From Holophagaceae bacterium (GTDB taxonomy: Bacteria; Acidobacteriota; Holophagae; Holophagales; Holophagaceae), in NCBI GenBank assembly GCA_021286765.1, contig JAJTBS010000002.1:434001-498000 (forward strand): a stretch of DNA of 64,000 nt, written 5' to 3'. Positions 1 through 64,000 of this stretch are shown piece by piece. The position numbers and the translations under genes were made by a program. The notes beneath the pieces were generated by a model. The model did no database searches. It was given only the letters and a program-made list of their open reading frames with translations, and was not told where the DNA came from. Each line of letters starts with the position of its first letter. The first letter of the stretch is position 1.

Positions 1-172
1 ATAATTCATTCTCATCATCGTCAATACCTGTTTTATATTTTTGCACAATCAATTCAACTGTATATTCCTTCGTGTCGTAATCGACAATGGTCTGTAAGTC
101 ACGTATTTGTTGTTCCGCTCTAATCTTATGCTCGTCTGAAATTTGCGATTCTGCCTTAGAGGTCTTTGCCAT
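1..172 (-). CDS. DUF262 (GmrSD-type) protein, N-terminal fragment cut by the window edge
   Basis: A reading frame of 57 codons runs off the left edge. It starts at ATG 172-170, with the ribosome-binding sequence GGAGGAA seven bases upstream on the minus strand. The first residues are MAKTSKAESQISDEHKIR, followed by VDYDTKEYTVELIVQKY. That second stretch resembles the region just before the conserved DUF262 motif of GmrSD-like proteins, which cut modified DNA or act in other phage defence systems. The catalytic part lies outside the window, so the family call rests on the N-terminus alone. The gene is AT-rich compared with the DISARM genes and is transcribed away from them, which fits a separately acquired defence gene at the island edge. 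Confidence 0.6.
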   Translation of the reverse strand, partial: MAKTSKAESQISDEHKIRAEQQIRDLQTIVDYDTKEYTVELIVQKYKTGIDDDENEL

Positions 173-336
173 TTATTCCTCCGGTCAAAATTACGGTTAG
201 ATGCTTCCGTTTCGATTGGGTCTCTAAGCGTGGCATGATCTCCGCGGAGAAGGAGAAGAGGTGTTGCCGCTTCTTTAGGACAACAGGATGCGTTGTTGCA
301 TTCGGCGATGTGCTCATTCTGCCTGAATCCAGCGAC

Positions 337-390
337 GAGGTCAGTGGGTCATTCGATTGAGAAGGAATTAATCGAATGACCCCAGACCTC
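337..390. repeat. Long interrupted inverted repeat between the DUF262 gene and vsr
   Basis: The left arm is GAGGTC (337-342), three bases, then GGGTCATTCGATT (346-358). An 11-base loop follows (359-369). The right arm is AATCGAATGACCC (370-382), two bases, then GACCTC (385-390). The 13-bp and 6-bp stems are both perfect. No T-run follows, so it may be an operator or the scar of a mobile element rather than a terminator. It lies in the divergent promoter region in front of vsr and DISARM. Confidence 0.7.
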
Positions 391-435
391 TTCTAGCCAT
401 CAGAGGCGGCGCCACGTCCAGGCGACGGCAAGCGG

Positions 436-862
436 ATGAAGAGGGTTAGGTGGGGAGGCACTGCGCATGAGAGTTCCGTTTGGAAGCCTTTGTTTTGGTG
501 CGGGCTCGGAGGATCGACTTCCTCCTCAAGTGGTTCCCGGGACGAATCACCTGGCAGACCTCGTGTTCCTCGGGCCTCGAATTGCCGTGTTCTTGGACGG
601 CTGTTTCTGGCATGGCTGTCCGACCCACGGGAGCATCCCCAAATCCAACACGGGATGGTGGCTCCGGAAGATCGACGCCAACCGAGGACGGGACCTGGAC
701 ACCAACGAAAGACTCGCTCAGGCGGGCTGGCAAGTGCTTCGAATATGGGAACATGAAGACACGAACCAAGCCGTCGAGCGCCTCCTTGCCGCCCACAGGT
801 CGCGATCGTCCAAATCTCGGCATCGTGGACCCCTCGGTCCCAGCCCCGGTTCACCCTCATGA
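436..862 (+). pseudogene. vsr: vsr very-short-patch-repair endonuclease, frameshifted remnant
   Basis: The Vsr family nicks DNA at T:G mismatches that arise by deamination of 5-methylcytosine. The conserved parts of a Vsr protein are present but lie in three different frames. The N-terminal MKRVRWGGTAHES is in frame 1 from 436. A middle piece, RRIDFLLKWFPGR, is in frame 3 at about 507-545. The catalytic core, VFLDGCFWHGCPTHGSIPKS through VLRIWEHE, is in frame 2 from about 554 to the stop at 860-862. At least two indels are needed to explain this, so no full-length product can be made. Normal Vsr is about 140-150 aa, which matches the combined length. No cytosine methyltransferase gene, the usual vsr partner, is adjacent. 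drmD starts nine bases after the stop. A sequencing error could explain one shift but is less likely to explain two. Confidence 0.75.
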
Positions 863-871
863 GGTCTTGAA

Positions 872-3800
872 ATGTCGTCGTCAGCATTGGAAGGCACCAT
901 CACACGCCTGAGCGCCGTCCCAGAACCCGGGCAGCTCGTCGAAGTCCGGCGCAGGCACTGGATCGTCGGTGACGTTCGGGGTTCAGAACTCCGCGACGAC
1001 ATTACCTCGGAACCGCAGCATCTCGTAACGCTTACGTCGATGGATGAGGACTCTACGGGAGAGGAGATCACCGTGCTCTGGGAGATCGAGCCCGGAGCCC
1101 AGGTCATCGAGCGGGCCGGATTGCCCGCCATGGGTTCCTACGACGATCCCGAAGTGGTCGAAGCCTTCCTGGATGCCGTGAGGTGGGGGGCGGCGACCAA
1201 TGCCGACCGCTCCTACCTCCAGGCTCCCTTTCGGAGCGGAGTCTCCATCGAGGACTACCAATTGGATCCCCTGGTGCGTGCCATCGACATGGCCAGGGTG
1301 AGCCTCCTCATTGCCGATGACGTGGGTCTGGGCAAGACCATCGAAGCAGGTCTCGTGATCCAGGAGATGATCCTGCGCCATCGGGCCAGGACTGTGCTGG
1401 TCGTATGTCCGTCGTCCCTCCAGATCAAGTGGCAGACGGAGATGCAGGAGAAGTTCGGATTGGAGTTCCGGATCGTGGATTCGGAGTATCTGAGGACCCT
1501 GCGCCGAGAACGTGGGATCCACGCGAATCCGTGGACTTCCTACCCACGCCTGATCACCTCCATGGACTGGATCAAGGATGGGGAAGCCCTCCGTTTCATG
1601 AAGAGCGCCCTTCCGGTCCGACCCACCTATCCCAGGACCTTCGACATCCTGGTGGTGGACGAATCCCACAACGTGGCCCCGTCAGGAATGGGGAGCTATG
1701 CCCTGGAGAGCCAGCGCACGCGGTTGATCCGGATCCTCGCCCCCCATTTCGAGCACCGCCTCTTCCTCACGGCCACGCCCCACAACGGCTACCAGGAGTC
1801 CTTCACCTCGCTCCTGGAACTCCTGGACGACCAGCGGTTCGCAAGGACCCTGATGCCCGACGAGAAGCAACTCCAGCGAGTGATGGTCCGTCGGCTCAAG
1901 ACCGATCTGGTGGACGAGAACGGGAACCGGATCTATCCCGTCCGCGATCTCCAGGCCCTGGAGGTCGACTACACCCCCGAAGAACTGGAGGCCCACCAGC
2001 TCCTCCAGGAATACACGAAGAGTCGGAATCAACAGGCGGGCGGACGAGGACCAGCGGGGGAGTTCATCAACATCCTCCTCAAGAAGCGGCTCTTCTCCTC
2101 GCCTGCGGCGTTTGCGACCACACTTGCCAAACACCGGGAGAGCCTCGCTAGAGGGAGGCGGAGCGCCAGTCCGCGTTCCTTCGAAGAGCGGATCCTGCGG
2201 AAAGCCCTCCTCCAGAGCCAGGAGGACTACGCCGACGACAGCCGCTACGAGGAGGTCCTCGAAGAGGTGACCGAGGAGCTGACGCTGAACGCTCCGGCCC
2301 TGACCGCCGATGAGAGGGGTCTCCTCGACCGGCTGACCGGCTGGGCGGAGCGAGCCCGGAACCGGAAGGACTCCAAGGCTGAGGCCATCCTCAAGTGGCT
2401 GGAGGACCACCTCCGCCCCGGAGGGAAATGGAACCACGAGCGGGTGATCCTCTTTACGGAGTACCGCACCACCCATGGCTGGCTCCAAACCATCCTGGCG
2501 AACCACGGGTTCGGAGGCGACCGCCTCATGTGCCTGCACGGCAGCATGGACCGGGATGAACGCGAAGTGGTGAAGGCAGCCTTCCAGTCCTCTCCGGACG
2601 TGGCTCCGGTCCGGATCCTCCTGGCCACCGACGCAGCCTCGGAAGGCATCGATCTCCAGAACCACTGCCGCTACATGATCCACGTCGAGATCCCGTGGAA
2701 CCCGAACGTAATGGAACAGCGGAACGGTCGTATCGACCGACACGGACAGAAGGCGTCCGCCGTCGAGATCTGGCACCCCGTCGGACGCGGCTACCGGGAC
2801 CTCCCCGACGATGCCCAGGTCAAGGTCGGGCATATCCAGGGGGACGGCGAATACCTGATGCGGGCGGTGAAGAAGATCGACCGGATCCGGGAGGACCTCG
2901 GCAGCGTCGGCCCCGTGATCGCCCGGCAGATCGAGGAGGCCATGCTAGGCAAGCGCAGCATCCTCGACACCCGTGACGCCGAGCAGAAGGCAGAGAAGAG
3001 TCGGAAGTACCTCCGAGTGGAGAGGGACCTCAAGCAGAAGATCGCCCGCCTCCACCAGCGGCTGCTCGAAGCGCGGGACGAGAATCATCTGTCCCCCGAG
3101 CGAATCGAACGGGCCGTCAGGGTGGCCCTCAGGATCGCCCACGGGCTCGAACTCGAATCCGACCACTTAGCGGGTGTCCCTGATGGAAAAGCCTTCAAGG
3201 TCCCGATCCTGCCGGGGTCATGGGAGAAGGCAACGGCTGGGCTCGCCCACCCGCATACGAAGGTCCGACGCCCCATCACCTTCGACCATGAGGTCGCGAA
3301 AGGTCGCGACAGCATCGTCCTCGCCCACCTGAACCATCGCCTCGTCCAGATGTGCCTCCGACTCCTCAGGGCCGAGGTCTTCGCGCTGGAGGACCGGAAA
3401 CAGTTGCACCGTGTGAGCGTCCGATCGCTGCCGGATGGCGAAATCCAGGATCCCGTGGCCATCGTCTGTTCCCGCCTCGTGGTGACGGGGGGCAACCACC
3501 ATCGGCTCCACGAGGAACTGACGTTTGCAGGCGGGTTTCTGAAGGAGGGATCCTTCGCCCGCATCCCGCAGGTGACCAAACTCGAAGCCTGGGTGCGGGA
3601 GGCTGCGTCTCTGAACCCCTCGAAGCCCCTGTTCTCGCTCCTCGCATCGCGCTTCGAGCGTTCTAGGGCCAGCATCGAGGACGCGATCCGGGCGCGATCC
3701 AGGGACCGCATCGAGTTCCTGGGGAACACCCTGGATCGGCGCAAGGCCACCGAGATCGAGGATGTCACTTCGGTATTGGACGAACTGGAGAAGGCCCTCC

Positions 3801-4024
3801 GCAAGGAAATCGGAGGAGCCCAGCAACAGCCACTCTTCTCTGCGGAGGAGCTAGGCCAAGTGGAGAAGGACATGGACTACCTCCGCGCCCGTCTGGAGCG
3901 CATCCCCGAAGAGAAGGTGGCCGAGGTGGAGGCCATCGAATCCCGTTACCGGGGCTTCCTGCCGCGCGAGTTCCCCGTGGCCGTCTTCTTCTTCGTTCCT
4001 GAATCCCTCGCTCGTCGGGTTTGA
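872..4024 (+). CDS. drmD: DISARM SNF2-like helicase DrmD
   Basis: This 1050-aa protein is the SNF2-like ATPase that opens class 1 DISARM phage-defence operons. Helicase motif I (ADDVGLGKTIEAG) is at about residues 148-160. Motif II reads DESHN in place of the usual DEAH, near residue 262. The C-terminal helicase lobe carries ATDAASEGIDLQ and a motif VI of RIDRHGQ at about 585-630. The first 120 residues resemble the N-terminal extension seen in RapA/DrmD proteins, and the last 300 residues are charged and helical. The ATG at 872 lies nine bases after the vsr remnant, and drmMI begins within three bases of the stop, so the two are probably cotranscribed. The family identity is strong. Its exact action in DISARM (probably remodelling or translocation on incoming DNA) is inferred. 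Confidence 0.85.
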   Translation: MSSSALEGTITRLSAVPEPGQLVEVRRRHWIVGDVRGSELRDDITSEPQHLVTLTSMDEDSTGEEITVLWEIEPGAQVIERAGLPAMGSYDDPEVVEAFLDAVRWGAATNADRSYLQAPFRSGVSIEDYQLDPLVRAIDMARVSLLIADDVGLGKTIEAGLVIQEMILRHRARTVLVVCPSSLQIKWQTEMQEKFGLEFRIVDSEYLRTLRRERGIHANPWTSYPRLITSMDWIKDGEALRFMKSALPVRPTYPRTFDILVVDESHNVAPSGMGSYALESQRTRLIRILAPHFEHRLFLTATPHNGYQESFTSLLELLDDQRFARTLMPDEKQLQRVMVRRLKTDLVDENGNRIYPVRDLQALEVDYTPEELEAHQLLQEYTKSRNQQAGGRGPAGEFINILLKKRLFSSPAAFATTLAKHRESLARGRRSASPRSFEERILRKALLQSQEDYADDSRYEEVLEEVTEELTLNAPALTADERGLLDRLTGWAERARNRKDSKAEAILKWLEDHLRPGGKWNHERVILFTEYRTTHGWLQTILANHGFGGDRLMCLHGSMDRDEREVVKAAFQSSPDVAPVRILLATDAASEGIDLQNHCRYMIHVEIPWNPNVMEQRNGRIDRHGQKASAVEIWHPVGRGYRDLPDDAQVKVGHIQGDGEYLMRAVKKIDRIREDLGSVGPVIARQIEEAMLGKRSILDTRDAEQKAEKSRKYLRVERDLKQKIARLHQRLLEARDENHLSPERIERAVRVALRIAHGLELESDHLAGVPDGKAFKVPILPGSWEKATAGLAHPHTKVRRPITFDHEVAKGRDSIVLAHLNHRLVQMCLRLLRAEVFALEDRKQLHRVSVRSLPDGEIQDPVAIVCSRLVVTGGNHHRLHEELTFAGGFLKEGSFARIPQVTKLEAWVREAASLNPSKPLFSLLASRFERSRASIEDAIRARSRDRIEFLGNTLDRRKATEIEDVTSVLDELEKALRKEIGGAQQQPLFSAEELGQVEKDMDYLRARLERIPEEKVAEVEAIESRYRGFLPREFPVAVFFFVPESLARRV

Positions 4025-4026
4025 AC

Positions 4027-7000
4027 ATGTCCCAACACATCGAATGGCTGAACCTGATCGACCGCTCCGGCGCGTTCCTTGAGCCCGGCGTGCTGGACGA
4101 CGCGCTACCCCAGGGCCTGGAGGGCGTGGATTCCGAGCACCGTCGGAACCTCCTATCGGCCTACGACGAGTGGCGCGAGGCCGTGGATGCTTGCGACGCC
4201 GACGCCGAGGCACTCCATCGAGCCTGGATCGATTTCGTGCTCAAGGCGTTCCTGGAATACGACGATCGAGCCCTGCGGCGGGGTGAATCCGTCCCCGAGT
4301 CGCTCTCGTTGTCTGTGGCGGAACACGGCGGGATTGTCCGTCCTGGAATGGCAGTGATGAAGGGCGATTCGCCCCAACTCCTGATCGATGTGCTACCACC
4401 GGACACGGATCTCGAATCCATTCGCTCCTACGAGGGATGGAACACGAGCGCCCTGGACCGGATGATCGCCCTCTGCCGGGGAGCCAAGGTCACGATCGGC
4501 CTCCTGACGAATGGTGAACGCTGGCTGGTGGTCCACGTCCCCGAAGGTGGCACCGTGGGTCACGCCTCCTGGTACGGGCGGATCTGGAGACCCGAGCCCG
4601 TCACCCTTCGGGCCTTCCAGACCCTCCTTGGTGTCCGCCGCTGTTTCGGTCCCCAGGACAAGACGCTCCCGGCGCTCCTCGCGGCATCGCTGGAATACCA
4701 GGACGAGGTCACGGACACCCTCGGCCAGCAGGTCCGGCGAGCGGTGGAGGTGCTGATCCAGAGCCTCGACCGGGCGGATCACGACCGCCACGGTGAACTC
4801 CTCAGGGACGTGGAACCCCGCGAACTCTACGAGGCGGGTCTGACGGTCATGATGCGGTTCGTCTTCCTAATGTGCGCGGAAGAGCGTGGTCTGCTCCTCC
4901 TCGGCGAGGGAATCTACGACCAGAACTACGCCATTTCCACCCTGCGGTCCGAACTGAGGGAGTGGCAGAGTCGCCATGGGGATCAGGTCCTGGAACGCCG
5001 CCACGACGCCTGGTCCAGGCTCCTGGCGACCTTCCGAGCCGTCTTCGGAGGGGTCACGCACGAGACCCTGAGAATGCCCGCCCTCGGAGGATCCCTCTTC
5101 GATCCGGATCGCTTCCCCTTCCTGGAGGGTCGTCCCAAAGGGAGTTCCTGGCGTCAGAGTATTGCCACCCCGCTGCCCATCGACAACCGCACGGTGCTGC
5201 TCCTCCTCTCCTCTCTTCAGGTGCTCGAACAGCGCCGGGGAGCGAGGTTGCTCTCTTACAAGGCTCTCGACGTCGAACAGATTGGCCATGTCTACGAAGG
5301 CCTCCTAGAATGCACCGTCCAGCGCCTCCCGGAGATCACGCTCGGACTAGAGGGTGCTTCCAGCGCCAAGGACCCGAACCTCTCCTTGGTGGATCTCGAA
5401 CGAGCCCAGCAGGAGGGCGAAGCCTCCGTCCTGGCCCTGCTCACCGAGGTCACCGCACGATCGGAATCGGCTCTGCGCCGTGCGATGGGCCGGGAGGTGG
5501 AAGAGGCCTTCGAAAGTCGGTTGCTCCTAGCCTGTGGTAGCGAAACCGAGTTGCTCCGACGAGTGAAGCCATGGGCGAACCTGCTCCGGAAGGACATCTG
5601 GGACCATCCACTGGTCTATCGAAGGGAAGCCTTCGCCGTAACCCTCGGCAGCGACCGCCGAGAAACGGGGACCCACTACACCCCAAAATCCCTCACAGAA
5701 CAAATCGTCCGGACCACACTCGAACCCTTGGTCTATACGGGGCCCTCGGATGGAAAGCCCCGAGAGGAATGGATTCTCAAGAAACCTCAGGAACTCCTAG
5801 ACCTCAAGGTATGTGACCCAGCTATGGGATCGGGGGCCTTCCTTGTGCAGGTGTGCCGCTACCTCGGGGACCGGCTGGTGGAAAGCTGGGGACTCGAAGA
5901 AGTCTCCGGAAAAGCGATCACGGTCGATGGCGAGGTGGTTGACCGCCTTGACTCAAGCGAATCCATGCCCATTGATCCAGAGGAGCGGATCATCCTCGCC
6001 CGACGGCTTTTGGCCGAGCGATGCCTCTACGGTGTCGACATCAACCCCATGGCAGTGGAACTAGCCAAACTCTCCATTTGGCTAGTAACCCTTGCCAAAG
6101 GAAGGCCCTTCGGGTTCCTTGACCACAACTTGAAATGCGGCGACAGCCTGCTCGGCATCCATCGGCTAGAGCAATTAGCTAACTTTTCCATGAATCCTAC
6201 TGGCGAGGTCCAGGGTCGCCTCTTTGGCCAGGGGCTCGGACCAGCCATTCAGACAGCAATCGAGCTCCGTTCGCGCTTGCGGGAGATTCCGATCCGCGAC
6301 ATCCATGATGTAGAAGCAATGAGATGTCTTGATATTGATGCACGTTGTCGATTAGAAGTGGCCGAATGTATGGCTGACGCTTTAATTGGAGAAATAGTTG
6401 CAGCAAATGATAATAATGCAGTAATAGAGAAAACGATGGCATGGCTGGCTATCCAGGCCGAGCAGGTAATTGATGGCGACAGAGAGATTCTAGCTTCGTT
6501 GAGAATAAGGTCCATTGAAGCGCTTTCATTTGGCCTGCCGCATGGAAAAGTTTCTCGTCGCCCCTTCCATTGGCCGTTAGAATTTCCAGAAATTTTCCCA
6601 AATGGTTTTGATGCAATAGTAGGAAATCCACCCTTCCTAAAAGGTACAGCTATCGGAAAATCCTTCGGTGCCTGCTATCGTAGTTATATTGGTAATTTTG
6701 TAGGAGAAGGGAAAAAGGCTAGTTATGCTGATTTATGTGCATTTTTCATTTTAAGGGCTTTGACTGTTACAAAATCGCATGGTGTAGTCGGAATGATTGC
6801 TACTAATACCATTTCTCAAGGTGATACTCGCGAGATGGGTCTTGATCAAATATTTTTGAACAATTCAAAACCATATTGGGTTAAAACAGATATTAAATGG
6901 AGTGGATCTGCAAATGTTATTGTGTCAGTAGTTATTATAAGAAAGGATGATGGCTGGAATGGTATTCGGATTTTAAATGAAAAAGAAGTTGTTGGTATAA

Positions 7001-8316
7001 CCAAATTTTTAACAGAAGGTTGTGACGAGATTTTTATCCCGCAAAAACTGGTAAGGAATAAAGATATTGCGTTCAAGGGGTCTACGACTGGATGCAAGGG
7101 CTTCGTGCTTGAATCCAAAGAGGCAGAGCAAATTATCGCAAATGATAATAGATATTCAGAAGTGATCCAAAAATTTATCGGAGGTCAAGATTTTAATAGC
7201 TCACCACAAATGACTACCGATAGATGGGTAATAAATTTCAAAGATTGGACATATGAACAAGCATCGCAATTCCCAATTTGCATTAATATATTAAAAGAAC
7301 GAGTAAAGCCATATTTTGATTCTCGTACAGGCCAGATTCACGAAACTGATTTTTGGAAATTTTCAGACAAAAGGCTTGAAAGCTATAAATCAATATCAAA
7401 ATTCAATAGAGTATTGTTTCATGCGTTTACAAGTAAGCATTTGGCATTTGGTTTTGTTGGCACCGGTATGGTTTACTCTGCCCCACATGTTGTTATTGCG
7501 CTTCAAGGGTTTGAACATTTTGCAGTGCTTCAATCTTCTTTTCATATGATATGGGTTCTAGAGCTTTGTTCGACGATGGGTGTCGGAATTCGATATGCTC
7601 CATCTGATTTGCTTGAAACATTCCCATTCCCAAGTTGTATTATTGGGGATAAAAAAACAGAATCTAGCACTGCATGTTTATCATCACATGGTGAAAAATA
7701 CTACAAAGCTAGATCGAAATTTATGGAAGAACAAAAGATTGGATTAACTGATTTTTATAATATATTTCACAATAAAAATGAAAATGGATCGGATATTTCG
7801 GAAATTCGCAAAATTCAAACAGATATTGACTACGAATTGTGTAATTTATATTCAATAAATATTGATCTTAATCATAATTTTGTAAATACAAAAATTGGAA
7901 TTCGCTATCTTCCTGAAGGCGGCACGCAGAAACTAATTTTTTCAAAACTGGCAGAATTGAATCAACAAATATTCAAAACTGAGTTGCGCGAAGGGATGCA
8001 TTCTCAACTTGATTCAACTACATCCACACGTGCAACCCGATCAAGATTGGCAAAGGAGCCGATTTCGAACCAACCTTCGCTTGGCTTAGAAATTAATAAT
8101 GAAACTCTCACTCATGGAATGATTCCTGGGGCAACTATTCTAAGTTTTCTCCATGCCAACAATGGTTGGTGGTCGAAGTCTGAGATCATCGCTGCAAACA
8201 ACATCAGCGATGGGCAATGGAATGTGGCCATCGCAGACTTGATCGCGAGAGGTCTCGTGGAACGCCAGGGCGAGCGACGGGGTGCAAGGTATCGGGGAAT
8301 AGAGGTTCGCTCGTGA
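4027..8316 (+). CDS. drmMI: DISARM adenine-N6 DNA methyltransferase DrmMI
   Basis: This is a 1429-aa class I methyltransferase of the kind that marks host DNA in class 1 DISARM. SAM-binding motif I (DPAMGSGAFLVQ) lies near residue 600 and catalytic motif IV (GNPPF) near residue 867, as in N6-adenine enzymes of the Eco57I/PglX type. A long N-terminal region of about 590 residues precedes the catalytic domain. A target-recognition region covers roughly residues 1000-1340, and a winged-helix-like tail ends the protein. The ATG at 4027 is preferred. An in-frame TTG at 4021 would overlap the drmD stop but has no better ribosome site. Bases from about 6320 to 8160 are strikingly AT-rich compared with both flanks, while the reading frame stays intact. 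The downstream endonuclease gene starts on the stop codon. Confidence 0.88.
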   Translation: MSQHIEWLNLIDRSGAFLEPGVLDDALPQGLEGVDSEHRRNLLSAYDEWREAVDACDADAEALHRAWIDFVLKAFLEYDDRALRRGESVPESLSLSVAEHGGIVRPGMAVMKGDSPQLLIDVLPPDTDLESIRSYEGWNTSALDRMIALCRGAKVTIGLLTNGERWLVVHVPEGGTVGHASWYGRIWRPEPVTLRAFQTLLGVRRCFGPQDKTLPALLAASLEYQDEVTDTLGQQVRRAVEVLIQSLDRADHDRHGELLRDVEPRELYEAGLTVMMRFVFLMCAEERGLLLLGEGIYDQNYAISTLRSELREWQSRHGDQVLERRHDAWSRLLATFRAVFGGVTHETLRMPALGGSLFDPDRFPFLEGRPKGSSWRQSIATPLPIDNRTVLLLLSSLQVLEQRRGARLLSYKALDVEQIGHVYEGLLECTVQRLPEITLGLEGASSAKDPNLSLVDLERAQQEGEASVLALLTEVTARSESALRRAMGREVEEAFESRLLLACGSETELLRRVKPWANLLRKDIWDHPLVYRREAFAVTLGSDRRETGTHYTPKSLTEQIVRTTLEPLVYTGPSDGKPREEWILKKPQELLDLKVCDPAMGSGAFLVQVCRYLGDRLVESWGLEEVSGKAITVDGEVVDRLDSSESMPIDPEERIILARRLLAERCLYGVDINPMAVELAKLSIWLVTLAKGRPFGFLDHNLKCGDSLLGIHRLEQLANFSMNPTGEVQGRLFGQGLGPAIQTAIELRSRLREIPIRDIHDVEAMRCLDIDARCRLEVAECMADALIGEIVAANDNNAVIEKTMAWLAIQAEQVIDGDREILASLRIRSIEALSFGLPHGKVSRRPFHWPLEFPEIFPNGFDAIVGNPPFLKGTAIGKSFGACYRSYIGNFVGEGKKASYADLCAFFILRALTVTKSHGVVGMIATNTISQGDTREMGLDQIFLNNSKPYWVKTDIKWSGSANVIVSVVIIRKDDGWNGIRILNEKEVVGITKFLTEGCDEIFIPQKLVRNKDIAFKGSTTGCKGFVLESKEAEQIIANDNRYSEVIQKFIGGQDFNSSPQMTTDRWVINFKDWTYEQASQFPICINILKERVKPYFDSRTGQIHETDFWKFSDKRLESYKSISKFNRVLFHAFTSKHLAFGFVGTGMVYSAPHVVIALQGFEHFAVLQSSFHMIWVLELCSTMGVGIRYAPSDLLETFPFPSCIIGDKKTESSTACLSSHGEKYYKARSKFMEEQKIGLTDFYNIFHNKNENGSDISEIRKIQTDIDYELCNLYSINIDLNHNFVNTKIGIRYLPEGGTQKLIFSKLAELNQQIFKTELREGMHSQLDSTTSTRATRSRLAKEPISNQPSLGLEINNETLTHGMIPGATILSFLHANNGWWSKSEIIAANNISDGQWNVAIADLIARGLVERQGERRGARYRGIEVRS
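6320..8160. other. Low-GC segment covering the target-recognition half of drmMI
   Basis: Codons switch from GC-rich third positions to AT-rich ones shortly after 6300 and switch back near 8165, without a break in the reading frame. The segment starts just before motif IV and includes the region expected to contact the DNA target. This is a reading of base composition by eye; edges are good to about 100 bases. It suggests a module taken from a low-GC donor. Confidence 0.8.
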
Positions 8317-9512
8317 AAGTTGTTCCTTTCGATGAACTCGCCACCTCCGATCTGATCGTAGACGCCATCTATGAAAGCAGCAGGGATGGCCAGATGGCTG
8401 GCGAACCCATCGCCAAGCTCCTTCCAGGGTCTGGTAATCAAGGCGGGTTCAGGGCCGCAGGTCGCGGTGAGGAGAAGAATTGGGTCGTCCTGACCACCAG
8501 CGGCGAAGACCCCGACTGGCCGGATGTCCTGAATCTGAACACGGGCGAGTTCGTCTACTTTGGTGACAACAAATCGCCTGGTCATGAACTTCATGACACG
8601 GCCCGCGGTGGGAATGCGATACTCCGCAGGGTTTTTGCGCGACTTCACGATCAAGGCAATCCACGGCAAGGAATTCCGCCCTTTTTCATTTTCCAGAAAA
8701 ACCCGACGCAACATGGTGCTAGGTCGGTTCGCTTCCTGGGTGTTGCTGCTCCTGGTTTTCCAGGCATGTCTGCCCTGGAGGAGTTAATTGCAGTGTGGAA
8801 GGCGACCAGCGGGGAACGATTCCAGAATTACCGCGCTGTTTTCACCGTTTTGGATATCCCTGTGGTGCAGCGGGCCTGGCTTGTCGATCTTGCGAACGGA
8901 GTTCACGACTCTGTCCACGCTCCAAACGCTTGGCGCTCCTGGTTGCGAAATGGGCGATATCACGCCCTAACGGCTGATCCCACAACCACCATTCGATCCA
9001 TCGAACAGCAAGCCCCCAGTGGAGCCCTCCAGGTCGAGATCCTCAGGACAGTATGGGAATATTTTCGGAATACTCCGCTGGCCTTCGAAGTCTTTGCTGC
9101 TCGGATATACCAATTGCTCGACCACCGGGTGGTCATCGATGAGATCACCAGAGGATCCGTGGACGGCGGAAGGGACGCTGTTGGTCGCCATTTGTTGGGC
9201 CTGAATGAGGATCCCGTATATGCGGAATTTTCATTGGAAGCAAAATGTTACCGACCACCGATCGATGGGCATTCGGCGAATACCGTCGGTGTGAAGGAGG
9301 TATCACGCCTTATTTCCAGGATCCGGCATCGTCAATACGGCGTACTCGTGACGACCTCCGTCATTGCTCGCCAGGCCTACGAGGAGGTACGGGAGGATCG
9401 GCATCCAATCATCTTCATTGCAGGAAGGGACATTGCTGAAATCCTCCTGCGAAATGGATATTCCACGGCGGACCTCGTCCGGCGGCTACTCCTCGATGAG
9501 TTTCCGTTATGA
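8313..9512 (+). CDS. AspBHI-like modification-dependent (type IV) restriction endonuclease
   Basis: This 399-aa protein fits the AspBHI pattern: an SRA-like N-terminal reader of modified cytosine followed by an Mrr-type nuclease. The N-terminal part carries SGEDPDWPD and YFGDNKSPGHELHDT-like text (FGDNKSPGHELHDT at 83-96) and RFQNYRAVFTVLD (169-181). The catalytic part shows Asp288 in GGRD and the Glu309-x-Lys311 pair in LEAKCY, the PD-(D/E)xK arrangement. The start is GTG 8313, which overlaps the drmMI stop (TCGTGA), so translation is coupled. An upstream start at 8217 would only add a shadow of drmMI. Its place inside a DISARM operon is unusual. A likely role is attack on phage DNA carrying modified cytosine, which ordinary restriction would miss. 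That role is inferred. Confidence 0.8.
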   Translation: MKVVPFDELATSDLIVDAIYESSRDGQMAGEPIAKLLPGSGNQGGFRAAGRGEEKNWVVLTTSGEDPDWPDVLNLNTGEFVYFGDNKSPGHELHDTARGGNAILRRVFARLHDQGNPRQGIPPFFIFQKNPTQHGARSVRFLGVAAPGFPGMSALEELIAVWKATSGERFQNYRAVFTVLDIPVVQRAWLVDLANGVHDSVHAPNAWRSWLRNGRYHALTADPTTTIRSIEQQAPSGALQVEILRTVWEYFRNTPLAFEVFAARIYQLLDHRVVIDEITRGSVDGGRDAVGRHLLGLNEDPVYAEFSLEAKCYRPPIDGHSANTVGVKEVSRLISRIRHRQYGVLVTTSVIARQAYEEVREDRHPIIFIAGRDIAEILLRNGYSTADLVRRLLLDEFPL

Positions 9513-9592
9513 GACAGCAGTGTGATTGATCGACACCAAGGGCTCTCAGGCAAATGATTTAAAAAACGTATCCAAGACCTCTGGAGCAAGCC

Positions 9593-12500
9593 GTGGCAAA
9601 GGATCAGCAAAAGACCGAGAAGAAGGAACAGCCCACTAGAACTCCCAATGCATGGCTCGTTGAAGCAAAGGAGGGGATGGATCCCGGCATCCATCTGTTG
9701 GATATCCAGGCTGATGGCCTTGAGGACTATGGAATCGAGGATCTGGATGGAATCCTGCTCATCGACGCCTCCAAACAGATCGTCGGGCTCGCCCGTGTGT
9801 TTCGGATGCGACGGTTCGAGGGGCGGACCCGGGTCTACTTCGAGAGTCACCAGCGCTTCGATCCGCCCATCGATCCTTCTGGGCTTGGCATGACCCTGCC
9901 CGCCATGGTCGGGGTGCTCACGCGCCTGGACTGGCCCACCTTCGAGGGCATCGTCCAGGGCATCACGGGGGCTGCCTTCGCCTCCTTGCCGCCCATCAGT
10001 GGGAACACACCCGCCGAACAGGCCTACTTCCGCGAGCTGCTCCACGACGCCGTCCGTGACGACCTCCTCGGCCCGGCAGGTGGGCCGAGGGAAGAAATCC
10101 TCGGCATGAGCGTGCGGGACCGCTATGTGGTGGGGAAGCTCGCGCCGAGGGAAACGGCGATCGATGGCGAGCAGATCGAGGAATTGGGCGGTGGTGCGGG
10201 GAAGGTGGAACCGGAGGATGGCGGCAAGGAAATCGACGCCTCCACGAACACGTCGCTCGTCCCCTCCTCCCTCGGGTTCACCTTCTGCGTAGACCAGGAG
10301 ATCCGGGACCTGATGATCGAAGCCCGATGGGGACGGTACGAACGCGCCGAAAGTTCCGAGCCCGACCCCAAGACGGGGAAATCCAGACCCGTATGGAAGC
10401 GGATTCCGAGTGGTGGAACACTCACGCTGAAGCTGGTCAATGGCCCCGTGGCCCCCATGTCTCCGGACGGGGACTGTCCGGAGATCGTCATTCAGGGCTC
10501 GATCCGTCAGGCCGGGAACGGGGATCGCTTGATCACCCTCTTCCTCGTGAACGCACAGGCGCAGCCGAAGAGCAACCCGGACCAGGCGTGGATCTTCCAA
10601 CCAGAGGTCATCGCCCGTCATCCCGAGGGGGCTCCGGTCTTCAGGCGCAGACCTGTGCTCGGGGATGGGGACCCGGACGAGGAGCGGACCGCCCTGGAAA
10701 TGATCTATCGCCGCCGCGTGGAGTTCGCCGTAGGCCACGGGGTCTCGATCCACGCTGAAGTGGCCATCGAAACTCCCGATCGCGCTTCGGGAGTTCGGAC
10801 CATCGTCATGCCCGGATACGAGGTCGGAGTCACCGAGACTCCCGGCCTTGAACCCGAAGACCGACCCGCCATGCAGAAGCTGGTGAGGGATGGGTTCCTG
10901 GACATGCGGATCCTGGCGGGTCTCGACCAGAAGGAACTGGGCGTCGTCCTCGCCATCCTCGCCAATGACTACGAGACCTGGATCGGCGAACAGCGCAACC
11001 GGATCGGCGCGAGTGTGGTCGGGTTCGATGCGGCTGCAACCGAAGCGCTGCTGCGTTGCGACAAGGTCTTGGAGCGCCTCCGCGAAGGCATCCATGTATT
11101 GGGTAGCGATGCCAGAGCATGGAAGGCCTTCAAGCTTGCCAACCTCGCGATGGCGGACCAGCGTGTCCGCAGCATCTACGCGCTTGAGCACCGAAGGGAT
11201 CCCGCGAAACAGATCGACCCCAAGGACTTCGACATCCCCAAGAATCGATCCTGGCGACCCTTCCAGCTAGCCTTCGTCTTGCTCTCCATCCCTGCCCTCG
11301 CAGACCCCACCCATCGGGACCGGACCGATCCGATCGAGGCCATTGCCGACTTGCTCTGGTTCCCGACGGGCGGTGGTAAGACCGAAGCCTACTTGGGGGT
11401 GGCCGCGTTCACGATGGTCATCCGCCGCCTCCAGGGGATCGTGGGAGGCTTGGACGGCACACGAGGCCTAGCCGTCATCATGCGTTACACCCTGCGCCTG
11501 TTGACGCTCCAACAGTTCCAGCGTGCCACGACCCTCATCTGCGCCCTGGAGATGCTGCGGAAGGACGACCCGGAACTGGGCGGTACCAGATTCACGATCG
11601 GCCTCTGGGTGGGGCAGAAGGTCACCCCCAACACGACCGAACAGAGTCACCGCGCCATACTGGCGATCCGGAACGACAAACGTCCGGAGTCCTCCACTCC
11701 AGCGCAGTTGACCACCTGTCCATGGTGTGGCGAGGAGATCGAACCGAAGCGGGACATCGAGGTCGACACCGAACTCGGCATCACCCGGATTTTCTGTGGC
11801 GACAAGCTGAGTCAATGCCCCTTCTCAAGGAATGTGGACGGCAGTCCCGGTATTCCTGTGCTTGTCGTGGACGAAGAGATCTACCACCGGCCACCGAGCA
11901 TGCTGATCGCCACGGTGGACAAGTTCGCCATGATGGCCTGGAAGGGGGACACCCGGACTCTCTTCGGGCGTGCCACCCGCGAATGCCCGCGCCACGGACT
12001 GATATGGCCAGGGGCCGAATGCAACGGGGAGCACAAGAAGAAGAAAGACCTCCCGGCCACGACGGGCGTGGACCTTCCGGGGCTGAGACCCCCCGATCTG
12101 ATCATTCAGGACGAGTTCCACCTCATCAGCGGCCCCCTGGGCACCATGGTCGGGCTCTACGAAACGGCGGTGGACGAACTCTGCGCCTGGAAGATCGGCG
12201 AGAAGGTCGTACGTCCGAAGGTCGTGGCCTCCTCTGCTACGGTCCGGAAGGGCAAGGAACAGGTCAAGAACGTGTTCCTGCGGGAGATCTCGGTCTTCCC
12301 ACCCCACGGACTGGATGTTGAGGACAACTTCTTCGCCGTCCAGCGTGGAACGGATCGGAAGCCGGGCCGCCAATACGTGGGGGTCTGTGCGCCGGGGAGT
12401 TCCAGACCCGCCGTCCTGATCCGCCTCTACGTGGCCCTGCTCACCGCAGGCAAAGCCTTGTTCGACCGTTTCGGGCCAGCGGCGGACCCCTACATGACCG

Positions 12501-13471
12501 TGGTCGGGTACTTCAATTCCCTTCGGGAGTTGGGCGGCATGAAGCGGCTCGCCGAGGACGATGTCCAGACCCGAGCCTTCCGTGTCCAACGCAGCGACGT
12601 GAGGCGACCGGGATTGGCTCAGCGGAATGTGAATCAGATCGAGGAACTCACGTCCCGCGTGTCCAGCAAGGACATCCCGAAGAAGCTCGACCAGCTCGAA
12701 GTGAAGTTCAAGACCCAGTGGGCCAAGGGCGAGACGCGAGCCATCGATGTGGTGCTCGCCACCAACATGCTTTCGGTGGGTGTCGACGTGAACCGCCTCG
12801 GCCTCATGGCCGTGAACGGTCAGCCGAAGAGCACGGCGGAGTACATCCAGGCCACGAGCCGTGTGGGACGTGCCTTCCCCGGCATCGTGTTCACGGTCCT
12901 CGTGTGGTCGAGACCTCGCGACCTCTCCCACTACGAGACCTTCGAGCACTATCACGCGACCTTCTACAAGCACGTAGAAGCCCAGTCGGTGACGCCATTC
13001 TCGCCCCGCGCCATGGACCGTGGCCTCACCGGAGCCATGGTCAGCCTGCTCCGTGGGCGGGAAACCCCCTTCACGCCGAACCTGGGTGCCCAAGAGGCCA
13101 CCACTCCCTCTCGCCCTGAGTTGCAGCAGGCGGCGAAGGTTTTCTTGGACCGCGCCTGGAAGGCTACGAATCAGAGCAGCATCAAGGATCTCGCGGACCT
13201 CATGGTCGGGGAGAGGTTGGACCAGTGGGCCAAGGAGGCCCAGCGACCCAATCGCCAGTTGGGGTACGAGCGACCCGGTTCTGGCGGAACCGTTGCTCCC
13301 CTGCTGAGCAAACCCGGCTTCGAACCCTGGGGGACATTCACTGTTCCGATGTCCATGCGTGAAGTCGAGCCGGGTGTCCGGCTCCAGATGGAGACCCGGG
13401 GCATCGCAGATGCACCACCTTGGCGGCCTCCGGTCAAGCCTGCGACCGATCAGACCGGAGGTGAGGAATGA
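9593..13471 (+). CDS. drmA: DISARM helicase-domain protein DrmA
   Basis: This 1292-aa protein is the core DISARM helicase-like subunit, which works with DrmB at DNA ends or ssDNA of the invader. The P-loop FPTGGGKTEAYLG is near residue 592 and a Walker B of IIQDEFH near residue 840. The C-terminal lobe carries LSVGVDVNRLG and QATSRVGR, around 1065-1095. Cysteine pairs (CPWCGEE, and others up to about residue 815) between the two lobes could bind zinc. GTG 9593 is the chosen start, with GGAG nine bases upstream. The 80-bp gap after the endonuclease gene is the only real gap in the operon. It overlaps drmB by ATGA. The first 550 residues have no motif I recognise. Confidence 0.88.
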   Translation: MAKDQQKTEKKEQPTRTPNAWLVEAKEGMDPGIHLLDIQADGLEDYGIEDLDGILLIDASKQIVGLARVFRMRRFEGRTRVYFESHQRFDPPIDPSGLGMTLPAMVGVLTRLDWPTFEGIVQGITGAAFASLPPISGNTPAEQAYFRELLHDAVRDDLLGPAGGPREEILGMSVRDRYVVGKLAPRETAIDGEQIEELGGGAGKVEPEDGGKEIDASTNTSLVPSSLGFTFCVDQEIRDLMIEARWGRYERAESSEPDPKTGKSRPVWKRIPSGGTLTLKLVNGPVAPMSPDGDCPEIVIQGSIRQAGNGDRLITLFLVNAQAQPKSNPDQAWIFQPEVIARHPEGAPVFRRRPVLGDGDPDEERTALEMIYRRRVEFAVGHGVSIHAEVAIETPDRASGVRTIVMPGYEVGVTETPGLEPEDRPAMQKLVRDGFLDMRILAGLDQKELGVVLAILANDYETWIGEQRNRIGASVVGFDAAATEALLRCDKVLERLREGIHVLGSDARAWKAFKLANLAMADQRVRSIYALEHRRDPAKQIDPKDFDIPKNRSWRPFQLAFVLLSIPALADPTHRDRTDPIEAIADLLWFPTGGGKTEAYLGVAAFTMVIRRLQGIVGGLDGTRGLAVIMRYTLRLLTLQQFQRATTLICALEMLRKDDPELGGTRFTIGLWVGQKVTPNTTEQSHRAILAIRNDKRPESSTPAQLTTCPWCGEEIEPKRDIEVDTELGITRIFCGDKLSQCPFSRNVDGSPGIPVLVVDEEIYHRPPSMLIATVDKFAMMAWKGDTRTLFGRATRECPRHGLIWPGAECNGEHKKKKDLPATTGVDLPGLRPPDLIIQDEFHLISGPLGTMVGLYETAVDELCAWKIGEKVVRPKVVASSATVRKGKEQVKNVFLREISVFPPHGLDVEDNFFAVQRGTDRKPGRQYVGVCAPGSSRPAVLIRLYVALLTAGKALFDRFGPAADPYMTVVGYFNSLRELGGMKRLAEDDVQTRAFRVQRSDVRRPGLAQRNVNQIEELTSRVSSKDIPKKLDQLEVKFKTQWAKGETRAIDVVLATNMLSVGVDVNRLGLMAVNGQPKSTAEYIQATSRVGRAFPGIVFTVLVWSRPRDLSHYETFEHYHATFYKHVEAQSVTPFSPRAMDRGLTGAMVSLLRGRETPFTPNLGAQEATTPSRPELQQAAKVFLDRAWKATNQSSIKDLADLMVGERLDQWAKEAQRPNRQLGYERPGSGGTVAPLLSKPGFEPWGTFTVPMSMREVEPGVRLQMETRGIADAPPWRPPVKPATDQTGGEE

Positions 13472-15318
13472 GTACGATTCCCGTCGGAGAAGTGAGACCC
13501 AGCCAGTTGCTCTGGACCTATGGGCCAGGCGCTCTGGTGGACCTGCCCAACCTGTCCGTGGTCACCATGGGGCTCCACCAGTGGGATACGGCCCGGTGCC
13601 GCCGAGTCGAAGAGGTGCGGCTCCTCGATGCCGTGAGGCGGAGGCTCGGCCCACAAGTCGAGAAGCTGCTGATGCCGCCCGTGGTCGAGGACGACTCGAT
13701 CGATCCCTTCTCGCCCGAGGCTCTGGTCGGTGTGCCGGTGAAGCCCTTCCCTCGCTGGCTGCGCTGCGTGAAGTGCCAGCTACTGGCAGAAGTCGATTCC
13801 GGACTGTTCCGCGTAGTCGAGAACAGGTTCCGCCCAGAGCGGACCCAATACCTCCACGTCAATTGCCCGAAGGGGGACGGGCGTGATCAGGACGCGGTGC
13901 CAGCCCGCTTCCTGCTGGCGTGCCGCAACGGCCACCTGGACGACTTCCCCTGGCACTGGTTCGCGCACGGGGGGCCCTCGGATTGCCGGGGCACGCTCCG
14001 ATTCCTGGAAGAGAGCGCTTCGCTCCAGACCCAGGACCTGTTCGTGCGCTGTGACGACTGCGGGTCCAGCCGGTCCTTGGCCCAAGCCTTTGGAGCCCGC
14101 GCCGCAGGCTTCCTTCCTGGATGCCGGGGACGGCATCCGCATCTCGACACCTTCGACGAGGGCTGCGACCAGTCCCCGCGAGCCGTGCTGCTTGGGGCAA
14201 CCAACAGTTGGTTCGCTGTGAACATGTCGGCCCTGGCAATACCCCCCGGATCCAATCCGCTGGAAGACCTTTTGGGAGAAAATTGGGACACGTTCAAGGA
14301 CACAGTGTCCCTCGACGAATTGAGGGACGGCCTAAAATGGCTCAAACGAAGTGGATCTCTGCCTTGCATCGAGAAATTCGAACCTGAGGACATCTGGTCC
14401 GCCATCGAGGCTAAACGGTCCGGCACCACTGTCCCCACTGGAATGAGTGAAGTCGATCTCAAGCGACCCGAGTGGATCGTACTCACGGGTCCTAACCCCA
14501 GGACGGACTACCCGCACTTCCTGGCTTCTCCGGTCCCTGTTCCTCCAGAGTTTTCCTCGAAGCTGCAAACCGTGCTGTTACTGGAGCGTCTTCGCGAGGT
14601 TAACGCGCTGATCGGCTATACCCGCGTGGAAGCCCCAGAGGAGTCGAGCAACCCAGAAGACAGGGCTCCCATGGCTGCGCTGACGAAGGGCAGCCCGACA
14701 TGGATTCCGGCCACCGAAGTGCATGGAGAGGGGATCTTCATTCGCTTCCATGAGGATGTACTGGCTGCATGGGAAGGCTGGACGGGAGTCCTCGCAAGGG
14801 ACGCCAAACTCCAAGAGGGCCACCGGGGGTGGAGGAGTTCTCGGAAACTCTCGCCTGACGAAGGCTATCCCGGCATCCGATACGCTCTCCTGCACACGTT
14901 CTCCCACCTTCTGATCCGCGAACTCGCCTTGGAATGCGGATACAACGCCGCGAGCATCCGCGAGCGGATCTATGCATCGAAGGATGGAGATCCCATGGCC
15001 GGGATCCTGATCTACACGGCGGCTGCCGATTCCGATGGAACACTGGGAGGCCTCGTCCAACTTGGCAAGCCTGAGAACCTCGGCAGGCTGATCCGGCAGG
15101 CACTCCAAAGGGCGCGGATCTGCTCCTCGGATCCACTCTGCTCGGAACACGATCCTGGCAAGGACCGCTCGATCCACGCCGCCGCCTGCCACGCCTGCGG
15201 ATTCGTGGCCGAGACTTCGTGCGAAAAGGGGAATCGCTACCTCGATCGCGCCCTGTTGTTGAAGACCTTCGAGACCACGGATGCAGCCTTCTTCGGGGCA
15301 GAGGAGGACCCAGCATGA
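13468..15318 (+). CDS. drmB: DISARM DUF1998-domain protein DrmB
   Basis: This 616-aa protein is the DrmB subunit, which pairs with DrmA. The N-terminus (VGEVRPSQLLWTYGPGALVD) is typical of the family. A first zinc-type CxxC (CVKCQ) lies near residue 97, with more cysteines in CRNGHLDDFPW and CDDCGS. The C-terminal DUF1998 region has LLHTFSHLLIREL, TLGGLVQLG and the cysteine set CSSDPLC and CHACGF. The ATG overlaps the drmA stop as ATGA, and drmC starts on the drmB stop in the same way, so the drmA-drmB-drmC block is translationally coupled. Length and motif order match intact DrmB proteins. No sign of decay is seen. Confidence 0.88.
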   Translation: MSTIPVGEVRPSQLLWTYGPGALVDLPNLSVVTMGLHQWDTARCRRVEEVRLLDAVRRRLGPQVEKLLMPPVVEDDSIDPFSPEALVGVPVKPFPRWLRCVKCQLLAEVDSGLFRVVENRFRPERTQYLHVNCPKGDGRDQDAVPARFLLACRNGHLDDFPWHWFAHGGPSDCRGTLRFLEESASLQTQDLFVRCDDCGSSRSLAQAFGARAAGFLPGCRGRHPHLDTFDEGCDQSPRAVLLGATNSWFAVNMSALAIPPGSNPLEDLLGENWDTFKDTVSLDELRDGLKWLKRSGSLPCIEKFEPEDIWSAIEAKRSGTTVPTGMSEVDLKRPEWIVLTGPNPRTDYPHFLASPVPVPPEFSSKLQTVLLLERLREVNALIGYTRVEAPEESSNPEDRAPMAALTKGSPTWIPATEVHGEGIFIRFHEDVLAAWEGWTGVLARDAKLQEGHRGWRSSRKLSPDEGYPGIRYALLHTFSHLLIRELALECGYNAASIRERIYASKDGDPMAGILIYTAAADSDGTLGGLVQLGKPENLGRLIRQALQRARICSSDPLCSEHDPGKDRSIHAAACHACGFVAETSCEKGNRYLDRALLLKTFETTDAAFFGAEEDPA

Positions 15319-16058
15319 CCCTGTGGGATGTCATCGCTGCCGCCGCCAAGGAGTTGCACCCGGATCGCATGGAGGCGGCAGCGCGAGCGGCGGAGTCCCG
15401 CAATCCGGCGGGATTCCGAACTTGGGCACAGGGGGCTGGGGCTCTGGTTCTCACCCAGGTCGGCAAGGCGTGGTTGGAGTGCCCAGGAACGACTGGGAAG
15501 GAAATCGCCTCTGCCCTCCGAGCTGCGGGCTCCACGGCTCGAGCCATTCGTGCGCAATCGCGTGTGGATCTCGTCTGGAGTGGTCCTGATACGCGCCTCG
15601 TCCCCGTTCGCAGGACGGACCAGGTTCTCCTGGAACTGATCGAAACCTCAGAGCGAACCCTCTTCCTGGTCAGCTTCGTGGCCTACAACGTGGAGAGTCT
15701 CCTGATGGCCCTCAAGAAGGCCCTTGCGCGAGGCGTAGAGGTCTCCTTCCTCCTCGAGGCCCCGGAGGCAGGGCACATCTCCATCGACTCGCCTGGACTC
15801 ATCCGAGGGGCCTTGCCAGCGGCCAAGGTCTATCAGTGGGAACCCAAGGAAGCGGTGCCGGGTGGACAGGGCGCAGTCCACGCCAAATGCCTGCTGGCAG
15901 ACGGAAAGGCAGCCTTCATCACCAGTGCCAACCTCACCAACGCCGCCATGGAGAAGAACATGGAACTCGGCGTGAAACTCACGGGTGGTGCGGTCCCGGA
16001 ACAACTGAGGGCACACTTCGAAGCCCTGATCGCAACGCGGGAGATCGTGCCGGTCTGA
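15315..16058 (+). CDS. drmC: DISARM phospholipase-D-fold protein DrmC
   Basis: This 247-aa protein closes the class 1 DISARM operon. One HxK(x4)D motif is present in VHAKCLLADGKAAF near residues 188-201, followed by TSANLT. The protein has a single catalytic motif, so it would need to dimerise to form the usual two-histidine active site. PLD-fold nucleases of this kind cut DNA without metal, but DrmC has been reported as non-essential in the studied DISARM system. ATG 15315 overlaps the drmB stop (ATGA). Longer in-frame starts upstream are shadows of drmB. Confidence 0.85.
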   Translation: MTLWDVIAAAAKELHPDRMEAAARAAESRNPAGFRTWAQGAGALVLTQVGKAWLECPGTTGKEIASALRAAGSTARAIRAQSRVDLVWSGPDTRLVPVRRTDQVLLELIETSERTLFLVSFVAYNVESLLMALKKALARGVEVSFLLEAPEAGHISIDSPGLIRGALPAAKVYQWEPKEAVPGGQGAVHAKCLLADGKAAFITSANLTNAAMEKNMELGVKLTGGAVPEQLRAHFEALIATREIVPV

Positions 16059-16204
16059 GTATCGAGTCGGCTTTCTGGACTCTCTAGGATTGTTGACGCG
16101 TAGACTTCCTCAATCGCACACAGCATTTCGTTGCCGACACCTTTCGGACATGATTGAACCGATTTCGAGATAGAGGCGCTCAGCAACTTGTAGCGGAGGA
16201 ATCC

Positions 16205-17584
16205 ATGTGCCCTTCCAACTCAACCAACGCGCAAGGCTCAAACTCTCTTTTGGCTTGGTGTTCTGCCTGCTTCAAGAAGACCGAACACGCCCGCGTCGAG
16301 GGCAATACATTCTCGCGGAATGTCTATGAATGCCAAGGATGTCACCGGAGGACCCTCCAGTGCAGGTATTGCAGCAGCATGGCTCTGGGCGGTGACAAGT
16401 GGGATGACGAATGCTGTGCAGAGCACGATGGCTCCATCGCCTCGTTTGCCAAGTTGAATATGAAGCTGAAAGAGATCTCCGAATTCGAGCAAATCTTTCA
16501 ACGGGATTCCGTCAATATGGTCCGCATTGGCAAATATGCGGCCTGTGCGGTCGGAGGGGCTGCGGTAGCCCTCCCAGTTGCAATCCTTGCTGCACCAGCC
16601 TTGGCCGCAGCCGCCGGCTCAGCAGGCCTCCTCGGTGCTGCGGGGACTGGCACCGCCATCTGTGAACTTTCAGGCGCAGCGCTTACCAGCGCCTCTCTGG
16701 CCGCTGTTGGAGGTGGGACGATGGCGGCTGGAACCGCCGTTATCACCGCTGTTGGAGCAGCTTTAGGGGCCACCCAGGGTGGGCTGATTGCAAATTCCTA
16801 CTTCGGTGACATCAAGGGGTTCGCAATCCGACGACTAAGGCATGGAACCAAACATGGCGTCATCGTCGTGAATGGATTCTTGTCCGAGAAGGGCAATGAT
16901 ACGGATGACTGGGAGCGCACTCTGAGTCAGTATCACTTGCCCGATGCTTGGTACCACCTGGATTGGGAAGCCAAGCGCCTCAGGGACCTTGGATCCATGG
17001 CAACCACTTCATTTGGGAAGTTGAAAAACAGCGTGGCGATAAATACTGCCGCAAAGCGTGCTGCCAAGACTGCGGGGAAAAAAATCGCACCTGCATCGGC
17101 ACTCACCCTGGCTGCGGACCTCGTGGACAACCCATGGCATGTGGCAATGTTCCGGGCTCAGCAAACCGGAATTCTGTTGGCTGAGGCCATCTCAAGGACA
17201 ACGGGGTGGACGTTCACTTTGGCTGGACACTCCCTTGGCGCTCGCGTGATCTATTTCGCCCTTGAAGCTCTTTCAACTCAACGCAGAAAGCCGATCAGAG
17301 ATATCTACTTGCTTGGGGGAGCCGTCGATCGTAGTGACGAGAAGGGGTGGTCAAAAGCGGAAAAGCCTGTTCGCGGCATGATCTACAACTGTTTCTCCAA
17401 GAACGATGCGGTTCTTGGAACCATTTACCGAACTGCCAATGGATTCATGAGCGATCCCATCGGATTCGACTGCATCATTCATCCCAGTCACAAGATTCTT
17501 AATTTTGACTGCACTGATCTCGTGCCGGGTCATATGCAATGGAAAGAGCATTTTGGAGACATCATCGATCAGTTGAACGCTTGA
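16205..17584 (+). CDS. DUF726-type alpha/beta-hydrolase with cysteine-rich head and glycine-rich membrane region
   Basis: This 459-aa protein has three visible parts. Residues 19-71 hold paired cysteines (C19/C22, C43/C46, C53/C56, C70/C71), probably a zinc-bound module. Residues 113-195 are rich in Gly and Ala, with no charged residues apart from one Glu, and look like membrane-inserting helices or a glycine zipper. The rest is a lipase-like hydrolase with the nucleophile elbow GHSLG (Ser343). Asp401 in KNDAVL and His443 in PGHMQW are candidates for the rest of the triad. The region around VIVVNGFLSE fits DUF726, the family of human TMCO4. ATG 16205 is chosen because GGAGGA lies seven bases upstream. 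It lies 146 bp after drmC on the same strand. A phage-triggered membrane lipase is a reasonable guess, not a known function. Confidence 0.7.
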   Translation: MCPSNSTNAQGSNSLLAWCSACFKKTEHARVEGNTFSRNVYECQGCHRRTLQCRYCSSMALGGDKWDDECCAEHDGSIASFAKLNMKLKEISEFEQIFQRDSVNMVRIGKYAACAVGGAAVALPVAILAAPALAAAAGSAGLLGAAGTGTAICELSGAALTSASLAAVGGGTMAAGTAVITAVGAALGATQGGLIANSYFGDIKGFAIRRLRHGTKHGVIVVNGFLSEKGNDTDDWERTLSQYHLPDAWYHLDWEAKRLRDLGSMATTSFGKLKNSVAINTAAKRAAKTAGKKIAPASALTLAADLVDNPWHVAMFRAQQTGILLAEAISRTTGWTFTLAGHSLGARVIYFALEALSTQRRKPIRDIYLLGGAVDRSDEKGWSKAEKPVRGMIYNCFSKNDAVLGTIYRTANGFMSDPIGFDCIIHPSHKILNFDCTDLVPGHMQWKEHFGDIIDQLNA

Positions 17585-18327
17585 ACATAGAACTCTGGCG
17601 CTCCATCTAGGAATGCGATCATTGGATTCTGAGAAGCAATGGGCATTCCTCGATTGGGCGCGTGCGCTCGACACGAATCAGTCCCGCCAGGGACGCCCCG
17701 AAATCCTACGGATTCGTAGACCAGTAATTTGTCGGCCCTGACAAACCCCGCCGTGGGGATCAGGCTGCCGTGGGGGCATGCTGAGGGCTTCTTCCGGCTT
17801 CGAGTCGGACCAACAGGCCCAGGACGATCTTCCTGGGCGCGCCCACCAGAAGGCGCAGGAGCGCCCTGAGGCGGGCCAGGATCTTCCTCAGGTTGTGGCC
17901 GGCGTCGCAGAGGAGGGCGTTGGTTGCATCTCCTCCCATCTTTTGGAGGAAGTTCGCTCTCGGTGCCCGAAGGGGATTTGGACCCCTATTTTCGTTTCGG
18001 GGGGGGGCTGCTGATACCAAGGCAATAAAATAAGCCTAATTAATACCAACCTTAGCATGCGAATCTAAAGATTGGGTTGTTTTCGTTGACCCTTCTTGAT
18101 TCCTGGCACCTTGGGTATACCGCAGGACCCAGCGGGTGATCGAATCCTTTCCAATCATTTTCGCGAAATAAAAAATGTGATCGTCTGAAACATTTCAGTC
18201 GTTCAGGCCTTCAGCAGGCACTCTCATTACTGTTCATTAAGAACTTGCTTGAAATCGACAGATTCGTAAAATGGAACCTGCATAGGATGGGGATCCGCGG
18301 CTATCGACTCCTTTCAACGGAGCCGTT
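17585..18327. other. Intergenic stretch with a transposase remnant
   Basis: This 743-bp stretch holds no intact gene. Its middle (17760-17960) is a decayed transposase end. A small TTTGTC/GACAAA hairpin is near 17728-17746. A possible weak promoter for the next gene (TTGCTT at 18245, 16 bases, TAAAAT at 18267) lies near the right end. I see nothing else. Confidence 0.5.
17760..17960 (-). pseudogene. IS5-like transposase, C-terminal remnant
   Basis: The minus-strand translation reads FLQKMGGDATNALLCDAGHN, then a leucine/arginine-rich helix (RKILARLRALLRLL). This matches the C-terminal end of IS5-group DDE transposases, where an RNxLxGxxGDxINAxLxxAGxN-type motif comes before a final helix. Nothing upstream of about 17960 on this strand continues the transposase: the DDE residues and N-terminus are gone. 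No terminal inverted repeats were found. It marks past IS activity at the border between the DISARM block and the next accessory genes. Confidence 0.6.
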
Positions 18328-19170
18328 ATGTGTGCGAGCGAAATTTCTTCCATCGAACTGTCCATGAAGGCCTTTCATCTCCTGGCAGGGTTCAAGCCCG
18401 ACCAGGCATGCCGTGTTCTACGAAAATTACTGGACTCATCGGTAACTTCGGAAAGGGCATGTGGGATCGAATATTTTCGATCCGTTGAAGGCAAACTCCC
18501 TGGCTACATGGTCTGTCGGAGTAAGAAAGAGGCGAGGCAGTTGGGCCTTTCGGACCTCGATTGGGAACTGGCTAAGCGATTCAGGAGGGCAGGAGCCGAG
18601 CTGACATCCAGCGGCATCACGATTCCGGGCTACCTAAATCTGAGCGGAATCCATGGCCCGATGTCCATCCCCATTTTCCGTGTCGAACTCCTGAATATGG
18701 CCTATTCCTCGGAGCTCATTTTGCCATCGCTTGAGGTTGTTCCAGGTGATTTCCTGAATCTCGTGGGGTCGCAGAATATCTCCCTACCAACTCTAGTGAA
18801 GGCCTGTGGTGATGTCACGGCCACGCGCGCTTCCGGGCTTCATCTTCCGGCACTCCAGACTATTGATGGTGTCCTCTCGATAGGCGGAACGAACGGCGAA
18901 TGTTTGCCGAGGCTGATTTCTGCAGGATGTGTCTCCGCCTTTCAGGCGATTCACCTGAACCTGCCGTGGCTACAGCACATTCAATTTGATCTGTATGCGG
19001 TCGAATCTCTTGGGATGAATCTTCCTGAGCTGACCAGGGTGGGAGGTGTGCTGAATGTGCGGAAAAGCAATGCTTTCAGCGCTCACCAACTGAATCGCGC
19101 AAGGATCTTTTTGAAGGGCGATCATCGCGATCTTCAGCTTCCGAATTTCAGAATCGCCAAGCAGTCTTGA
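18328..19170 (+). CDS. Protein with six ~20-residue LPxL repeats, function unknown
   Basis: The 280-aa product has an N-terminal helical part (residues 1-100) and a C-terminal repeat part. The repeat units start with LPSLEVV, LPTLVKA, LPALQTI, LPRLISA, LPWLQHI and LPELTRV, each about 19-22 residues apart and each with Gly or Val a few residues later. This spacing suggests a leucine-rich-repeat or solenoid fold used for binding. There is no signal peptide or membrane segment, so it is probably cytosolic. It is a single gene after 740 bp of non-coding DNA. The ATG at 18328 has GGAGC seven bases upstream. It lies between a defence island and a mobile-element remnant, so a recognition role in defence is possible but unproven. 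Confidence 0.6.
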   Translation: MCASEISSIELSMKAFHLLAGFKPDQACRVLRKLLDSSVTSERACGIEYFRSVEGKLPGYMVCRSKKEARQLGLSDLDWELAKRFRRAGAELTSSGITIPGYLNLSGIHGPMSIPIFRVELLNMAYSSELILPSLEVVPGDFLNLVGSQNISLPTLVKACGDVTATRASGLHLPALQTIDGVLSIGGTNGECLPRLISAGCVSAFQAIHLNLPWLQHIQFDLYAVESLGMNLPELTRVGGVLNVRKSNAFSAHQLNRARIFLKGDHRDLQLPNFRIAKQS

Positions 19171-19583
19171 TGATCCAAGATGCGTTCCAATGGATGCACT
19201 GGCCAAGTCATGTTGGTGATCCGATGGTGCAAACCGCCTCGTCGGTTTCGGCCACCCTGGAGGGCGAGTGCTCAGTGCTGGATGACATCTGTCTAATCAT
19301 TCCTTGATGGGTACGGCACTGTGCCTTGATGCCCGGTAGGCCTCGCCTTGGTTACAAGGTTGACGCGAAGCGAAAGTGCCAGTTGGGAATGTTGCAATCG
19401 ACGTCTTGAAAGAGAGGATCCTCGATGGTTGTGATGTTCTGAGAAATGAAAATATTTTTAAATAAATGAATAATTAAAGATACAAGATCCTACCGTTATT
19501 GCGATGAAACCCCGTGAATCCGAATTAACCCGTATGAACAAACAAGACATTCATTTTTCAAAATTGCAAATCAAAAAATTGAG

Positions 19584-19605
19584 TTGCCACATGCAATGTG
19601 GCGCA
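19584..19605. promoter_or_regulatory. Inverted repeat, possible operator
   Basis: TTGCCACAT, a GCA spacer, then ATGTGGC-G-CAA form an almost perfect inverted repeat about 57 bases before the start codon of the HTH gene at 19662. The position fits a regulator-binding site. The binding protein is unknown; the HTH product itself is the obvious candidate. Confidence 0.45.
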
Positions 19606-19635
19606 AATATAAGGACGGACATATCCTCCATGCTC

Positions 19636-19647
19636 GGTGATATCACC
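19636..19647. promoter_or_regulatory. Perfect 12-bp palindrome GGTGATATCACC
   Basis: The palindrome ends 14 bases before ATG 19662 and directly precedes the ribosome site GGAGAG. A bound repressor here would block transcription or translation start of the HTH gene. Autoregulation is inferred. Confidence 0.5.
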
Positions 19648-19661
19648 CTGTGGAGAGTTCA

Positions 19662-19979
19662 ATGACCGACTTAACCTATGCCATTGTTGCTGGCGATGCC
19701 ACCGCAGAAATCGAACCACTCATGACCATCCGTGAGGTCTGTGAATGGCTTGGAATCTGTGACACCACGCTGATGCGGTTGAGACGCGAGAAGAAGCTCG
19801 AACCAACCATCGATGACAGTGGTCTCGTTCGCTATCTGCCAGCGGATGTCCGAGCTTACCTAGCGCGCGAGAAGGAAGCTGCGAGGCAGGCCATGGCCCA
19901 GAAGCAGGCTCGCCGGCTTATCGGTGCTGGGTTGAAGTCTGAGGACTCCGAGGTGGCAGCTCTGCCCACCCCCAAGTGA
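19662..19979 (+). CDS. Excisionase-like HTH protein
   Basis: The 105-aa product contains a MerR/excisionase-type winged helix-turn-helix: LMTIREVCEWLGICDTTLMR followed by RREKKLEPTIDDSGLVRYL, where the Arg-Tyr-Leu wing and the acidic linker are typical. Such small proteins act as recombination directionality factors or regulators on integrative elements. The C-terminal 35 residues are basic and helical. ATG 19662 is preferred over the in-frame GTG 19650 because GGAGAG lies six bases upstream of the ATG. It is followed after 48 bp by the relaxase-like gene on the same strand. No integrase partner is visible. Confidence 0.7.
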   Translation: MTDLTYAIVAGDATAEIEPLMTIREVCEWLGICDTTLMRLRREKKLEPTIDDSGLVRYLPADVRAYLAREKEAARQAMAQKQARRLIGAGLKSEDSEVAALPTPK

Positions 19980-20027
19980 GGTGACGTCAGATCCAGCGCC
20001 TGATCCCACGAACTAGACGGGAGCGCC

Positions 20028-22361
20028 ATGCTTCTTCTGGCCAAAACCAATGAACAGAAGCCCTCCTCCTTGCCAGCCCAGGTGGAATACATATTCGGGC
20101 ATCTAGCACATACCGCCGAGGCCGGCCCCTTCATGGAGGTCGAGGGCTACCTAGACCAAGCATTCCAGGTGAAACCCCTGCTCTCTCATCCTGATCTGTT
20201 CAGCCGAGTGGGGTGGGATGGAAGCGGCCCCCTGCCGCCTTCTTTAGTTCGAGGCCTTCTCCATGGCCAGGACCTACATGGAAACCAGTTGTCGCACCCC
20301 CGCCCAGGCGGTCATGGAGTCCAGCTTGGGAAGGAAATCATCATCCCCTTCCCGTCTGAACTCTCAGAGTTGCTGTATCGCCAACCGCCGCAGATCGCCT
20401 ACGCAATCGTGACGGAGGTCTTTCGGGAGCTCGTGGGCCTCATCGATGATCAGGCTGTCCGGGTCCGGGTTGGCCACGGTGAGCAGGAATGGCGGGAGGC
20501 ACAGTGCTTGACCCTCGGGTACCCGCATTTTTTAAATCACCGTGGTGAACCGGAAGTGCACCTTCACGGCTGGACTTTTGCGCCGGCACTTGATCCGGCG
20601 GGACAGTGGCGCACGCGTGACAGCGCAGCATTTTTAAGGGATCTTCAGGGTCGCCATCTGGATTTGGAACTGGCGACGCAGGCAAGCGGGCGACGGGCCC
20701 TGACTGATCGCCTGGTCGAGGCCTGCCGAGCCTGGGTCATCAATGTCAATCTGTCCTACCGGTTCGCGTCCCAGGAGGGGCGAGTTCCCCACGGCGCGAC
20801 GGTCTCTGTTCCAGGATTGGTGATCGCTGCCGGTGAAACCAAGACAGAGCGGCATGCCCAGATTGTTGCTGCCCAACACGCCAAGGCCATCCTGGGTGTC
20901 CAGGCACCCACCAGGACCGAACTCCGGTGGCTCTTGGCTCACCCTGGGCAGCCTTTGGAGGTAATTCCTAGCAGGCCATCCAAACCCCTCCTCACCAAGC
21001 TCCACACCCTCCGGTTGGTCGATGAGAGCGACCGCTTGCTTCCAAATGACGGTCTGCGCCAAGCGCTGGCGTCCGTTGCTTCTCGTCTGGAGATTGCTGA
21101 GGTGCACCTCGATGCGTGCACCAGCCTGCCCGGAAGCTTCGTCGGGGCGCAGAAGGTCATTCAGGAACGCCGCAGCGAACTGCTAGATGCCTTGGGCCTG
21201 CCCATAAGGGGTCCATCGCCGGAAGCGATTACCACCTGGCACGAGGACTACCTCAGCGCACTGGCATGGGCGGGTCGTCCTGGTCCATCTCCGCCCCAAG
21301 ACCCCGATCGCCCTTCCTGGGTCCTGCTTCGCAACCTCCGAACCGCTGGATTCATCAGCCCGAAACCCTCAGGAGAAAGAGATGGCTACCAACTCACCGA
21401 TGCAGGCCGAACCAAGCTACAGCGAACTTCAATGGCCGGACCATCGCTGGTCGCTGCTGAGCGCTCAGGCCTGGGTGCGCGGCTTGCAGGAGGTTCAGGT
21501 CCCCGAATTCACGGAATGGACGGCGGAGGAGTTGGCCGCCAGAAAGCAGACGCTTCCAACCCTGGACCCCAAGGTGGTTGGCGTGACGAAATACCAGCTC
21601 GAGCTCCAGGCCGCTGGCTTGGAATGGGAGTGGGCACTCCAGTCCCAGATGCACGACCAGCGGTGGAAGGCTGGCTATCGCACGGATTACACCGTGGCCT
21701 GGCAGCCGGTGACCTTCGGGGAGAAGGCCGCAGAATCCAAGCCTGGCCCGGACCACATGCTGATCCTGGTCGCTGCTCACCAGATCACGCCCATGCTGGA
21801 GCAGCTCGCCTCTTCGATGCTGGTGCTCCAGCCTGGCACGGTCGTCCAGAAGGACTCCAAGGCGGTCATCGAACTCATGCCTGGCCCCTGTCTCACCCTG
21901 GTACAGGGCTTCCTCACGGTTCTAGCACACGTTCCTCTGGAAAGCCTGCCAGTGCTTCCCCTGGCCGAACCAGCGTCCTCGTTTCAGCTTCAGGCCCAGG
22001 CGGAGATCGCCGCCGCACGAGACTCCACGCAGCGACAACTGGGGGCCGGGAGCTACTGGATACCACAGGTTCACGCTCCCCTTACCACATCCGTGCAGCG
22101 GTATTAGAGCGCCCGCAGCTCCGGATAGGCTCCCTGCCGAGCTGGCTGACAGCCATGCTGGACTCTCCGCTGGCCGAATACGATGCGCGCAGGATGCTCC
22201 GGGGAAGAGGCGGCCTGAATGCCGGTGTAGTGGGCGGAGTGCCCGGATGGGAGCCGACGCCTTCCCAGCGCTGGGACCAGGACCAGGCCAACAACCCCAA
22301 AGCACCCTCGGCGGCCAACCCTTCCGGCCAGCAACCCTCCTTCCGCCCTCGGCTGCCATAG
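20028..22361 (+). CDS. TrwC-like (MobF relaxase-like) protein, with an open C-terminal extension
   Basis: The frame encodes 777 aa. Residues 1 to about 240 resemble the relaxase domain of TrwC-type proteins: a Tyr near position 21, SLVRGLLHGQDLHGNQL, a SAPKS-like segment, and a histidine motif VHLHGW followed by an RTRDSAAF segment. The full three-histidine metal site is not evident, so it is divergent or inactive. Residues 300-465 look like a winged-helix pair ending in GYQLTDAGRTKLQ. From about residue 465 (near 21420) the composition is that of a shadow frame, because the next gene (21382-22107) is read in another frame here. Between 22108 and 22361 the frame again looks coding. The true C-terminus is therefore uncertain. 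GGAGCG sits five bases before ATG 20028. Confidence 0.5.
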   Translation: MLLLAKTNEQKPSSLPAQVEYIFGHLAHTAEAGPFMEVEGYLDQAFQVKPLLSHPDLFSRVGWDGSGPLPPSLVRGLLHGQDLHGNQLSHPRPGGHGVQLGKEIIIPFPSELSELLYRQPPQIAYAIVTEVFRELVGLIDDQAVRVRVGHGEQEWREAQCLTLGYPHFLNHRGEPEVHLHGWTFAPALDPAGQWRTRDSAAFLRDLQGRHLDLELATQASGRRALTDRLVEACRAWVINVNLSYRFASQEGRVPHGATVSVPGLVIAAGETKTERHAQIVAAQHAKAILGVQAPTRTELRWLLAHPGQPLEVIPSRPSKPLLTKLHTLRLVDESDRLLPNDGLRQALASVASRLEIAEVHLDACTSLPGSFVGAQKVIQERRSELLDALGLPIRGPSPEAITTWHEDYLSALAWAGRPGPSPPQDPDRPSWVLLRNLRTAGFISPKPSGERDGYQLTDAGRTKLQRTSMAGPSLVAAERSGLGARLAGGSGPRIHGMDGGGVGRQKADASNPGPQGGWRDEIPARAPGRWLGMGVGTPVPDARPAVEGWLSHGLHRGLAAGDLRGEGRRIQAWPGPHADPGRCSPDHAHAGAARLFDAGAPAWHGRPEGLQGGHRTHAWPLSHPGTGLPHGSSTRSSGKPASASPGRTSVLVSASGPGGDRRRTRLHAATTGGRELLDTTGSRSPYHIRAAVLERPQLRIGSLPSWLTAMLDSPLAEYDARRMLRGRGGLNAGVVGGVPGWEPTPSQRWDQDQANNPKAPSAANPSGQQPSFRPRLP
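21382..22107 (+). CDS. Hypothetical protein overlapping the relaxase-like gene
   Basis: The 241-aa product starts at ATG 21382 with GGAGAAAGAG just upstream. Its amino-acid composition is balanced (MATNSPMQAEPSYSELQWPD...), unlike the Gly/Ala/His/Pro-rich overlapping frame, so this is the more believable gene between 21382 and 22107. It has no signal peptide and no membrane segment; I recognise no family. After its stop (TAG 22105-22107) a coding-like stretch goes on in the minus-one frame (RPQLRIGSLPSWLTAMLDSP and onward) up to 22361. That stretch may be the real C-terminus of this gene, reached by a frameshift, or a separate 68-aa gene from ATG 22155. The context is an accessory element. 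Confidence 0.55.
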   Translation: MATNSPMQAEPSYSELQWPDHRWSLLSAQAWVRGLQEVQVPEFTEWTAEELAARKQTLPTLDPKVVGVTKYQLELQAAGLEWEWALQSQMHDQRWKAGYRTDYTVAWQPVTFGEKAAESKPGPDHMLILVAAHQITPMLEQLASSMLVLQPGTVVQKDSKAVIELMPGPCLTLVQGFLTVLAHVPLESLPVLPLAEPASSFQLQAQAEIAAARDSTQRQLGAGSYWIPQVHAPLTTSVQRY

Positions 22362-22392
22362 GCTCAAGTCGGGCTCAATCTGTCTCCGCATG

Positions 22393-22424
22393 AAGGGGCA
22401 AAACCGAGCAAGGTTTTGCCCCTT
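22393..22424 (+). terminator. Rho-independent terminator after the relaxase-like gene pair
   Basis: A 13-bp perfect stem (AAGGGGCAAAACC / GGTTTTGCCCCTT) has a 6-base loop and is followed by TGGTTTT on the plus strand. It lies 32 bases after the stop at 22361 and before the convergent gene ending at 22559. Confidence 0.75.
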
Positions 22425-22558
22425 TGGTTTTGCCGCGGAGTGGAAGGGACCCCTGCGCAGGGGCAATTCCAGCGGCAAAAGGGTGTGCGTCCAGTGCTCC
22501 CCGGAGGAATTGGGCAAAATATCGGGCAGCCGGGTATCGCCGAGGTGAGCGTTAGGCG

Positions 22559-23599
22559 TCAGGTGGCGAGAGGAACCGAGTCCTTGGACAGGTCCAGGAT
22601 CCGACGGATAGACCTGGGGGAGATGCCGAGGATGTTGGCGATGGTGGAAACTGACTGGCCTTCAGCGTGGAGGCGCAGGACATCTGGGGTCTTCACGCGT
22701 GCGGAGGGAGGTCGTCCACCTCGGGGGGGCTCGATGTCTGAGGGGCTTGAGGGTGGTTGAGCAGGAGCCTGGGGAAGCCGGCTGATGATCCGCATGGTGC
22801 TGGGTCCACAGCCTTCGCCTTCTTGGGTCATGACGGACAGATCCAGGTCAACGGCAGCCTCCACCAACCGCCAGAAGTCATCGCGGGTGAAGCCAAGATC
22901 GTGGAGTTCAGGGAGGGTGGGAAGGCACAGCTTCATGGGAGTCTCTGGGGGCAGTCCGCATGAGACGGGACTGGGCAGGCTCATCAGGTCCTTCGGGCTT
23001 GGCGGCCAGGGGATCGTCCCGATGGGGGTGTAGGTTTCCAGGCTGAGCTTGCCAAGGTTCAGGGGCTTCCCATCCGGCCTGCATGAGATCAGCGCCCAGT
23101 GCTTGTTCTTGATTTGGGGTGGAGATGGGGGCGTAGGTCGGTTCGGTAGCTCCCCAGGGATTGGTGGCACCACGCGGGTATCCGCGAGATCCAAGCTGCA
23201 CCCGAGGGCGGCTGCCAAGGACCTAATCTGGGACTCGATGTTGTTGGTCGCGGGCTGGAACACCCACAGCCCATCACGAGGGCTCCACTGGAACCGAAGT
23301 TCCTTTAGCCTCTCATTCACGCCGCGAGGAAACCCGATGGCCGCGATCCGTTTGAGCGACACCGATCCCACCAGGCGAGCCAGGGAAGGCTCTGGGTGAT
23401 CTTGAGCCTGGCGACAGGATGGACAGAGCGGCATCCCTTTTGGGAGCCGACGTCGTGGTGCGTCAGCCCCGGGTTTGGGAGTGCCGTCCTCGGTTAGTGG
23501 CTCGCTCCGTGGGTGCCATGACAGATGGCCACAGGAGGGGTGCCACTGCAAAAAGAAGTGGGCATCAACCGTGTGCCTTGGGGCGAATGGGGCTTCCAT
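22559..23599 (-). CDS. Protein with C-terminal resolvase-type HTH, function unknown
   Basis: The 346-aa product has a cysteine pair (MPLCPSC) near residue 62 after a His/Cys-rich N-terminus (WHPSCGHLSWHP), and a proline-rich middle. The end of the protein is a helix-turn-helix: GGRPPSARVKTPDVLRLHAE followed by VSTIANILGISPRSIRRIL, like the Hin/resolvase DNA-binding domain or a sigma-type HTH. No recombinase catalytic domain is present. ATG 23599 is chosen, with GAGG seven bases upstream; a longer frame to 23917 would run through the divergent HTH gene at 23705. The two genes are divergent over a 105-bp gap, which suggests shared regulation. Confidence 0.6.
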   Translation of the reverse strand: MEAPFAPRHTVDAHFFLQWHPSCGHLSWHPRSEPLTEDGTPKPGADAPRRRLPKGMPLCPSCRQAQDHPEPSLARLVGSVSLKRIAAIGFPRGVNERLKELRFQWSPRDGLWVFQPATNNIESQIRSLAAALGCSLDLADTRVVPPIPGELPNRPTPPSPPQIKNKHWALISCRPDGKPLNLGKLSLETYTPIGTIPWPPSPKDLMSLPSPVSCGLPPETPMKLCLPTLPELHDLGFTRDDFWRLVEAAVDLDLSVMTQEGEGCGPSTMRIISRLPQAPAQPPSSPSDIEPPRGGRPPSARVKTPDVLRLHAEGQSVSTIANILGISPRSIRRILDLSKDSVPLAT

Positions 23600-23704
23600 T
23601 TTGACCTCGCGCGATGCGAGCAAACTGGGTGCAAGAGTCGCTCCGAAATGGCGTCCAGCCTGGATCTGGAGCAACTTTGCGCAACCCCAGCGAGAGGAGG
23701 AACC

Positions 23705-24001
23705 ATGCGCTACCTGATCACGATGACGGTCGACGTGGAGGAGGTAACCGTGCGCAAGCCCGGGAGACCCCGTAAGACCGTGCCAGACCCTGAAGCGACC
23801 AACCCACTTCCGCCACCCGCGCCCTCGGTCCAGCAGGTGGCCTACGGGATCAGGGAAGCGGCGGAAGTCCTGGGTATCTCGCGGAGTTCGGTCTACAAGC
23901 TGATCAACGAGAAGCAACTGTCCGTAGTGAAGCTTGGCAAGCGTGCTCTGATCCCGATCAGGGAGATTCAGGCGCTCATTGACGGGCTCCAGGGCAAGTA
24001 G
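23705..24001 (+). CDS. Excisionase/MerR-type HTH protein
   Basis: The 98-aa product carries a typical AlpA/excisionase HTH: GIREAAEVLGISRSSVYKLI then NEKQLSVVKLGKRALIP and a last helix REIQALIDGL. The first 45 residues are a basic and proline-rich arm (RKPGRPRKTVPDPE). AGAGGAGG lies seven bases before ATG 23705, a strong ribosome site. Proteins like this regulate or direct excision of integrated elements. It is divergent from the gene at 22559 and convergent with the DUF429 gene. It is distinct in sequence from the HTH protein at 19662. Confidence 0.7.
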   Translation: MRYLITMTVDVEEVTVRKPGRPRKTVPDPEATNPLPPPAPSVQQVAYGIREAAEVLGISRSSVYKLINEKQLSVVKLGKRALIPIREIQALIDGLQGK

Positions 24002-24019
24002 ACCGACCTCGTTGCCGCA

Positions 24020-24682
24020 CTAGTACCAGATGGCTGGCTCGGTCACCTGGGTCGGGAGGCGATTGCCCGTGCCCAGGGCGATTTGGTCGGCGGCGAGGGC
24101 AGCGGCGGCAGCATCGAGCACATCGTCCATGGCAGCCTTGTCCATCTCAGGGAACTCGACCGGAAGCTTGACGCCTGCTGCATCCAGGGCATTCAGCCGC
24201 TGTCGGAATCCCGTCCATGATTTCTTGTAGGCCATGGCGCCGCCTAGGCGGAGGAATACCAACTCGGGGTGGGTCTCATGCAGACGCGGGTCTCTTTCGC
24301 TTAGCGCAATCGCTTCTTTGATCCCTGCCCCGAGGGCATAGGACTGCTGCGAGATCCCACAGCCAATCGTGGCTTGCGCGAGCGCATTGGCGGCGGCGTG
24401 ATTCTCGGCGGCCAGCACGGCCTCTGGGTAGGTATCAAACATGCTGCTCCGGCGGGGACCCAGGAGCTTGCGCCCCTCGCGCTCGCAGACGCGCCCCTTG
24501 GTGCCTGGGGCTGGGTAGGACAATGGGATGTCCACGGTGATCACGCTGGCGTCCGAGCCGAAGCTGGTGGCCACCTCCGCCAGACTTGGCAACACGGTGC
24601 CCGCATCGAAGCGCCCATCGACCAGGCGGATCACCGCCCAGGAGCCCGCGCACAGGTCCGCTCCGACTACGATGCGCGCCAT
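24020..24682 (-). CDS. DUF429 family protein (RNase H-like fold)
   Basis: The 220-aa product starts MARIVVGADLCAG and continues with VITVDIPLSYP, the acidic strand pattern of DUF429 proteins. It then has RSSMFDTYPEAVLAAEN and a SYALGAGIKEAIAL segment with a conserved HETHPELVF motif. DUF429 is predicted to adopt an RNase H-like fold; a biochemical role is not established. No signal peptide or membrane segment is seen. It points away from tRNA-Glu and stands between the accessory element and the tRNA pair, so it could be the last cargo gene or the first chromosomal gene. Confidence 0.75.
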   Translation of the reverse strand: MARIVVGADLCAGSWAVIRLVDGRFDAGTVLPSLAEVATSFGSDASVITVDIPLSYPAPGTKGRVCEREGRKLLGPRRSSMFDTYPEAVLAAENHAAANALAQATIGCGISQQSYALGAGIKEAIALSERDPRLHETHPELVFLRLGGAMAYKKSWTGFRQRLNALDAAGVKLPVEFPEMDKAAMDDVLDAAAAALAADQIALGTGNRLPTQVTEPAIWY

Positions 24683-24766
24683 GGGGAAGCCTCCTCTGCT
24701 GGAGGAGAGAATCGCACCAAACCCCGTCCTACCCTGTCACACCGTAAAGCGCCCGAAAGCACCCCA

Positions 24767-24787
24767 AGTGAGGCAAGAGTGAGGCAA
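24767..24787. repeat. Tandem direct repeat AGTGAGGCAA
   Basis: Two 10-base copies begin at 24767 and 24778, one base apart. They lie close to the 3' end of tRNA-Glu, where integrative elements often leave attachment-site repeats. The link to integration is only positional. Confidence 0.4.
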
Positions 24788-24820
24788 AGCGAACAAAAGC
24801 AGAACGGCTCGTTCAGCCCC

Positions 24821-24853
24821 AAAAAAACAACCCCCTGACGAATCAGGGGGTTG
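24821..24853 (-). terminator. Rho-independent terminator of the tRNA operon
   Basis: On the minus strand an 11-bp stem (CAACCCCCTGA / TCAGGGGGTTG) with loop TTCG is followed by seven T residues. It begins five bases after the encoded CCA of tRNA-Glu and ends the tRNA-Gln/tRNA-Glu transcript. Confidence 0.85.
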
Positions 24854-24857
24854 CTGT

Positions 24858-24932
24858 TGGTAGTCCCAAGGGGAATCGAACCCCTGTTCCCGCCGTGAGA
24901 GGGCGGTGTACTAACCGCTATACGATGGGACC
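24858..24932 (-). tRNA. tRNA-Glu (anticodon CTC)
   Basis: A full cloverleaf is readable. The acceptor is GGTCCCA with TGGGACT, the D-arm contains AGCGGTTAGT, and the anticodon stem CCGCC/GGCGG has loop CTCTCAC (anticodon CTC). The T-arm is AGGGG-TTCGATT-CCCCT. The 3' CCA is encoded. It follows tRNA-Gln by 17 bases in the same transcript. Confidence 0.93.
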
Positions 24933-24949
24933 ACTGAACAAGTTGTGAA

Positions 24950-25024
24950 TGGTTGGGGAGGAAGGATTTGAACCCTCACCTGACGGTACCAGAAACCGTT
25001 GTCCTACCATTAGACCACTCCCCA
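24950..25024 (-). tRNA. tRNA-Gln (anticodon CTG)
   Basis: The acceptor TGGGGAG pairs with CTCCCCA. The anticodon stem ACGGT/ACCGT has loop TTCTGGT (anticodon CTG), and the T-arm is GAGGG-TTCAAAT-CCTTC. The CCA end is encoded. It is first in a two-tRNA operon. Confidence 0.92.
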
Positions 25025-25116
25025 ACGAGTGGAATAACCAATGTACCAGGAGCGGGACAAAAGGCAAGAGGTGGTTCCGCCGATGGGGATGTAGCCTTCC
25101 CGGCAGAGGTGTCTTC

Positions 25117-25665
25117 ATGGCAGATCCCATCAAGCTCGCGTATTTCATGGCCGTCAAGGAGGGCGCCAGCTACCTCGGCGGCCTCCTGGTCACGGACACC
25201 TCCGGGATCCCGCTGGACTTCCGCTACACCGAGCCCATCACGCCGACGCGCCTGCAGAGCATCCTCTACGGCAAGTCCCTGGAGCCGCACCTCAAGGAGG
25301 AGGTCATCCAGAAGACGCTGTTGAAGGAGCTCAAGACCCCGCCCGATCTGTTCATCCTCAGCGCGACGGAGCTGGCGGGGGGCTGGTCCGGGGATGTGAA
25401 ATACCCCGTCCTGGCGGTGCAGAAGAGCCAGGAATCCCCGCTCGCCAAGGTGGGCGACACCTTCCGGGCCGGACCGCGGGAACTCCTCATCCAGCTGGCC
25501 GAGGGCGCCGCCCCGCTGCGCGTGATGTTCGCCGCGGCGGTGGAACCGGCGGCCCAGGAGCAGGCCGTGGGCAAGCTGCTTGAGGCGGGCTACCACATGG
25601 ATCTGGCCGAGCCCCTGGAGCGCGTCACGGCGGCCCTGCAGAGCCTCGTGGTGAAGGATTCCTGA
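25117..25665 (+). CDS. Conserved hypothetical protein, first gene of a signalling operon
   Basis: The 182-aa product begins MADPIKLAYFMAVKEGASYL and has a notable segment GIPLDFRYTEPITPTRLQ, then LYGKSLEPHLKEEVI. No signal peptide or transmembrane helix is visible, so it is predicted to be cytosolic. I do not recognise a named domain. The ATG at 25117 has GAGG nine bases upstream; an earlier in-frame start at 24949 would run through tRNA-Gln and is rejected. The next gene starts on its stop codon (TGATG), and three more genes follow with overlaps or short gaps. It may therefore belong with the FHA-GGDEF proteins and kinase downstream. Confidence 0.65.
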   Translation: MADPIKLAYFMAVKEGASYLGGLLVTDTSGIPLDFRYTEPITPTRLQSILYGKSLEPHLKEEVIQKTLLKELKTPPDLFILSATELAGGWSGDVKYPVLAVQKSQESPLAKVGDTFRAGPRELLIQLAEGAAPLRVMFAAAVEPAAQEQAVGKLLEAGYHMDLAEPLERVTAALQSLVVKDS

Positions 25666-26450
25666 TGTTCGGCCGGGTCAAGGAGGCGATGGCGGATGCG
25701 GCGGAGACGCTGCGACAGGCCTTTGCGGGCCTCCGCGTCGTCGAGGTGGCGGCCGAGCCCTTCCTGCCGAAGGCCCACGGCTCGTCGCCCCTGGGGACCG
25801 AGGCCCGGGTCGGCCTGGACCCCCCCGTCACGGCCTGCAGGGAGATGCAGCGGTTCGGGGGTGACACCGAAGCCAGGGCTCTGGAGCCCTTTCAGACAAG
25901 GCTCTGCGCCGAAGCCGGCTGGGCCCGCTGGGGCACCGAGGCCGAGGTGATCCGCATGACGCCCCTGGCGGGCGGGGAGGCCGCGCGGGTGGGCGTGCCC
26001 CCGCTGCCGCGCAGGGCCCAGGTCCTGGGGCGCCTCGAACCGGTCGCCCGTCCAGGCGCGCGCCGCCTGTCGGCTCAGCTGGTCCAGCCCGGTGCCCGGC
26101 GGCTGGATCCCTCGCTGGAAGCAGGAGGGATCGAAGCTGGACTGGACCTCATGTTGTCCCTGGCGGTGCCCATCCGTGCTGAGGCCATCCACAACCTGCC
26201 CAAGGGCCTCTGGATGCGCTACAGCCTGCAGCTGGTGCGGGGCACCGGCGAGAACGTCCGGAACTTGGAGGTGCTCGGCCTGTTCCGCATCCCCAGCAAG
26301 GGTGTGGCGGACCTGCGCCATGACCCGGGGCAGGGGCGGATCCTCGTGCGGCTGGAGGCCTCGGCGGTTCGGGCGCCCCGCGCCCCATTCATCCTGGCCC
26401 GGCGAAAGGACGATGGAAGCCTGGTGAGCTGCTTCGTGGAGGACCCGTGA
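25665..26450 (+). CDS. Hypothetical protein in the FHA-GGDEF/kinase operon
   Basis: The 261-aa product has a helical N-terminus (MFGRVKEAMADAAETLRQAF), a middle rich in Arg, Pro and Ala, and a C-terminal part that looks like beta strands (IPSKGVADLRHDPGQGRILV and onward). No signal peptide, membrane helix or known motif is seen. Its start overlaps the previous stop (TGATG) and its stop overlaps the next start (GTGA), so both ends fit coupled translation. That is the main reason to accept this frame over competing ones in this GC-rich stretch. Its function is unknown. Confidence 0.6.
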   Translation: MFGRVKEAMADAAETLRQAFAGLRVVEVAAEPFLPKAHGSSPLGTEARVGLDPPVTACREMQRFGGDTEARALEPFQTRLCAEAGWARWGTEAEVIRMTPLAGGEAARVGVPPLPRRAQVLGRLEPVARPGARRLSAQLVQPGARRLDPSLEAGGIEAGLDLMLSLAVPIRAEAIHNLPKGLWMRYSLQLVRGTGENVRNLEVLGLFRIPSKGVADLRHDPGQGRILVRLEASAVRAPRAPFILARRKDDGSLVSCFVEDP

Positions 26451-27385
26451 CGCGCAAGGCCCCGTCGAAGAAGCAGCCCCCGAGCATGGAGACCCTTCCC
26501 GGGCTGCCCGAGGTCCCAACGGTGGTGCGCACCAAGAGCGAGGTGGATGCCCTGGCGGCCCCGGCCGAGTGGGCCCTGGTGGCCTATGCGGGCGCAGCCC
26601 TGGGCCGGGTGTTCCCGTTGGCCGCCGGCCAGGTGATCGTGGGACGGTCACCCGATTCGGGCTTGCCCCTCCTCGATGGCGAGGTGAGCCGCCAGCATGC
26701 GCGGTTCCAGATCGACGAGGGGCGGGTCCAGGTCGAGGACCTGGATTCCACCAATGGCACGCGGGTGAACGGGAACCTGGTGCGCGGGCTTGCAGAGCTG
26801 CGTCCCGGTGATCGCATCGCCATCGGCGGCCACGTCCTGAAGCTGGTGTTCCTCGATCCGCTGGAGCGGGCCTTCCACGAAACCCTTCTCGACCTCAGCA
26901 CCAAGGATCCGCTCACGGGGCTGGCCAACCGGGGCAGCGCCCTGGCCGAGTTGCAGAACCGCTTCGGGCTGAGCCAGCGCTACGGCCGCCCCCTCTCGGT
27001 GGTGGTTTGCGACCTGGACCACTTCAAGCAGGTGAACGACACCTATGGCCATGGCGCCGGCGATTTCGTGCTGCACACCTTCGGCGAGCGCCTCATCGCC
27101 ACCTTGCGCGAGGCCGACCTGGCCGGCCGCATCGGCGGGGAGGAGTTCCTCATGGTGCTGCCGGAGACGGACCTGGCGGGGGCCCATCCCTTTGCCGAGC
27201 GGTTGCGGAAGGCCATCGCGGCCACCCCGATCCCGCTGGCCTCGGGCGCGCTGAGCGTCACCTGCAGTCTGGGCATCGCCGAGCGCACCGGAGATGATCT
27301 CAACGCCGGCCAGCTGCTGGCCCGGGCGGACGCGGCCCTCTACCGGGCCAAGGGCGGGGGCCGCAACCAGGTCTGCGAAGGCTAG
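26447..27385 (+). CDS. FHA-GGDEF diguanylate cyclase (first copy)
   Basis: The 312-aa product joins an FHA domain (about 45-145; VGRSPDSGLPLLDGEVSRQH and STNGTRVNG) to a GGDEF domain (about 150-310). FHA domains bind phosphothreonine; GGDEF domains make cyclic di-GMP from two GTP. The active-site loop is GGEEF, and an inhibitory RxxD (READ) lies exactly five residues before it, so product inhibition is likely. DLDHFKQVNDTYGH, the metal- and GTP-binding segment, is intact. It has no membrane segment. GTG 26447 overlaps the previous stop. The Ser/Thr kinase two genes on could create the phosphothreonine ligand. Confidence 0.88.
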   Translation: MTRKAPSKKQPPSMETLPGLPEVPTVVRTKSEVDALAAPAEWALVAYAGAALGRVFPLAAGQVIVGRSPDSGLPLLDGEVSRQHARFQIDEGRVQVEDLDSTNGTRVNGNLVRGLAELRPGDRIAIGGHVLKLVFLDPLERAFHETLLDLSTKDPLTGLANRGSALAELQNRFGLSQRYGRPLSVVVCDLDHFKQVNDTYGHGAGDFVLHTFGERLIATLREADLAGRIGGEEFLMVLPETDLAGAHPFAERLRKAIAATPIPLASGALSVTCSLGIAERTGDDLNAGQLLARADAALYRAKGGGRNQVCEG

Positions 27386-27415
27386 GCGTCGGCGTTCTCA
27401 GCTAGACTTTTCCAG

Positions 27416-28348
27416 ATGCCCCTCGAACCTACGCCTCCCGACCTTCCCCCCTGGGATCCAGCCACCGTGCAGGAGTACGCGGAACTCCTGGGCGAGCTTG
27501 ATACGCGCGAGTGGGTGCTTATCCGCTATGTGGGCCAGCCCATGGGCGAGTTCATTCCCCTGCCGCTGGAAGGCCTGAGCATCGGCCGGGCGCCGGAGAA
27601 CGGGCTCTGCCTGCCCGAACCCGAGGTGAGCCGCCGCCATGCCCGGTTGAGCATCGCGGCGGATCTGGAGGCCGTGGAGCTGCGCGACCTGGGCTCCACC
27701 AATGGCGTCTTCATCAACGGCAAGCGGGTCTACGCCAACCCTGGTCCTCTGAAGCTGAAGGCCGAGGACGTGGTGCGCGTCGGAGGGCATGCCTTCAAGC
27801 TCAAGCACATGGATGCGCTCGAGCGCCGCTACCACCAGGACATGGTGGCCCGCACCACCCTGGACCCGCTGACGGGCGTGGGCAACCGGGCCACGGTCCT
27901 GCACCAGCTGGAGTCGCACTTCGACCTGGCACGCCGCCACCGCCGGCCCCTTTCCGTGATCCTCGCGGACCTGGACTGGTTCAAGCAGGTCAATGACACG
28001 CATGGCCACCGCACGGGCGATCGCGCCCTGGAATCCTTCGGGGCCCTGCTCCACCTGCGCCTCCGGGGCTCGGATCCCGTGGGCCGGCTGGGCGGGGACG
28101 AGTTCCTCATCGTGCTGCCCGAGACCTCGGTGATGATGGCGCTCCAGGCCGCGGAGGGGCTGCGCCGCGCGCTCGCGGAACATCCTCTGGAGCTGGAGGG
28201 TGGCCAGGGTCTGCGGCTCACCTGCAGCCTAGGCGTGGCTGAGCTCAAGGATGGGGATTCGGACGGCGGCGCCCTGCTGGCCCGGGCCGATGCGGCCCTC
28301 TACGGCGCCAAGGCCGGAGGACGCGACCGGGCCTATCCGGCACCATGA
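27416..28348 (+). CDS. FHA-GGDEF diguanylate cyclase (second copy)
   Basis: The 310-aa product repeats the layout of the gene before it: FHA at about 45-140 (IGRAPENGLCLPEPEVSRRH, STNGVFING) and GGDEF at about 150-305. The active site is a canonical GGDEF, again with an RxxD inhibitory site (RGSD) five residues upstream, and DLDWFKQVNDTHGH is intact. The two copies clearly arose by tandem duplication but are well diverged. ATG 27416 follows the first copy after 30 bases, and the kinase gene overlaps its stop by ATGA. Both copies look catalytically competent, so they may respond to different phosphorylated partners. Confidence 0.88.
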   Translation: MPLEPTPPDLPPWDPATVQEYAELLGELDTREWVLIRYVGQPMGEFIPLPLEGLSIGRAPENGLCLPEPEVSRRHARLSIAADLEAVELRDLGSTNGVFINGKRVYANPGPLKLKAEDVVRVGGHAFKLKHMDALERRYHQDMVARTTLDPLTGVGNRATVLHQLESHFDLARRHRRPLSVILADLDWFKQVNDTHGHRTGDRALESFGALLHLRLRGSDPVGRLGGDEFLIVLPETSVMMALQAAEGLRRALAEHPLELEGGQGLRLTCSLGVAELKDGDSDGGALLARADAALYGAKAGGRDRAYPAP

Positions 28349-29763
28349 GCGGCCTGCGGCCCCCGGCGCAGATCGGCAGCGTGCGCCTCCTGGAGCCCCT
28401 GGGCGAAGGGGGCATGGCCCTGGTGTACCGGGGCGAGGACCGGTTCCGCCCGGGTGTGCCCAGTGCGGTGAAGCTGCTGCGCCCCGAGGTCCACCGCGAC
28501 CAGGATCTGGTCCGCCGCTTTTTGCGCGAGGGGGAAGTGCTCACGCGCCTGTCGCACCCCAGCCTGGTCGAGATCTTCGCCTTTGGCACCAGCGGCGCCT
28601 GGCCCTACCTGATCATGGAGCTTCTCCCCGGCGGCAGCCTCAAGGCCTGCCGCGGCGAGGCCCCGGCCGCCCTCGTGCGCCGCCTGATCCCCGTCTGCGG
28701 CGCCCTGGGCGTGGCCCACGCGGCGGGTGTGGTGCACCGGGACCTCAAGCCCTCCAACATGCTCTTCGCGGCGGACGGGCAGCTCAAGGTCACCGACTTC
28801 GGCGTGTGCTACTGGGAAGGCGAGGAGGGCCGCACCCGCGCCACCCGCAGCCAGATGGTGGTGGGCACGCTGGGCTACATGGCCCCGGAGCAGCACGGCG
28901 ATCCCCGCCGGGTGGACGGCCGCTGTGATGTCTACGCCCTGGGGGCGATCCTCTTCGAGTTCATGACCGGGCAGGCCTATGCCCAGGTGCAGCTGCCCCC
29001 GGCGGCCGTGCGGCCCGGCTTCCCGCCCCGGATGGCGGGGCTCGTGATGCGTGCCTTGCAGCCCGACCCCGCGAGGCGCCTGCCCGACATGGCAAGCTTG
29101 GGTCGAGAGCTGGCCGAGTGGCTGGAGAGCGCCGAGGCCGCAGGCTGGGGTGAGGAGCCCCTGCCGGGCTACTCGGCCCGGGACCGGGAGCTGGCCACCG
29201 TGGCGGGGCCGCGGCGGGACGAGGGCCCCGAGGTCCGGCTGGCGCCCTATTTGGATGCCCTGGCCACGGGCCCCGTGGGTGCCCGGCGGGCCGCCGCCGA
29301 TGGCCTGGTGGCGGCCGCCCGCGACGCAGATGGCCAATGGCTCATCGACGCCCTGGCCCGCTCACCCGAAGGTGCCCGCTTCGCCTTGGCCAGGGCTTTG
29401 GGCAAGGTGGGTGGCATCGAGGCGCTGCAATCCCTGCTGGCCCTGCTGGCCGATCCCTTCGCCCAGCGGGAGGCCGCCGAGGCCGCCGCCACGGTCGCTT
29501 CCCGCACGGGACAGGTGGAGGTCGCCCTCAACGTCCTCCGGGAGCCTGGCCTGGGGAATCCTTGGCGCTGGCCGGCCCGGGCCGGTCTGGGTGATGAGGC
29601 CTGGGTGCAGGCCCTGCTGGCTGGATGGCCGCGCCTGACCCCGCCCTTCCGGCTCCAGGCCCTGGAGGCCGGCCGCCACCTGCCCGACGCGCTGCGGGCC
29701 CGCCTGAAGGCCGCCACGGCCGATGCCGCAGGCCAGGCCCGGGCCTCCTGGGAGGCACTCTAG
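28345..29763 (+). CDS. Ser/Thr protein kinase with C-terminal helical-repeat region
   Basis: The 472-aa product is a Hanks-type kinase (residues 10-270). The glycine loop LGEGGMALVYRG is at 19-30, with Lys43, catalytic Asp133 in HRDLKPSN, Asp151 in DFG, and GTLGYMAPEQ in the activation segment. No transmembrane segment is present, so it is cytosolic, unlike many bacterial PASTA kinases. Residues 300-470 are Ala/Leu/Arg-rich helical repeats (LARALGKVGGIEALQSLLAL), like HEAT repeats used for partner binding. The ATG overlaps the stop of the second FHA-GGDEF gene, which suggests that the kinase and the two cyclases form one pathway linking phosphorylation to cyclic di-GMP. Confidence 0.87.
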   Translation: MSGLRPPAQIGSVRLLEPLGEGGMALVYRGEDRFRPGVPSAVKLLRPEVHRDQDLVRRFLREGEVLTRLSHPSLVEIFAFGTSGAWPYLIMELLPGGSLKACRGEAPAALVRRLIPVCGALGVAHAAGVVHRDLKPSNMLFAADGQLKVTDFGVCYWEGEEGRTRATRSQMVVGTLGYMAPEQHGDPRRVDGRCDVYALGAILFEFMTGQAYAQVQLPPAAVRPGFPPRMAGLVMRALQPDPARRLPDMASLGRELAEWLESAEAAGWGEEPLPGYSARDRELATVAGPRRDEGPEVRLAPYLDALATGPVGARRAAADGLVAAARDADGQWLIDALARSPEGARFALARALGKVGGIEALQSLLALLADPFAQREAAEAAATVASRTGQVEVALNVLREPGLGNPWRWPARAGLGDEAWVQALLAGWPRLTPPFRLQALEAGRHLPDALRARLKAATADAAGQARASWEAL

Positions 29764-29811
29764 CCGGAGGCTTTTGCGGGTACCATCGGCGCTTCCCGAC
29801 GAGGTGCCTGG

Positions 29812-30279
29812 ATGGTTCTGCTTCTGCTGCTCATGGCCTTCGTCATCGGGCTGGTGATCCCCGTGCAGTCCGCCGTGAACAACTCGCTGCGGCAGGCGCT
29901 GGGCAGCGGCTCCCCGCTGGCGGCCCTGGTCTCCTTCGCGGTGGGCACCGTGGTCCTGGCCCTCGCTTGCCTGGCCACAGGCCAACCCTTCCACACCCTG
30001 ACGGGCCTGCCGCGCATCGCGTGGTGGGAGTGGCTGGGCGGTGTGCTGGGCGCCTTCTTCGTGTTCGGCTCGACCCTGCTGGCCCCACGCATCGGCATGG
30101 CGGCCATGATCTCGCTCATCGTGGCAGGGCAGGTGGTCTCCTCCCTGCTCTTCGACCGCTTCGGCCTCCTGGGCCTGCCTGTGCGTGACGTCTCCTGGGT
30201 CCGCGTGGCCGGGGCGGCCCTGCTCCTGCTTGGCGCCGTGCTGGTGAATTTCGGAGATCGGTGGCTGGCGAAGGCCTGA
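29812..30279 (+). CDS. DMT-type transporter of the YdcZ (DUF606) family
   Basis: The 155-aa product is an integral membrane protein with about five helices. Its N-terminal helix ends in IPVQSAVNNSLRQALGSGSP, the signature of half-size DMT transporters (DUF606/YdcZ), and the helix AGAALLLLGAVLVNFG closes the protein. Proteins of this size work as dimers. Substrates are not established. GAGG lies eight bases before ATG 29812. It follows the kinase gene by 48 bp and may be read through from it. The neighbour at 30287 converges on it. Confidence 0.8.
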   Translation: MVLLLLLMAFVIGLVIPVQSAVNNSLRQALGSGSPLAALVSFAVGTVVLALACLATGQPFHTLTGLPRIAWWEWLGGVLGAFFVFGSTLLAPRIGMAAMISLIVAGQVVSSLLFDRFGLLGLPVRDVSWVRVAGAALLLLGAVLVNFGDRWLAKA

Positions 30280-30286
30280 TGGCCCG

Positions 30287-30547
30287 TCAACCCTTCTTCG
30301 ACCGCTCCGCCACCTTGTCCAGCGCCTCCCAGATCTGGTGGCAGTCCTCGCAGGAGGATCGCGGCGTGCCACAGGGGAAACCATCCACGCCGACGCCCTG
30401 GCACTTGGGGTTCTGGAAGAAGTAGAGGAGTTCGCCCAGCGCGGCATGGACGCGGTTGCGCAGGGGCTCGTCGGGCAGGGCGCGCAGATCCTGGATGAGC
30501 TTCCATTCGGCGGCGCTGAGTTCGGGACGGTCGATGGACTGGGACAT
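30287..30547 (-). CDS. Small cysteine-containing protein, function unknown
   Basis: The 86-aa product starts MSQSIDRPELSAAEWKLIQD. Its second half holds four cysteines in KCQGVGVDGFPCGT then SSCEDCHQIW, spaced like a metal-binding site or a CxxCH motif. Since no signal peptide is seen, a cytosolic zinc or redox site is more likely than heme. ATG 30547 is preferred to a longer frame up to 30727, whose extra residues have no coding character. It is convergent with the YdcZ-type gene and divergent from the LytS-type kinase gene at 30737. Confidence 0.6.
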   Translation of the reverse strand: MSQSIDRPELSAAEWKLIQDLRALPDEPLRNRVHAALGELLYFFQNPKCQGVGVDGFPCGTPRSSCEDCHQIWEALDKVAERSKKG

Positions 30548-30736
30548 GGACGCTCCGGAAGGGCTGAGTATAGCGGCCTGGGTGGGGCTTGATGCCACCC
30601 TTCGCAGGGGGAAAGCCCCCCAATGACCTGCGTGCGCCAACCTGCGGTCCACCCCTCCAGGATGGGGTTCACCCCAATGCCGTGGTGATTGGCCCCCTTC
30701 GGATCCTAACCTTCCCATTCCTTCCAAGGTCAGGGG

Positions 30737-31858
30737 ATGAGGGTCCGGGTGTACATGAAGAGCGGGTGGTACTGGGCGGCCTGGGTCCTGCTCGGCTTGT
30801 TCATGGCCACCCAGGATCTGGTCGTCTGGGACAAGCCGATCACCTGGGCCGTCCTGGTGGCATTGCTTCTGCTGAACCTGGGGCAGAACCTCGCCTGGGG
30901 CGTTCTATCGCTGGCCACGGTCCAGGTCTGCCTGTGGTTTCCCCTGCACGCCCGCCCCCCTCTGAGGAACTGGCTGGCGCACCTTGGGGCCAGCCTTCTC
31001 ATCGTGCCGGTGGGCATGGCCCTGATCACGGGCATGGCGTTGCTGCACACGCCGCCGAAGGGCCCCCTGTTGGAGGCGGCTCTCCGGTTTGCGCTGTGGT
31101 ACATCTCCTTCGAGTACCTTGTCTGCTACTGGGGCGTGGTCGGCCTCCACGAAGGCCTCCAGATCCTGCGCCAGTACCGCGCGGAGGAGCTGCAGGTCTC
31201 CGTCCTGGAAGCCCGCCTGGCCGAGGCCCGCCTCCAGTCCCTGAAATTGCAGATCAACCCGCATTTTCTCTTCAACGCCCTGAATTCTCTGTCGGCCCTG
31301 CTCCACAGCCACCCGGAGCGGGCAGATCGCATGCTGGTCAAGTTGAGCCACTTTCTCCGGGTATCCCTGAGCCAGCCCCGGGAAGGGCTCATCCCGCTCC
31401 ACCAGGAACTCCAGGTGATGGAGGACTACATCGACCTGGAGCGGGTGCGCTTCGATGAAGGCCTACGGGTGATTTGCCAGATCCCTGAGGCGTGCCGCGA
31501 GGCACTGGTTCCCGCCTTCATCCTTCAACCCTTGCTGGAAAACGCCTTCAAGCATGGTCTTGCCGCTCGCCGGACCGGCGGCATGATCCGCATCCGGGCC
31601 CGCCAGGACGAGGGTTCGATGGTGGTCGAAGTCCAGGACAATGGCGGCGGCTCCCATGCCAGCGAGGTCCCGCCTGGAACCCGCCTGGGCCTGCAGATCA
31701 CCCAAGCCCGGTTGGCGCGCCATTATGGTGGCGCTCAGGCCTTCCAGCTCGACTTCCTGCCGCAGGGCGGGGCTCTCGCCCGGATCCGGCTCCCGTACCA
31801 GGTGGATCCCCCCAGCCTGGTCGAGGCGCACCAGGGATCGGGAGGCACCTGTGGGTGA
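30737..31858 (+). CDS. LytS-type sensor histidine kinase
   Basis: The 373-aa product has four to five hydrophobic helices in residues 10-145, a short coiled coil (about 148-170), and the His_kinase domain of the LytS/YehU class. The phospho-acceptor is His176 in QINPHFLFNALNSL. ATP-site boxes are intact: LLENAFKHG (Asn269) and QDNGGG (301-305). It would autophosphorylate and pass phosphate to the LytTR regulator two genes on. ATG 30737 has AGGGG directly before it; ATG 30755 is an alternative. A second kinase gene starts seven bases before its stop. Confidence 0.87.
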   Translation: MRVRVYMKSGWYWAAWVLLGLFMATQDLVVWDKPITWAVLVALLLLNLGQNLAWGVLSLATVQVCLWFPLHARPPLRNWLAHLGASLLIVPVGMALITGMALLHTPPKGPLLEAALRFALWYISFEYLVCYWGVVGLHEGLQILRQYRAEELQVSVLEARLAEARLQSLKLQINPHFLFNALNSLSALLHSHPERADRMLVKLSHFLRVSLSQPREGLIPLHQELQVMEDYIDLERVRFDEGLRVICQIPEACREALVPAFILQPLLENAFKHGLAARRTGGMIRIRARQDEGSMVVEVQDNGGGSHASEVPPGTRLGLQITQARLARHYGGAQAFQLDFLPQGGALARIRLPYQVDPPSLVEAHQGSGGTCG

Positions 31859-32969
31859 GCTATCCGTCAGCCACACCCGTGGACAGGTGCGGGCGATGGG
31901 GGTCTACCTCGGCAGCTGGACCCTGCTGAGCATCTACATCCTGTCGGTCCAGCTGTTCCTCATGCGGGAGCCGATCTATTCAGACCCCTTCCTGCGCTTC
32001 ACGGGGCTCACCCTGGTGCGGAACTATGGCTGGTCCCTGGTGTCGCTCCTGACCTTGCTCCTGCTTCGCGCTTTTCCGCTCCACCGGGGAGCCTCGGCCT
32101 GGACCTGGGCGGCCCACCTCTCCGGAAGCATGGGCATCACCATGCTCGGCATGGGGATGATGGCGGCCGTCATCCCCCTGTTCTACACACCACGCTTGGC
32201 CTTCCTGCCGAGGACGTGGGCCGTGACCAAGCAGAATTTCCACTTTGCCTACGTGATCTACTACTGGGGCCTCGTGGGCCTCCACGAAGGGATCCAGCTT
32301 TTCCGCCACCTCCGCGAGAAGCGGGAGGTGGCCCTTCGGTTGCGGTCCGAACTGGCCTCAGCCCAGCTGCGCAGCCTGGAGACCCACCTCGGTCCCCACT
32401 TCCTGTTCAATTCCCTGAACACCGTGGCAGCCCTGATCCCCAGCGATCCCAGGGCCGCCGACCAGCTCCTCCTCAAGCTGAGCAACCTCCTCCGCACGGG
32501 GCTGAACCGGTCCGATGACCAATGGGCTTCCCTGCGGGAGGAATTGGATTACCTCGAATCCTACCTCGCCATCGAGCGCCTCCGGCTTGGTGCCCGTCTG
32601 CAGGTGGAGGTCCTCGCTCCGCGGGAGCTATGGAATGCCCAGGTTCCGGCCTTCCTTCTCCAGCCGCTGGTGGAACAGATGGTCTCCCGCTGCGTGACCC
32701 CTCGGAGCAGAGGCGGTCGAGTGGACCTTCGAATCGGATCTGAGGGTGGGTGTCTGCTGGTTAAAGTGGAGTCCGGGGGCTCCTGCGCCGGGGCTGATCC
32801 CTTGGACCATGACGCGATCTTGCCCATGGCGGCCCGTCTCGAGCTGCTCTACGGGACCGAGCAGGGTTTTGCGGCCAGGACCACGCCGGCGGGGGGCATC
32901 CGCTTCCGCATCCACCTTCCCTTGAAGATGAATCCGCCAGCCCTGGCCGCGAATGGGGACTTCCGATGA
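31851..32969 (+). CDS. LytS-type kinase paralogue with a degenerate ATP site
   Basis: The 372-aa product has the same plan as the gene before it: several N-terminal membrane helices up to about residue 145, and the histidine motif GPHFLFNSLNTV with His183. The ATP-binding half is damaged. The N-box reads LVEQMVSRCV where the partner has LLENAFKHGL, and the G1 box reads VESGGSC where the partner has VQDNGGG. It therefore probably cannot bind ATP itself, but could be phosphorylated in trans or act as a sensor in a heterodimer. GTG 31851 is the chosen start, with GGGAGG seven bases upstream; it overlaps the first kinase gene. Its stop overlaps the regulator gene (ATGA). Confidence 0.8.
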   Translation: MGELSVSHTRGQVRAMGVYLGSWTLLSIYILSVQLFLMREPIYSDPFLRFTGLTLVRNYGWSLVSLLTLLLLRAFPLHRGASAWTWAAHLSGSMGITMLGMGMMAAVIPLFYTPRLAFLPRTWAVTKQNFHFAYVIYYWGLVGLHEGIQLFRHLREKREVALRLRSELASAQLRSLETHLGPHFLFNSLNTVAALIPSDPRAADQLLLKLSNLLRTGLNRSDDQWASLREELDYLESYLAIERLRLGARLQVEVLAPRELWNAQVPAFLLQPLVEQMVSRCVTPRSRGGRVDLRIGSEGGCLLVKVESGGSCAGADPLDHDAILPMAARLELLYGTEQGFAARTTPAGGIRFRIHLPLKMNPPALAANGDFR

Positions 32970-33733
32970 CGACGCCCACGCCCCTGCGGGTCCTGATCGC
33001 CGACGACGAAATCCCGGCCCGCCAGAGAATCCGGCAGCTTCTCCAGACCGAGCCGCACCTGGACATCATCGGGGAGGCGGCGGACGGGCTCGAAACGGTG
33101 GACAGGATCAATGCCGACCACCCAGACCTGGTGTTCCTCGACATCGAGATGCCGGAGCTCAACGGGTTCGGAGTGTTGGAGGCGGTGGGAGCGGACCACA
33201 TGCCGGCCACGGTCTTCACCACCGCCTACAACGAGCACGCCATCCATGCCTTTGAGGTCAATGCGCTCGACTATCTGCTCAAGCCCATCGACCCGGAGCG
33301 CATGGCCAAGGCCCTGGACAGGGCCTGGGCCTGGCGACAGACCAACCTTGCGAAGGACTACCAAACCCAGCTGGAGGACCTGATTGCCATGGTCCGGAAT
33401 GAGGGACAGTACCTCCACCGCATCCTGGTGAAGGAGGAAGACCATCACGTCATCCTCAAAGTGAAGGACATCCAGTGGGTGGAAGCGGAGGACAACTATG
33501 TCCGGCTGCATGTGGAGGGGACCTCCCATCTGCTCCGGACTTCCATGTCGAGCCTGCTGGAGAGATTGGACCCCCGCCAGTTCCGCAGGATCCATCGATC
33601 GAGCATCGTGAACCTGGACTGCATCCAGGAGGTCCATCCCTGGTTCAGCGGGGAGCATGTGATGGTGATGCGTGACGGCACCCGGCTGACCATGAGCCGG
33701 ACCTACCGGGACCAGTTCAAGGAACTGCTCTGA
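32966..33733 (+). CDS. LytTR-type response regulator
   Basis: The 255-aa product has a receiver domain (1-120) with acidic pair Asp13-Asp14, phospho-acceptor Asp59 in FLDIEMPE, and a conserved Lys in LLKPIDP. Residues 150-255 form a LytTR DNA-binding domain (KVKDIQWVEAEDNYVRLHV, then RIHRSSIVN). It is the output of the two kinases in front, with which it forms a coupled operon (ATGA overlap). Downstream targets are unknown. The outer-membrane genes starting at 34336 are on the same strand after a 600-bp gap with a terminator, and are possible targets. Confidence 0.9.
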   Translation: MTTPTPLRVLIADDEIPARQRIRQLLQTEPHLDIIGEAADGLETVDRINADHPDLVFLDIEMPELNGFGVLEAVGADHMPATVFTTAYNEHAIHAFEVNALDYLLKPIDPERMAKALDRAWAWRQTNLAKDYQTQLEDLIAMVRNEGQYLHRILVKEEDHHVILKVKDIQWVEAEDNYVRLHVEGTSHLLRTSMSSLLERLDPRQFRRIHRSSIVNLDCIQEVHPWFSGEHVMVMRDGTRLTMSRTYRDQFKELL

Positions 33734-34335
33734 AGCAGATCGGGCTCTAGCCGGGTGCGTTCACCCTCGATCCCGTGCAGGTAGCCCCACGCCCCTTGCC
33801 GTGACCACCCTCGGGAATGATCGTGGGCACGCGCCCATCATCTCCGCTCAGCCGAAGGGCGCCGCTGGCCTCTCGCGAGGTACCGCCGGGAAGCCAGTGC
33901 TGGAAGGCACCAGGGTGAGACCGATCCTGATGTGGAGGCCCGAAGGTCACCGAAACCGCGTCGCATGGGTCATTCCGGCGCCTTCCCACTCGCGGGCTCC
34001 GGCCCGCGAGTTCCTATTCTCCGAGAGTTTCTGGCGGGCGCCGAGGACCTCCGGCTGGCGTGGCATCCAGGGTCGGCTCACCCCATCCACCTTCGGGTTC
34101 CCCACCAGATCCGTGCGGTTCGTCCCACAACGATTGTGAGCGATGCTCCCCAGCCTGAAAGTGATTCCATTCCAGGTTCCGTTCCCGGAATGTCCATCCA
34201 CAAGGTGAATCAGGAATCCAAACGTCCTCGCCGCATTGAACCCAGCTGACACAGCTCCCTGACGCCCCCGGGCGCCGGTGGCGATGGAAGTTCAACAGTC
34301 TCGGCGCGCCCGTGTGCGCGCCCTTGGGAGTCTCT
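33734..34335. other. Intergenic region upstream of outer-membrane genes
   Basis: No convincing gene is found in these 602 bases; open frames here have atypical composition and no ribosome sites. A 9-bp GC hairpin terminator is listed separately. A GC-rich imperfect repeat (CGGCGCGCCCGTGTGCGCGCC) precedes ATG 34336. I recognise no promoter with confidence. Confidence 0.45.
33989..34018 (+). terminator. Probable terminator after the LytS/LytTR operon
   Basis: CTCGCGGGC (33989-33997), loop TCCG, and GCCCGCGAG (34002-34010) form a perfect 9-bp stem followed by TTCCTATT. It lies 256 bases after the regulator stop. Confidence 0.5.
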
Positions 34336-35034
34336 ATGTTCAAACGCATGCATCGCACCGCGGTCCTCATGGCTGCGCTCGTGGCGGGGGGGGCGCTTGC
34401 GGCCCAGGATTCATCGAGCCTAGGCGCCATGAAGATCGGCGTCGGGTCGCTGGGTGGCGACGCGCAGAAGGCGCTCTTCTCCGGAGGAACCTTTTCGTTC
34501 ACGGTCGAAGTGGCCTTCCCCCTGCAGGAGCGTGCCGCTCTCGTGGGAAGCCTCGGCCTGCGCCAGTATTCCGGGGGGAACCAGCTGATCAGCTTCATCC
34601 CCGTGGCCGTCCCCGCCACCGGGGTCAATCCGACGATCTACGAGACTCGGAATCGACGCGCCGAGGCAAGTGCCATCGAAGGCACCGCCCTGTACCGGTT
34701 CGAGCTCCTCCCGAAGGTGTTCTACCTCCAGGGCGGCTTGCGCCTGTCCTCCGCCAAGGTGGCAGAGACCGATACGGGCACTCAGCTGGTCACGAATGGA
34801 AACGCCATCTCGAACACCGGATCGATCAGCAACCCGAACATCCTGGCGGTCAACACCATCGCCGGGAAGGCGGAGAAGAAGGCCTTCGGCGCAGGCCTGG
34901 TGGCGGGGGCGGGGTACCGGTTCCTGAACCGCTACACCGTCGAGATGAACCTGTTCACCACCAAGCTCGAGACGCCCTCCACCGGTTCGAAGAACGGGGT
35001 CGGCGGTGAGTTGGCCTTCGCCTTCCAGTTCTAA
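34336..35034 (+). CDS. Secreted outer-membrane beta-barrel protein
   Basis: The 232-aa product has a signal peptide (MFKRMHRTAVLMAALVAGGA with LAAQ cleavage region). The mature part alternates hydrophobic and polar residues (FSFTVEVAF, AALVGSLGLRQY, GTALYRFELL) and ends in LAFAFQF, a C-terminal Phe typical of barrels inserted by the BAM complex. The size suggests eight to ten strands. ATG 34336 has GGGAG seven bases upstream. The TonB-dependent receptor gene starts 14 bases after its stop, so they are probably cotranscribed. A role in uptake with that receptor is inferred. Confidence 0.7.
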   Translation: MFKRMHRTAVLMAALVAGGALAAQDSSSLGAMKIGVGSLGGDAQKALFSGGTFSFTVEVAFPLQERAALVGSLGLRQYSGGNQLISFIPVAVPATGVNPTIYETRNRRAEASAIEGTALYRFELLPKVFYLQGGLRLSSAKVAETDTGTQLVTNGNAISNTGSISNPNILAVNTIAGKAEKKAFGAGLVAGAGYRFLNRYTVEMNLFTTKLETPSTGSKNGVGGELAFAFQF

Positions 35035-35048
35035 CCCAGGAGCTCTTC

Positions 35049-38000
35049 ATGACCTTCCCATTCCGTTCGAGAACCTTGTCGCTCCTCACGCTCGGCCTGG
35101 TGGCCGCGGCCCCGCTGGCAGCCCAGGAGTCCACAGGCCAGGTCGTCGGGACCATCCGGTCCAAGGCGGGCGCTCTCATGCCGGGCGTTCAGGTCCGGCT
35201 CACCTCTCCTGCGCTCCAGGGCGCCCGGGTGGTGGTCACCGATGACAAGGGGGCCTACCGGGCACCCCTGCTGCCGCCGGGATCCTACTCTCTGGTCGCG
35301 TTGAAGGACGGTTTCCTGTCCCAGGGCGGCCGCCTGGACCTCAACCTGGGCCAGGTGGTGAGGCTCGACCTCACCATGGCCCCGCAGGAAACCGCCAGCA
35401 CCACCGTCGAGGTGATCTCCTCGGCCTCCAATGTGGACAAGACCGAAGTCAAGGCCGCCACCAACATCACCTCCGAGTTCATGGACACCATGCCCAGGTT
35501 CACCCGGGGCCTCGATACGGCCGCGCTCCTGGCGCCTGGCATCGCGACGCGGGGGCCGGGCCAGGGCGAGGCGAACAAGGACATCATCATTCGAGGCGGG
35601 ACTGCCGTGGGCAACCGGTTCCTGCTGAATGGAACCGACATCGCGGACAATGTCTTCGCCCAATCCAATGGTCGTTCCTACTACGTGGATGACTCCATCC
35701 AGGAAATCCAGGTCATCCAGAGTCCCGTCAACGCCCGTTTCGGCAACTTCACCGGTGGCGTGATCAACGCCATCACCAAGTCCGGAGGGAATGAGTTCAC
35801 CGGCATCATCCGGGGGAATTTCAACAAGACCAGCTGGCAAGCCCAGGCGCCGAGGGGAACCAGGCCCAGCCTGATCCCCGCGAATGGCGGGACGGGCGCC
35901 ACGGAAGACACGATGACCAGCAATTACACGGTCCAGCTGGGTGGGCCGATCATCAAGGACCGCCTCTGGTTCTCCGGCTCCACCAAGCAGAACCCCACCA
36001 GCGTGGTGACGGCCACCTATGCCAATCCCTCCTCGCTCACCACCTACTACACGGGCCTGCCGGCCTACACCCTTCCGACCATGGGGCAGTCCTATTCCCG
36101 GGTGTCGAGCCTGCAGTTCTACGAAGGGAAGCTCACCTGGGCCATCAACTCAGATCACACCCTCGAGGTGGGGCAGACCCGGAGCGTCACCACAGGGACC
36201 AACCAGCTGACGGGCAACTCCTTCGATCCGGACACGCTCTACGACCGCCAGGACATCAACGAGTACAAGACCATCGGGTACCGCGGGCTGCTCACGCAGA
36301 ACATGACGATCGAGGCCCGGTACGCCAAGAAGGCCGACACCATCGTGGCCGGCGGTGATCTCAATCGCACCTTCCCGCAGCGGATCGACGCCCTCTACGG
36401 GAACGGGGTCTACTACCGCTTCAACAACGCCACCTTCAGCAAGCTGAAACCTGACCAGCGCGACGCCACGACCTACACCGTGAACCTGAGCTGGTTCCCC
36501 CCCCAGACCTCGTTCGGCACCCATGTCATCGAGGCGGGGCTTGAGCGGGTGATCTCCGAGTTCTCCTCCGCCAACGACCAGTCACCGACCAACACCCGCA
36601 TTTTCGTCGGGGGCCGCCTGGCCAATGGCAACTACGAAGTCCAGAACATCGCCGATGATCCGGATCAGGCGGTGGCCATCCAGCTGTACCTTTCCAGCGC
36701 CGGATTCGCCAAGACCACCACCCAGTCCTTCTACCTGAACGACACGGCGACCTTCAGTGACCATTTCCAGGTGATGCTCGGGGCGCGGTTCGATTCCTCC
36801 AAGGCCGCAGACACCTTTGGCGCCCAGACCATCAGCTCGAGCAAGTGGAGTCCCAGGCTCCAGCTGACTTACGATCCCAGGGGCGACCAGACCTGGGTGG
36901 CCCGCGCCAGCTATGCCACCTACGTGGGGAAGCTGCACGACGGCCTCACCTCGAAGTTCACCTTTGCGGGGAACCCGCTTTCGGAGCTCTACGGCTACCG
37001 GACCACGAACCTGAACGCGACCTATGCCCAGGTGGTCGATCTGAACAACTGGGACCTGACGCCCAACGGGTTCCTGGGCGCCACCGGGTCCACGGGGACC
37101 CTGGTGAACCCGAACCTGAAGGCGCCGTCCGTGGATGAGATCAGTGTGGGCATCCGGAGGAACTACAAAGATGGTTCCTTCCTGAACCTCAGCTACAACA
37201 AGCGGACCTACAAGGACCCCTTCGACGATTTCCTCTACATCGGCGATGAGCTCCAGCAGAACTCCTTCGTCACCCCGGGGGTCGTGCTCTCCAATCCCGT
37301 CACGCGCTGGAACAACAACCCCAATGAGCGCCGGGACTACAGCAGCGTGGAGCTGGAGTTCCTCCAGGTGATGACGCCCAGGTGGTCCTTCGGCGGCAAC
37401 TACACATCTTCGAGCCTCAAGGGGAACGGCGAGGGCGGCGACAACTCCTCGGCGTCCCGCTCGGTGGCCAGCATCGGTGATCCCCTCGGAAACTATGAGA
37501 GCGTCCATGCCCTCCGCGGGCGGGACCAGAGCTACTATGCGCCGTACGGCTACCTCGCCTCGGACACCAAGCATCGCGGGAAGCTGTACCTGAACTATGT
37601 GAACCAGGACGCGAAGGGCGCGATGTTCAGTTCGTCGCTGCTGCTCAACTACACCGGGGGTGGCGTCTATGACATCTCCGCCACGAACCTGTTCGAGGCC
37701 CAGACCGACGCATCCGCGGCGGGGAGCCCCAACGTCAATGCCTATCCCACCACCTACACCCGCTACTGGGGGCGGGGCCTCGGCCGGTTCAACGATGTCT
37801 ACAGCGTGGACCTGAAGCTCGGCGTCCAGATCCCACTCTTCCGGAAGGTCCGCTACTTCACGGAACTGACCATCACCAACCTGTTCAACCACCAGCTGCT
37901 CCAGACCTTCTCCACCGCCACGACGGGAACGGCCCAGGCCACGAACAGCCCCAAGAGCGGGTACTACACGGCTCCCTGGGGATCGAACCTGGCCAATCGG

Positions 38001-38078
38001 ACAGGGTGGGGTACCTACGGCAACGCGGACTACCTGAATGCCCGCGTGGTCACCCTTTCCACCGGATTCAAGTGGTAA
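35049..38078 (+). CDS. TonB-dependent receptor with N-terminal carboxypeptidase-regulatory-like domain (first)
   Basis: The 1009-aa product has a signal peptide up to about residue 26 (PLAAQ). A carboxypeptidase-regulatory-like beta domain of about 85 residues follows (GQVVGTIRSKAGALMPGVQV). The plug domain comes next (RGGTAVGNRFLLNGTDIADN, then GGVINAITKSGGNEF), and then the large barrel with aromatic girdles, ending in STGFKW. This is the Oar-like architecture common in Acidobacteriota, used to import large or polymeric substrates with energy from TonB. I see no clear TonB box. It lies between two small barrel proteins in what looks like one operon, closed by a strong hairpin at 38679. The substrate is unknown. 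Confidence 0.88.
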   Translation: MTFPFRSRTLSLLTLGLVAAAPLAAQESTGQVVGTIRSKAGALMPGVQVRLTSPALQGARVVVTDDKGAYRAPLLPPGSYSLVALKDGFLSQGGRLDLNLGQVVRLDLTMAPQETASTTVEVISSASNVDKTEVKAATNITSEFMDTMPRFTRGLDTAALLAPGIATRGPGQGEANKDIIIRGGTAVGNRFLLNGTDIADNVFAQSNGRSYYVDDSIQEIQVIQSPVNARFGNFTGGVINAITKSGGNEFTGIIRGNFNKTSWQAQAPRGTRPSLIPANGGTGATEDTMTSNYTVQLGGPIIKDRLWFSGSTKQNPTSVVTATYANPSSLTTYYTGLPAYTLPTMGQSYSRVSSLQFYEGKLTWAINSDHTLEVGQTRSVTTGTNQLTGNSFDPDTLYDRQDINEYKTIGYRGLLTQNMTIEARYAKKADTIVAGGDLNRTFPQRIDALYGNGVYYRFNNATFSKLKPDQRDATTYTVNLSWFPPQTSFGTHVIEAGLERVISEFSSANDQSPTNTRIFVGGRLANGNYEVQNIADDPDQAVAIQLYLSSAGFAKTTTQSFYLNDTATFSDHFQVMLGARFDSSKAADTFGAQTISSSKWSPRLQLTYDPRGDQTWVARASYATYVGKLHDGLTSKFTFAGNPLSELYGYRTTNLNATYAQVVDLNNWDLTPNGFLGATGSTGTLVNPNLKAPSVDEISVGIRRNYKDGSFLNLSYNKRTYKDPFDDFLYIGDELQQNSFVTPGVVLSNPVTRWNNNPNERRDYSSVELEFLQVMTPRWSFGGNYTSSSLKGNGEGGDNSSASRSVASIGDPLGNYESVHALRGRDQSYYAPYGYLASDTKHRGKLYLNYVNQDAKGAMFSSSLLLNYTGGGVYDISATNLFEAQTDASAAGSPNVNAYPTTYTRYWGRGLGRFNDVYSVDLKLGVQIPLFRKVRYFTELTITNLFNHQLLQTFSTATTGTAQATNSPKSGYYTAPWGSNLANRTGWGTYGNADYLNARVVTLSTGFKW

Positions 38079-38103
38079 CGCGATGCGTTTCTGGAGACTG
38101 ATC

Positions 38104-38667
38104 ATGATCATTCGTTCTTCCTCCCCTTGGCTGGCTATGGCCCTCTCAGCGCTATCCCTGGGAGCCCAGGCCCCGGCCGAACGCAGTCCTTTCGAGGCCA
38201 GCCTCGCCGGGGTGATCGCAACGGCCGATACCAAGAAGATGTCCGCCGGCTCAAACCCGGCCGGGTACCTTGCGGCCCTGGGGTATCACACGGAGCTCTA
38301 TCCCAGCCTGGGCACGAGGGTCCACCTCGGGTTCATGTCCTTCGCCGGCGCTGAGGGAAGCGGCTTGGAGAATCGCAAGCGGCCCCAGATGCACTTCGGC
38401 CTGGATCTCGTGAAGAGCTACCAGAACCTGTCGATCTTCGGGGGCCTCACCGGGACCCAGTGGAAGCAGTCCGTGAATGCGACCGACCCGAAATTCACAG
38501 GTCTCAACCGCGCCACAGGCATCAAGCTCGGCGCCCGGGTGGGGGCCGAGTACCTCATCGGCCAGGGATTCTCCGCCCAGGTGAGCTTTGAGCAGACGGA
38601 ATTCAACCGAGTGTTCAATCCTTCCTGGTTTGGCCTGGGGTTCACCTACCGCTTCAAGGGCGACTGA
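38104..38667 (+). CDS. Small outer-membrane beta-barrel protein
   Basis: The 187-aa product starts with a signal peptide (MIIRSSSPWLAMALSALSLG then AQAPA). The rest alternates like a transmembrane barrel and ends in LGFTYRFKGD, with aromatic residues at alternate places in the last strand. ATG 38104 is preferred because GGAG lies eight bases upstream; an in-frame ATG at 38083 would add seven residues. It comes right after the TonB receptor and before a perfect 14-bp hairpin, so it is the last gene of that operon. Function unknown. Confidence 0.65.
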   Translation: MIIRSSSPWLAMALSALSLGAQAPAERSPFEASLAGVIATADTKKMSAGSNPAGYLAALGYHTELYPSLGTRVHLGFMSFAGAEGSGLENRKRPQMHFGLDLVKSYQNLSIFGGLTGTQWKQSVNATDPKFTGLNRATGIKLGARVGAEYLIGQGFSAQVSFEQTEFNRVFNPSWFGLGFTYRFKGD

Positions 38668-38678
38668 ACCAGCTGTCC

Positions 38679-38713
38679 GCCACGCCGGGAGGCCTTCCGC
38701 CTCCCGGCGTGGC
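38679..38713 (+). terminator. Strong GC-rich terminator hairpin
   Basis: A 14-bp perfect stem (GCCACGCCGGGAGG / CCTCCCGGCGTGGC) with a 7-base loop lies 12 bases after the stop at 38667. Only CCTTG follows, so it is a weak match to the classical T-run, but its position fits the end of the receptor operon. Confidence 0.7.
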
Positions 38714-38766
38714 CCTTGCCCGACTGGGCATCGAGCCCTTCCCATCCGTTCCCTATCGAGGAATCC

Positions 38767-39279
38767 ATGCGACTTGCTGAAGCCCTCCACCTTCGAAAGA
38801 GCCTCGCCAAGCGAATCAAGATGGATCAAGAGGCCTTGGACGCCGCCTTGATGGGAAGGCCGAAAGCCGGCCCCAGCGAAGAACCCGGCCTACTCCTTCA
38901 GCAGATCAGCGCCAACCATGCGGAACTCGAGAGCTTGGTCATCGAGATCTACCGGGCCAATGCCGGGACCCTCCTTCCAAGTGGGCGGACCCTGATCGAG
39001 ACCATCGCCCACAAGGAGACCGTCACTCGGCGCATCGAGCACCTCAAGGCCCTGCTCGGACGGCTGGTCGCCAAGGCCAGCCGCGAACCCTGGCCGCCGG
39101 CCCGGGCGAAGGTGCAGGAACTCCGCCTGACACCCCAGGCCATCCGGAACGAGATCAACGCCTTGACGATGGAACTCCGGGAACTGGACCGGAGCATTGA
39201 CCTGGCGAACTGGTCCACCGAGGTCGCCGACTGGGCTTCGGTTCCCTCCACCCTGACGGCGAAGGCCGGGGGGTTTTAG
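38767..39279 (+). CDS. DIP1984/septicolysin-like family protein
   Basis: The 170-aa product is almost wholly helical and has the features of the DIP1984 family: MRLAEALHLRKSLAKRI at the start, ISANHAELESLVIEIYRANA, GRTLIETIAHKETVTRRIEH and LDRSIDLANWSTE near the end. Members form helical bundles; the name septicolysin comes from one early report and a toxin role is not shown. No signal peptide is seen. ATG 38767 has GAGGA seven bases upstream; an in-frame ATG at 38716 falls close to the upstream terminator and is less likely. It stands alone between two receptor genes. Confidence 0.8.
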   Translation: MRLAEALHLRKSLAKRIKMDQEALDAALMGRPKAGPSEEPGLLLQQISANHAELESLVIEIYRANAGTLLPSGRTLIETIAHKETVTRRIEHLKALLGRLVAKASREPWPPARAKVQELRLTPQAIRNEINALTMELRELDRSIDLANWSTEVADWASVPSTLTAKAGGF

Positions 39280-39585
39280 GCGCACACGCGCCCTACGCGC
39301 TGGTTCCGGCCATGGATGATGGCCCCGTGGGCAAGAGCGGGTCCGACGGTGACGATCCAGCCACCGCATCGGCTGTCGCGGCTGCCAGCGGCCGATGGGG
39401 CTGGCGATCCGCCCGGCCGTCTGGCCCCGGAAAGTTCCCGGCTTCCCGGGGGAACCACCCCCGAATTGGGGCAGGTCACCCCGGATCCATGCGGACCGCC
39501 CCTAGGAAGTGGCCGGGATTCAAGGGGAGGTGGAGATTGGGTGACTCCCCCGATCTTCTCAACCCTCACTTCAAGGAGCATCCGC
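39280..39585. other. Upstream region of the second TonB receptor
   Basis: These 306 bases hold no separate gene. The receptor frame is open backwards to 39316, but the added residues lack a signal peptide and have shadow-like composition. A short GGCGC/GCGCC hairpin lies near 39280-39293. No clear promoter was found. Confidence 0.45.
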
Positions 39586-42462
39586 ATGCGCCTATCTGTT
39601 CTTCGTCTCGGCATCACCGCCCTTGCCCTGGTGGCCGGGCACCAGGTCCTCGCCCAAGGCACCCAGACGGCCAGTCTCGTGGGCCAGGTGGTGGACGTTG
39701 CAGATGCCCCCATGGCGGGCGTCGAGGTCCGCCTCAGCAGCCCCTCGCTGCAGGGCGTCCGGGTGGTGGTCACCGATGCCGGTGGCCGCTTCGCCGCGCG
39801 CCTGCTGCCACCGGGCCTCTACCGCATCAGCCTGTCCAAGGCCGGGTTCACCACGGTCACCCGCGAGGAGCGCCTGGGCCTTGAGCAGAACCTCAACACC
39901 CGGTTCACGCTCTCCAAGGAGGCCGGCACCACCATTGAGGTGGTGGCCTCCTCGGTTCAGCTGGACAAGACGGAGTTTAAGACCTCCACCAATTTCTCGA
40001 AGGAGTCCATCGACGCCCTGCCGGTGGACCGCAATCCGCTGAATGTGGCGCTCATGGCGCCGGGCGTGGTGGAGAACCTGAACCAGGACCGCGGCGGCAT
40101 GCAGATCCGCGGCAGCCAGGGCACGGGCAACCTCTGGCTGCTGGATGGCCAGAACTACGCGGACAATGTCTACAATGGGCCCCGCGCCAAGTTCGTGACG
40201 GACGCCATCGAGGAAACCCAGGTGATCACCGGGGCCATCCCCGCCGAGTTCGGCGACGTGGAGGGCGGCGTGGTGAACACCATCACGAAATCCGGTGGCG
40301 ACGAGTTCACCGCCCAGCTGCGTTGGGATCTCAGCAGCGACCGCTGGAAGGCCGCCCGCCGCGGCGAGGATGCCAGTTCCTTCTCCGACCGGATCAACCA
40401 GGAAAAGATGTTCCAGGTGGGCGGTCCCATCGTGAAGTCGAAGCTCTGGTTCTACACCAGCTACTTCAGCCTGGCCCGCGACAACGCCCAGAGCCTGCCC
40501 ACGGACCAGGCGGCCCTCGGCGCTCCGGTGGGCGCGCCCTACACCGAGAACATCAAGGACATCCGCCGGCAGGTGAAGCTCACCTGGGCCATCACGGACC
40601 GGCATACGTTGGTGGGGACCTACCACGGCTACAACGAGACGTTCGGCAACATCGACTATGTGGGCAGCGGCGACGGCAACTTCAGCACGCGGCGCTTCAC
40701 CCAGGAGATCTACGGCCTGCAGCTGCGCAGCCTCCTCACCGACGTGCTCACCATGTCCCTCAAGATCGGGAAGAAGGACCAGACCATCGCCGTGGGCTCC
40801 AACAACGTGGCCCTGCCGATCTTCAACAACGATGACGGCTACTTCTACCGGGCCGGCTACTTCGATCCCCGGGATCCCGGCGATGTGCGGAACAACCAGA
40901 CCGCCAACCTGAAGTTCTCCTACTTCGCCTCCAACGCCGACAGCAGCCACCAGCTCGACCTGGGCTGGGACTACTACCGCGGCACCACCAAGGCCTCCGG
41001 GGCCCAGACGCCCTTCGACCTGCTCATCGGCGGGAAGGTCTGGAACTCCTACGTGAATGCCAGCGGCCTCGATCTGACCAACGGCACGGTGAACACCGAC
41101 GGCGCCTCCACCTTCAGCTACCTGACCCAGCCCGGTGAGGCGGGAACCGAGCAGCACTCCCTCTACGTCAACGACAAGTGGTCCGTGAACAAGCACTGGA
41201 ATGCCAACCTGGGGCTGCGCTGGGACAAGTACACCGCCGAGGACCGGGCGCTGAAGCGGACGACGGCCTCCAACAACGCCCTCTCGCCCCGCCTGGGTGT
41301 GAACTACGACATCCTGGGCGACAGCGCCTGGATCCTGGGCGCGGCCTTCAGCCGCTACAACGGCAAGCCGCTGGAGATCCAGCTGAGCGTGGCCACCTAC
41401 GTGAACAACCCCATCGCAGCCACTTTCAACTACAACGGGCCCGCGGGTGTCCAGCCCTTCTCGGCCCTGGCCAATCCCGCGAACTACGACCCCGCGCCCC
41501 AGTCCTATACGGATGCCGCCGTCAACATCAAGGTCGATCCCAACCTGCAGGCCCAGACCGTGGATGAGGTGCAGCTGAGCGCCCTGCATAATTTCAAGCA
41601 CAAGACCCTGGGCGAGGGCTACCTGAAGGCCACCTTCATCAGCAAGACCTGGAACCACCTCATCGACCTCCGGGCCGGCAACGACGGAACCGTGGCCAAT
41701 CCTGGCGGCGGCAGCCCCCTCTACATCACCTACTGGCACAACGAGCCTGGCGCCAAGCGTGACTACCACAGCCTGGAGCTGGAAGGCGCCCTGGCCAAGG
41801 GCCGCTACACCGTGAGCGGCAACCTCGTGGTGAGCCGCCTGAAGGGCAACTACGAAGGCGAGGTGAAGGGCGCGCCCGGGTCTGGCGCGGGCTACGACTG
41901 GTTCACGAGGCAGAACGGCGTCTCGATGTACGATCCCGCCGTGACGAACCCCTACGGCTACCTGCTGGGTCACGTGCCCCTGCGCTCCCGCATCAACACC
42001 ATCGCCCGCTGGGCCAATCCCCTGGGCGAGCTCACCACCGGCCTGCTGTTCAGCTACGACGGCCCCCAGACCTACAGCCACATCCGGGTCATCACCGATC
42101 CCAGCAGCCTCAACCCGGCCATCGATCCCCAGGCCGCGGGACTCCGCCTGTATCAGTACCGGAACAACCAGCGTGGCGACGGGACCTACCACGCCCAGTA
42201 CTACCTGGACCTCAGCGTCCAGCAGGACTTCCGGCTCATGAGCTTCGGCAATGGCCGGAAGGTCAGCGCCTATGTGAAGGCCGTGGTGGAGAATGTCTTC
42301 AACCACCAGCAGCAAGTCACCCAGGGCACCGGTTACGCCGCCTTGGCCGCCGGCGACCCCATCTCCTCGCCCTTTGTCCCCAACTCGGGCTTCGGCGCGG
42401 CGGGACCGACCAACTATGGGCGGGCCCGGCGGATGTATCTCAGCACGGGGTTGAAGTTCTAG
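39586..42462 (+). CDS. TonB-dependent receptor with N-terminal carboxypeptidase-regulatory-like domain (second)
   Basis: The 958-aa product has a signal peptide (MRLSVLRLGITALALVAGHQ then VLAQ), a carboxypeptidase-regulatory-like domain (ASLVGQVVDVADAPMAGVEV), a plug (MQIRGSQGTGNLWLLDGQNY, GGVVNTITKSGGDEF) and a C-terminal barrel ending in STGLKF. It is a paralogue of the receptor at 35049 and shares the sequence around the regulatory-like domain and plug. ATG 39586 is preferred because AAGGAG lies seven bases upstream and a signal peptide starts there. It is followed by a hairpin at 42474 and by the TVNG-repeat protein. Substrate unknown. Confidence 0.88.
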   Translation: MRLSVLRLGITALALVAGHQVLAQGTQTASLVGQVVDVADAPMAGVEVRLSSPSLQGVRVVVTDAGGRFAARLLPPGLYRISLSKAGFTTVTREERLGLEQNLNTRFTLSKEAGTTIEVVASSVQLDKTEFKTSTNFSKESIDALPVDRNPLNVALMAPGVVENLNQDRGGMQIRGSQGTGNLWLLDGQNYADNVYNGPRAKFVTDAIEETQVITGAIPAEFGDVEGGVVNTITKSGGDEFTAQLRWDLSSDRWKAARRGEDASSFSDRINQEKMFQVGGPIVKSKLWFYTSYFSLARDNAQSLPTDQAALGAPVGAPYTENIKDIRRQVKLTWAITDRHTLVGTYHGYNETFGNIDYVGSGDGNFSTRRFTQEIYGLQLRSLLTDVLTMSLKIGKKDQTIAVGSNNVALPIFNNDDGYFYRAGYFDPRDPGDVRNNQTANLKFSYFASNADSSHQLDLGWDYYRGTTKASGAQTPFDLLIGGKVWNSYVNASGLDLTNGTVNTDGASTFSYLTQPGEAGTEQHSLYVNDKWSVNKHWNANLGLRWDKYTAEDRALKRTTASNNALSPRLGVNYDILGDSAWILGAAFSRYNGKPLEIQLSVATYVNNPIAATFNYNGPAGVQPFSALANPANYDPAPQSYTDAAVNIKVDPNLQAQTVDEVQLSALHNFKHKTLGEGYLKATFISKTWNHLIDLRAGNDGTVANPGGGSPLYITYWHNEPGAKRDYHSLELEGALAKGRYTVSGNLVVSRLKGNYEGEVKGAPGSGAGYDWFTRQNGVSMYDPAVTNPYGYLLGHVPLRSRINTIARWANPLGELTTGLLFSYDGPQTYSHIRVITDPSSLNPAIDPQAAGLRLYQYRNNQRGDGTYHAQYYLDLSVQQDFRLMSFGNGRKVSAYVKAVVENVFNHQQQVTQGTGYAALAAGDPISSPFVPNSGFGAAGPTNYGRARRMYLSTGLKF

Positions 42463-42473
42463 GTTTTTGGATG

Positions 42474-42498
42474 GGGGGCAGGGCTGGTTCCTGCCCCC
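42474..42498 (+). terminator. Hairpin after the second TonB receptor
   Basis: GGGGGCAGG and CCTGCCCCC form a 9-bp perfect stem with a 7-base loop, 11 bases after the receptor stop. It is followed by TAAAC, so it may be a weak or rho-assisted terminator. Confidence 0.55.
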
Positions 42499-42558
42499 TA
42501 AACGCCCTCCGGGATGTCTCGTAGCCCACGCACGATCTCTGACATCCAGGAGGCTCCC

Positions 42559-43371
42559 ATGGCCCTCGCCCGATCTCTCGCCGCGGCCGTCGCCGCCGTC
42601 ATCCTCTGCGCTTCTCTGGCGGCCCAGTCCCAGGTGATCCACCCCGCCAAGGCGGAGAAGACCACCGAGACCCGCACCCTGCCGCTGGCCTCGGGCTCCA
42701 CCCTGAAGGTGAAGAACGTCAACGGCTTCATCCGCGTGGAAGCCTGGGACCGCGAGGAGGTCCAGTTCACGGGCGAGTTCAAACCCAGCAGCAAGGACGA
42801 GCAGGTGAAGGTGGTGGTGGAGGCCGGCAACGGCAACCTGGAGATCCGGGGCGAGTATCCCAAGAACACAGGCTGGGGCTCGTACCAGGGGCCCCAGTGC
42901 CAGATGACCTTGAAGGTGCCCCGCCGCATCACGCCCACCCTTGAGACCGTGAACGGGGAGGTCAGTGTCAGCGGCACCCAGGGCAAGGCGGTGCTCAGCA
43001 CCGTGAACGGCGGCATCCGCGCTGCCAACCTGCAGGAGCACCTGAAGGCCGAGACGGTGAACGGCAGCATCAACCTTGATCAGGTGAAGGGCAGCCTGAA
43101 CCTCCAGACCGTCAACGGGGCCATCAAGGGGTCTGGCCTGGACGGCCAGGGGCGGGGCATCAAGGCCGAAACCGTGAACGGCTCCATCCACCTCCAGGTG
43201 GGCGGCATGAAGGGCCGCCTGAAGGCCAGCACGGTCAACGGTGGCATCTCCTTCAACGCCAAGGGGGCCGAGCAGGTGGAGGTGAAGAAGCACCGCGTCA
43301 CCGCGGTCTTTCCCGGAAGCGAGCAGGGCATTGACATCGAGACCGTGAACGGCGCGATCACGCTGGACTGA
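42559..43371 (+). CDS. Secreted DUF4097-like beta-solenoid protein with TVNG repeats
   Basis: The 270-aa product begins with a signal peptide (MALARSLAAAVAAVILCASL then AAQ). The core holds repeated (S/E/Q)TVNGxI units: ETVNGEV, STVNGGI, ETVNGSI, QTVNGAI, ETVNGSI, STVNGGI and ETVNGAI, each followed by a short strand. This is the pattern of DUF4097/DUF4098 proteins, predicted to form a right-handed beta-solenoid. The first part (GSTLKVKNVNGFIRVEAWDR) is the same unit in degenerate form. AGGAGG sits six bases before ATG 42559. Function is not established; it is probably exported and may be an adhesin or envelope stress factor. Confidence 0.75.
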   Translation: MALARSLAAAVAAVILCASLAAQSQVIHPAKAEKTTETRTLPLASGSTLKVKNVNGFIRVEAWDREEVQFTGEFKPSSKDEQVKVVVEAGNGNLEIRGEYPKNTGWGSYQGPQCQMTLKVPRRITPTLETVNGEVSVSGTQGKAVLSTVNGGIRAANLQEHLKAETVNGSINLDQVKGSLNLQTVNGAIKGSGLDGQGRGIKAETVNGSIHLQVGGMKGRLKASTVNGGISFNAKGAEQVEVKKHRVTAVFPGSEQGIDIETVNGAITLD

Positions 43372-43414
43372 GCGGGCTGCCAGGCAGGTCCGGCCATCGC
43401 CCGGCGCCCGGTCG

Positions 43415-43981
43415 CTACTTGGCGACCAGGGTGCCTGTGGCGAGGGTGAGGGGAAGGACCGTGCCGGTGTCGGAGAGGGTGTTCCCCTCCGTCAGCGTGA
43501 TCCCGACGGGGGTGTTGGCCGGAACGGCATTGGCCTTGAGGGTGAGGCTGATCCGGGCGAGGGGCTGGCCGAGCGGAACGGCCCCCGCCTTCCGGAAGAC
43601 CGCGCCGTGCAGGGCGCCACCACCCTTGTCCGCGCCGGTCAGCACCTGGGAGGCGCCTCCAGGATCGAAGGCCAGGTTCTGGACTAGGCCCGTGGCGCTC
43701 GGCGGTTGGACCCAGGAGACCTTGGCGGGATCGGCCGTGAGGATGAAGGCCAGGCCCTGGCCATTCAGCCCGGAGGGGCCCACGAGATCGAGCACGAGCC
43801 GGGAGGGGGTCGAGAGGGTGGCGTTCCTCAGGAGGCGGTAGCCGGTGCTGACGGGATCTGTGTAGGCCAGCGCCGTTGCCGTGGTGGGGGGTGGGGGCGG
43901 CGGGTTACCCCCGCCTCCGCCGCCGCAGGCGACCGCCAGGGCCAGGAGGAGGCATCCCAGGGTGGATTTGACTCGGAGCAT
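43415..43981 (-). CDS. Lipoprotein with a cohesin-like domain
   Basis: The 188-aa product is a lipoprotein: the signal ends LLLALAVAC with lipidated Cys19, followed by a Gly run and a Pro run as a linker. The rest (about 45-188) alternates beta strands. The pieces GLAFILTADPAKVSW, GGALHGAVFRKAG and PLARISLTLKANAVP match the general shape of cohesin domains (a first strand with a DPxxVxW-like motif, and a later ARISLT-type strand). The gene begins 12 bases after the stop of a protease gene that ends in a dockerin domain. ATG 43981 has GAGAGG upstream; an earlier ATG at 43996 is possible. The cohesin call is tentative but the partner gene supports it. Confidence 0.6.
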   Translation of the reverse strand: MLRVKSTLGCLLLALAVACGGGGGGNPPPPPPTTATALAYTDPVSTGYRLLRNATLSTPSRLVLDLVGPSGLNGQGLAFILTADPAKVSWVQPPSATGLVQNLAFDPGGASQVLTGADKGGGALHGAVFRKAGAVPLGQPLARISLTLKANAVPANTPVGITLTEGNTLSDTGTVLPLTLATGTLVAK

Positions 43982-43992
43982 GGGCGCCTCTC

Positions 43993-46900
43993 TCATAGCC
44001 GGGCCATCAGCAAGGCCAGGTCTGCATCATCAACGAACCCATCGGCGTTCAGGTCCGCTGGGGAGTTGGTCACCGCGACGCCCGGGGCGTAGCGCTTCAG
44101 GAACCAGGCCAGGTCGAGCACATTGACAGCCCCATCGGCGTTCAGGTCATAGACGATGGTCAGCACCCTCAAGGTGGCCGCCGTGCTCAGGACGCTGCCC
44201 AGGCTGTTGGTGACCAGCACCTGGTAGCTTCCCTCATCCCTGGATGCGGCGCTGGGGATGACCAGGCTGGCGGCCTGGGCCCCGGGAAGGTCGACACCAT
44301 CCTTCCGCCACTGGTAGGAGAGGGGACCAGTGCCGGCGGCGACCACGGAGAAGGTGACCTGGGTGCCGCTGGGCACGGAACAACTGGCTGGCTGGGAAAG
44401 GATGGATGGGAACTGGGAAGCCTGCACCACCAACTCCACCTTGTCCAGGTTGACCGTCAGTCCCTTGATTGCGCCACCGCCTGCGGGCATGGAGAGGGTG
44501 TTGACGACGAGTGCCACGACGATGTCCTGGCCCCGGTAATCCATGAGGCTGACCTCGGCCTGCCCGTAGTAGGCATCCGTATTGGGAGGCGCGATGGTTG
44601 TGAGGGTGGCCCGGACTGAGCCATCTGGGTCTCGGACCTGCACCTTGAGGCTGTCGTCCGGGGGATTGGACAGGGACTGCATGGCGTACGGGAACTTCAG
44701 GGCAGCCGTGGATGCGCCTGCCGGTATGAAGACGGGCTGGGAGAGGGTGGCCGGGAGGGCGGTTCCCACCACGCCACCATTGAGCGCGATCGTCTCCACC
44801 TCGGGGGTGTAGATGGAGGCGATCCAGGCGAGGTTCCAGTTGGTGGCGGTCCAGTCGGAGAAGGCGGCCTCGAATCCAGGGTTCTTCAACAGCTGACTGA
44901 AGGTGTTGTCGATGCTGAAGCCCATGGGCGTCGAGATGCCCTTGTTGCCGGCGGCATCGAAGGCGTTCAGCACGAGCAGGTGGTTGCCGTTGGTGAGGCT
45001 CCGCGAATCGAAGGACAGTGTGTGGGGGCCGGCGGTCGTGCTGCCCACCAACACGCCATCCACGAGGTAATCGATCCGGGTGATGGCCAGGTTGTCGTGG
45101 CCATCGGCGGTGAGGTCGACCACCCCGAAGGCTCCGCGGACGCCGTTGCTCCAGACCGTTGGAGGCTCTGTATCCGCGATTTCCCCGATCTTGAGAGATA
45201 CGTTGTCGAGGAGGAACTCGGAGAGGCCAACGCCACCGGGGTAGACCGAGACCCCCGAGACCGCCTCCGACCGGGTGATCTGCCGGTCCTGGTCTGGCCA
45301 TGACAACAGGACAGGGCTCACGGGAGGGGGTTGGGGCACCGTCCTGGGGAGGACCGCAGGGACGGGATGCGCCGCGTCCTCCCGGCCTTCGAACCAGAGC
45401 TGCACGGTCTTTCCGCGGTAGGCGGACAGGTCGAGAAAGTGCTGGCGGTAGTCCTTCTTGGCCGGGATGGGGATCGGAAGCCGGCTGCGGTCCAGGTTGG
45501 AGTACGTGGCCAGCGTCTCCAGGATCTCACCCGTGGTGGCGCGGATCTGGACCTGGAAGGTATCCCTGGCCCGGTCATCGGGTTCCTGGGAGAAGACTTC
45601 GAGCCAGAAACTCAGGATCGCACTCCGGGCTTCGGAGGGGATCGTCACGGTCTGGTAGATCGACTGCGTGTTGGTGTCGCCGACGCCGCAAAAGTCGCCG
45701 CTCCACCAGCCCAGGTAAGGCCAGCCTTGGGAGATGATACCGATGGGATCAACCCAGGCCGAGTGCCGCTTGTCGACGCCGCCATCGTAGAGGCTGCCGA
45801 ATTCGAAGTCCCCTTGCAGGAGCAGCTCGTAGAACGAATTCGAGAGCTGGAAGGGAACGGGTGTGGAGTAGGTGACATTGCCCACCAGGTCCGTGGCGAT
45901 GACGGTGAGGGTATGGGAACCCTTGGGAATGCTGCGTGAGTCGAAGGTGAGGGAATCGATCGCGCTGGCCTGTCCACCGACCGGGTGGGTTGCCACCTTG
46001 TGCTGATCCACCAGGTAGACGAGGAGCGCCACGCCCTTGTTGTCCTGGGCCTGGGCGTTGAACTCGATGACCCCGCTGTTGCCGACCACGGTGGCTGACA
46101 CGGTCGGGGGGGTCAGGTCATCCCCGTCACCGGAGGTGTACCCCACATTGATGGCGGCGAAGGCATTCCGGACGGCCTGCACTTCCGCTGACCCCTGGCC
46201 GTAGAGGTCGATGGCGGCCCGCAGGGCGGCCATGCGGGCATGAAGGTAGGTGCTGGCGGAGGTGAGGTACGTGGTCAGGGCGCGGTACCAGATCCGGGTG
46301 GCCTTGTCGTTGCCGAGGCCGCTCATGCCCCCGGGAAGATAGGACGAGGCGTAGGCCGAAGCCGCATTCGGGGAGGCGCCCTGGGCCAGGAAATAGAAGC
46401 AGCGGTTCATGGGCCCACTTCCGAAGTGGACGTCAAGATAGGCCAGGCTGGTGGACCAGGCGTCGGGACTGCCACCATCCAGGCTCGGCTTGTACATGTA
46501 GCGCAGCGGGTGGTCGAAAGCCGGCGTGCTCAGCTGCTCGCCGATGGTCCAGTTCCCGCCGGTATCGGGCACCACGGCCCCCTTGCCGTTGGCGCCCCTG
46601 GCGTAGAACTCGACCATGGTGCCGAGGATGTCCGAGGTGGCCTCGTTGAGGGATCCGGATTCACCGCTGTAGATCAGGCCGGCCGTGGCAAAGGTGACGC
46701 CGTGGCTGAACTCATGTCCGACCACGTCCAGGGAGGTCAGGGTCTTGAACTTGCTGCCATCCCCGAAGGTCAGGCAGAAGCATTCGTCCCACCAGAAGGC
46801 GTTGTCGTAGTTGTCGCCGAAGTGGACCCGCGTCCGGGTGGGGGTGCCCGCTCCGTCGATCCCGTTCCGGCCCAGCACCTGACCGAAGAAATCCCAGGTC

Positions 46901-47763
46901 GCCTGGGTCCCGAAGTGGGCATCCACCGCGGCCGTCTGGCCATTGGGAGCCGTGGTGGACCCACCTGGGAGGTACTGCTGGCCATCTCCCCAGGTGTCAT
47001 CCGCGTCCTGGTAGAGGCTGCCATTCAGGGCCATGTCCCAGCTGTGGTTCATGTCGAGCGTGGCGTTGCCGCCCCGTCCAAGGTCCCGCAGCTCATGGCC
47101 AAGGCCGCCCGGTGCGGTCGAGAGGGTCACGGTGCCGCTGTGCTGGGAGAGGCCGGTTCCGGTCGTCTCCAGGGCGGACCATCTCTGGAGGATGCCGCCG
47201 CCGTGGGCATCCACCAGGAAGCCGGTGATGGCGGCCTCGCCCTGCTCGCGGCCATGGGCGGCCTGCACGTGGTAGGCAAGGCGGAAGCCCACAGGCTTCT
47301 CCATCACTTCAATGGCATTCAGGGCCTGGCCGGGTTTGACCGGGGCCCCGGTGTCCCGGTGGACCCGTTCCAGCTCCGGGACGATGACCAGCTCGACCTT
47401 CGGGGCCACGTCAAAGGGGCCCCGAAGCTGGAGGGCCTCGGATACGATCCAGAGCACTTCCGAAGAGGTCAAGGTCGGGCTGGTGTTCAGGGTGATGTCG
47501 CCGCCCACAGGCTGGGTCAGCAGGAACTCGTTCCCGTCGCGCCGGGCGTGGCTGATGCCATCCCCACCCCAGACGCGGACTCCGCGGACCGTCTGGATGA
47601 ACCTTGCATGGGTGGATTCATCGGCGTCCCTCCGGACGGAGACGACTTTTTTCTGCTGGGCGGCCCGCAAGGCCGGCCCCGTGGAACTGACGGCCAAGAT
47701 CAGGCCCAGCAGGAGGGGTGCAGGGTGCTTCGATTGATCTTGACCTGGGCGCGCGCGCAGCAT
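43993..47763 (-). CDS. Secreted M4 (thermolysin-type) metalloprotease with Ig-like domains and C-terminal dockerin
   Basis: The 1256-aa product has a signal region (residues 15-36), an FTP-like propeptide and an M4 peptidase domain (about 215-545). Zinc motif HEFSH lies near residue 348, with the third ligand Glu in LNEATSD about 25 residues later. After that come two repeats of a Big-type Ig domain plus a jelly-roll-like domain (FYELLLQGDFEFG and FSQLLKNPGFEAAF start the second parts), an I-set-like Ig domain (YQWRKDGVDLPG) and a type I dockerin (about 1203-1256) with two DLNADGxVxxxDL calcium loops. The protein is exported and could attach through the dockerin to the lipoprotein coded next to it. 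A promoter-like sequence precedes it. Confidence 0.88.
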   Translation of the reverse strand: MLRARPGQDQSKHPAPLLLGLILAVSSTGPALRAAQQKKVVSVRRDADESTHARFIQTVRGVRVWGGDGISHARRDGNEFLLTQPVGGDITLNTSPTLTSSEVLWIVSEALQLRGPFDVAPKVELVIVPELERVHRDTGAPVKPGQALNAIEVMEKPVGFRLAYHVQAAHGREQGEAAITGFLVDAHGGGILQRWSALETTGTGLSQHSGTVTLSTAPGGLGHELRDLGRGGNATLDMNHSWDMALNGSLYQDADDTWGDGQQYLPGGSTTAPNGQTAAVDAHFGTQATWDFFGQVLGRNGIDGAGTPTRTRVHFGDNYDNAFWWDECFCLTFGDGSKFKTLTSLDVVGHEFSHGVTFATAGLIYSGESGSLNEATSDILGTMVEFYARGANGKGAVVPDTGGNWTIGEQLSTPAFDHPLRYMYKPSLDGGSPDAWSTSLAYLDVHFGSGPMNRCFYFLAQGASPNAASAYASSYLPGGMSGLGNDKATRIWYRALTTYLTSASTYLHARMAALRAAIDLYGQGSAEVQAVRNAFAAINVGYTSGDGDDLTPPTVSATVVGNSGVIEFNAQAQDNKGVALLVYLVDQHKVATHPVGGQASAIDSLTFDSRSIPKGSHTLTVIATDLVGNVTYSTPVPFQLSNSFYELLLQGDFEFGSLYDGGVDKRHSAWVDPIGIISQGWPYLGWWSGDFCGVGDTNTQSIYQTVTIPSEARSAILSFWLEVFSQEPDDRARDTFQVQIRATTGEILETLATYSNLDRSRLPIPIPAKKDYRQHFLDLSAYRGKTVQLWFEGREDAAHPVPAVLPRTVPQPPPVSPVLLSWPDQDRQITRSEAVSGVSVYPGGVGLSEFLLDNVSLKIGEIADTEPPTVWSNGVRGAFGVVDLTADGHDNLAITRIDYLVDGVLVGSTTAGPHTLSFDSRSLTNGNHLLVLNAFDAAGNKGISTPMGFSIDNTFSQLLKNPGFEAAFSDWTATNWNLAWIASIYTPEVETIALNGGVVGTALPATLSQPVFIPAGASTAALKFPYAMQSLSNPPDDSLKVQVRDPDGSVRATLTTIAPPNTDAYYGQAEVSLMDYRGQDIVVALVVNTLSMPAGGGAIKGLTVNLDKVELVVQASQFPSILSQPASCSVPSGTQVTFSVVAAGTGPLSYQWRKDGVDLPGAQAASLVIPSAASRDEGSYQVLVTNSLGSVLSTAATLRVLTIVYDLNADGAVNVLDLAWFLKRYAPGVAVTNSPADLNADGFVDDADLALLMARL

Positions 47764-47836
47764 CTCCCCTCCAACAGAAGCGGTTCCATGGCGGGGCAGG
47801 ACGCCGGCTTCAAATAAACGGCCAAAAGTTTAGATG

Positions 47837-47865
47837 ATAATAATATCTGGAATTGGGGCGGTCAG
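47837..47865 (-). promoter_or_regulatory. Probable sigma-70 type promoter of the M4 protease gene
   Basis: Minus strand: -35 CTGACC (47865-47860), a 17-base spacer, -10 TATTAT (47842-47837). The start codon is 74 bases downstream. This is the only AT-rich patch between the protease and the WYL regulator gene, which is read in the same direction upstream. Confidence 0.45.
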
Positions 47866-47892
47866 GACCAGATCTGGCTCGGTCCTCTGCGA

Positions 47893-48951
47893 CTATCGGT
47901 ACCTCGCCGCCATGGCCTTCAGCGTCTTCACCACGTGGTCCCGGAGGGACCTGGGCTCCAGCACCTCGGCCTCCGCTCCGAACTGGAGGATGAAACGGGT
48001 GGGCCCGGACAGTTCGGTGGCCTGGAAGGCGAGCAGCACGGTGCCGCCCTTCTCCTTCCGGACCTCCACGCCGGGCAGGGCCGGCGGGGCATCCAGCAGG
48101 GCCTGGGGCCAGTTGGTGCCGGAGACCCGCACCAGGATCCGGAAGGGCGCCGCGAGGCTGTACCAGCCGCCGATCTGCAGATCGCGAGCCTGCTCCAGCG
48201 GCTGCTTGTCAGGGATAAGGCCTCGCCGGGCCAGGGCCTTCGCCTCCTCGATGCGGGCGAGGCGGAAGTGCCTGGGCTCCTGCTTGGCCAGATCCCAGGC
48301 CAGCAGGAAAGCGCCGCCGGAGAAGACGTCGTGGGTGAGGGTGAAGGGCACCACGGTGCGGGTGCTGACGCGGCCGGTGGAAGCGGCCTTGTAGGTGAGG
48401 TCCAGCTCCCGGGGTCCGTCCGGGTGACCGAGCGCCAGCAGCACCTGGGTGAGCATCCTGGTATCGAGGGCCTGCTGGTCGTCGGCGCCGCCGCGCACGC
48501 AGACATGCTCCTGCAGGGCGCGGAACAGGTCCCGGTCGCGGCTGCTCAGGTGGCTGTCCGCCAGGGTGCGCAGCCCCTCCAGCTGGTCGAACCACAGCTC
48601 CGTGGCCGTGCCCTCCAGGGCCATGAGGGCGACTTCCAGGGCCATGCGGGCATGGGGCGTGATCTTGCTGTCCCAGTCCGGGGCTTTCTCCAGGGTGAAG
48701 TGGATGACGGCCGGGAGCCCCTGCCGGGCCTTGCCGAACCGCGCGCCTTGCTCCTCCAGCAGTTGCACCGCCCGATCCACGGTGCGCGAGGCCACGCCCC
48801 CCAGCCGATGGGCGAGGGCTTCCTTGGTGATGCCATGCTCCCCGGCGTCGCGGATGGCCTCCAGCACCAGCTGGAGCCGCTCGGGCTTCACCAGGTGGCC
48901 GCCGTCGGGGCGGGGGGATTGGAGCGGCTTGCGGGACGCGGCACGGGCCAT
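47893..48951 (-). CDS. WYL-domain transcriptional regulator
   Basis: The 352-aa product has an N-terminal winged HTH (about 20-75, KPERLQLVLEAIRDAGEHGI and HRLGGVASRTVDRAVQLLEE) and a C-terminal WYL region (DLTYKAASTGRVSTRTVVP, GGAFLLAWDLAKQEPRHFRL), then a WCX-like tail (VRKEKGGTVLLAFQA). Such proteins bind DNA and sense nucleic acids or small ligands; many control defence or DNA-damage genes, but this one lies in ordinary chromosome. ATG 48951 has GAGG six bases upstream. The longer frame to 49176 is a shadow of the gene upstream. It may form an operon with the gene at 49007. Confidence 0.85.
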   Translation of the reverse strand: MARAASRKPLQSPRPDGGHLVKPERLQLVLEAIRDAGEHGITKEALAHRLGGVASRTVDRAVQLLEEQGARFGKARQGLPAVIHFTLEKAPDWDSKITPHARMALEVALMALEGTATELWFDQLEGLRTLADSHLSSRDRDLFRALQEHVCVRGGADDQQALDTRMLTQVLLALGHPDGPRELDLTYKAASTGRVSTRTVVPFTLTHDVFSGGAFLLAWDLAKQEPRHFRLARIEEAKALARRGLIPDKQPLEQARDLQIGGWYSLAAPFRILVRVSGTNWPQALLDAPPALPGVEVRKEKGGTVLLAFQATELSGPTRFILQFGAEAEVLEPRSLRDHVVKTLKAMAARYR

Positions 48952-49006
48952 GGCGACCTCCGCGTCCAGGATTGGCCAGGGACTGTCCAATGGCAAGGAT
49001 TCCCGC

Positions 49007-49576
49007 CTAGCCCCGCCAGATCTCTTCAAAAGCCTGCGGGTCCCAGCGCGCAGGTCCCAGGACCGCATGCCCCCCGGCGTACAGGGCGCTCCAGAGGGCG
49101 GCCCGCAGGGGGGCATCCCCGAGCTGCTCCAGGGGCAGCTCCACCCGCGTGTCGTGGTCCCAGCCCAGCTGGACATTGAGGCGGCGGAGCCGGGTCATGA
49201 GCCCGGCATGGTCCAGGCCGGAGGTGAAGGGCGTGGCGGGCCCCACCAGCTGTTCACGAGCGTGATAGAGGCCGCGGCCCGTCTCATCATTGAAGCGGGA
49301 GCCGCCCAGAACCTCCGGGGGGATGATCAGCCCGGTGGGCTCCCAGGCCAGGCCCGAGGCGGCCGCCGCCAGCTCGGCGGCCCAGTCCCAGGGGGTGCCC
49401 GTGGCACAGAACACGGCGGACGGGGGATTGGTGGCCAGGAGTCCCATGGCCACCCCCTCGACGCGGTTGCGGAGCTGGGCATAACTCAAGGTGCCCCAAT
49501 CCGGAGTGGTCAGGGCGGGCCGGCCCTGGAGCCGGGCGGCGCGCTGGATGAGCAGGTCCCGCAGGGTGGTGGCCAT
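49007..49576 (-). CDS. Short AMP-binding-like protein, N-terminal part only
   Basis: The 189-aa product starts like an acyl-CoA synthetase/AMP-binding enzyme: TLRDLLIQRAARLQGRPALT followed by WGTLSYAQLRNRVEG. The ATP-binding P-loop (YTSGTTGxPK) and the C-terminal half of the family are missing, so it cannot be a working adenylating enzyme. The later part (LDHAGLMTRLRRLNVQLGWD) is not typical of that family. It could be a domain-sized relative with another role, or a stable fragment. Start ATG 49576 is set by the family-like N-terminus. It lies 55 bases upstream of the WYL gene on the same strand. Confidence 0.55.
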   Translation of the reverse strand: MATTLRDLLIQRAARLQGRPALTTPDWGTLSYAQLRNRVEGVAMGLLATNPPSAVFCATGTPWDWAAELAAAASGLAWEPTGLIIPPEVLGGSRFNDETGRGLYHAREQLVGPATPFTSGLDHAGLMTRLRRLNVQLGWDHDTRVELPLEQLGDAPLRAALWSALYAGGHAVLGPARWDPQAFEEIWRG

Positions 49577-49716
49577 GGCTGGAAGTATTGCAAGACAAGG
49601 ACCAGGGCCATCCCGATTTTCTTCCGTCAACCCTTTCCCACCCGGGCGGGTCAGTGGAGTTGTCCGATTCCTCACCCACCCATCTGGAGCTCAGGCTCCG
49701 ACCCCTGGAGATCCCC

Positions 49717-51372
49717 ATGCGCCGTTCGCTCAAGACTTTCTCCCTGCTGGCCCTGCCCGCGCTCACCACCCTGGCCCTGACCGTGGCCTGTGGCGGCAGC
49801 GGCGGTTCCTCGTCCCCCGCCCCGGTGGCCACTGGCTCGGCTTCCATCATCCTCACCGACGCGCCTTCGGATCAGTGGTCCGCCGTCGAGGTGGTGGTCA
49901 CCAAGATCACCCTGCTGAACAAGACCGACCATTCGAAGGAGGTCGTGGCCTTCGAGGGGGCCACCGCCAAGATCAACCTGGTGGATCTCGATAGCGTGGG
50001 CGAGCTGCTGGCCACGGCCCAGCTTCCCGTCGGCACCTATGACGCGCTGCGCGTCACCATCGACCCCGCCAGCGTGAATCTGGTGAAGGCCGACGGCACG
50101 GCTGTGCCCGCCAGCCAGGTGCATGTGAATGGCGCCAGCGTCCTCGTGAAACTCGACACGGACCTGGTGGTGACCCCCACGGGCAGCAATGCGGTGCAGA
50201 TCGACTTCGACCTGGGCCATCCCCTCTTCCTGGTGCAGCTGCCCAACGGCGGCTGGGTGATGAACCTGCAGGTCCGGCACCGCCCCAACGCGAACGGAAT
50301 GATGGGCATGCGCCAGTTGGTGTTCCGGCACCGCCGCGGCACCGTCGCCTCCGTGAGCGCCTCCAGCTTCGTCCTGCACACGGACAGCGGGAACGACCTC
50401 ACCGTGCACGTGGATGCCGGAGCCTGGTTCTTCGATGCCGATACCAAGACCGTGGGCAGCTTCGCGGGCCTGGCCGCCGGCAAGAACGCCTTGGTCTCGC
50501 TGCGCATGCAGACCGACGGCACCCTCTGGGCTGTGCGCGTCTGGTACGGGGCCAATGCCCTGCCGGGTTGGACGCCGGAAGGCCACGTCGTGGGGGTGGA
50601 TCGCGCGAACAACAAGCTTCTGATCAGCACCAACGCCAGCGTGCCACGCGCCATCGCCATCGACGCCGACACCACCTTCACCTTCCGCACCGATACGGCC
50701 ATCGGCACCGGCCAGGCGACCTTGGCTGACATCTGGATGGGCTTCAAGGTCCAGGTGGACGTGAAGGATCCGTTGCAGGTGCCCATGCACGCCAAGTCCG
50801 TGAACATCCAGCGGGCCGTGGATGGGGGGGCCATCAAGGCCGCGGACGCCACCCAGTTCACCTACACGCACCCTGTGGCGGGCGATCGGGTCCATGCCTA
50901 CGCGAATCCCTTCACCTGGTGGTATCTGGGCTTCCCCGGCGTGACCTCCACGAGCAGCGGCGCCTTCGCGGCGGCCTGCGCCGGTTCGGGTGATGTCCGA
51001 GTGCAGGGCGTGAGCGACCTGGTCTGGAACGGCGGCACAAGCGCCTGGGATGCCAGCAGCGCCATCTTCCTGCCCGTGGCGCTGCCCAAGGGTACCATCA
51101 GCACCTCCTACAACGGGGGCCAGCTCAGCTTCACCTTCACCAATTCGGCTTCGGCCTCGCAGACCATCCCGGTGAGCCTGAACACCACCGTGGGCATGCA
51201 GCCTGCCGTGCTCGAGGTGGCGAACCAGTCCGGGGTCATCACCGTGACCGCCATTCCCGAGAGCGCCTGGGCCACCAAGCTCGTCGCCCCGGCCGTGACC
51301 CGCGTGGCCGTGGTGCCCAAGCCCGATGGCACCTATGCCGCCTATTCCGTGGTGATCTTCACGGGGTTCTGA
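49717..51372 (+). CDS. DUF4382-domain lipoprotein
   Basis: The 551-aa product has a lipoprotein signal (lipobox ALTVAC, Cys25) and then a Gly/Ser/Pro-rich linker. Residues 40-190 match DUF4382: SIILTDAPSDQWSAVEVVVT at the start, then PVGTYDALRVTIDPASV and VQIDFDLGHPL. The middle (about 205-380) holds repeated beta units like those of DUF5666 proteins (GTVASVSASSFVLHTDSGND, EGHVVGVDRANNKLLIST). GGAG lies six bases before ATG 49717. It is predicted to be anchored at the cell envelope. Function is not established. Confidence 0.8.
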   Translation: MRRSLKTFSLLALPALTTLALTVACGGSGGSSSPAPVATGSASIILTDAPSDQWSAVEVVVTKITLLNKTDHSKEVVAFEGATAKINLVDLDSVGELLATAQLPVGTYDALRVTIDPASVNLVKADGTAVPASQVHVNGASVLVKLDTDLVVTPTGSNAVQIDFDLGHPLFLVQLPNGGWVMNLQVRHRPNANGMMGMRQLVFRHRRGTVASVSASSFVLHTDSGNDLTVHVDAGAWFFDADTKTVGSFAGLAAGKNALVSLRMQTDGTLWAVRVWYGANALPGWTPEGHVVGVDRANNKLLISTNASVPRAIAIDADTTFTFRTDTAIGTGQATLADIWMGFKVQVDVKDPLQVPMHAKSVNIQRAVDGGAIKAADATQFTYTHPVAGDRVHAYANPFTWWYLGFPGVTSTSSGAFAAACAGSGDVRVQGVSDLVWNGGTSAWDASSAIFLPVALPKGTISTSYNGGQLSFTFTNSASASQTIPVSLNTTVGMQPAVLEVANQSGVITVTAIPESAWATKLVAPAVTRVAVVPKPDGTYAAYSVVIFTGF

Positions 51373-51394
51373 GCCCAGCGATTCAAGGCAGACT

Positions 51395-51420
51395 CGAAGC
51401 GGCGCTCTGGCGCCGCTTCG
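51395..51420. terminator. Bidirectional terminator hairpin between convergent genes
   Basis: CGAAGCGGCG and CGCCGCTTCG form a perfect 10-bp stem with loop CTCTGG. It lies 22 bases after the stop of the lipoprotein gene (plus) and 4 bases after the stop of the methyltransferase gene (minus). Confidence 0.65.
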
Positions 51421-51423
51421 TCG

Positions 51424-52587
51424 TCATGCCCTGGCCGTGATGGCCCCCACGGTGAAGTTCGGATGCCGGTCCATGAGGGGGCGAGGCGGTGGTGTGTGAG
51501 TAATCTGGGTGAACCCTGCGTGGCGCAGGGCCTCGGTCCAGGCCTCGGGGGTGAGGAAGCCGTGGCGGGGGCGCCACCGGGGATCCAGGGTGACCTCAGT
51601 GAAGCTCTTGATGAAGTTGAAGAAGAACTCCAGGTAGAGGGGCTGATCCAGGGTGGGCTTCATACACTCGCCGATCACCAACCGGCCCGAGCGTGTCAGC
51701 CGGCTCCGCAGGCCGCTCAGGGTGGCCTCGAGGTCCTGGGCCACATGCAGCACGTTGATGCCCACGATGGCGTCCAGGCTGGCGGGTTCGATGCCCTGGT
51801 CCCCCAGAGGCCGGTTCAGGTCCAGGGCCTGAAAGCTCAGGGGCAGGCCCGGGGCGGCCGCCTTCAACTCCCGCTGGGCGCGGCGCAGGAAGGTCGGGGC
51901 CACGTCCGTGAAGCGGTAGTCGTCGATGCGGGTTAGCCAGCCTTCCTCTGCGCCTTTCCGGGCCACCAGCTGGGCGAAGGAGCCGGCGCCGGCGCCCAGT
52001 TCCAGCACCCGGGCCCCGTCCGGCAGGTCCTCGCTCAGGGCCAGGAGGGCCAGGAGGTTGTTGGGGTAGTAGCAGAGGTTCTCGTTGCGGAAATAGGCGA
52101 GCCAGAGGGGGAAGAGCGTCAGGTCGAAGAGCAGGCCCTCTCCGGCCTTCCCTTCGGTGAAGTAGGGGCGGATCCGTTCCCTCACGCCGTCCAGCAGGTC
52201 GAAGTTGACACTGTGGCCCGGGGCCTCGGCCTCCATGAGCGTGCGGATCCCGTCCAGATCCAGGGTGGGCGTTCCCTCCAGTCGGTATAGGTCGCCCGTT
52301 TGGACGAGCAGCCCCTCGTGGGCCAGGAAGGGCAACATCCAGGCCAGGGGTTTCCGGACCTGGCCGGGCAGTCCGAGGCAGAGCTGGTCCAGGCTGGTTC
52401 CCGCGCGGAGCCGTGCTTCCCAGCCCAGGTCCAGGAGCAGCAACAGGCAGATCCGGGCCGTGTACAGCTCCGAGGCCCGGTGCATCCCCAGGAAGGGGCG
52501 GGTAAAGACCCGGATGATCTCAGGCCCCCGAGGCCCCAGCAGGTCGAGGCTGGGCACAGCCTCGATGGGGCCGAGGGGATCGACCAT
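51424..52587 (-). CDS. Class I SAM-dependent methyltransferase with N-terminal dimerisation-type domain
   Basis: The 387-aa product has a helical N-terminal domain (about 30-120) containing RPFLGMHRASELYTARICLL, like the dimerisation or winged-helix part of plant- and polyketide-type O-methyltransferases. The SAM-binding motif ARVLELGAGAGSF lies near residue 200. Post-motif strands include YRFTDVAPTFLRRAQ and LDAIVGINVLHVA, followed by SGRLVIGECMKP. The acceptor substrate is unknown. Its ATG overlaps the prs stop by one base, so it is expressed with prs, although no biochemical link is obvious. Confidence 0.78.
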   Translation of the reverse strand: MVDPLGPIEAVPSLDLLGPRGPEIIRVFTRPFLGMHRASELYTARICLLLLLDLGWEARLRAGTSLDQLCLGLPGQVRKPLAWMLPFLAHEGLLVQTGDLYRLEGTPTLDLDGIRTLMEAEAPGHSVNFDLLDGVRERIRPYFTEGKAGEGLLFDLTLFPLWLAYFRNENLCYYPNNLLALLALSEDLPDGARVLELGAGAGSFAQLVARKGAEEGWLTRIDDYRFTDVAPTFLRRAQRELKAAAPGLPLSFQALDLNRPLGDQGIEPASLDAIVGINVLHVAQDLEATLSGLRSRLTRSGRLVIGECMKPTLDQPLYLEFFFNFIKSFTEVTLDPRWRPRHGFLTPEAWTEALRHAGFTQITHTPPPRPLMDRHPNFTVGAITARA

Positions 52588-53534
52588 CAGTCCATCATCT
52601 CGCTGATGCTGCGTCCCCCGTGGATGCGCAGGATGGCGTCGCCAAAGAGTGCCGCGGTGGAGAGCACCTTGAGGTAGGGCATGGCCTTGGCGCGCGCGGG
52701 CGATACCGGGATGCTGTCCGTGACCACCAGCTCGTCCAGGTTCGCGGAATTGAGGGTCTCCAGCGCGTTGCCCGAGAACACGGGGTGCGTGACGCCCACG
52801 CGCACGGACCTGGCGCCCAGCTCACGGAGGATGCGGGCGGCCTCCTTGATGGAGCCCCCGGTGGCGATCTCGTCGTCGTAGATGATGGCGTCGCGACCCT
52901 GCACGTCGCCGATGAGGGCCACGCTCTGCGCCTTCTCGGAGTCATCAAAGCGGCGCTTGTCGATGATGGCCATGGGCACCGACAGGCGCTTGGCGAAGTG
53001 ACCGGCAAACTTGGCGGCGCCGGCATCCGTGGCCACCACCGTGGTGTTGCTGAGGTCCTTGGTCAGGAAATAGTTGGTGAGGATGGGGGTGGCCAGCAGC
53101 TGGTCCGCGGGCTTGCGGAAGAAGCCCAGGATCTGCGGCGCGTGCAGGGTCATGGTCAGCACGCGGTCGGCGCCGGCGGTCTCCAGCAGGTCGGCCACCA
53201 GGCGGGCCGTGATGGAAATGCGCGCCTCGTCCTTCTTGTCGCTGCGGGCATAGGGGAAGTAGGGCAGGACGGCGGTGATGCGGGCGGCCGACGCGAACTT
53301 CAGCGCGTCGATGAGGATGAGCATCTCCATCAGGTTGTCGCTGACGGGGGGGCAGGAGGACTGGATCACGAAGACATCCGCCTCACGGACGTTCTCCTCG
53401 ATCTTCACCTTGATGTTTTCGTTCGAGAACCGGGTCACCTTCAGGCGGCCCAGCGGCATGCCCATGTGGGTCGCGATGCCCCTCGCCAGCTCCGGGTGGC
53501 TGCTCCCGGAAAAGACCTTCATCTCGCCGAACAT
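52587..53534 (-). CDS. prs: Ribose-phosphate pyrophosphokinase
   Basis: The 315-aa product makes PRPP from ribose-5-phosphate and ATP, feeding purine, pyrimidine, His and Trp synthesis. Typical motifs are FSNENIKVKIEENVREADVF, PYFPYARSDKKDEARISITA, TAGADRVLTMTLHA-like text (GADRVLTMTLHAPQI), and the PRPP loop YDDEIATGGSI, which replaces the more common DDMIDTAGT. The length matches the family. ATG 53534 is set by the N-terminus MKVFSGSSHPELARGIATHM, which begins three residues later. The methyltransferase gene follows with a one-base overlap. Confidence 0.93.
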   Translation of the reverse strand: MFGEMKVFSGSSHPELARGIATHMGMPLGRLKVTRFSNENIKVKIEENVREADVFVIQSSCPPVSDNLMEMLILIDALKFASAARITAVLPYFPYARSDKKDEARISITARLVADLLETAGADRVLTMTLHAPQILGFFRKPADQLLATPILTNYFLTKDLSNTTVVATDAGAAKFAGHFAKRLSVPMAIIDKRRFDDSEKAQSVALIGDVQGRDAIIYDDEIATGGSIKEAARILRELGARSVRVGVTHPVFSGNALETLNSANLDELVVTDSIPVSPARAKAMPYLKVLSTAALFGDAILRIHGGRSISEMMD

Positions 53535-53702
53535 GGATCCCCCGATCGTGGAATCAGTGTAACCCAGCGATCAGTGGGTGATGACCTCTTCGAATTTTAG
53601 TTTGACCAGAATCTCCTTTGATATCTCAAGTGATGCGATGTGACCATTTTCACCACCACGACCGCTCATCCTTGCACCCATCAAAGCTTTACAAGGAAAC
53701 CC

Positions 53703-56700
53703 ATGCGACTTGGTTGGGCTGCTCTTGTGATCCCTGTTCTCATTGTCCTGCTCCTCGCATGTGGTGGTGGCGGAGGGGGTGCCTCGTCCGCAACAGCCCC
53801 TCCACCACCCCCTCCTCCACCGACCAGTTATCTGTGGTTGAGCGGCGGAACCCCGTGGGCCATTGAACCGGGGGCGCACACTACATTCACAGGTGTCGGT
53901 CTTGAGGCTGTCAGTGAAGTGAAAGTCCAGGGCGTTGTGGCATCTTTCAGCCTCGTTTCCACCAGTGGAAGTGGGTCGACGATCAAGGTGACTATTCCTC
54001 CGGGGCTCACCAATGGTGTCGGTTCCGTGGTGATGAAGGCGGGGACCAAAGCGTACAAAAACGACCAAGCACTGTACATCCGAGGTGTATCGATTCGCGG
54101 TGTGGAGGGCCGGTCCTGGGATGCCCCCTTCCTACCGACTCAGTTGAACATCGGTACGCCAAGTGATAACAGTGTTGTCCCCCGTTTGTATTGCGTGGAT
54201 GACGGGCCAGTTCTTGCCATTTGGCAAGGACTTCTTGGCAGAGACGGTGTGCTGTGGGCTAGCTTCCGTACCCAGGCCCAGGGGTGGTCTGCCCCCCAGA
54301 TGTTGGTGGATCGGAAAGCACAGATCGGCAGCAATTCCTTTGCCGCTGCAGTAAACGCGGCAGGACAGGCTGTGGTGATTTTCAATTCTGGTCTGGGTGG
54401 CGTTGAGGTCGTGAACTATGACCCTGGGCAGGGGTGGACGGATCCTCGAGTGCTAACGGCCAGTCCCGGCCTGTTCGGACGGCTTGGGGCAGCCATTAAC
54501 GAAAAGGGCGATTCGTTGGTGATGTGGAGTGTTTATTCGGACGGCGTCAAAGTGCTCACAGCCCGCTATTCCAAACTTTCTGGATGGGGTCTGGCAGAAA
54601 CCCTTAACTCGGGACTGACAGAGTATGGGGGGGCAAGTCCAGGAAGCCTTGCCAGCACAGGAGATGGTAGGGTCCTGGCCACTTGGTGCGAGTACATGAA
54701 CAAGATCCCCGCCCCTGCCAACCAGACCGTATGGACTCGGGAATACGACTGGGCGACTGGCTGGGGTGAGGCAGTGCTCCATGTCTCTGGGCAGGTCGTC
54801 GAGCTCAGTTCCATGCAGGCTGCTGGGGACGGGCAAGGGCGTCGCCTGTTGGCCTGGCTGGGCGGGCCAGATTCTAACCACCTGGGGCTTGTTGCATCTC
54901 TGTATACCCCATCTGCAGGGTGGCTTACCCCAGGGCCGCTGGCCCCCAGCTTGGGGTACGACTTATTGATCGGGTCTCAACTGGATTACTACGGCCAGAA
55001 CGCGCTCCACTTGAAAATGAATGCCGCAGGCCAAGCCATCCTGGGGTGGACGTCCCTCAAGGGGGCACAGGCGTTGGAGTTTGATTTCGACATGCAATTC
55101 GGGCCTGTGCTCGATCTGGTAGGCCCAGGCACGACGGGTGGCAATGCCTTCTCAAATGTAGACATCAACAGCCGGGGAGATCGTGCGGCAGTGTGGGAGG
55201 GTTTCAGTAGGAAAACAGTTGATGGGTACTTACCTGACCTAGTGGGCTCATTTAAGGCAGCTGGGGGCGGTTGGGAAGCTCCCAGGCGCATTGATGCAAC
55301 GAACTTCGAATATGTGGTTTCCACAAATCCGCAGGTTGTTCTGGACAGCCAAGGTCAGGTTGTTTCCGTCTGGAAGCACAGTATGTATGGGAGCCAATCA
55401 GGGATTCCGGATTCGGGATTCATGTCGAATCAGAGAAATTCTCAGGGAATTTGGGGGTCACCCCAGCTCATTGCTAACTCCCCCTTCGGTCAGAGCTTCC
55501 GCCCCAGTCTTCAGGTGGACCTGGATGGCGGATTCAGAGCGGTGGTCAACCAGACTGAGCGCCGCTTCCAGACCCCCTGGGGTTTTTATCTACCAGGACC
55601 AAGCAATGTGCAAACCGACTCCCTCGCTCCTCCGCAGATCGGAATCAACCTAACCCGGCTTCAATATCCATGTCCGTTTGATGACTTCCCCACCGGTAAT
55701 TCAAGCTCACCGCAGATCAGTCCCAACTTTGCCGCGGCAAGTTCTAGCAGCCATGCGATGGTCGGAGCCTGGCTGGCAAATGATGGACAGAATTGGCAGA
55801 TGTGCTCGGGGCTTGGGGCCCCTGGGGGCAGCTTCTACTTGCCAGGGAAGGGATTGAACGCGGCTGGTACCGATGCAGATCAGCCACAGCTGGTCTCGCT
55901 TGGCGGGTCAGCCAAATTGAATCACGATGCCCCGTTAGTGCTCTGGAGACAGTCAACTAATGGAAGCAACCATGAAATTTGGAGCAATATTGATGGTTAT
56001 CAGTGGTCGCAGCCTCCCCGACCGAAGCAGATGCTCAGCGCCCCTGGCGTGGATGTGGATGGGCTAGCCCTGGCCAGTGATAACGATGTCAATGCCCAGG
56101 CCATATGGCAGCAACTCGGAGCCGCTGGCTGGGAGCTCTGGTCAGCCGAATTTTCTCTTTCAAGTTGGTGGTCACCTGCAACCCGGTTTGGACCTGCCAC
56201 GGTTCCAGCAGCACGACCAAAGATCGTGTACACCCCTGCGGGTTTTCGATTGGCCGTTTGGCTTGCCGGTCCAGCGCTGGCTGACCTGTGGGGCAGTGTC
56301 TACGCCCCGCCTACTGGATGGGGTCCCGCCGTCCTTCTGGGTCAGGGCTTAACCGTCGCTCCTGAGTTTCACATTTCAAGCGATGGTGACCGCTCTTTCT
56401 CACTTGCCTGGGTGAGTTATGGCACGGGTAACAGCCAGATGTGGGGGCGAGTGTACCGATTTGCCACAGGCTGGGGGAGTGCCATTGCCGTATCGGGCGG
56501 GGGTGCGGTTGTTTCGAACCCTGTCGCCGGAGTGGGCGAATCCGGGAACGTGGTCTTTGCCTGGATTCAGAGTGGCCAAGTTATGGCGGCACTGTACCAC
56601 GGCACCTTGGGGCTCTTTCCCACCCGCCTCCTCAGCACTGGCATGGGAGGCTGTACCGATCTGGACCTGCGCATGGCACCTTCGGGCCATGCGCTTGCCA

Positions 56701-56756
56701 TGTGGGGACAGGTAGAAGGCGGAGTTTCCTTGGTCAGAGGCAGCTATTACTATTGA
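53703..56756 (+). CDS. Lipoprotein with IPT-like domain and beta-propeller-like repeats
   Basis: The 1017-aa product is a lipoprotein (lipobox LLLAC, Cys20) with a Gly run and a Pro run as spacer. Residues 45-135 resemble an IPT/TIG Ig-like domain (GVGLEAVSEVKVQGVVASFS, IPPGLTNGVGSVVM). The rest has many repeats that join a GxxxxxWxx strand to a GWxxP/A strand, for example QGWSAPQML, QGWTDPRVL, TGWGEAVLH, AGWLTPGPL, TGWGPAVLL and TGWGSAIAV. This suggests one or two beta-propellers like sialidase or BNR proteins, but no Asp-box is obvious. AAGGAA lies five bases before ATG 53703. Its base composition is less GC-rich than neighbours. Confidence 0.65.
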   Translation: MRLGWAALVIPVLIVLLLACGGGGGGASSATAPPPPPPPPTSYLWLSGGTPWAIEPGAHTTFTGVGLEAVSEVKVQGVVASFSLVSTSGSGSTIKVTIPPGLTNGVGSVVMKAGTKAYKNDQALYIRGVSIRGVEGRSWDAPFLPTQLNIGTPSDNSVVPRLYCVDDGPVLAIWQGLLGRDGVLWASFRTQAQGWSAPQMLVDRKAQIGSNSFAAAVNAAGQAVVIFNSGLGGVEVVNYDPGQGWTDPRVLTASPGLFGRLGAAINEKGDSLVMWSVYSDGVKVLTARYSKLSGWGLAETLNSGLTEYGGASPGSLASTGDGRVLATWCEYMNKIPAPANQTVWTREYDWATGWGEAVLHVSGQVVELSSMQAAGDGQGRRLLAWLGGPDSNHLGLVASLYTPSAGWLTPGPLAPSLGYDLLIGSQLDYYGQNALHLKMNAAGQAILGWTSLKGAQALEFDFDMQFGPVLDLVGPGTTGGNAFSNVDINSRGDRAAVWEGFSRKTVDGYLPDLVGSFKAAGGGWEAPRRIDATNFEYVVSTNPQVVLDSQGQVVSVWKHSMYGSQSGIPDSGFMSNQRNSQGIWGSPQLIANSPFGQSFRPSLQVDLDGGFRAVVNQTERRFQTPWGFYLPGPSNVQTDSLAPPQIGINLTRLQYPCPFDDFPTGNSSSPQISPNFAAASSSSHAMVGAWLANDGQNWQMCSGLGAPGGSFYLPGKGLNAAGTDADQPQLVSLGGSAKLNHDAPLVLWRQSTNGSNHEIWSNIDGYQWSQPPRPKQMLSAPGVDVDGLALASDNDVNAQAIWQQLGAAGWELWSAEFSLSSWWSPATRFGPATVPAARPKIVYTPAGFRLAVWLAGPALADLWGSVYAPPTGWGPAVLLGQGLTVAPEFHISSDGDRSFSLAWVSYGTGNSQMWGRVYRFATGWGSAIAVSGGGAVVSNPVAGVGESGNVVFAWIQSGQVMAALYHGTLGLFPTRLLSTGMGGCTDLDLRMAPSGHALAMWGQVEGGVSLVRGSYYY

Positions 56757-56873
56757 GGCAGAAGAAGCGATACAACTCCAAGGTCGGGAGGACCTGACGG
56801 CCGCTTTGTGGTGGGTTGTGCTTGAATCTAAGGCTGAGTCCGGCCTTAACACCTGCGCTGCCTGGAACCCTAA

Positions 56874-58175
56874 TCAGACCTTGCCGCCGCCCACCCGCTC
56901 GATGCGGGCGCCCACGCCCTGGAGCTTTTTCTCCAGGCCAGAGTAGCCGCGGTCCAGGTGGTAGATGCGGTCCACGATGGTCTCACCTGCGGCCACCAGG
57001 CCCGCGATCACCAGCGCGGCGCTGGCGCGTAGGTCCGTGGCCATGACCGTGCAGCCCGTCAGGTCCGCGGGGCCAGCGACGATGGCCGTGTGGCCGTCCG
57101 TGCGCAGGTTGGCGCCCAGGCGCTCCAGCTCCATGGCGTGCTGGAAGCGGTTCTCGAAAATGCCCTCGTTGATGACGCTGATGCCGCAGGCCTGGGTCAT
57201 GACGGCCATCACCTGGGCTTGCAGATCGGTGGGGAAGCCGGGGAAGGGGAGGGTGGTGACGTCCTTCGAGCGCAGCTTCTGGCCGGGCTCCCGCTGGATG
57301 CGCAGCTGCCGTCCCTCCTGGCCTTCGCGTTCGGTGATGACGCAGCCCGAGCGCTCCAGCAGATCCAGCAGCGAGCGCAGGTGCTCGGGCTCGCAACGGT
57401 CCAGCACCACGTCGCCGCAGGCGGCGGCCACGGCACAGAGGTAAGTGCCGGCCTCGATGCGGTCGGCGATCACCGCGTGCTCGCAGCCATGCAACCGCTG
57501 GACGCCTGTGATGGTGAGGGTCCCCGTGCCGATGCCCTCGATCTGGGCACCCATCTCCACCAGCAGCTGGGCCAAGTCGCCGATCTCGGGCTCCAGGGCC
57601 GCGTTGCGGAGGATCGTGGTGCCTTCGGCCAGGGTCGCGGCCGTGAGGATGTTCTCCGTGGCGCCCACGCTCACCTTCTCGAAGGTGTGATCGATGGCCT
57701 TCAGGCGGCCCTTCACCGAGGCGTGGATGTAGCCATGGCTGATCTCGATGCGGGCGCCCATGCGCTCCAGGGCTTCCAGGTGCAGGTTCACGGGCCGCGC
57801 GCCGATGGCGCAGCCGCCCGGCAGGCTCACCGTCGCTTTCCCGAATCGGGCGAGGAGGGGACCCAGCACCAGGATGGAGGCGCGCATAGTCTTCACCAGG
57901 TCGTAGGGGGCCTTGGGGTCCTCCGAGCCGGCGCAGGCCAGCCTCGCGGTGAGCTCGAAGCCATCGGGATGAGCCTCCAGGGAAGCCTCGGTGCCGAGCG
58001 ACTGGAGCACCTTCACCATGGTGCGGATGTCCGCCACCGCGGGCAGGTTGGAGAGGACCACCGGATCCGCGGTCAGCAGTGCCGCCGCCAGGCAGGGCAG
58101 GGCCGCGTTCTTCGCGCCAGACACGCGGATGCGCCCCCGCAGGGGATGTCCACCTTGGATTACCAGTCGGTCCAT
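56874..58175 (-). CDS. murA: UDP-N-acetylglucosamine 1-carboxyvinyltransferase
   Basis: The 433-aa product catalyses the first committed step of peptidoglycan synthesis, transfer of enolpyruvate from PEP to UDP-GlcNAc in the cytosol. The family signature is clear: GAKNAALP near residue 20 (Lys22, Asn23), [17 protein letters not shown], and the catalytic Cys122 in [15 protein letters not shown], the target of fosfomycin. [17 protein letters not shown] and the C-terminal [11 protein letters not shown]-like segment ([18 protein letters not shown]) also fit. Length is slightly above the usual 419 aa. It is monocistronic here, with a divergent gene at 58420. Confidence 0.95.
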
Positions 58176-58350
58176 CGAAACTCCAGACTTCCAGCGTAGC
58201 CCATCCCGGCGAGTGCCAGGGCACGGCTGCCCGGGCGGATGGTCCCAGGCTGGCGTCAGGCCTGGACGGCCCCCCCTTCGGGGAGGAGAGAGGGGCGACG
58301 TTTGGCTGGACAGGGCCCGGCATGGAAATGCAAATACGAAAAAAGAGGCA

Positions 58351-58379
58351 TTGATGTAAAAAGATTAAACAATTATTCT
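58351..58379 (+). promoter_or_regulatory. Probable sigma-70 type promoter
   Basis: TTGATG (58351-58356), a 17-base spacer, and TATTCT (58374-58379) lie in a clear AT-rich island, 40 bases before ATG 58420. It should drive the coiled-coil membrane protein gene. Confidence 0.5.
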
Positions 58380-58419
58380 CGTCCCGAAATCCGCCCCATC
58401 ATCCCTGGAAGGAGCCTCC

Positions 58420-59106
58420 ATGATGCAGGTTCACCGCGGCAGCCGCCTGTGGCAGATGGCCACCTTGGTCATGATCGCCCTGCCCTGGTTTTTCCGGGAC
58501 CAGCTGGCGATTTCCCTGGAGGAGAGCTCTCGCGAGGTGCAGCAGGTGCTCATTGAAGCCAACGCCCAGCAGCAGCAGGAGCAGCAGGGCGATGACCTGC
58601 GGCAGCTGAACCATCAACTGGCCAGGATCGAGCTCCGCCAGCGCCAGACCACCGGTGAGCTGGACGAGCAGCAGGTCCGGGAGGAAACCGCGCGGCTGCT
58701 GTCGGGGACCTTCGCTGCGGAGGGAGGCGCCCTGGATCACCGCGTCAAATCCTTTGAAAAACTGCTGCCGAAGATCGAGATGGAGGCCGCCACCCGGAAG
58801 AGCCTCGCCGACAAGGCCCACGCCTCGGGAGAGGCGGCCCATGCCCTGGCGACTTTCGACCCCAAGGCCCAACACGAGCACCTGGATCGCCTGCTGGAGC
58901 AGTGGGACCACGCCGAGACCCAGCTTCGGGAGGCCTACGAGCAGCTCGCCATCGAGGCGGAAAGAGACCGGGACAGCAGTGCCAACCTGGCGAACTGGGC
59001 CCGGCTGGTGGCCTGGGCCTTCACGGCCCTGGCCGCCGTCATGATGGGGGGCTGGAAGGGGCTCCTCCCCGGGAGCGCCCGCGAAGCCTCTCATTCCGAA
59101 GGCTAG
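58420..59106 (+). CDS. Membrane-anchored coiled-coil protein, function unknown
   Basis: The 228-aa product has an N-terminal hydrophobic helix (about 11-26, LWQMATLVMIALPWFF) and a second near the C-terminus (about 192-214, LVAWAFTALAAVMMGGWKGL). The 160 residues between them are charged and helical, with a Gln-rich stretch (NAQQQQEQQGDD) and heptad-like spacing, so a periplasmic or cytoplasmic coiled coil between two membrane anchors is likely. GGAGG lies six bases before ATG 58420, and a good promoter precedes it. No family is recognised. Its stop overlaps the last codons of the convergent S26 peptidase gene by four bases. Confidence 0.6.
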   Translation: MMQVHRGSRLWQMATLVMIALPWFFRDQLAISLEESSREVQQVLIEANAQQQQEQQGDDLRQLNHQLARIELRQRQTTGELDEQQVREETARLLSGTFAAEGGALDHRVKSFEKLLPKIEMEAATRKSLADKAHASGEAAHALATFDPKAQHEHLDRLLEQWDHAETQLREAYEQLAIEAERDRDSSANLANWARLVAWAFTALAAVMMGGWKGLLPGSAREASHSEG

Positions 59107-59534
59107 AGGAGCCGCCCGGTCATGGCCTTCCCTGTCACCGCTCCCCAGGTCCGTCCGTCCTGGCTTTCCGGCCGGTTGTCGCCAAGCACCAGATAGCCTT
59201 CGCCACAGCTCTGGGTTCCGGCACCGGAGCGTTCGGGGTGGACGACCCAGGGCTCGTCGAGACGCTGGCCATTGACCCAGACATCGGGTCCCTGCCAGGT
59301 GATCGTTTCGCCGGGTAGGCCGATGACGCGCTTGACGGACGCCCCCCCGGGGCCCGCCATGAGCCACACCTCGCCACGCCTTGGGGCATGGCTGGCCCAG
59401 GCCCTCAGGACCCATCGCAGATCACCCCCCCGCAGCGCGGGTTCCATGCTGCGCCCCGCCACGCGAACCGGATGCACGATGGCCAAGGGCGATGCGGCGA
59501 GGATCACCGCCGTGAGGGGGATCCAGGGGCGCAC
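59103..59534 (-). CDS. Small signal peptidase I-like (S26) protein
   Basis: The 143-aa product keeps the S26 catalytic dyad. The nucleophile is Ser29 in VAGRSMEPALRGGD and the general base is Lys68 in ASVKRVIGLPGE, followed by VWVNGQ and the GDNRPESQDGR box. It has one N-terminal membrane helix (about 7-22) and then the peptidase core. The length is well below the ~320 aa of E. coli LepB but similar to short Gram-positive enzymes and to TraF-like peptidases. It lies six bases after the PTPS-like gene on the same strand. Whether it is the main leader peptidase cannot be told; a dedicated role is possible. Confidence 0.8.
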   Translation of the reverse strand: MRPWIPLTAVILAASPLAIVHPVRVAGRSMEPALRGGDLRWVLRAWASHAPRRGEVWLMAGPGGASVKRVIGLPGETITWQGPDVWVNGQRLDEPWVVHPERSGAGTQSCGEGYLVLGDNRPESQDGRTWGAVTGKAMTGRLL

Positions 59535-59539
59535 GGGGT

Positions 59540-59893
59540 CTAGGCCCTCACCGCCAGCCGCCGTCCCGTCCCGTCCGTCAGCGCAACCTCCTGAAGACGG
59601 GCCGGGGCTGGCACAAAGGGGGTCAGCTCCACCAGGAGGCGCCGGGCCAGGGCCAGGGGGCCGTCCAGGCCCAGGTCCGAGAGCAGCCGCCCCTGCAGGG
59701 GGGCCAGGCTCCGATCCAGGGCTGCCTCCAGATCGCGGAAGTCCACCACCACGTCGAAGCCGTCCAGGCCCTGGCGCCCGGTCACCACCTCCACCGTGTA
59801 GTCATGCCCCTCCCAGGCGGCGCCAGCCCGGAACACCACCGACAGCGGGCGGGTCACGGCGGCTTCGAAATGGAGGGGGGACGGGGTGCTCAA
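59540..59893 (-). CDS. Degenerate 6-pyruvoyl-tetrahydropterin synthase-like protein
   Basis: The 117-aa product resembles the PTPS/QueD fold: HDYTVEVVTGRQGL followed by VVVDFRDLEAALDRSLAPL and LLSDLG, the strand-strand-helix pattern of that family. Of the three zinc histidines, only the one in GHDY is kept; the first (normally in an FxAAH motif) and third are replaced, as in PLQGRLLSD. It is therefore probably not a normal synthase. The start is uncertain: TTG 59893 has GGAG ten bases upstream and matches the family N-terminus, while an ATG at 59968 adds 25 residues of doubtful value. It is the first gene before the S26 peptidase gene. Confidence 0.55.
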   Translation of the reverse strand: MSTPSPLHFEAAVTRPLSVVFRAGAAWEGHDYTVEVVTGRQGLDGFDVVVDFRDLEAALDRSLAPLQGRLLSDLGLDGPLALARRLLVELTPFVPAPARLQEVALTDGTGRRLAVRA

Positions 59894-60050
59894 CGTGGGC
59901 TCCGTGACCTGACCTGAGGTCGGGCCTTCAGTTTCGCATGGCCATCGGTACACTGGGCCTTCGACCATACCTGATAGCTAGGTGAGACAATAGGTAGGGA
60001 CCTGGTTCCGGCTGGGCCCGTCTTGACCATTCATCGTTAGGAGGGACCCC

Positions 60051-62090
60051 ATGAAGGCCCTGGAAATCGCCCTGTTCTGGATCATGACCCTGGGGGCAGT
60101 CGGCTTCTTCGCCTGGACCATGCGCCAGCGGCTGGCCACCTTGAAGGCCGGCCTCCCGGACAACCGCTTCGACCAGCCCTGGGTGCGCCTCAAGGGCGTG
60201 TTCACCCTGGCCCTGCTGCAGAAGCGCATGGTGCGGGACAAGTACGCGGGCTTCTACCACATCCTCATTTTCTGGGGCTTCTGCGTCCTCTCGTTGCGCA
60301 GCATCGGCCTGGTGCTGGAGGGCCTCTTCCCGGCCTTCCACATGACCGAGGCCCTGGGCCGCTTCGGCTACGGCTACCAGTTCACCAAGGACATCTTCGA
60401 AGCGCTGGTGCTCCTGGGCCTGGGCTTGGCGGCGGCCCGCCGGATCCGGGGCAAGGTCTGGCGCCTGGAGAACTCCTGGGACGCCTGGGCCACCCTCAGC
60501 CTCATCGGCGCCCTCATGATCACGGACCTGCTGGCGGATGGCGCCTACATCTGGCTGCACAACCCCGCCTGGAAGAGCTGGGCGCCCGTGAGCCTCTTCG
60601 TCGCCAACCTGCTGCGGCCGCTGGGCGGCACGGGCCTGCTGGTGCTCTACAAGACCATGTGGTGGCTGCACCTGGCGATCCTCTACTTCTTCGCCAACTT
60701 CCTGCCCTACTCCAAGCACTTCCACGTGTTCACGTCGCTGTTCAACATCTACTTCCGCGACCTGGAGCCCCAAAAGAACCTGAAGCCCATGGACATGGAG
60801 GCCGAGCACTTCGGCATCAACAAGATCCAGGACTTCACCTGGAAGCAGATGCTCGACTTCTACACCTGCGTGGAGTGCGGCCGCTGCCTGGAGAACTGCC
60901 CCACCACGCTTACCGGAAAGCCGCTGCGGCCCAAGGATTTCGGCAATGACCTGCGCGACTACCTGAAGGCCACGCCGCTCTCCCAGATGGGCCAGGATCA
61001 GGCCGCGCCCGAGGACCGTCCCCTCATTGGCGGGCCGGTCCCGGAAGGTTCCGTGTGGAAGCGCGACGAGGAACACGCACCCTGGAGCAAGGAGCAACTG
61101 GAAGGCTGGATCAGCCAGGACACCATCTGGGCCTGCACCAGCTGCGGCTACTGCGAGTGGGCCTGCCCCCTGCAGATCACCTTCGTGGACAAGCTAATCG
61201 GCATGCGCCGCTACCTCACCCTGGAGGAGAGCAACTTCCCCGATGAGGCGCAGGTGGCCTTCAAGGGCATGGAGCGCCAGGGCAATCCCTGGAACCTGCC
61301 CCAGGCCGACCGCGCCAAGTGGGCCGAGGGTCTGGAGGTGCCGACCCTCGCCGAGAACCCCGAGGCCGAGTACCTCTTCTGGGTGGGCTGCGCTGGCAGC
61401 TACGATGCCGCGGGGCAGAAGGTGAGCCAGGCCCTGGTGAAGCTGCTGAAGGCGGCCGGCGTTTCCTTCGCCATCCTGGGCAAGGAAGAGAGCTGCACCT
61501 GCGAGTCCGCCCGGCGCCTGGGCAATGAGTACCTCTTCCAGACCGCCACGGAGGCCAATGTCGAAGTGCTCAAGGGCTACGAGGTGAAGAAGGTCATCAC
61601 CAACTGCCCCCACTGCCTGAACACCCTGAAGAACGAGTACCCGGCCTTCGGCGGCAACTTCGAGGTGGTGCACGGCACCGAGCTGGTGGCGAAGCTCATC
61701 GCTGATGGAAAGCTGAAGATGGAACAGACGGTGGACGTGGACCTCACCTACCACGATCCCTGCTACCTCAGCCGCATCAACGGCCAGGTGGAGGCGCCCC
61801 GCGCCATTCTTGATGCCATCCCCGGCGTGAAGCTCACGGAGATGGAGAAGCACGGCGAGGCCACCATGTGCTGCGGCGCCGGCGGCGGCCGCTTCTGGCT
61901 GGAGGAGCACCTGGGCAAGCGCGTGAACCACGAACGCTTCGAGCAGGCCCTCGAGACCAAGGCCACGACCATCGCCGTGGGCTGCCCCTTCTGCAACGTC
62001 ATGCTGAGCAACGCGGCGGGTGAGACCAACCACGAGGGCGTGGCCACGACGGATGTCCTTGAGTTGGCGGCGAAGTCGCTGAAGGCCTGA
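60051..62090 (+). CDS. Membrane Fe-S oxidoreductase of the heterodisulfide-reductase-related type
   Basis: The 679-aa product has five to six membrane helices in residues 1-235 (NarI-like cytochrome b part with conserved His). Two 4Fe-4S motifs follow: CVECGRCLENCP near residue 280 and CTSCGYCEWACP near residue 365. Two cysteine-rich CCG-type domains then come, with CTCESARRLGNEY and NCPHCLNTLK, then CCGAGGGRFW and GCPFCNVML. This layout is that of HdrD-like and FadF-like proteins, which pass electrons from flavoproteins such as ETF to quinone. GGAGG lies seven bases before ATG 60051. No ETF genes are in the window. The exact electron donor is unknown. Confidence 0.85.
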   Translation: MKALEIALFWIMTLGAVGFFAWTMRQRLATLKAGLPDNRFDQPWVRLKGVFTLALLQKRMVRDKYAGFYHILIFWGFCVLSLRSIGLVLEGLFPAFHMTEALGRFGYGYQFTKDIFEALVLLGLGLAAARRIRGKVWRLENSWDAWATLSLIGALMITDLLADGAYIWLHNPAWKSWAPVSLFVANLLRPLGGTGLLVLYKTMWWLHLAILYFFANFLPYSKHFHVFTSLFNIYFRDLEPQKNLKPMDMEAEHFGINKIQDFTWKQMLDFYTCVECGRCLENCPTTLTGKPLRPKDFGNDLRDYLKATPLSQMGQDQAAPEDRPLIGGPVPEGSVWKRDEEHAPWSKEQLEGWISQDTIWACTSCGYCEWACPLQITFVDKLIGMRRYLTLEESNFPDEAQVAFKGMERQGNPWNLPQADRAKWAEGLEVPTLAENPEAEYLFWVGCAGSYDAAGQKVSQALVKLLKAAGVSFAILGKEESCTCESARRLGNEYLFQTATEANVEVLKGYEVKKVITNCPHCLNTLKNEYPAFGGNFEVVHGTELVAKLIADGKLKMEQTVDVDLTYHDPCYLSRINGQVEAPRAILDAIPGVKLTEMEKHGEATMCCGAGGGRFWLEEHLGKRVNHERFEQALETKATTIAVGCPFCNVMLSNAAGETNHEGVATTDVLELAAKSLKA

Positions 62091-62105
62091 TCAGGTCTTC
62101 CACCA

Positions 62106-62134
62106 CCAAGCGGGGCGCCCTGCGCCCCGCTTGG
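62106..62134. terminator. Hairpin terminator after the oxidoreductase gene
   Basis: CCAAGCGGGGCGC and GCGCCCCGCTTGG form a perfect 13-bp stem with a 3-base loop, 16 bases after the stop. No T-run follows, so it may be weak, but the stem is stable and well placed. Confidence 0.6.
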
Positions 62135-62177
62135 TCCGTACGGCCAGCGGCTGGTAGATTCCGGTGTGAGGTAGAGG

Positions 62178-63281
62178 ATGCAGGAGCAGCACCCGATCAA
62201 GCATTTCGCCCCAGGCTGGTTCGCCGTCATCATGGGCACGGGGGGCTTGGCGAACATCCTGTTCCTCTGGGAACGCCAGTTCCCCGGCCTCTGGCGCACC
62301 AGTTACGCCGTGGCGGTCCTCGCCGATGTCGGCTACTTCGTGGTGCTGATCCCGTGGCTGCTGCGCTGGATCCACCACTTCGAGTACGTGCGGCGGGACC
62401 TCGAGCATCCTGTGGCCACCAACTTCTTCGTTACCATGCCGGTGGCCACGGTCATCCTGGGCACCAACCTGCATCTAATCTGGAGCCCGTATCTGGCACC
62501 GGCCTTGGTTTTCTCTGCGACCCTGGCCTGCTGGATCATCGCCATTCTCGGCGTGGCAGGGTTCACGCTCTTCACCACCTTCCGTTTCATCCGCTCGGAC
62601 GCGGCACCGGACCCCGCCACCATGAACTTCTCCTGGATCATGGCGCCCATCGCCAACATGGCCCTGCTGCTGCTGGGCAACCAGGTGCTCGGCTCGGTCC
62701 TCCAGCGCCACCCCGCGTGGGGAATGACGGTCTTCGTGATGAACGCGGCCATGCTCGGCATCGGCTTCTTTTTGTTCCTCTTTGTCGGAGCCATCATCTT
62801 CGTGCGGCTGGCCCAGCATCCCCTGCCGCCGGCGGACACCACCCCGACCTTCGGCATCTTCCTAAGCGCGGCGGGTCTCGCGGTGAACTGCCTGCTGGAC
62901 CTGGGCCTCCATGCGAAGACCCTGGGCCTGGTGACGGAGCCGGGCCTCTTCACCGTGGGGGCTGCCGCCCTCTGGGGCTTCGGCATGTGGATCCTGGCCA
63001 TCATCGCCATCATCTGCGTCCACCAGATGCGGCGGGGCGGCATCCCCTTCAGCCTGGGCTGGTGGGCCTTCGTCTTCCCGCTCGCGGCCTACACCATCGG
63101 CAGCCAGAAGCTCGCGGGGCGCTTCCCCTCTCCGCTCACGCAGGGCTATGCCATGGCCCTGACGGTCCTGCTGGTCCTGCTCTGGCTCTACATTCTGGTG
63201 AACACGCTGCGGGGCGTGGCGCTGGGCACGCTGTTCAGGGGCCGCCCCCTGGCTCCCCCGGAGGGCGGCTGCACGCCCTGA
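62178..63281 (+). CDS. TDT family transporter (TehA/SLAC1-like)
   Basis: The 367-aa product is an integral membrane protein with about ten helices. It starts HFAPGWFAVIMGTGGLANIL, close to the family motif in TehA and malate transporters, and keeps repeated helix pairs and conserved Phe and Gly positions typical of the SLAC1 fold (FVGAIIFVRL, PAPL-like loops). Such proteins are anion channels or tellurite/dicarboxylate exporters; the substrate here is not determined. It follows the terminator at 62134 and converges on the DAHP synthase gene at 63298. Confidence 0.82.
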   Translation: MQEQHPIKHFAPGWFAVIMGTGGLANILFLWERQFPGLWRTSYAVAVLADVGYFVVLIPWLLRWIHHFEYVRRDLEHPVATNFFVTMPVATVILGTNLHLIWSPYLAPALVFSATLACWIIAILGVAGFTLFTTFRFIRSDAAPDPATMNFSWIMAPIANMALLLLGNQVLGSVLQRHPAWGMTVFVMNAAMLGIGFFLFLFVGAIIFVRLAQHPLPPADTTPTFGIFLSAAGLAVNCLLDLGLHAKTLGLVTEPGLFTVGAAALWGFGMWILAIIAIICVHQMRRGGIPFSLGWWAFVFPLAAYTIGSQKLAGRFPSPLTQGYAMALTVLLVLLWLYILVNTLRGVALGTLFRGRPLAPPEGGCTP

Positions 63282-63297
63282 GGCCCCAGGGGCGCTG

Positions 63298-64000
63298 TCA
63301 CCGCCTCGGCAGGACTTCCTTCAGCAGGGAACGGGTCTCTCGGAGCATGGCCGCCGTGTCCTCCCAGCCGAGGCAGGCGTCGGTGACGGAGCAGCCGTAG
63401 CGCAGCTGGGTGAGGTCGGCGGGGATGGGCTGGTGGCCCTCCTCGAGAAAGCTCTCGATCATCACGCCCACGATGGAGCGGTTGCCGCGCAGGATCTGGT
63501 GGGCGCAGTCGTGCAGCACCAGAGGCTGGAGCTTCGGGTTCTTGAGGCTGTTGGCGTGGGAGCAATCGACCACGATGTTCTCGGCCAGGCCCGCCTTGCG
63601 CAGGGCCGCTTCGGCCAGTGAGACGCTCACGGTGTCGTAGTTGGGGCGGTCGCTGCCGCCCCGCAGCACCAGGTGGCCCAGGGCGTTGCCGCGGGTGCGC
63701 ACGATGGCGGCCTGGCCCTGGTCGTTGATGCCCAGGAAGCTGTGGGGATGCGAGGCCGAGAGGATGCCGTTCACCGCCGCGCCCAGGTCCCCGTCCGTGG
63801 CGTTCTTGAAGCCCACGGGCGTCGAGAGGCCGCTGGACATCTCCCGGTGGGTCTGGGACTCGGAGGTGCGGGCCCCGATGGCCGTCCAGGCGATGAGGTC
63901 GCCCAGATACTGGGGCGTGATGGGATCCAGGGCCTCGGTGCCGGCGGGCAGGCCCAGCTCGCCGATGCGGAGCAGGAATTCCCGGGCCTTCCGGACGCCC
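63298..64000 (-). CDS. Class I DAHP synthase, C-terminal part cut by the window edge
   Basis: About 233 residues are present; the 5' end lies beyond 64000. DAHP synthase joins PEP and erythrose-4-phosphate as the first step of aromatic amino acid synthesis. Motifs of the AroF/AroG/AroH class are readable: LDPITPQYLGDLIAWTAIGA, ESQTHREMSSGLSTPVGFKN, ATDGDLGAAVNGILSASHPH, VDCSHANSLKN and SVTDACLGWEDT. The regulatory N-terminus is not in view, so which of the three feedback types it is cannot be told. It converges with the TDT transporter gene after 16 bases. Confidence 0.93.
   Translation of the reverse strand, partial: GVRKAREFLLRIGELGLPAGTEALDPITPQYLGDLIAWTAIGARTSESQTHREMSSGLSTPVGFKNATDGDLGAAVNGILSASHPHSFLGINDQGQAAIVRTRGNALGHLVLRGGSDRPNYDTVSVSLAEAALRKAGLAENIVVDCSHANSLKNPKLQPLVLHDCAHQILRGNRSIVGVMIESFLEEGHQPIPADLTQLRYGCSVTDACLGWEDTAAMLRETRSLLKEVLPRR

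Follow-up and report, generated by a model that had tools for sequence, protein, structure and literature searches.

A DUF726 hydrolase with a cysteine-rich head, preferentially located in bacterial defence islands: a possible abortive-infection effector

Introduction

Lipase-type effectors are known in defence, the phospholipase effectors CapV and CapE of CBASS being of the patatin type, and the Tle lipase effectors of the T6SS are GxSxG lipase-like hydrolases. PMC11878206 describes DUF726 as a eukaryotic protein family. By title and abstract, no report on bacterial defence and no phage-protection test concerning DUF726 was found in the open-access literature mentioning the family, the accessible passages of which concern eukaryotic proteins; nor did the open-access literature or the PADLOC families show a bacterial branch of DUF726 with a Cys head and a tie to defence islands. 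The hydrolase family is already known, and what may be new here is this branch.

The gene considered here lies in a 64,000-nucleotide stretch of DNA from a Holophagaceae bacterium, hereafter the window. The reading that we favour, with a probability of about 0.42 for the whole chain of events, is that of a stand-alone, horizontally transferred, defence-associated DUF726 hydrolase that would cleave membrane lipids upon infection, thereby causing arrest or death of the cell.

The gene and its DISARM neighbourhood

The start of the gene was placed at ATG 16205, which has GCGGAGG 5 nt upstream, in preference to TTG 16154, and residues 112-458 of the product match DUF726 (PF05277) with E=3.7e-43 and 148 bits, the Pfam gathering cut-off being 22.6. 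Seven pairs of relatives yield dN/dS values of 0.11-0.18, indicating that the gene is under purifying selection, and it encodes a maintained enzyme rather than a decaying one. The gene and the context genes that precede it are:

872-4024, + strand: DrmD-type SNF2 helicase (DISARM)
4021-8316, + strand: DrmMI adenine methyltransferase (DISARM)
8217-9512, + strand: AspBHI-like methyl-directed restriction enzyme
9593-13471, + strand: DrmA helicase (DISARM)
13468-15318, + strand: DrmB (DISARM)
15219-16058, + strand: DrmC PLD protein (DISARM)
16193-16199, + strand: Shine-Dalgarno-like GCGGAGG, 5 nt ahead of ATG 16205, read directly
16205-17584, + strand: coding sequence of 459 aa comprising a Cys/Zn head, a Gly/Ala-rich hydrophobic stretch and a DUF726 alpha/beta-hydrolase (ORF reading, Pfam)

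The gene of the AspBHI-like enzyme interrupts the DISARM operon, following drmMI, whose end it overlaps, and preceding drmA.

The first-pass annotation had placed the gene directly after DISARM, and the presence of drmD, drmMI, drmA, drmB and drmC upstream bears this out. The stop of drmC at 16058 precedes ATG 16205 by 146 nt on the same strand and no terminator-like site was called between the two on the + strand, an arrangement that speaks for the DUF726 gene being a subunit or an accessory gene of DISARM. The specific link with DISARM implied by that annotation did not hold, however: among 396 genomes of the phylum, 31 have a match to the DrmA profile; leaving the present genome aside, about a dozen of these matches are strong (E<1e-100), but none of the genomes concerned has a DUF726 match, and no other examined relative was found to adjoin DISARM. 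The likeness to a DISARM gene is confined to adjacency and common strand at this locus, whereas DUF726 does not recur with drmA, drmB and drmC in independent genomes and is paired at other loci with other systems. Strong DrmA loci without DUF726 and the variety of its neighbours indicate a defence-island gene and not a DISARM gene; a place among the DISARM components is most improbable, and the candidate role of DISARM-specific effector was rejected on the same grounds.

Distribution and mobility

The DUF726 gene is rare, patchy and horizontally transferred. Full-length relatives having all three parts were found by plasmid and genome scans in Vibrio, Burkholderia, Paraburkholderia, Alloalcanivorax, Colwellia, a Desulfocapsaceae bin and many Actinomycetota. 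A search through a phylum-wide sample of 396 genomes gave one clear match, that of the present genome, and two marginal partial ones, so that the question of housekeeping status raised by the first-pass annotation is answered in favour of a rare accessory gene; similarly, 346 sampled genomes of an actinobacterial class held one clear match besides the centre genome. Each of 22 genomes carrying the gene has a single copy. Relatives are also found on plasmids, two of which are conjugative by typing, and in a quick tree Heliobacterium groups with Vibrio and a Rhodococcus plasmid copy with chromosomal ones. The Heliobacterium copy (L012:9701-10300) is 5'-truncated: where the first part of the Cys head would be encoded, it has unrelated sequence that includes a stop. 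The possibility of a phage-borne gene was considered and discarded, as no match was obtained in phage records, viral contigs or IMG/VR.

In the present genome the gene is part of a 38-kb tRNA-Glu island whose right-hand boundary lies in the window:

24855-24901, strand not assigned: right-hand 47-bp direct repeat of the tRNA-Glu 3' end, island boundary (exact repeat)

The left copy of the 47-bp repeat is found at contig position 420783 (G000:C6:420783, L053), 38,072 bp from the right one, and the cargo includes a tyrosine recombinase, HipA, a cytosine methyltransferase, a HEPN and GmrSD_N pair, DISARM and the DUF726 gene. A weak TrwC-relaxase-like protein (20028-22361, below the Pfam cut-off) adjoins an HTH_17 excisionase-like gene, which fits an integrative element. 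On the 3' side of the DUF726 gene an ORF of 86 aa (17760-18020, - strand), without a Pfam match, looks by eye like the C-terminal remnant of a transposase.

Association with defence islands

The gene is preferentially located in defence islands of varying content. The check suggested by the first-pass annotation, namely how often homologues lie in such islands, was carried out on whole-genome positions: N6_Mtase occurs within 10 kb of the DUF726 gene in 6 of 23 genomes, 0.19 being expected (P=5.7e-8); when the distance is widened to 20 kb, the figures are 9 of 23 observed and 0.37 expected (P=2.7e-10). For GmrSD_N at 20 kb they are 5 of 23 observed and 0.21 expected (P=3e-6). These P values are approximate, with genome sizes rounded and a few rows representing near relatives. 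The resulting enrichment of N6-methyltransferase and GmrSD genes is ~25-fold and extends over several phyla; the present genome counts in both enrichments through DrmMI and the GmrSD_N of the island, and without it 8 and 4 genomes, respectively, remain.

A defence-type gene, called by PADLOC, Pfam or record annotation, is found within ~10 kb at 17 of 26 loci, which is a hand count of chosen neighbours without a control of its own, the controlled test being that on the whole-genome N6_Mtase and GmrSD_N positions. The 17 loci are the window, L010 and the following:

L004: CBASS, SLATT-RT and PDC-M27 neighbours
L005, L016, L017, L021, L025: Type I RM neighbours
L007 (Burkholderia), L017, L027: GmrSD neighbours
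L008, L013: Leo-type dynamins and WYL regulators
L018: Zac neighbour
L023: Type III RM neighbour
L026: PDC-M11A neighbour
L028: IetA-like neighbour
L029: Type II methyltransferase neighbour

No defence neighbour was found at L012, L015, L019, L020, L022 (Rhodococcus), L030 and L052, the last of which is near carA. An all-against-all comparison of the flanking ORFs was also made with a fixed partner or antitoxin in mind, and none emerged; in the light of this lack of a constant partner the DUF726 gene would appear to be self-contained.

Mobile genes unrelated to defence travel in such islands as well, so that co-location may amount to hitchhiking, and this provides the chief rival of the favoured reading: the gene would encode a mobile esterase or lipase with a metabolic or lipid-remodelling role and no part in defence. 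Such an origin would suit both the integrase and the mixed cargo of the tRNA-Glu island and the loci devoid of defence neighbours, which count against our reading, and the eukaryotic DUF726 protein TMCO4 is tied to lipid handling through RAB18. It is at odds, on the other hand, with the strength and phyletic breadth of the enrichment beside N6-methyltransferase and GmrSD genes, with purifying selection and with the lack of a common metabolic neighbour, so that we regard mere cargo as rather unlikely, albeit a serious contender to the defence-associated hydrolase.

The cysteine head

The N-terminal part of the protein is marked by regularly spaced Cys and His residues:

16244-16474, + strand: Cys head, residues 14-90, a putative two-zinc domain with CxxC (19, 22), H28, CxxC (43, 46), CxxC (53, 56) and CAEH (71-74) (conservation, AlphaFold)

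That the protein possesses a multi-cysteine head, as read from the sequence in the first instance, is confirmed by the conservation of nine Cys/His positions, H28 included: C19, C22, H28, C43, C46, C53, C56, C71 and H74 are each at least 90% conserved in an alignment of 27 rows, and the eight belonging to the CxxC and CxEH motifs are near-invariant in these 27 sequences from several phyla. AlphaFold models of 24 sequences assign to the head a pLDDT mostly of 83-93, and a value of 84.7 is obtained when the head is modelled by itself. The head probably holds two zinc sites.

Known zinc folds were sought by PDB sequence and fold searches and set aside, the hits being at chance level only (ClpX zinc domain, E=0.19; Pol II subunit, E=2.8), and no PDB fold match was found for the modelled head. 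With matches at this level the fold suggested by the models is left undecided and is not claimed to be novel. The 396 genomes of the phylum contained no convincing case of the head fused to other effectors, the matches being weak.

The Gly/Ala-rich stretch and the membrane

The head is followed by a segment of unusual composition:

16526-16798, + strand: Gly/Ala-rich hydrophobic stretch, residues 108-198, resembling positions 66-169 of PDC-M09A (composition, PADLOC match)

The first-pass annotation took this stretch for a membrane region, and the claim holds in part. As to composition, residues 108-198 contain 53% Gly+Ala and two charged residues, and one segment, centred at ~117-137, reaches a Kyte-Doolittle value of 2.16 and is plausibly a membrane segment, the remainder staying at ~1.3-1.6; at least one segment above 1.6 is kept by nearly all relatives, L024 falling below this threshold. 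As to insertion, AlphaFold gives no support, the pLDDT being <50 for residues 117-188. In the Variovorax relative L013 most of the stretch is missing, head and triad being retained, and its gene (L013:10013-11077) represents a natural deletion variant for the stretch. Human TMCO4, the best-studied DUF726 protein, is reported in PMC10641524 and PMC11878206 to be diffuse until RAB18 recruits it to the ER and to have no predicted TM helices. In view of the low model confidence, of L013 and of the non-TM nature reported for TMCO4, all of which weigh against the favoured reading, and of the exception L024, we infer membrane association of the protein rather than assert it.

A motif of the type ASTGTAISxLSGAAxTNAxLAxLGGG recurs in otherwise unrelated proteins (window 16610-16790; L060:5925-6782; L061:5680-7053; L062:6217-7317), among them the PADLOC phage-defence candidate PDC-M09A, and from sequence resemblance it may constitute a shared hydrophobic module. 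Tracing of this module in plasmids and phages returned nothing, the low-complexity filter being the probable cause.

Tde1 of the T6SS and TelE of the T7SS are reported in PMC10240207 and PMC10434224 to have functional glycine zippers, and a stretch similar to the Gly/Ala one is present in L061, an ORF that is not a lipase and starts with a signal-like segment; the protein could accordingly be imagined as an antibacterial toxin aimed at neighbouring cells, that is a T6SS or contact-dependent lipase effector whose Gly/Ala stretch would serve as a glycine-zipper translocation element. This is highly unlikely, given that the protein carries no VgrG, PAAR, Rhs or LXG trafficking domain and has no recurrent immunity-type neighbour; neither an immunity gene nor a VgrG/PAAR partner recurs among the flanking ORFs compared, and none was detected in the window.

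The hydrolase domain

The C-terminal half contains the putative catalytic apparatus:

16817-17581, + strand: alpha/beta-hydrolase domain, residues 205-459 (Pfam, AlphaFold, Foldseek/VIA-align)
17231-17233, + strand: Ser343 codon, GHSLG nucleophile elbow (read directly, conservation)
17405-17407, + strand: Asp401 codon (conservation)
17531-17533, + strand: His443 codon (conservation)

The Ser343/Asp401/His443 triad, proposed from the single sequence, proved correctly numbered, and its three residues do not vary in any of the 27 sequences compared, which come from several phyla. In the models of 24 sequences the catalytic core has a pLDDT mostly of 80-95, with values <50 for most of residues 272-305, and by these models the domain is a lipase-like alpha/beta-hydrolase fold. 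No solved structure of any sequence relative was found. Comparison of the modelled domain with the PDB by VIA-align gave as best match the pancreatic lipase-related protein 2 (PLRP2; Z=13.1, rmsd 3.8 over 197 residues), followed by lipoprotein lipase (Z=13.0) and phospholipase A1 (Z=12.8), many other alpha/beta-hydrolases being nearly tied with these lipases; owing to these near-ties the modelled fold suggests, and does not fix, a lipase-type substrate class.

The breadth of ester substrates handled by this fold family leaves room for a non-lethal defence, our second-ranked rival, in which a change of the membrane or the cleavage of a non-lipid acyl ester (e.g., of a modified phage or host molecule) would block phage entry, replication or assembly while the cell survives. 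Anatomy and genomic context are the same as for the favoured reading; the head of the VIA-align list, made up of lipases and a phospholipase, argues against it, even if other hydrolases are nearly tied, and we consider this outcome distinctly improbable.

Proposed function

Taken by its parts, the favoured reading of a defence-associated lipid hydrolase makes the DUF726 protein probably a membrane-acting serine hydrolase and possibly an abortive-infection effector. The head, probably with two zinc sites, would be the regulatory or sensing part and the greasy Gly/Ala stretch would put the enzyme at the inner membrane; upon phage infection the hydrolase would cut an acyl ester, most likely of a membrane lipid, and the infected cell would cease to grow or die ahead of phage release. 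The logic would be akin to that of the CBASS phospholipase effectors, but with a single gene and an unrelated fold. A constitutively toxic lipase should need an antitoxin-like partner unless self-inhibited, and the lack of a shared one is a point against this scheme. It is doubtful whether one may go as far as to see here a one-gene anti-phage system whose two-zinc head senses infection and unleashes the DUF726 lipase on the inner membrane, in which case the TMCO4/Mil1 lipase family would join those eukaryotic protein families that already have an immune branch in bacteria.

Few defence-linked lipases have a built-in sensor, and those made up of one gene lend themselves to testing. The bacterial branch adds a candidate immune effector adjoining many kinds of defence system and, being compact and having a conserved triad and head, offers a tractable route to the chemistry of the family.

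Comparison with known systems

The closest relationship is with the DUF726 family proper (PF05277), including TMCO4 and yeast Mil1 (YFL034W), with which the protein shares a match at E=4e-43, the GHSLG elbow, the Asp and His residues and a Gly/Ala stretch covered by the Pfam model, whereas the bacterial branch described here is set apart by its additional Cys/His head and its location in defence islands.

The Gly/Ala-rich stretch aligns with PDC-M09A at E=8e-9 for the window and 5e-11 for Vibrio, but the match spans positions 66-169 of 282 only. PDC-M09A was dismissed as the same system: its full member L060 has neither hydrolase motif nor Cys head, and the next ORF is not lipase-like.

With the Tle effectors the protein has in common a GxSxG lipase-like hydrolase, from which it differs in that its gene has no trafficking partner or recurrent immunity gene. 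Finally, the proposed hydrolysis of membrane lipids by a defence-linked enzyme is the feature shared with the phospholipase effectors of CBASS; these have the patatin fold, whereas the DUF726 protein is a predicted alpha/beta-hydrolase with an Asp/His triad, matches DUF726 as its only Pfam family and is encoded by a single gene, with no CD-NTase in its operon, a cyclase being found near L004 only, several genes off and on the opposite strand.
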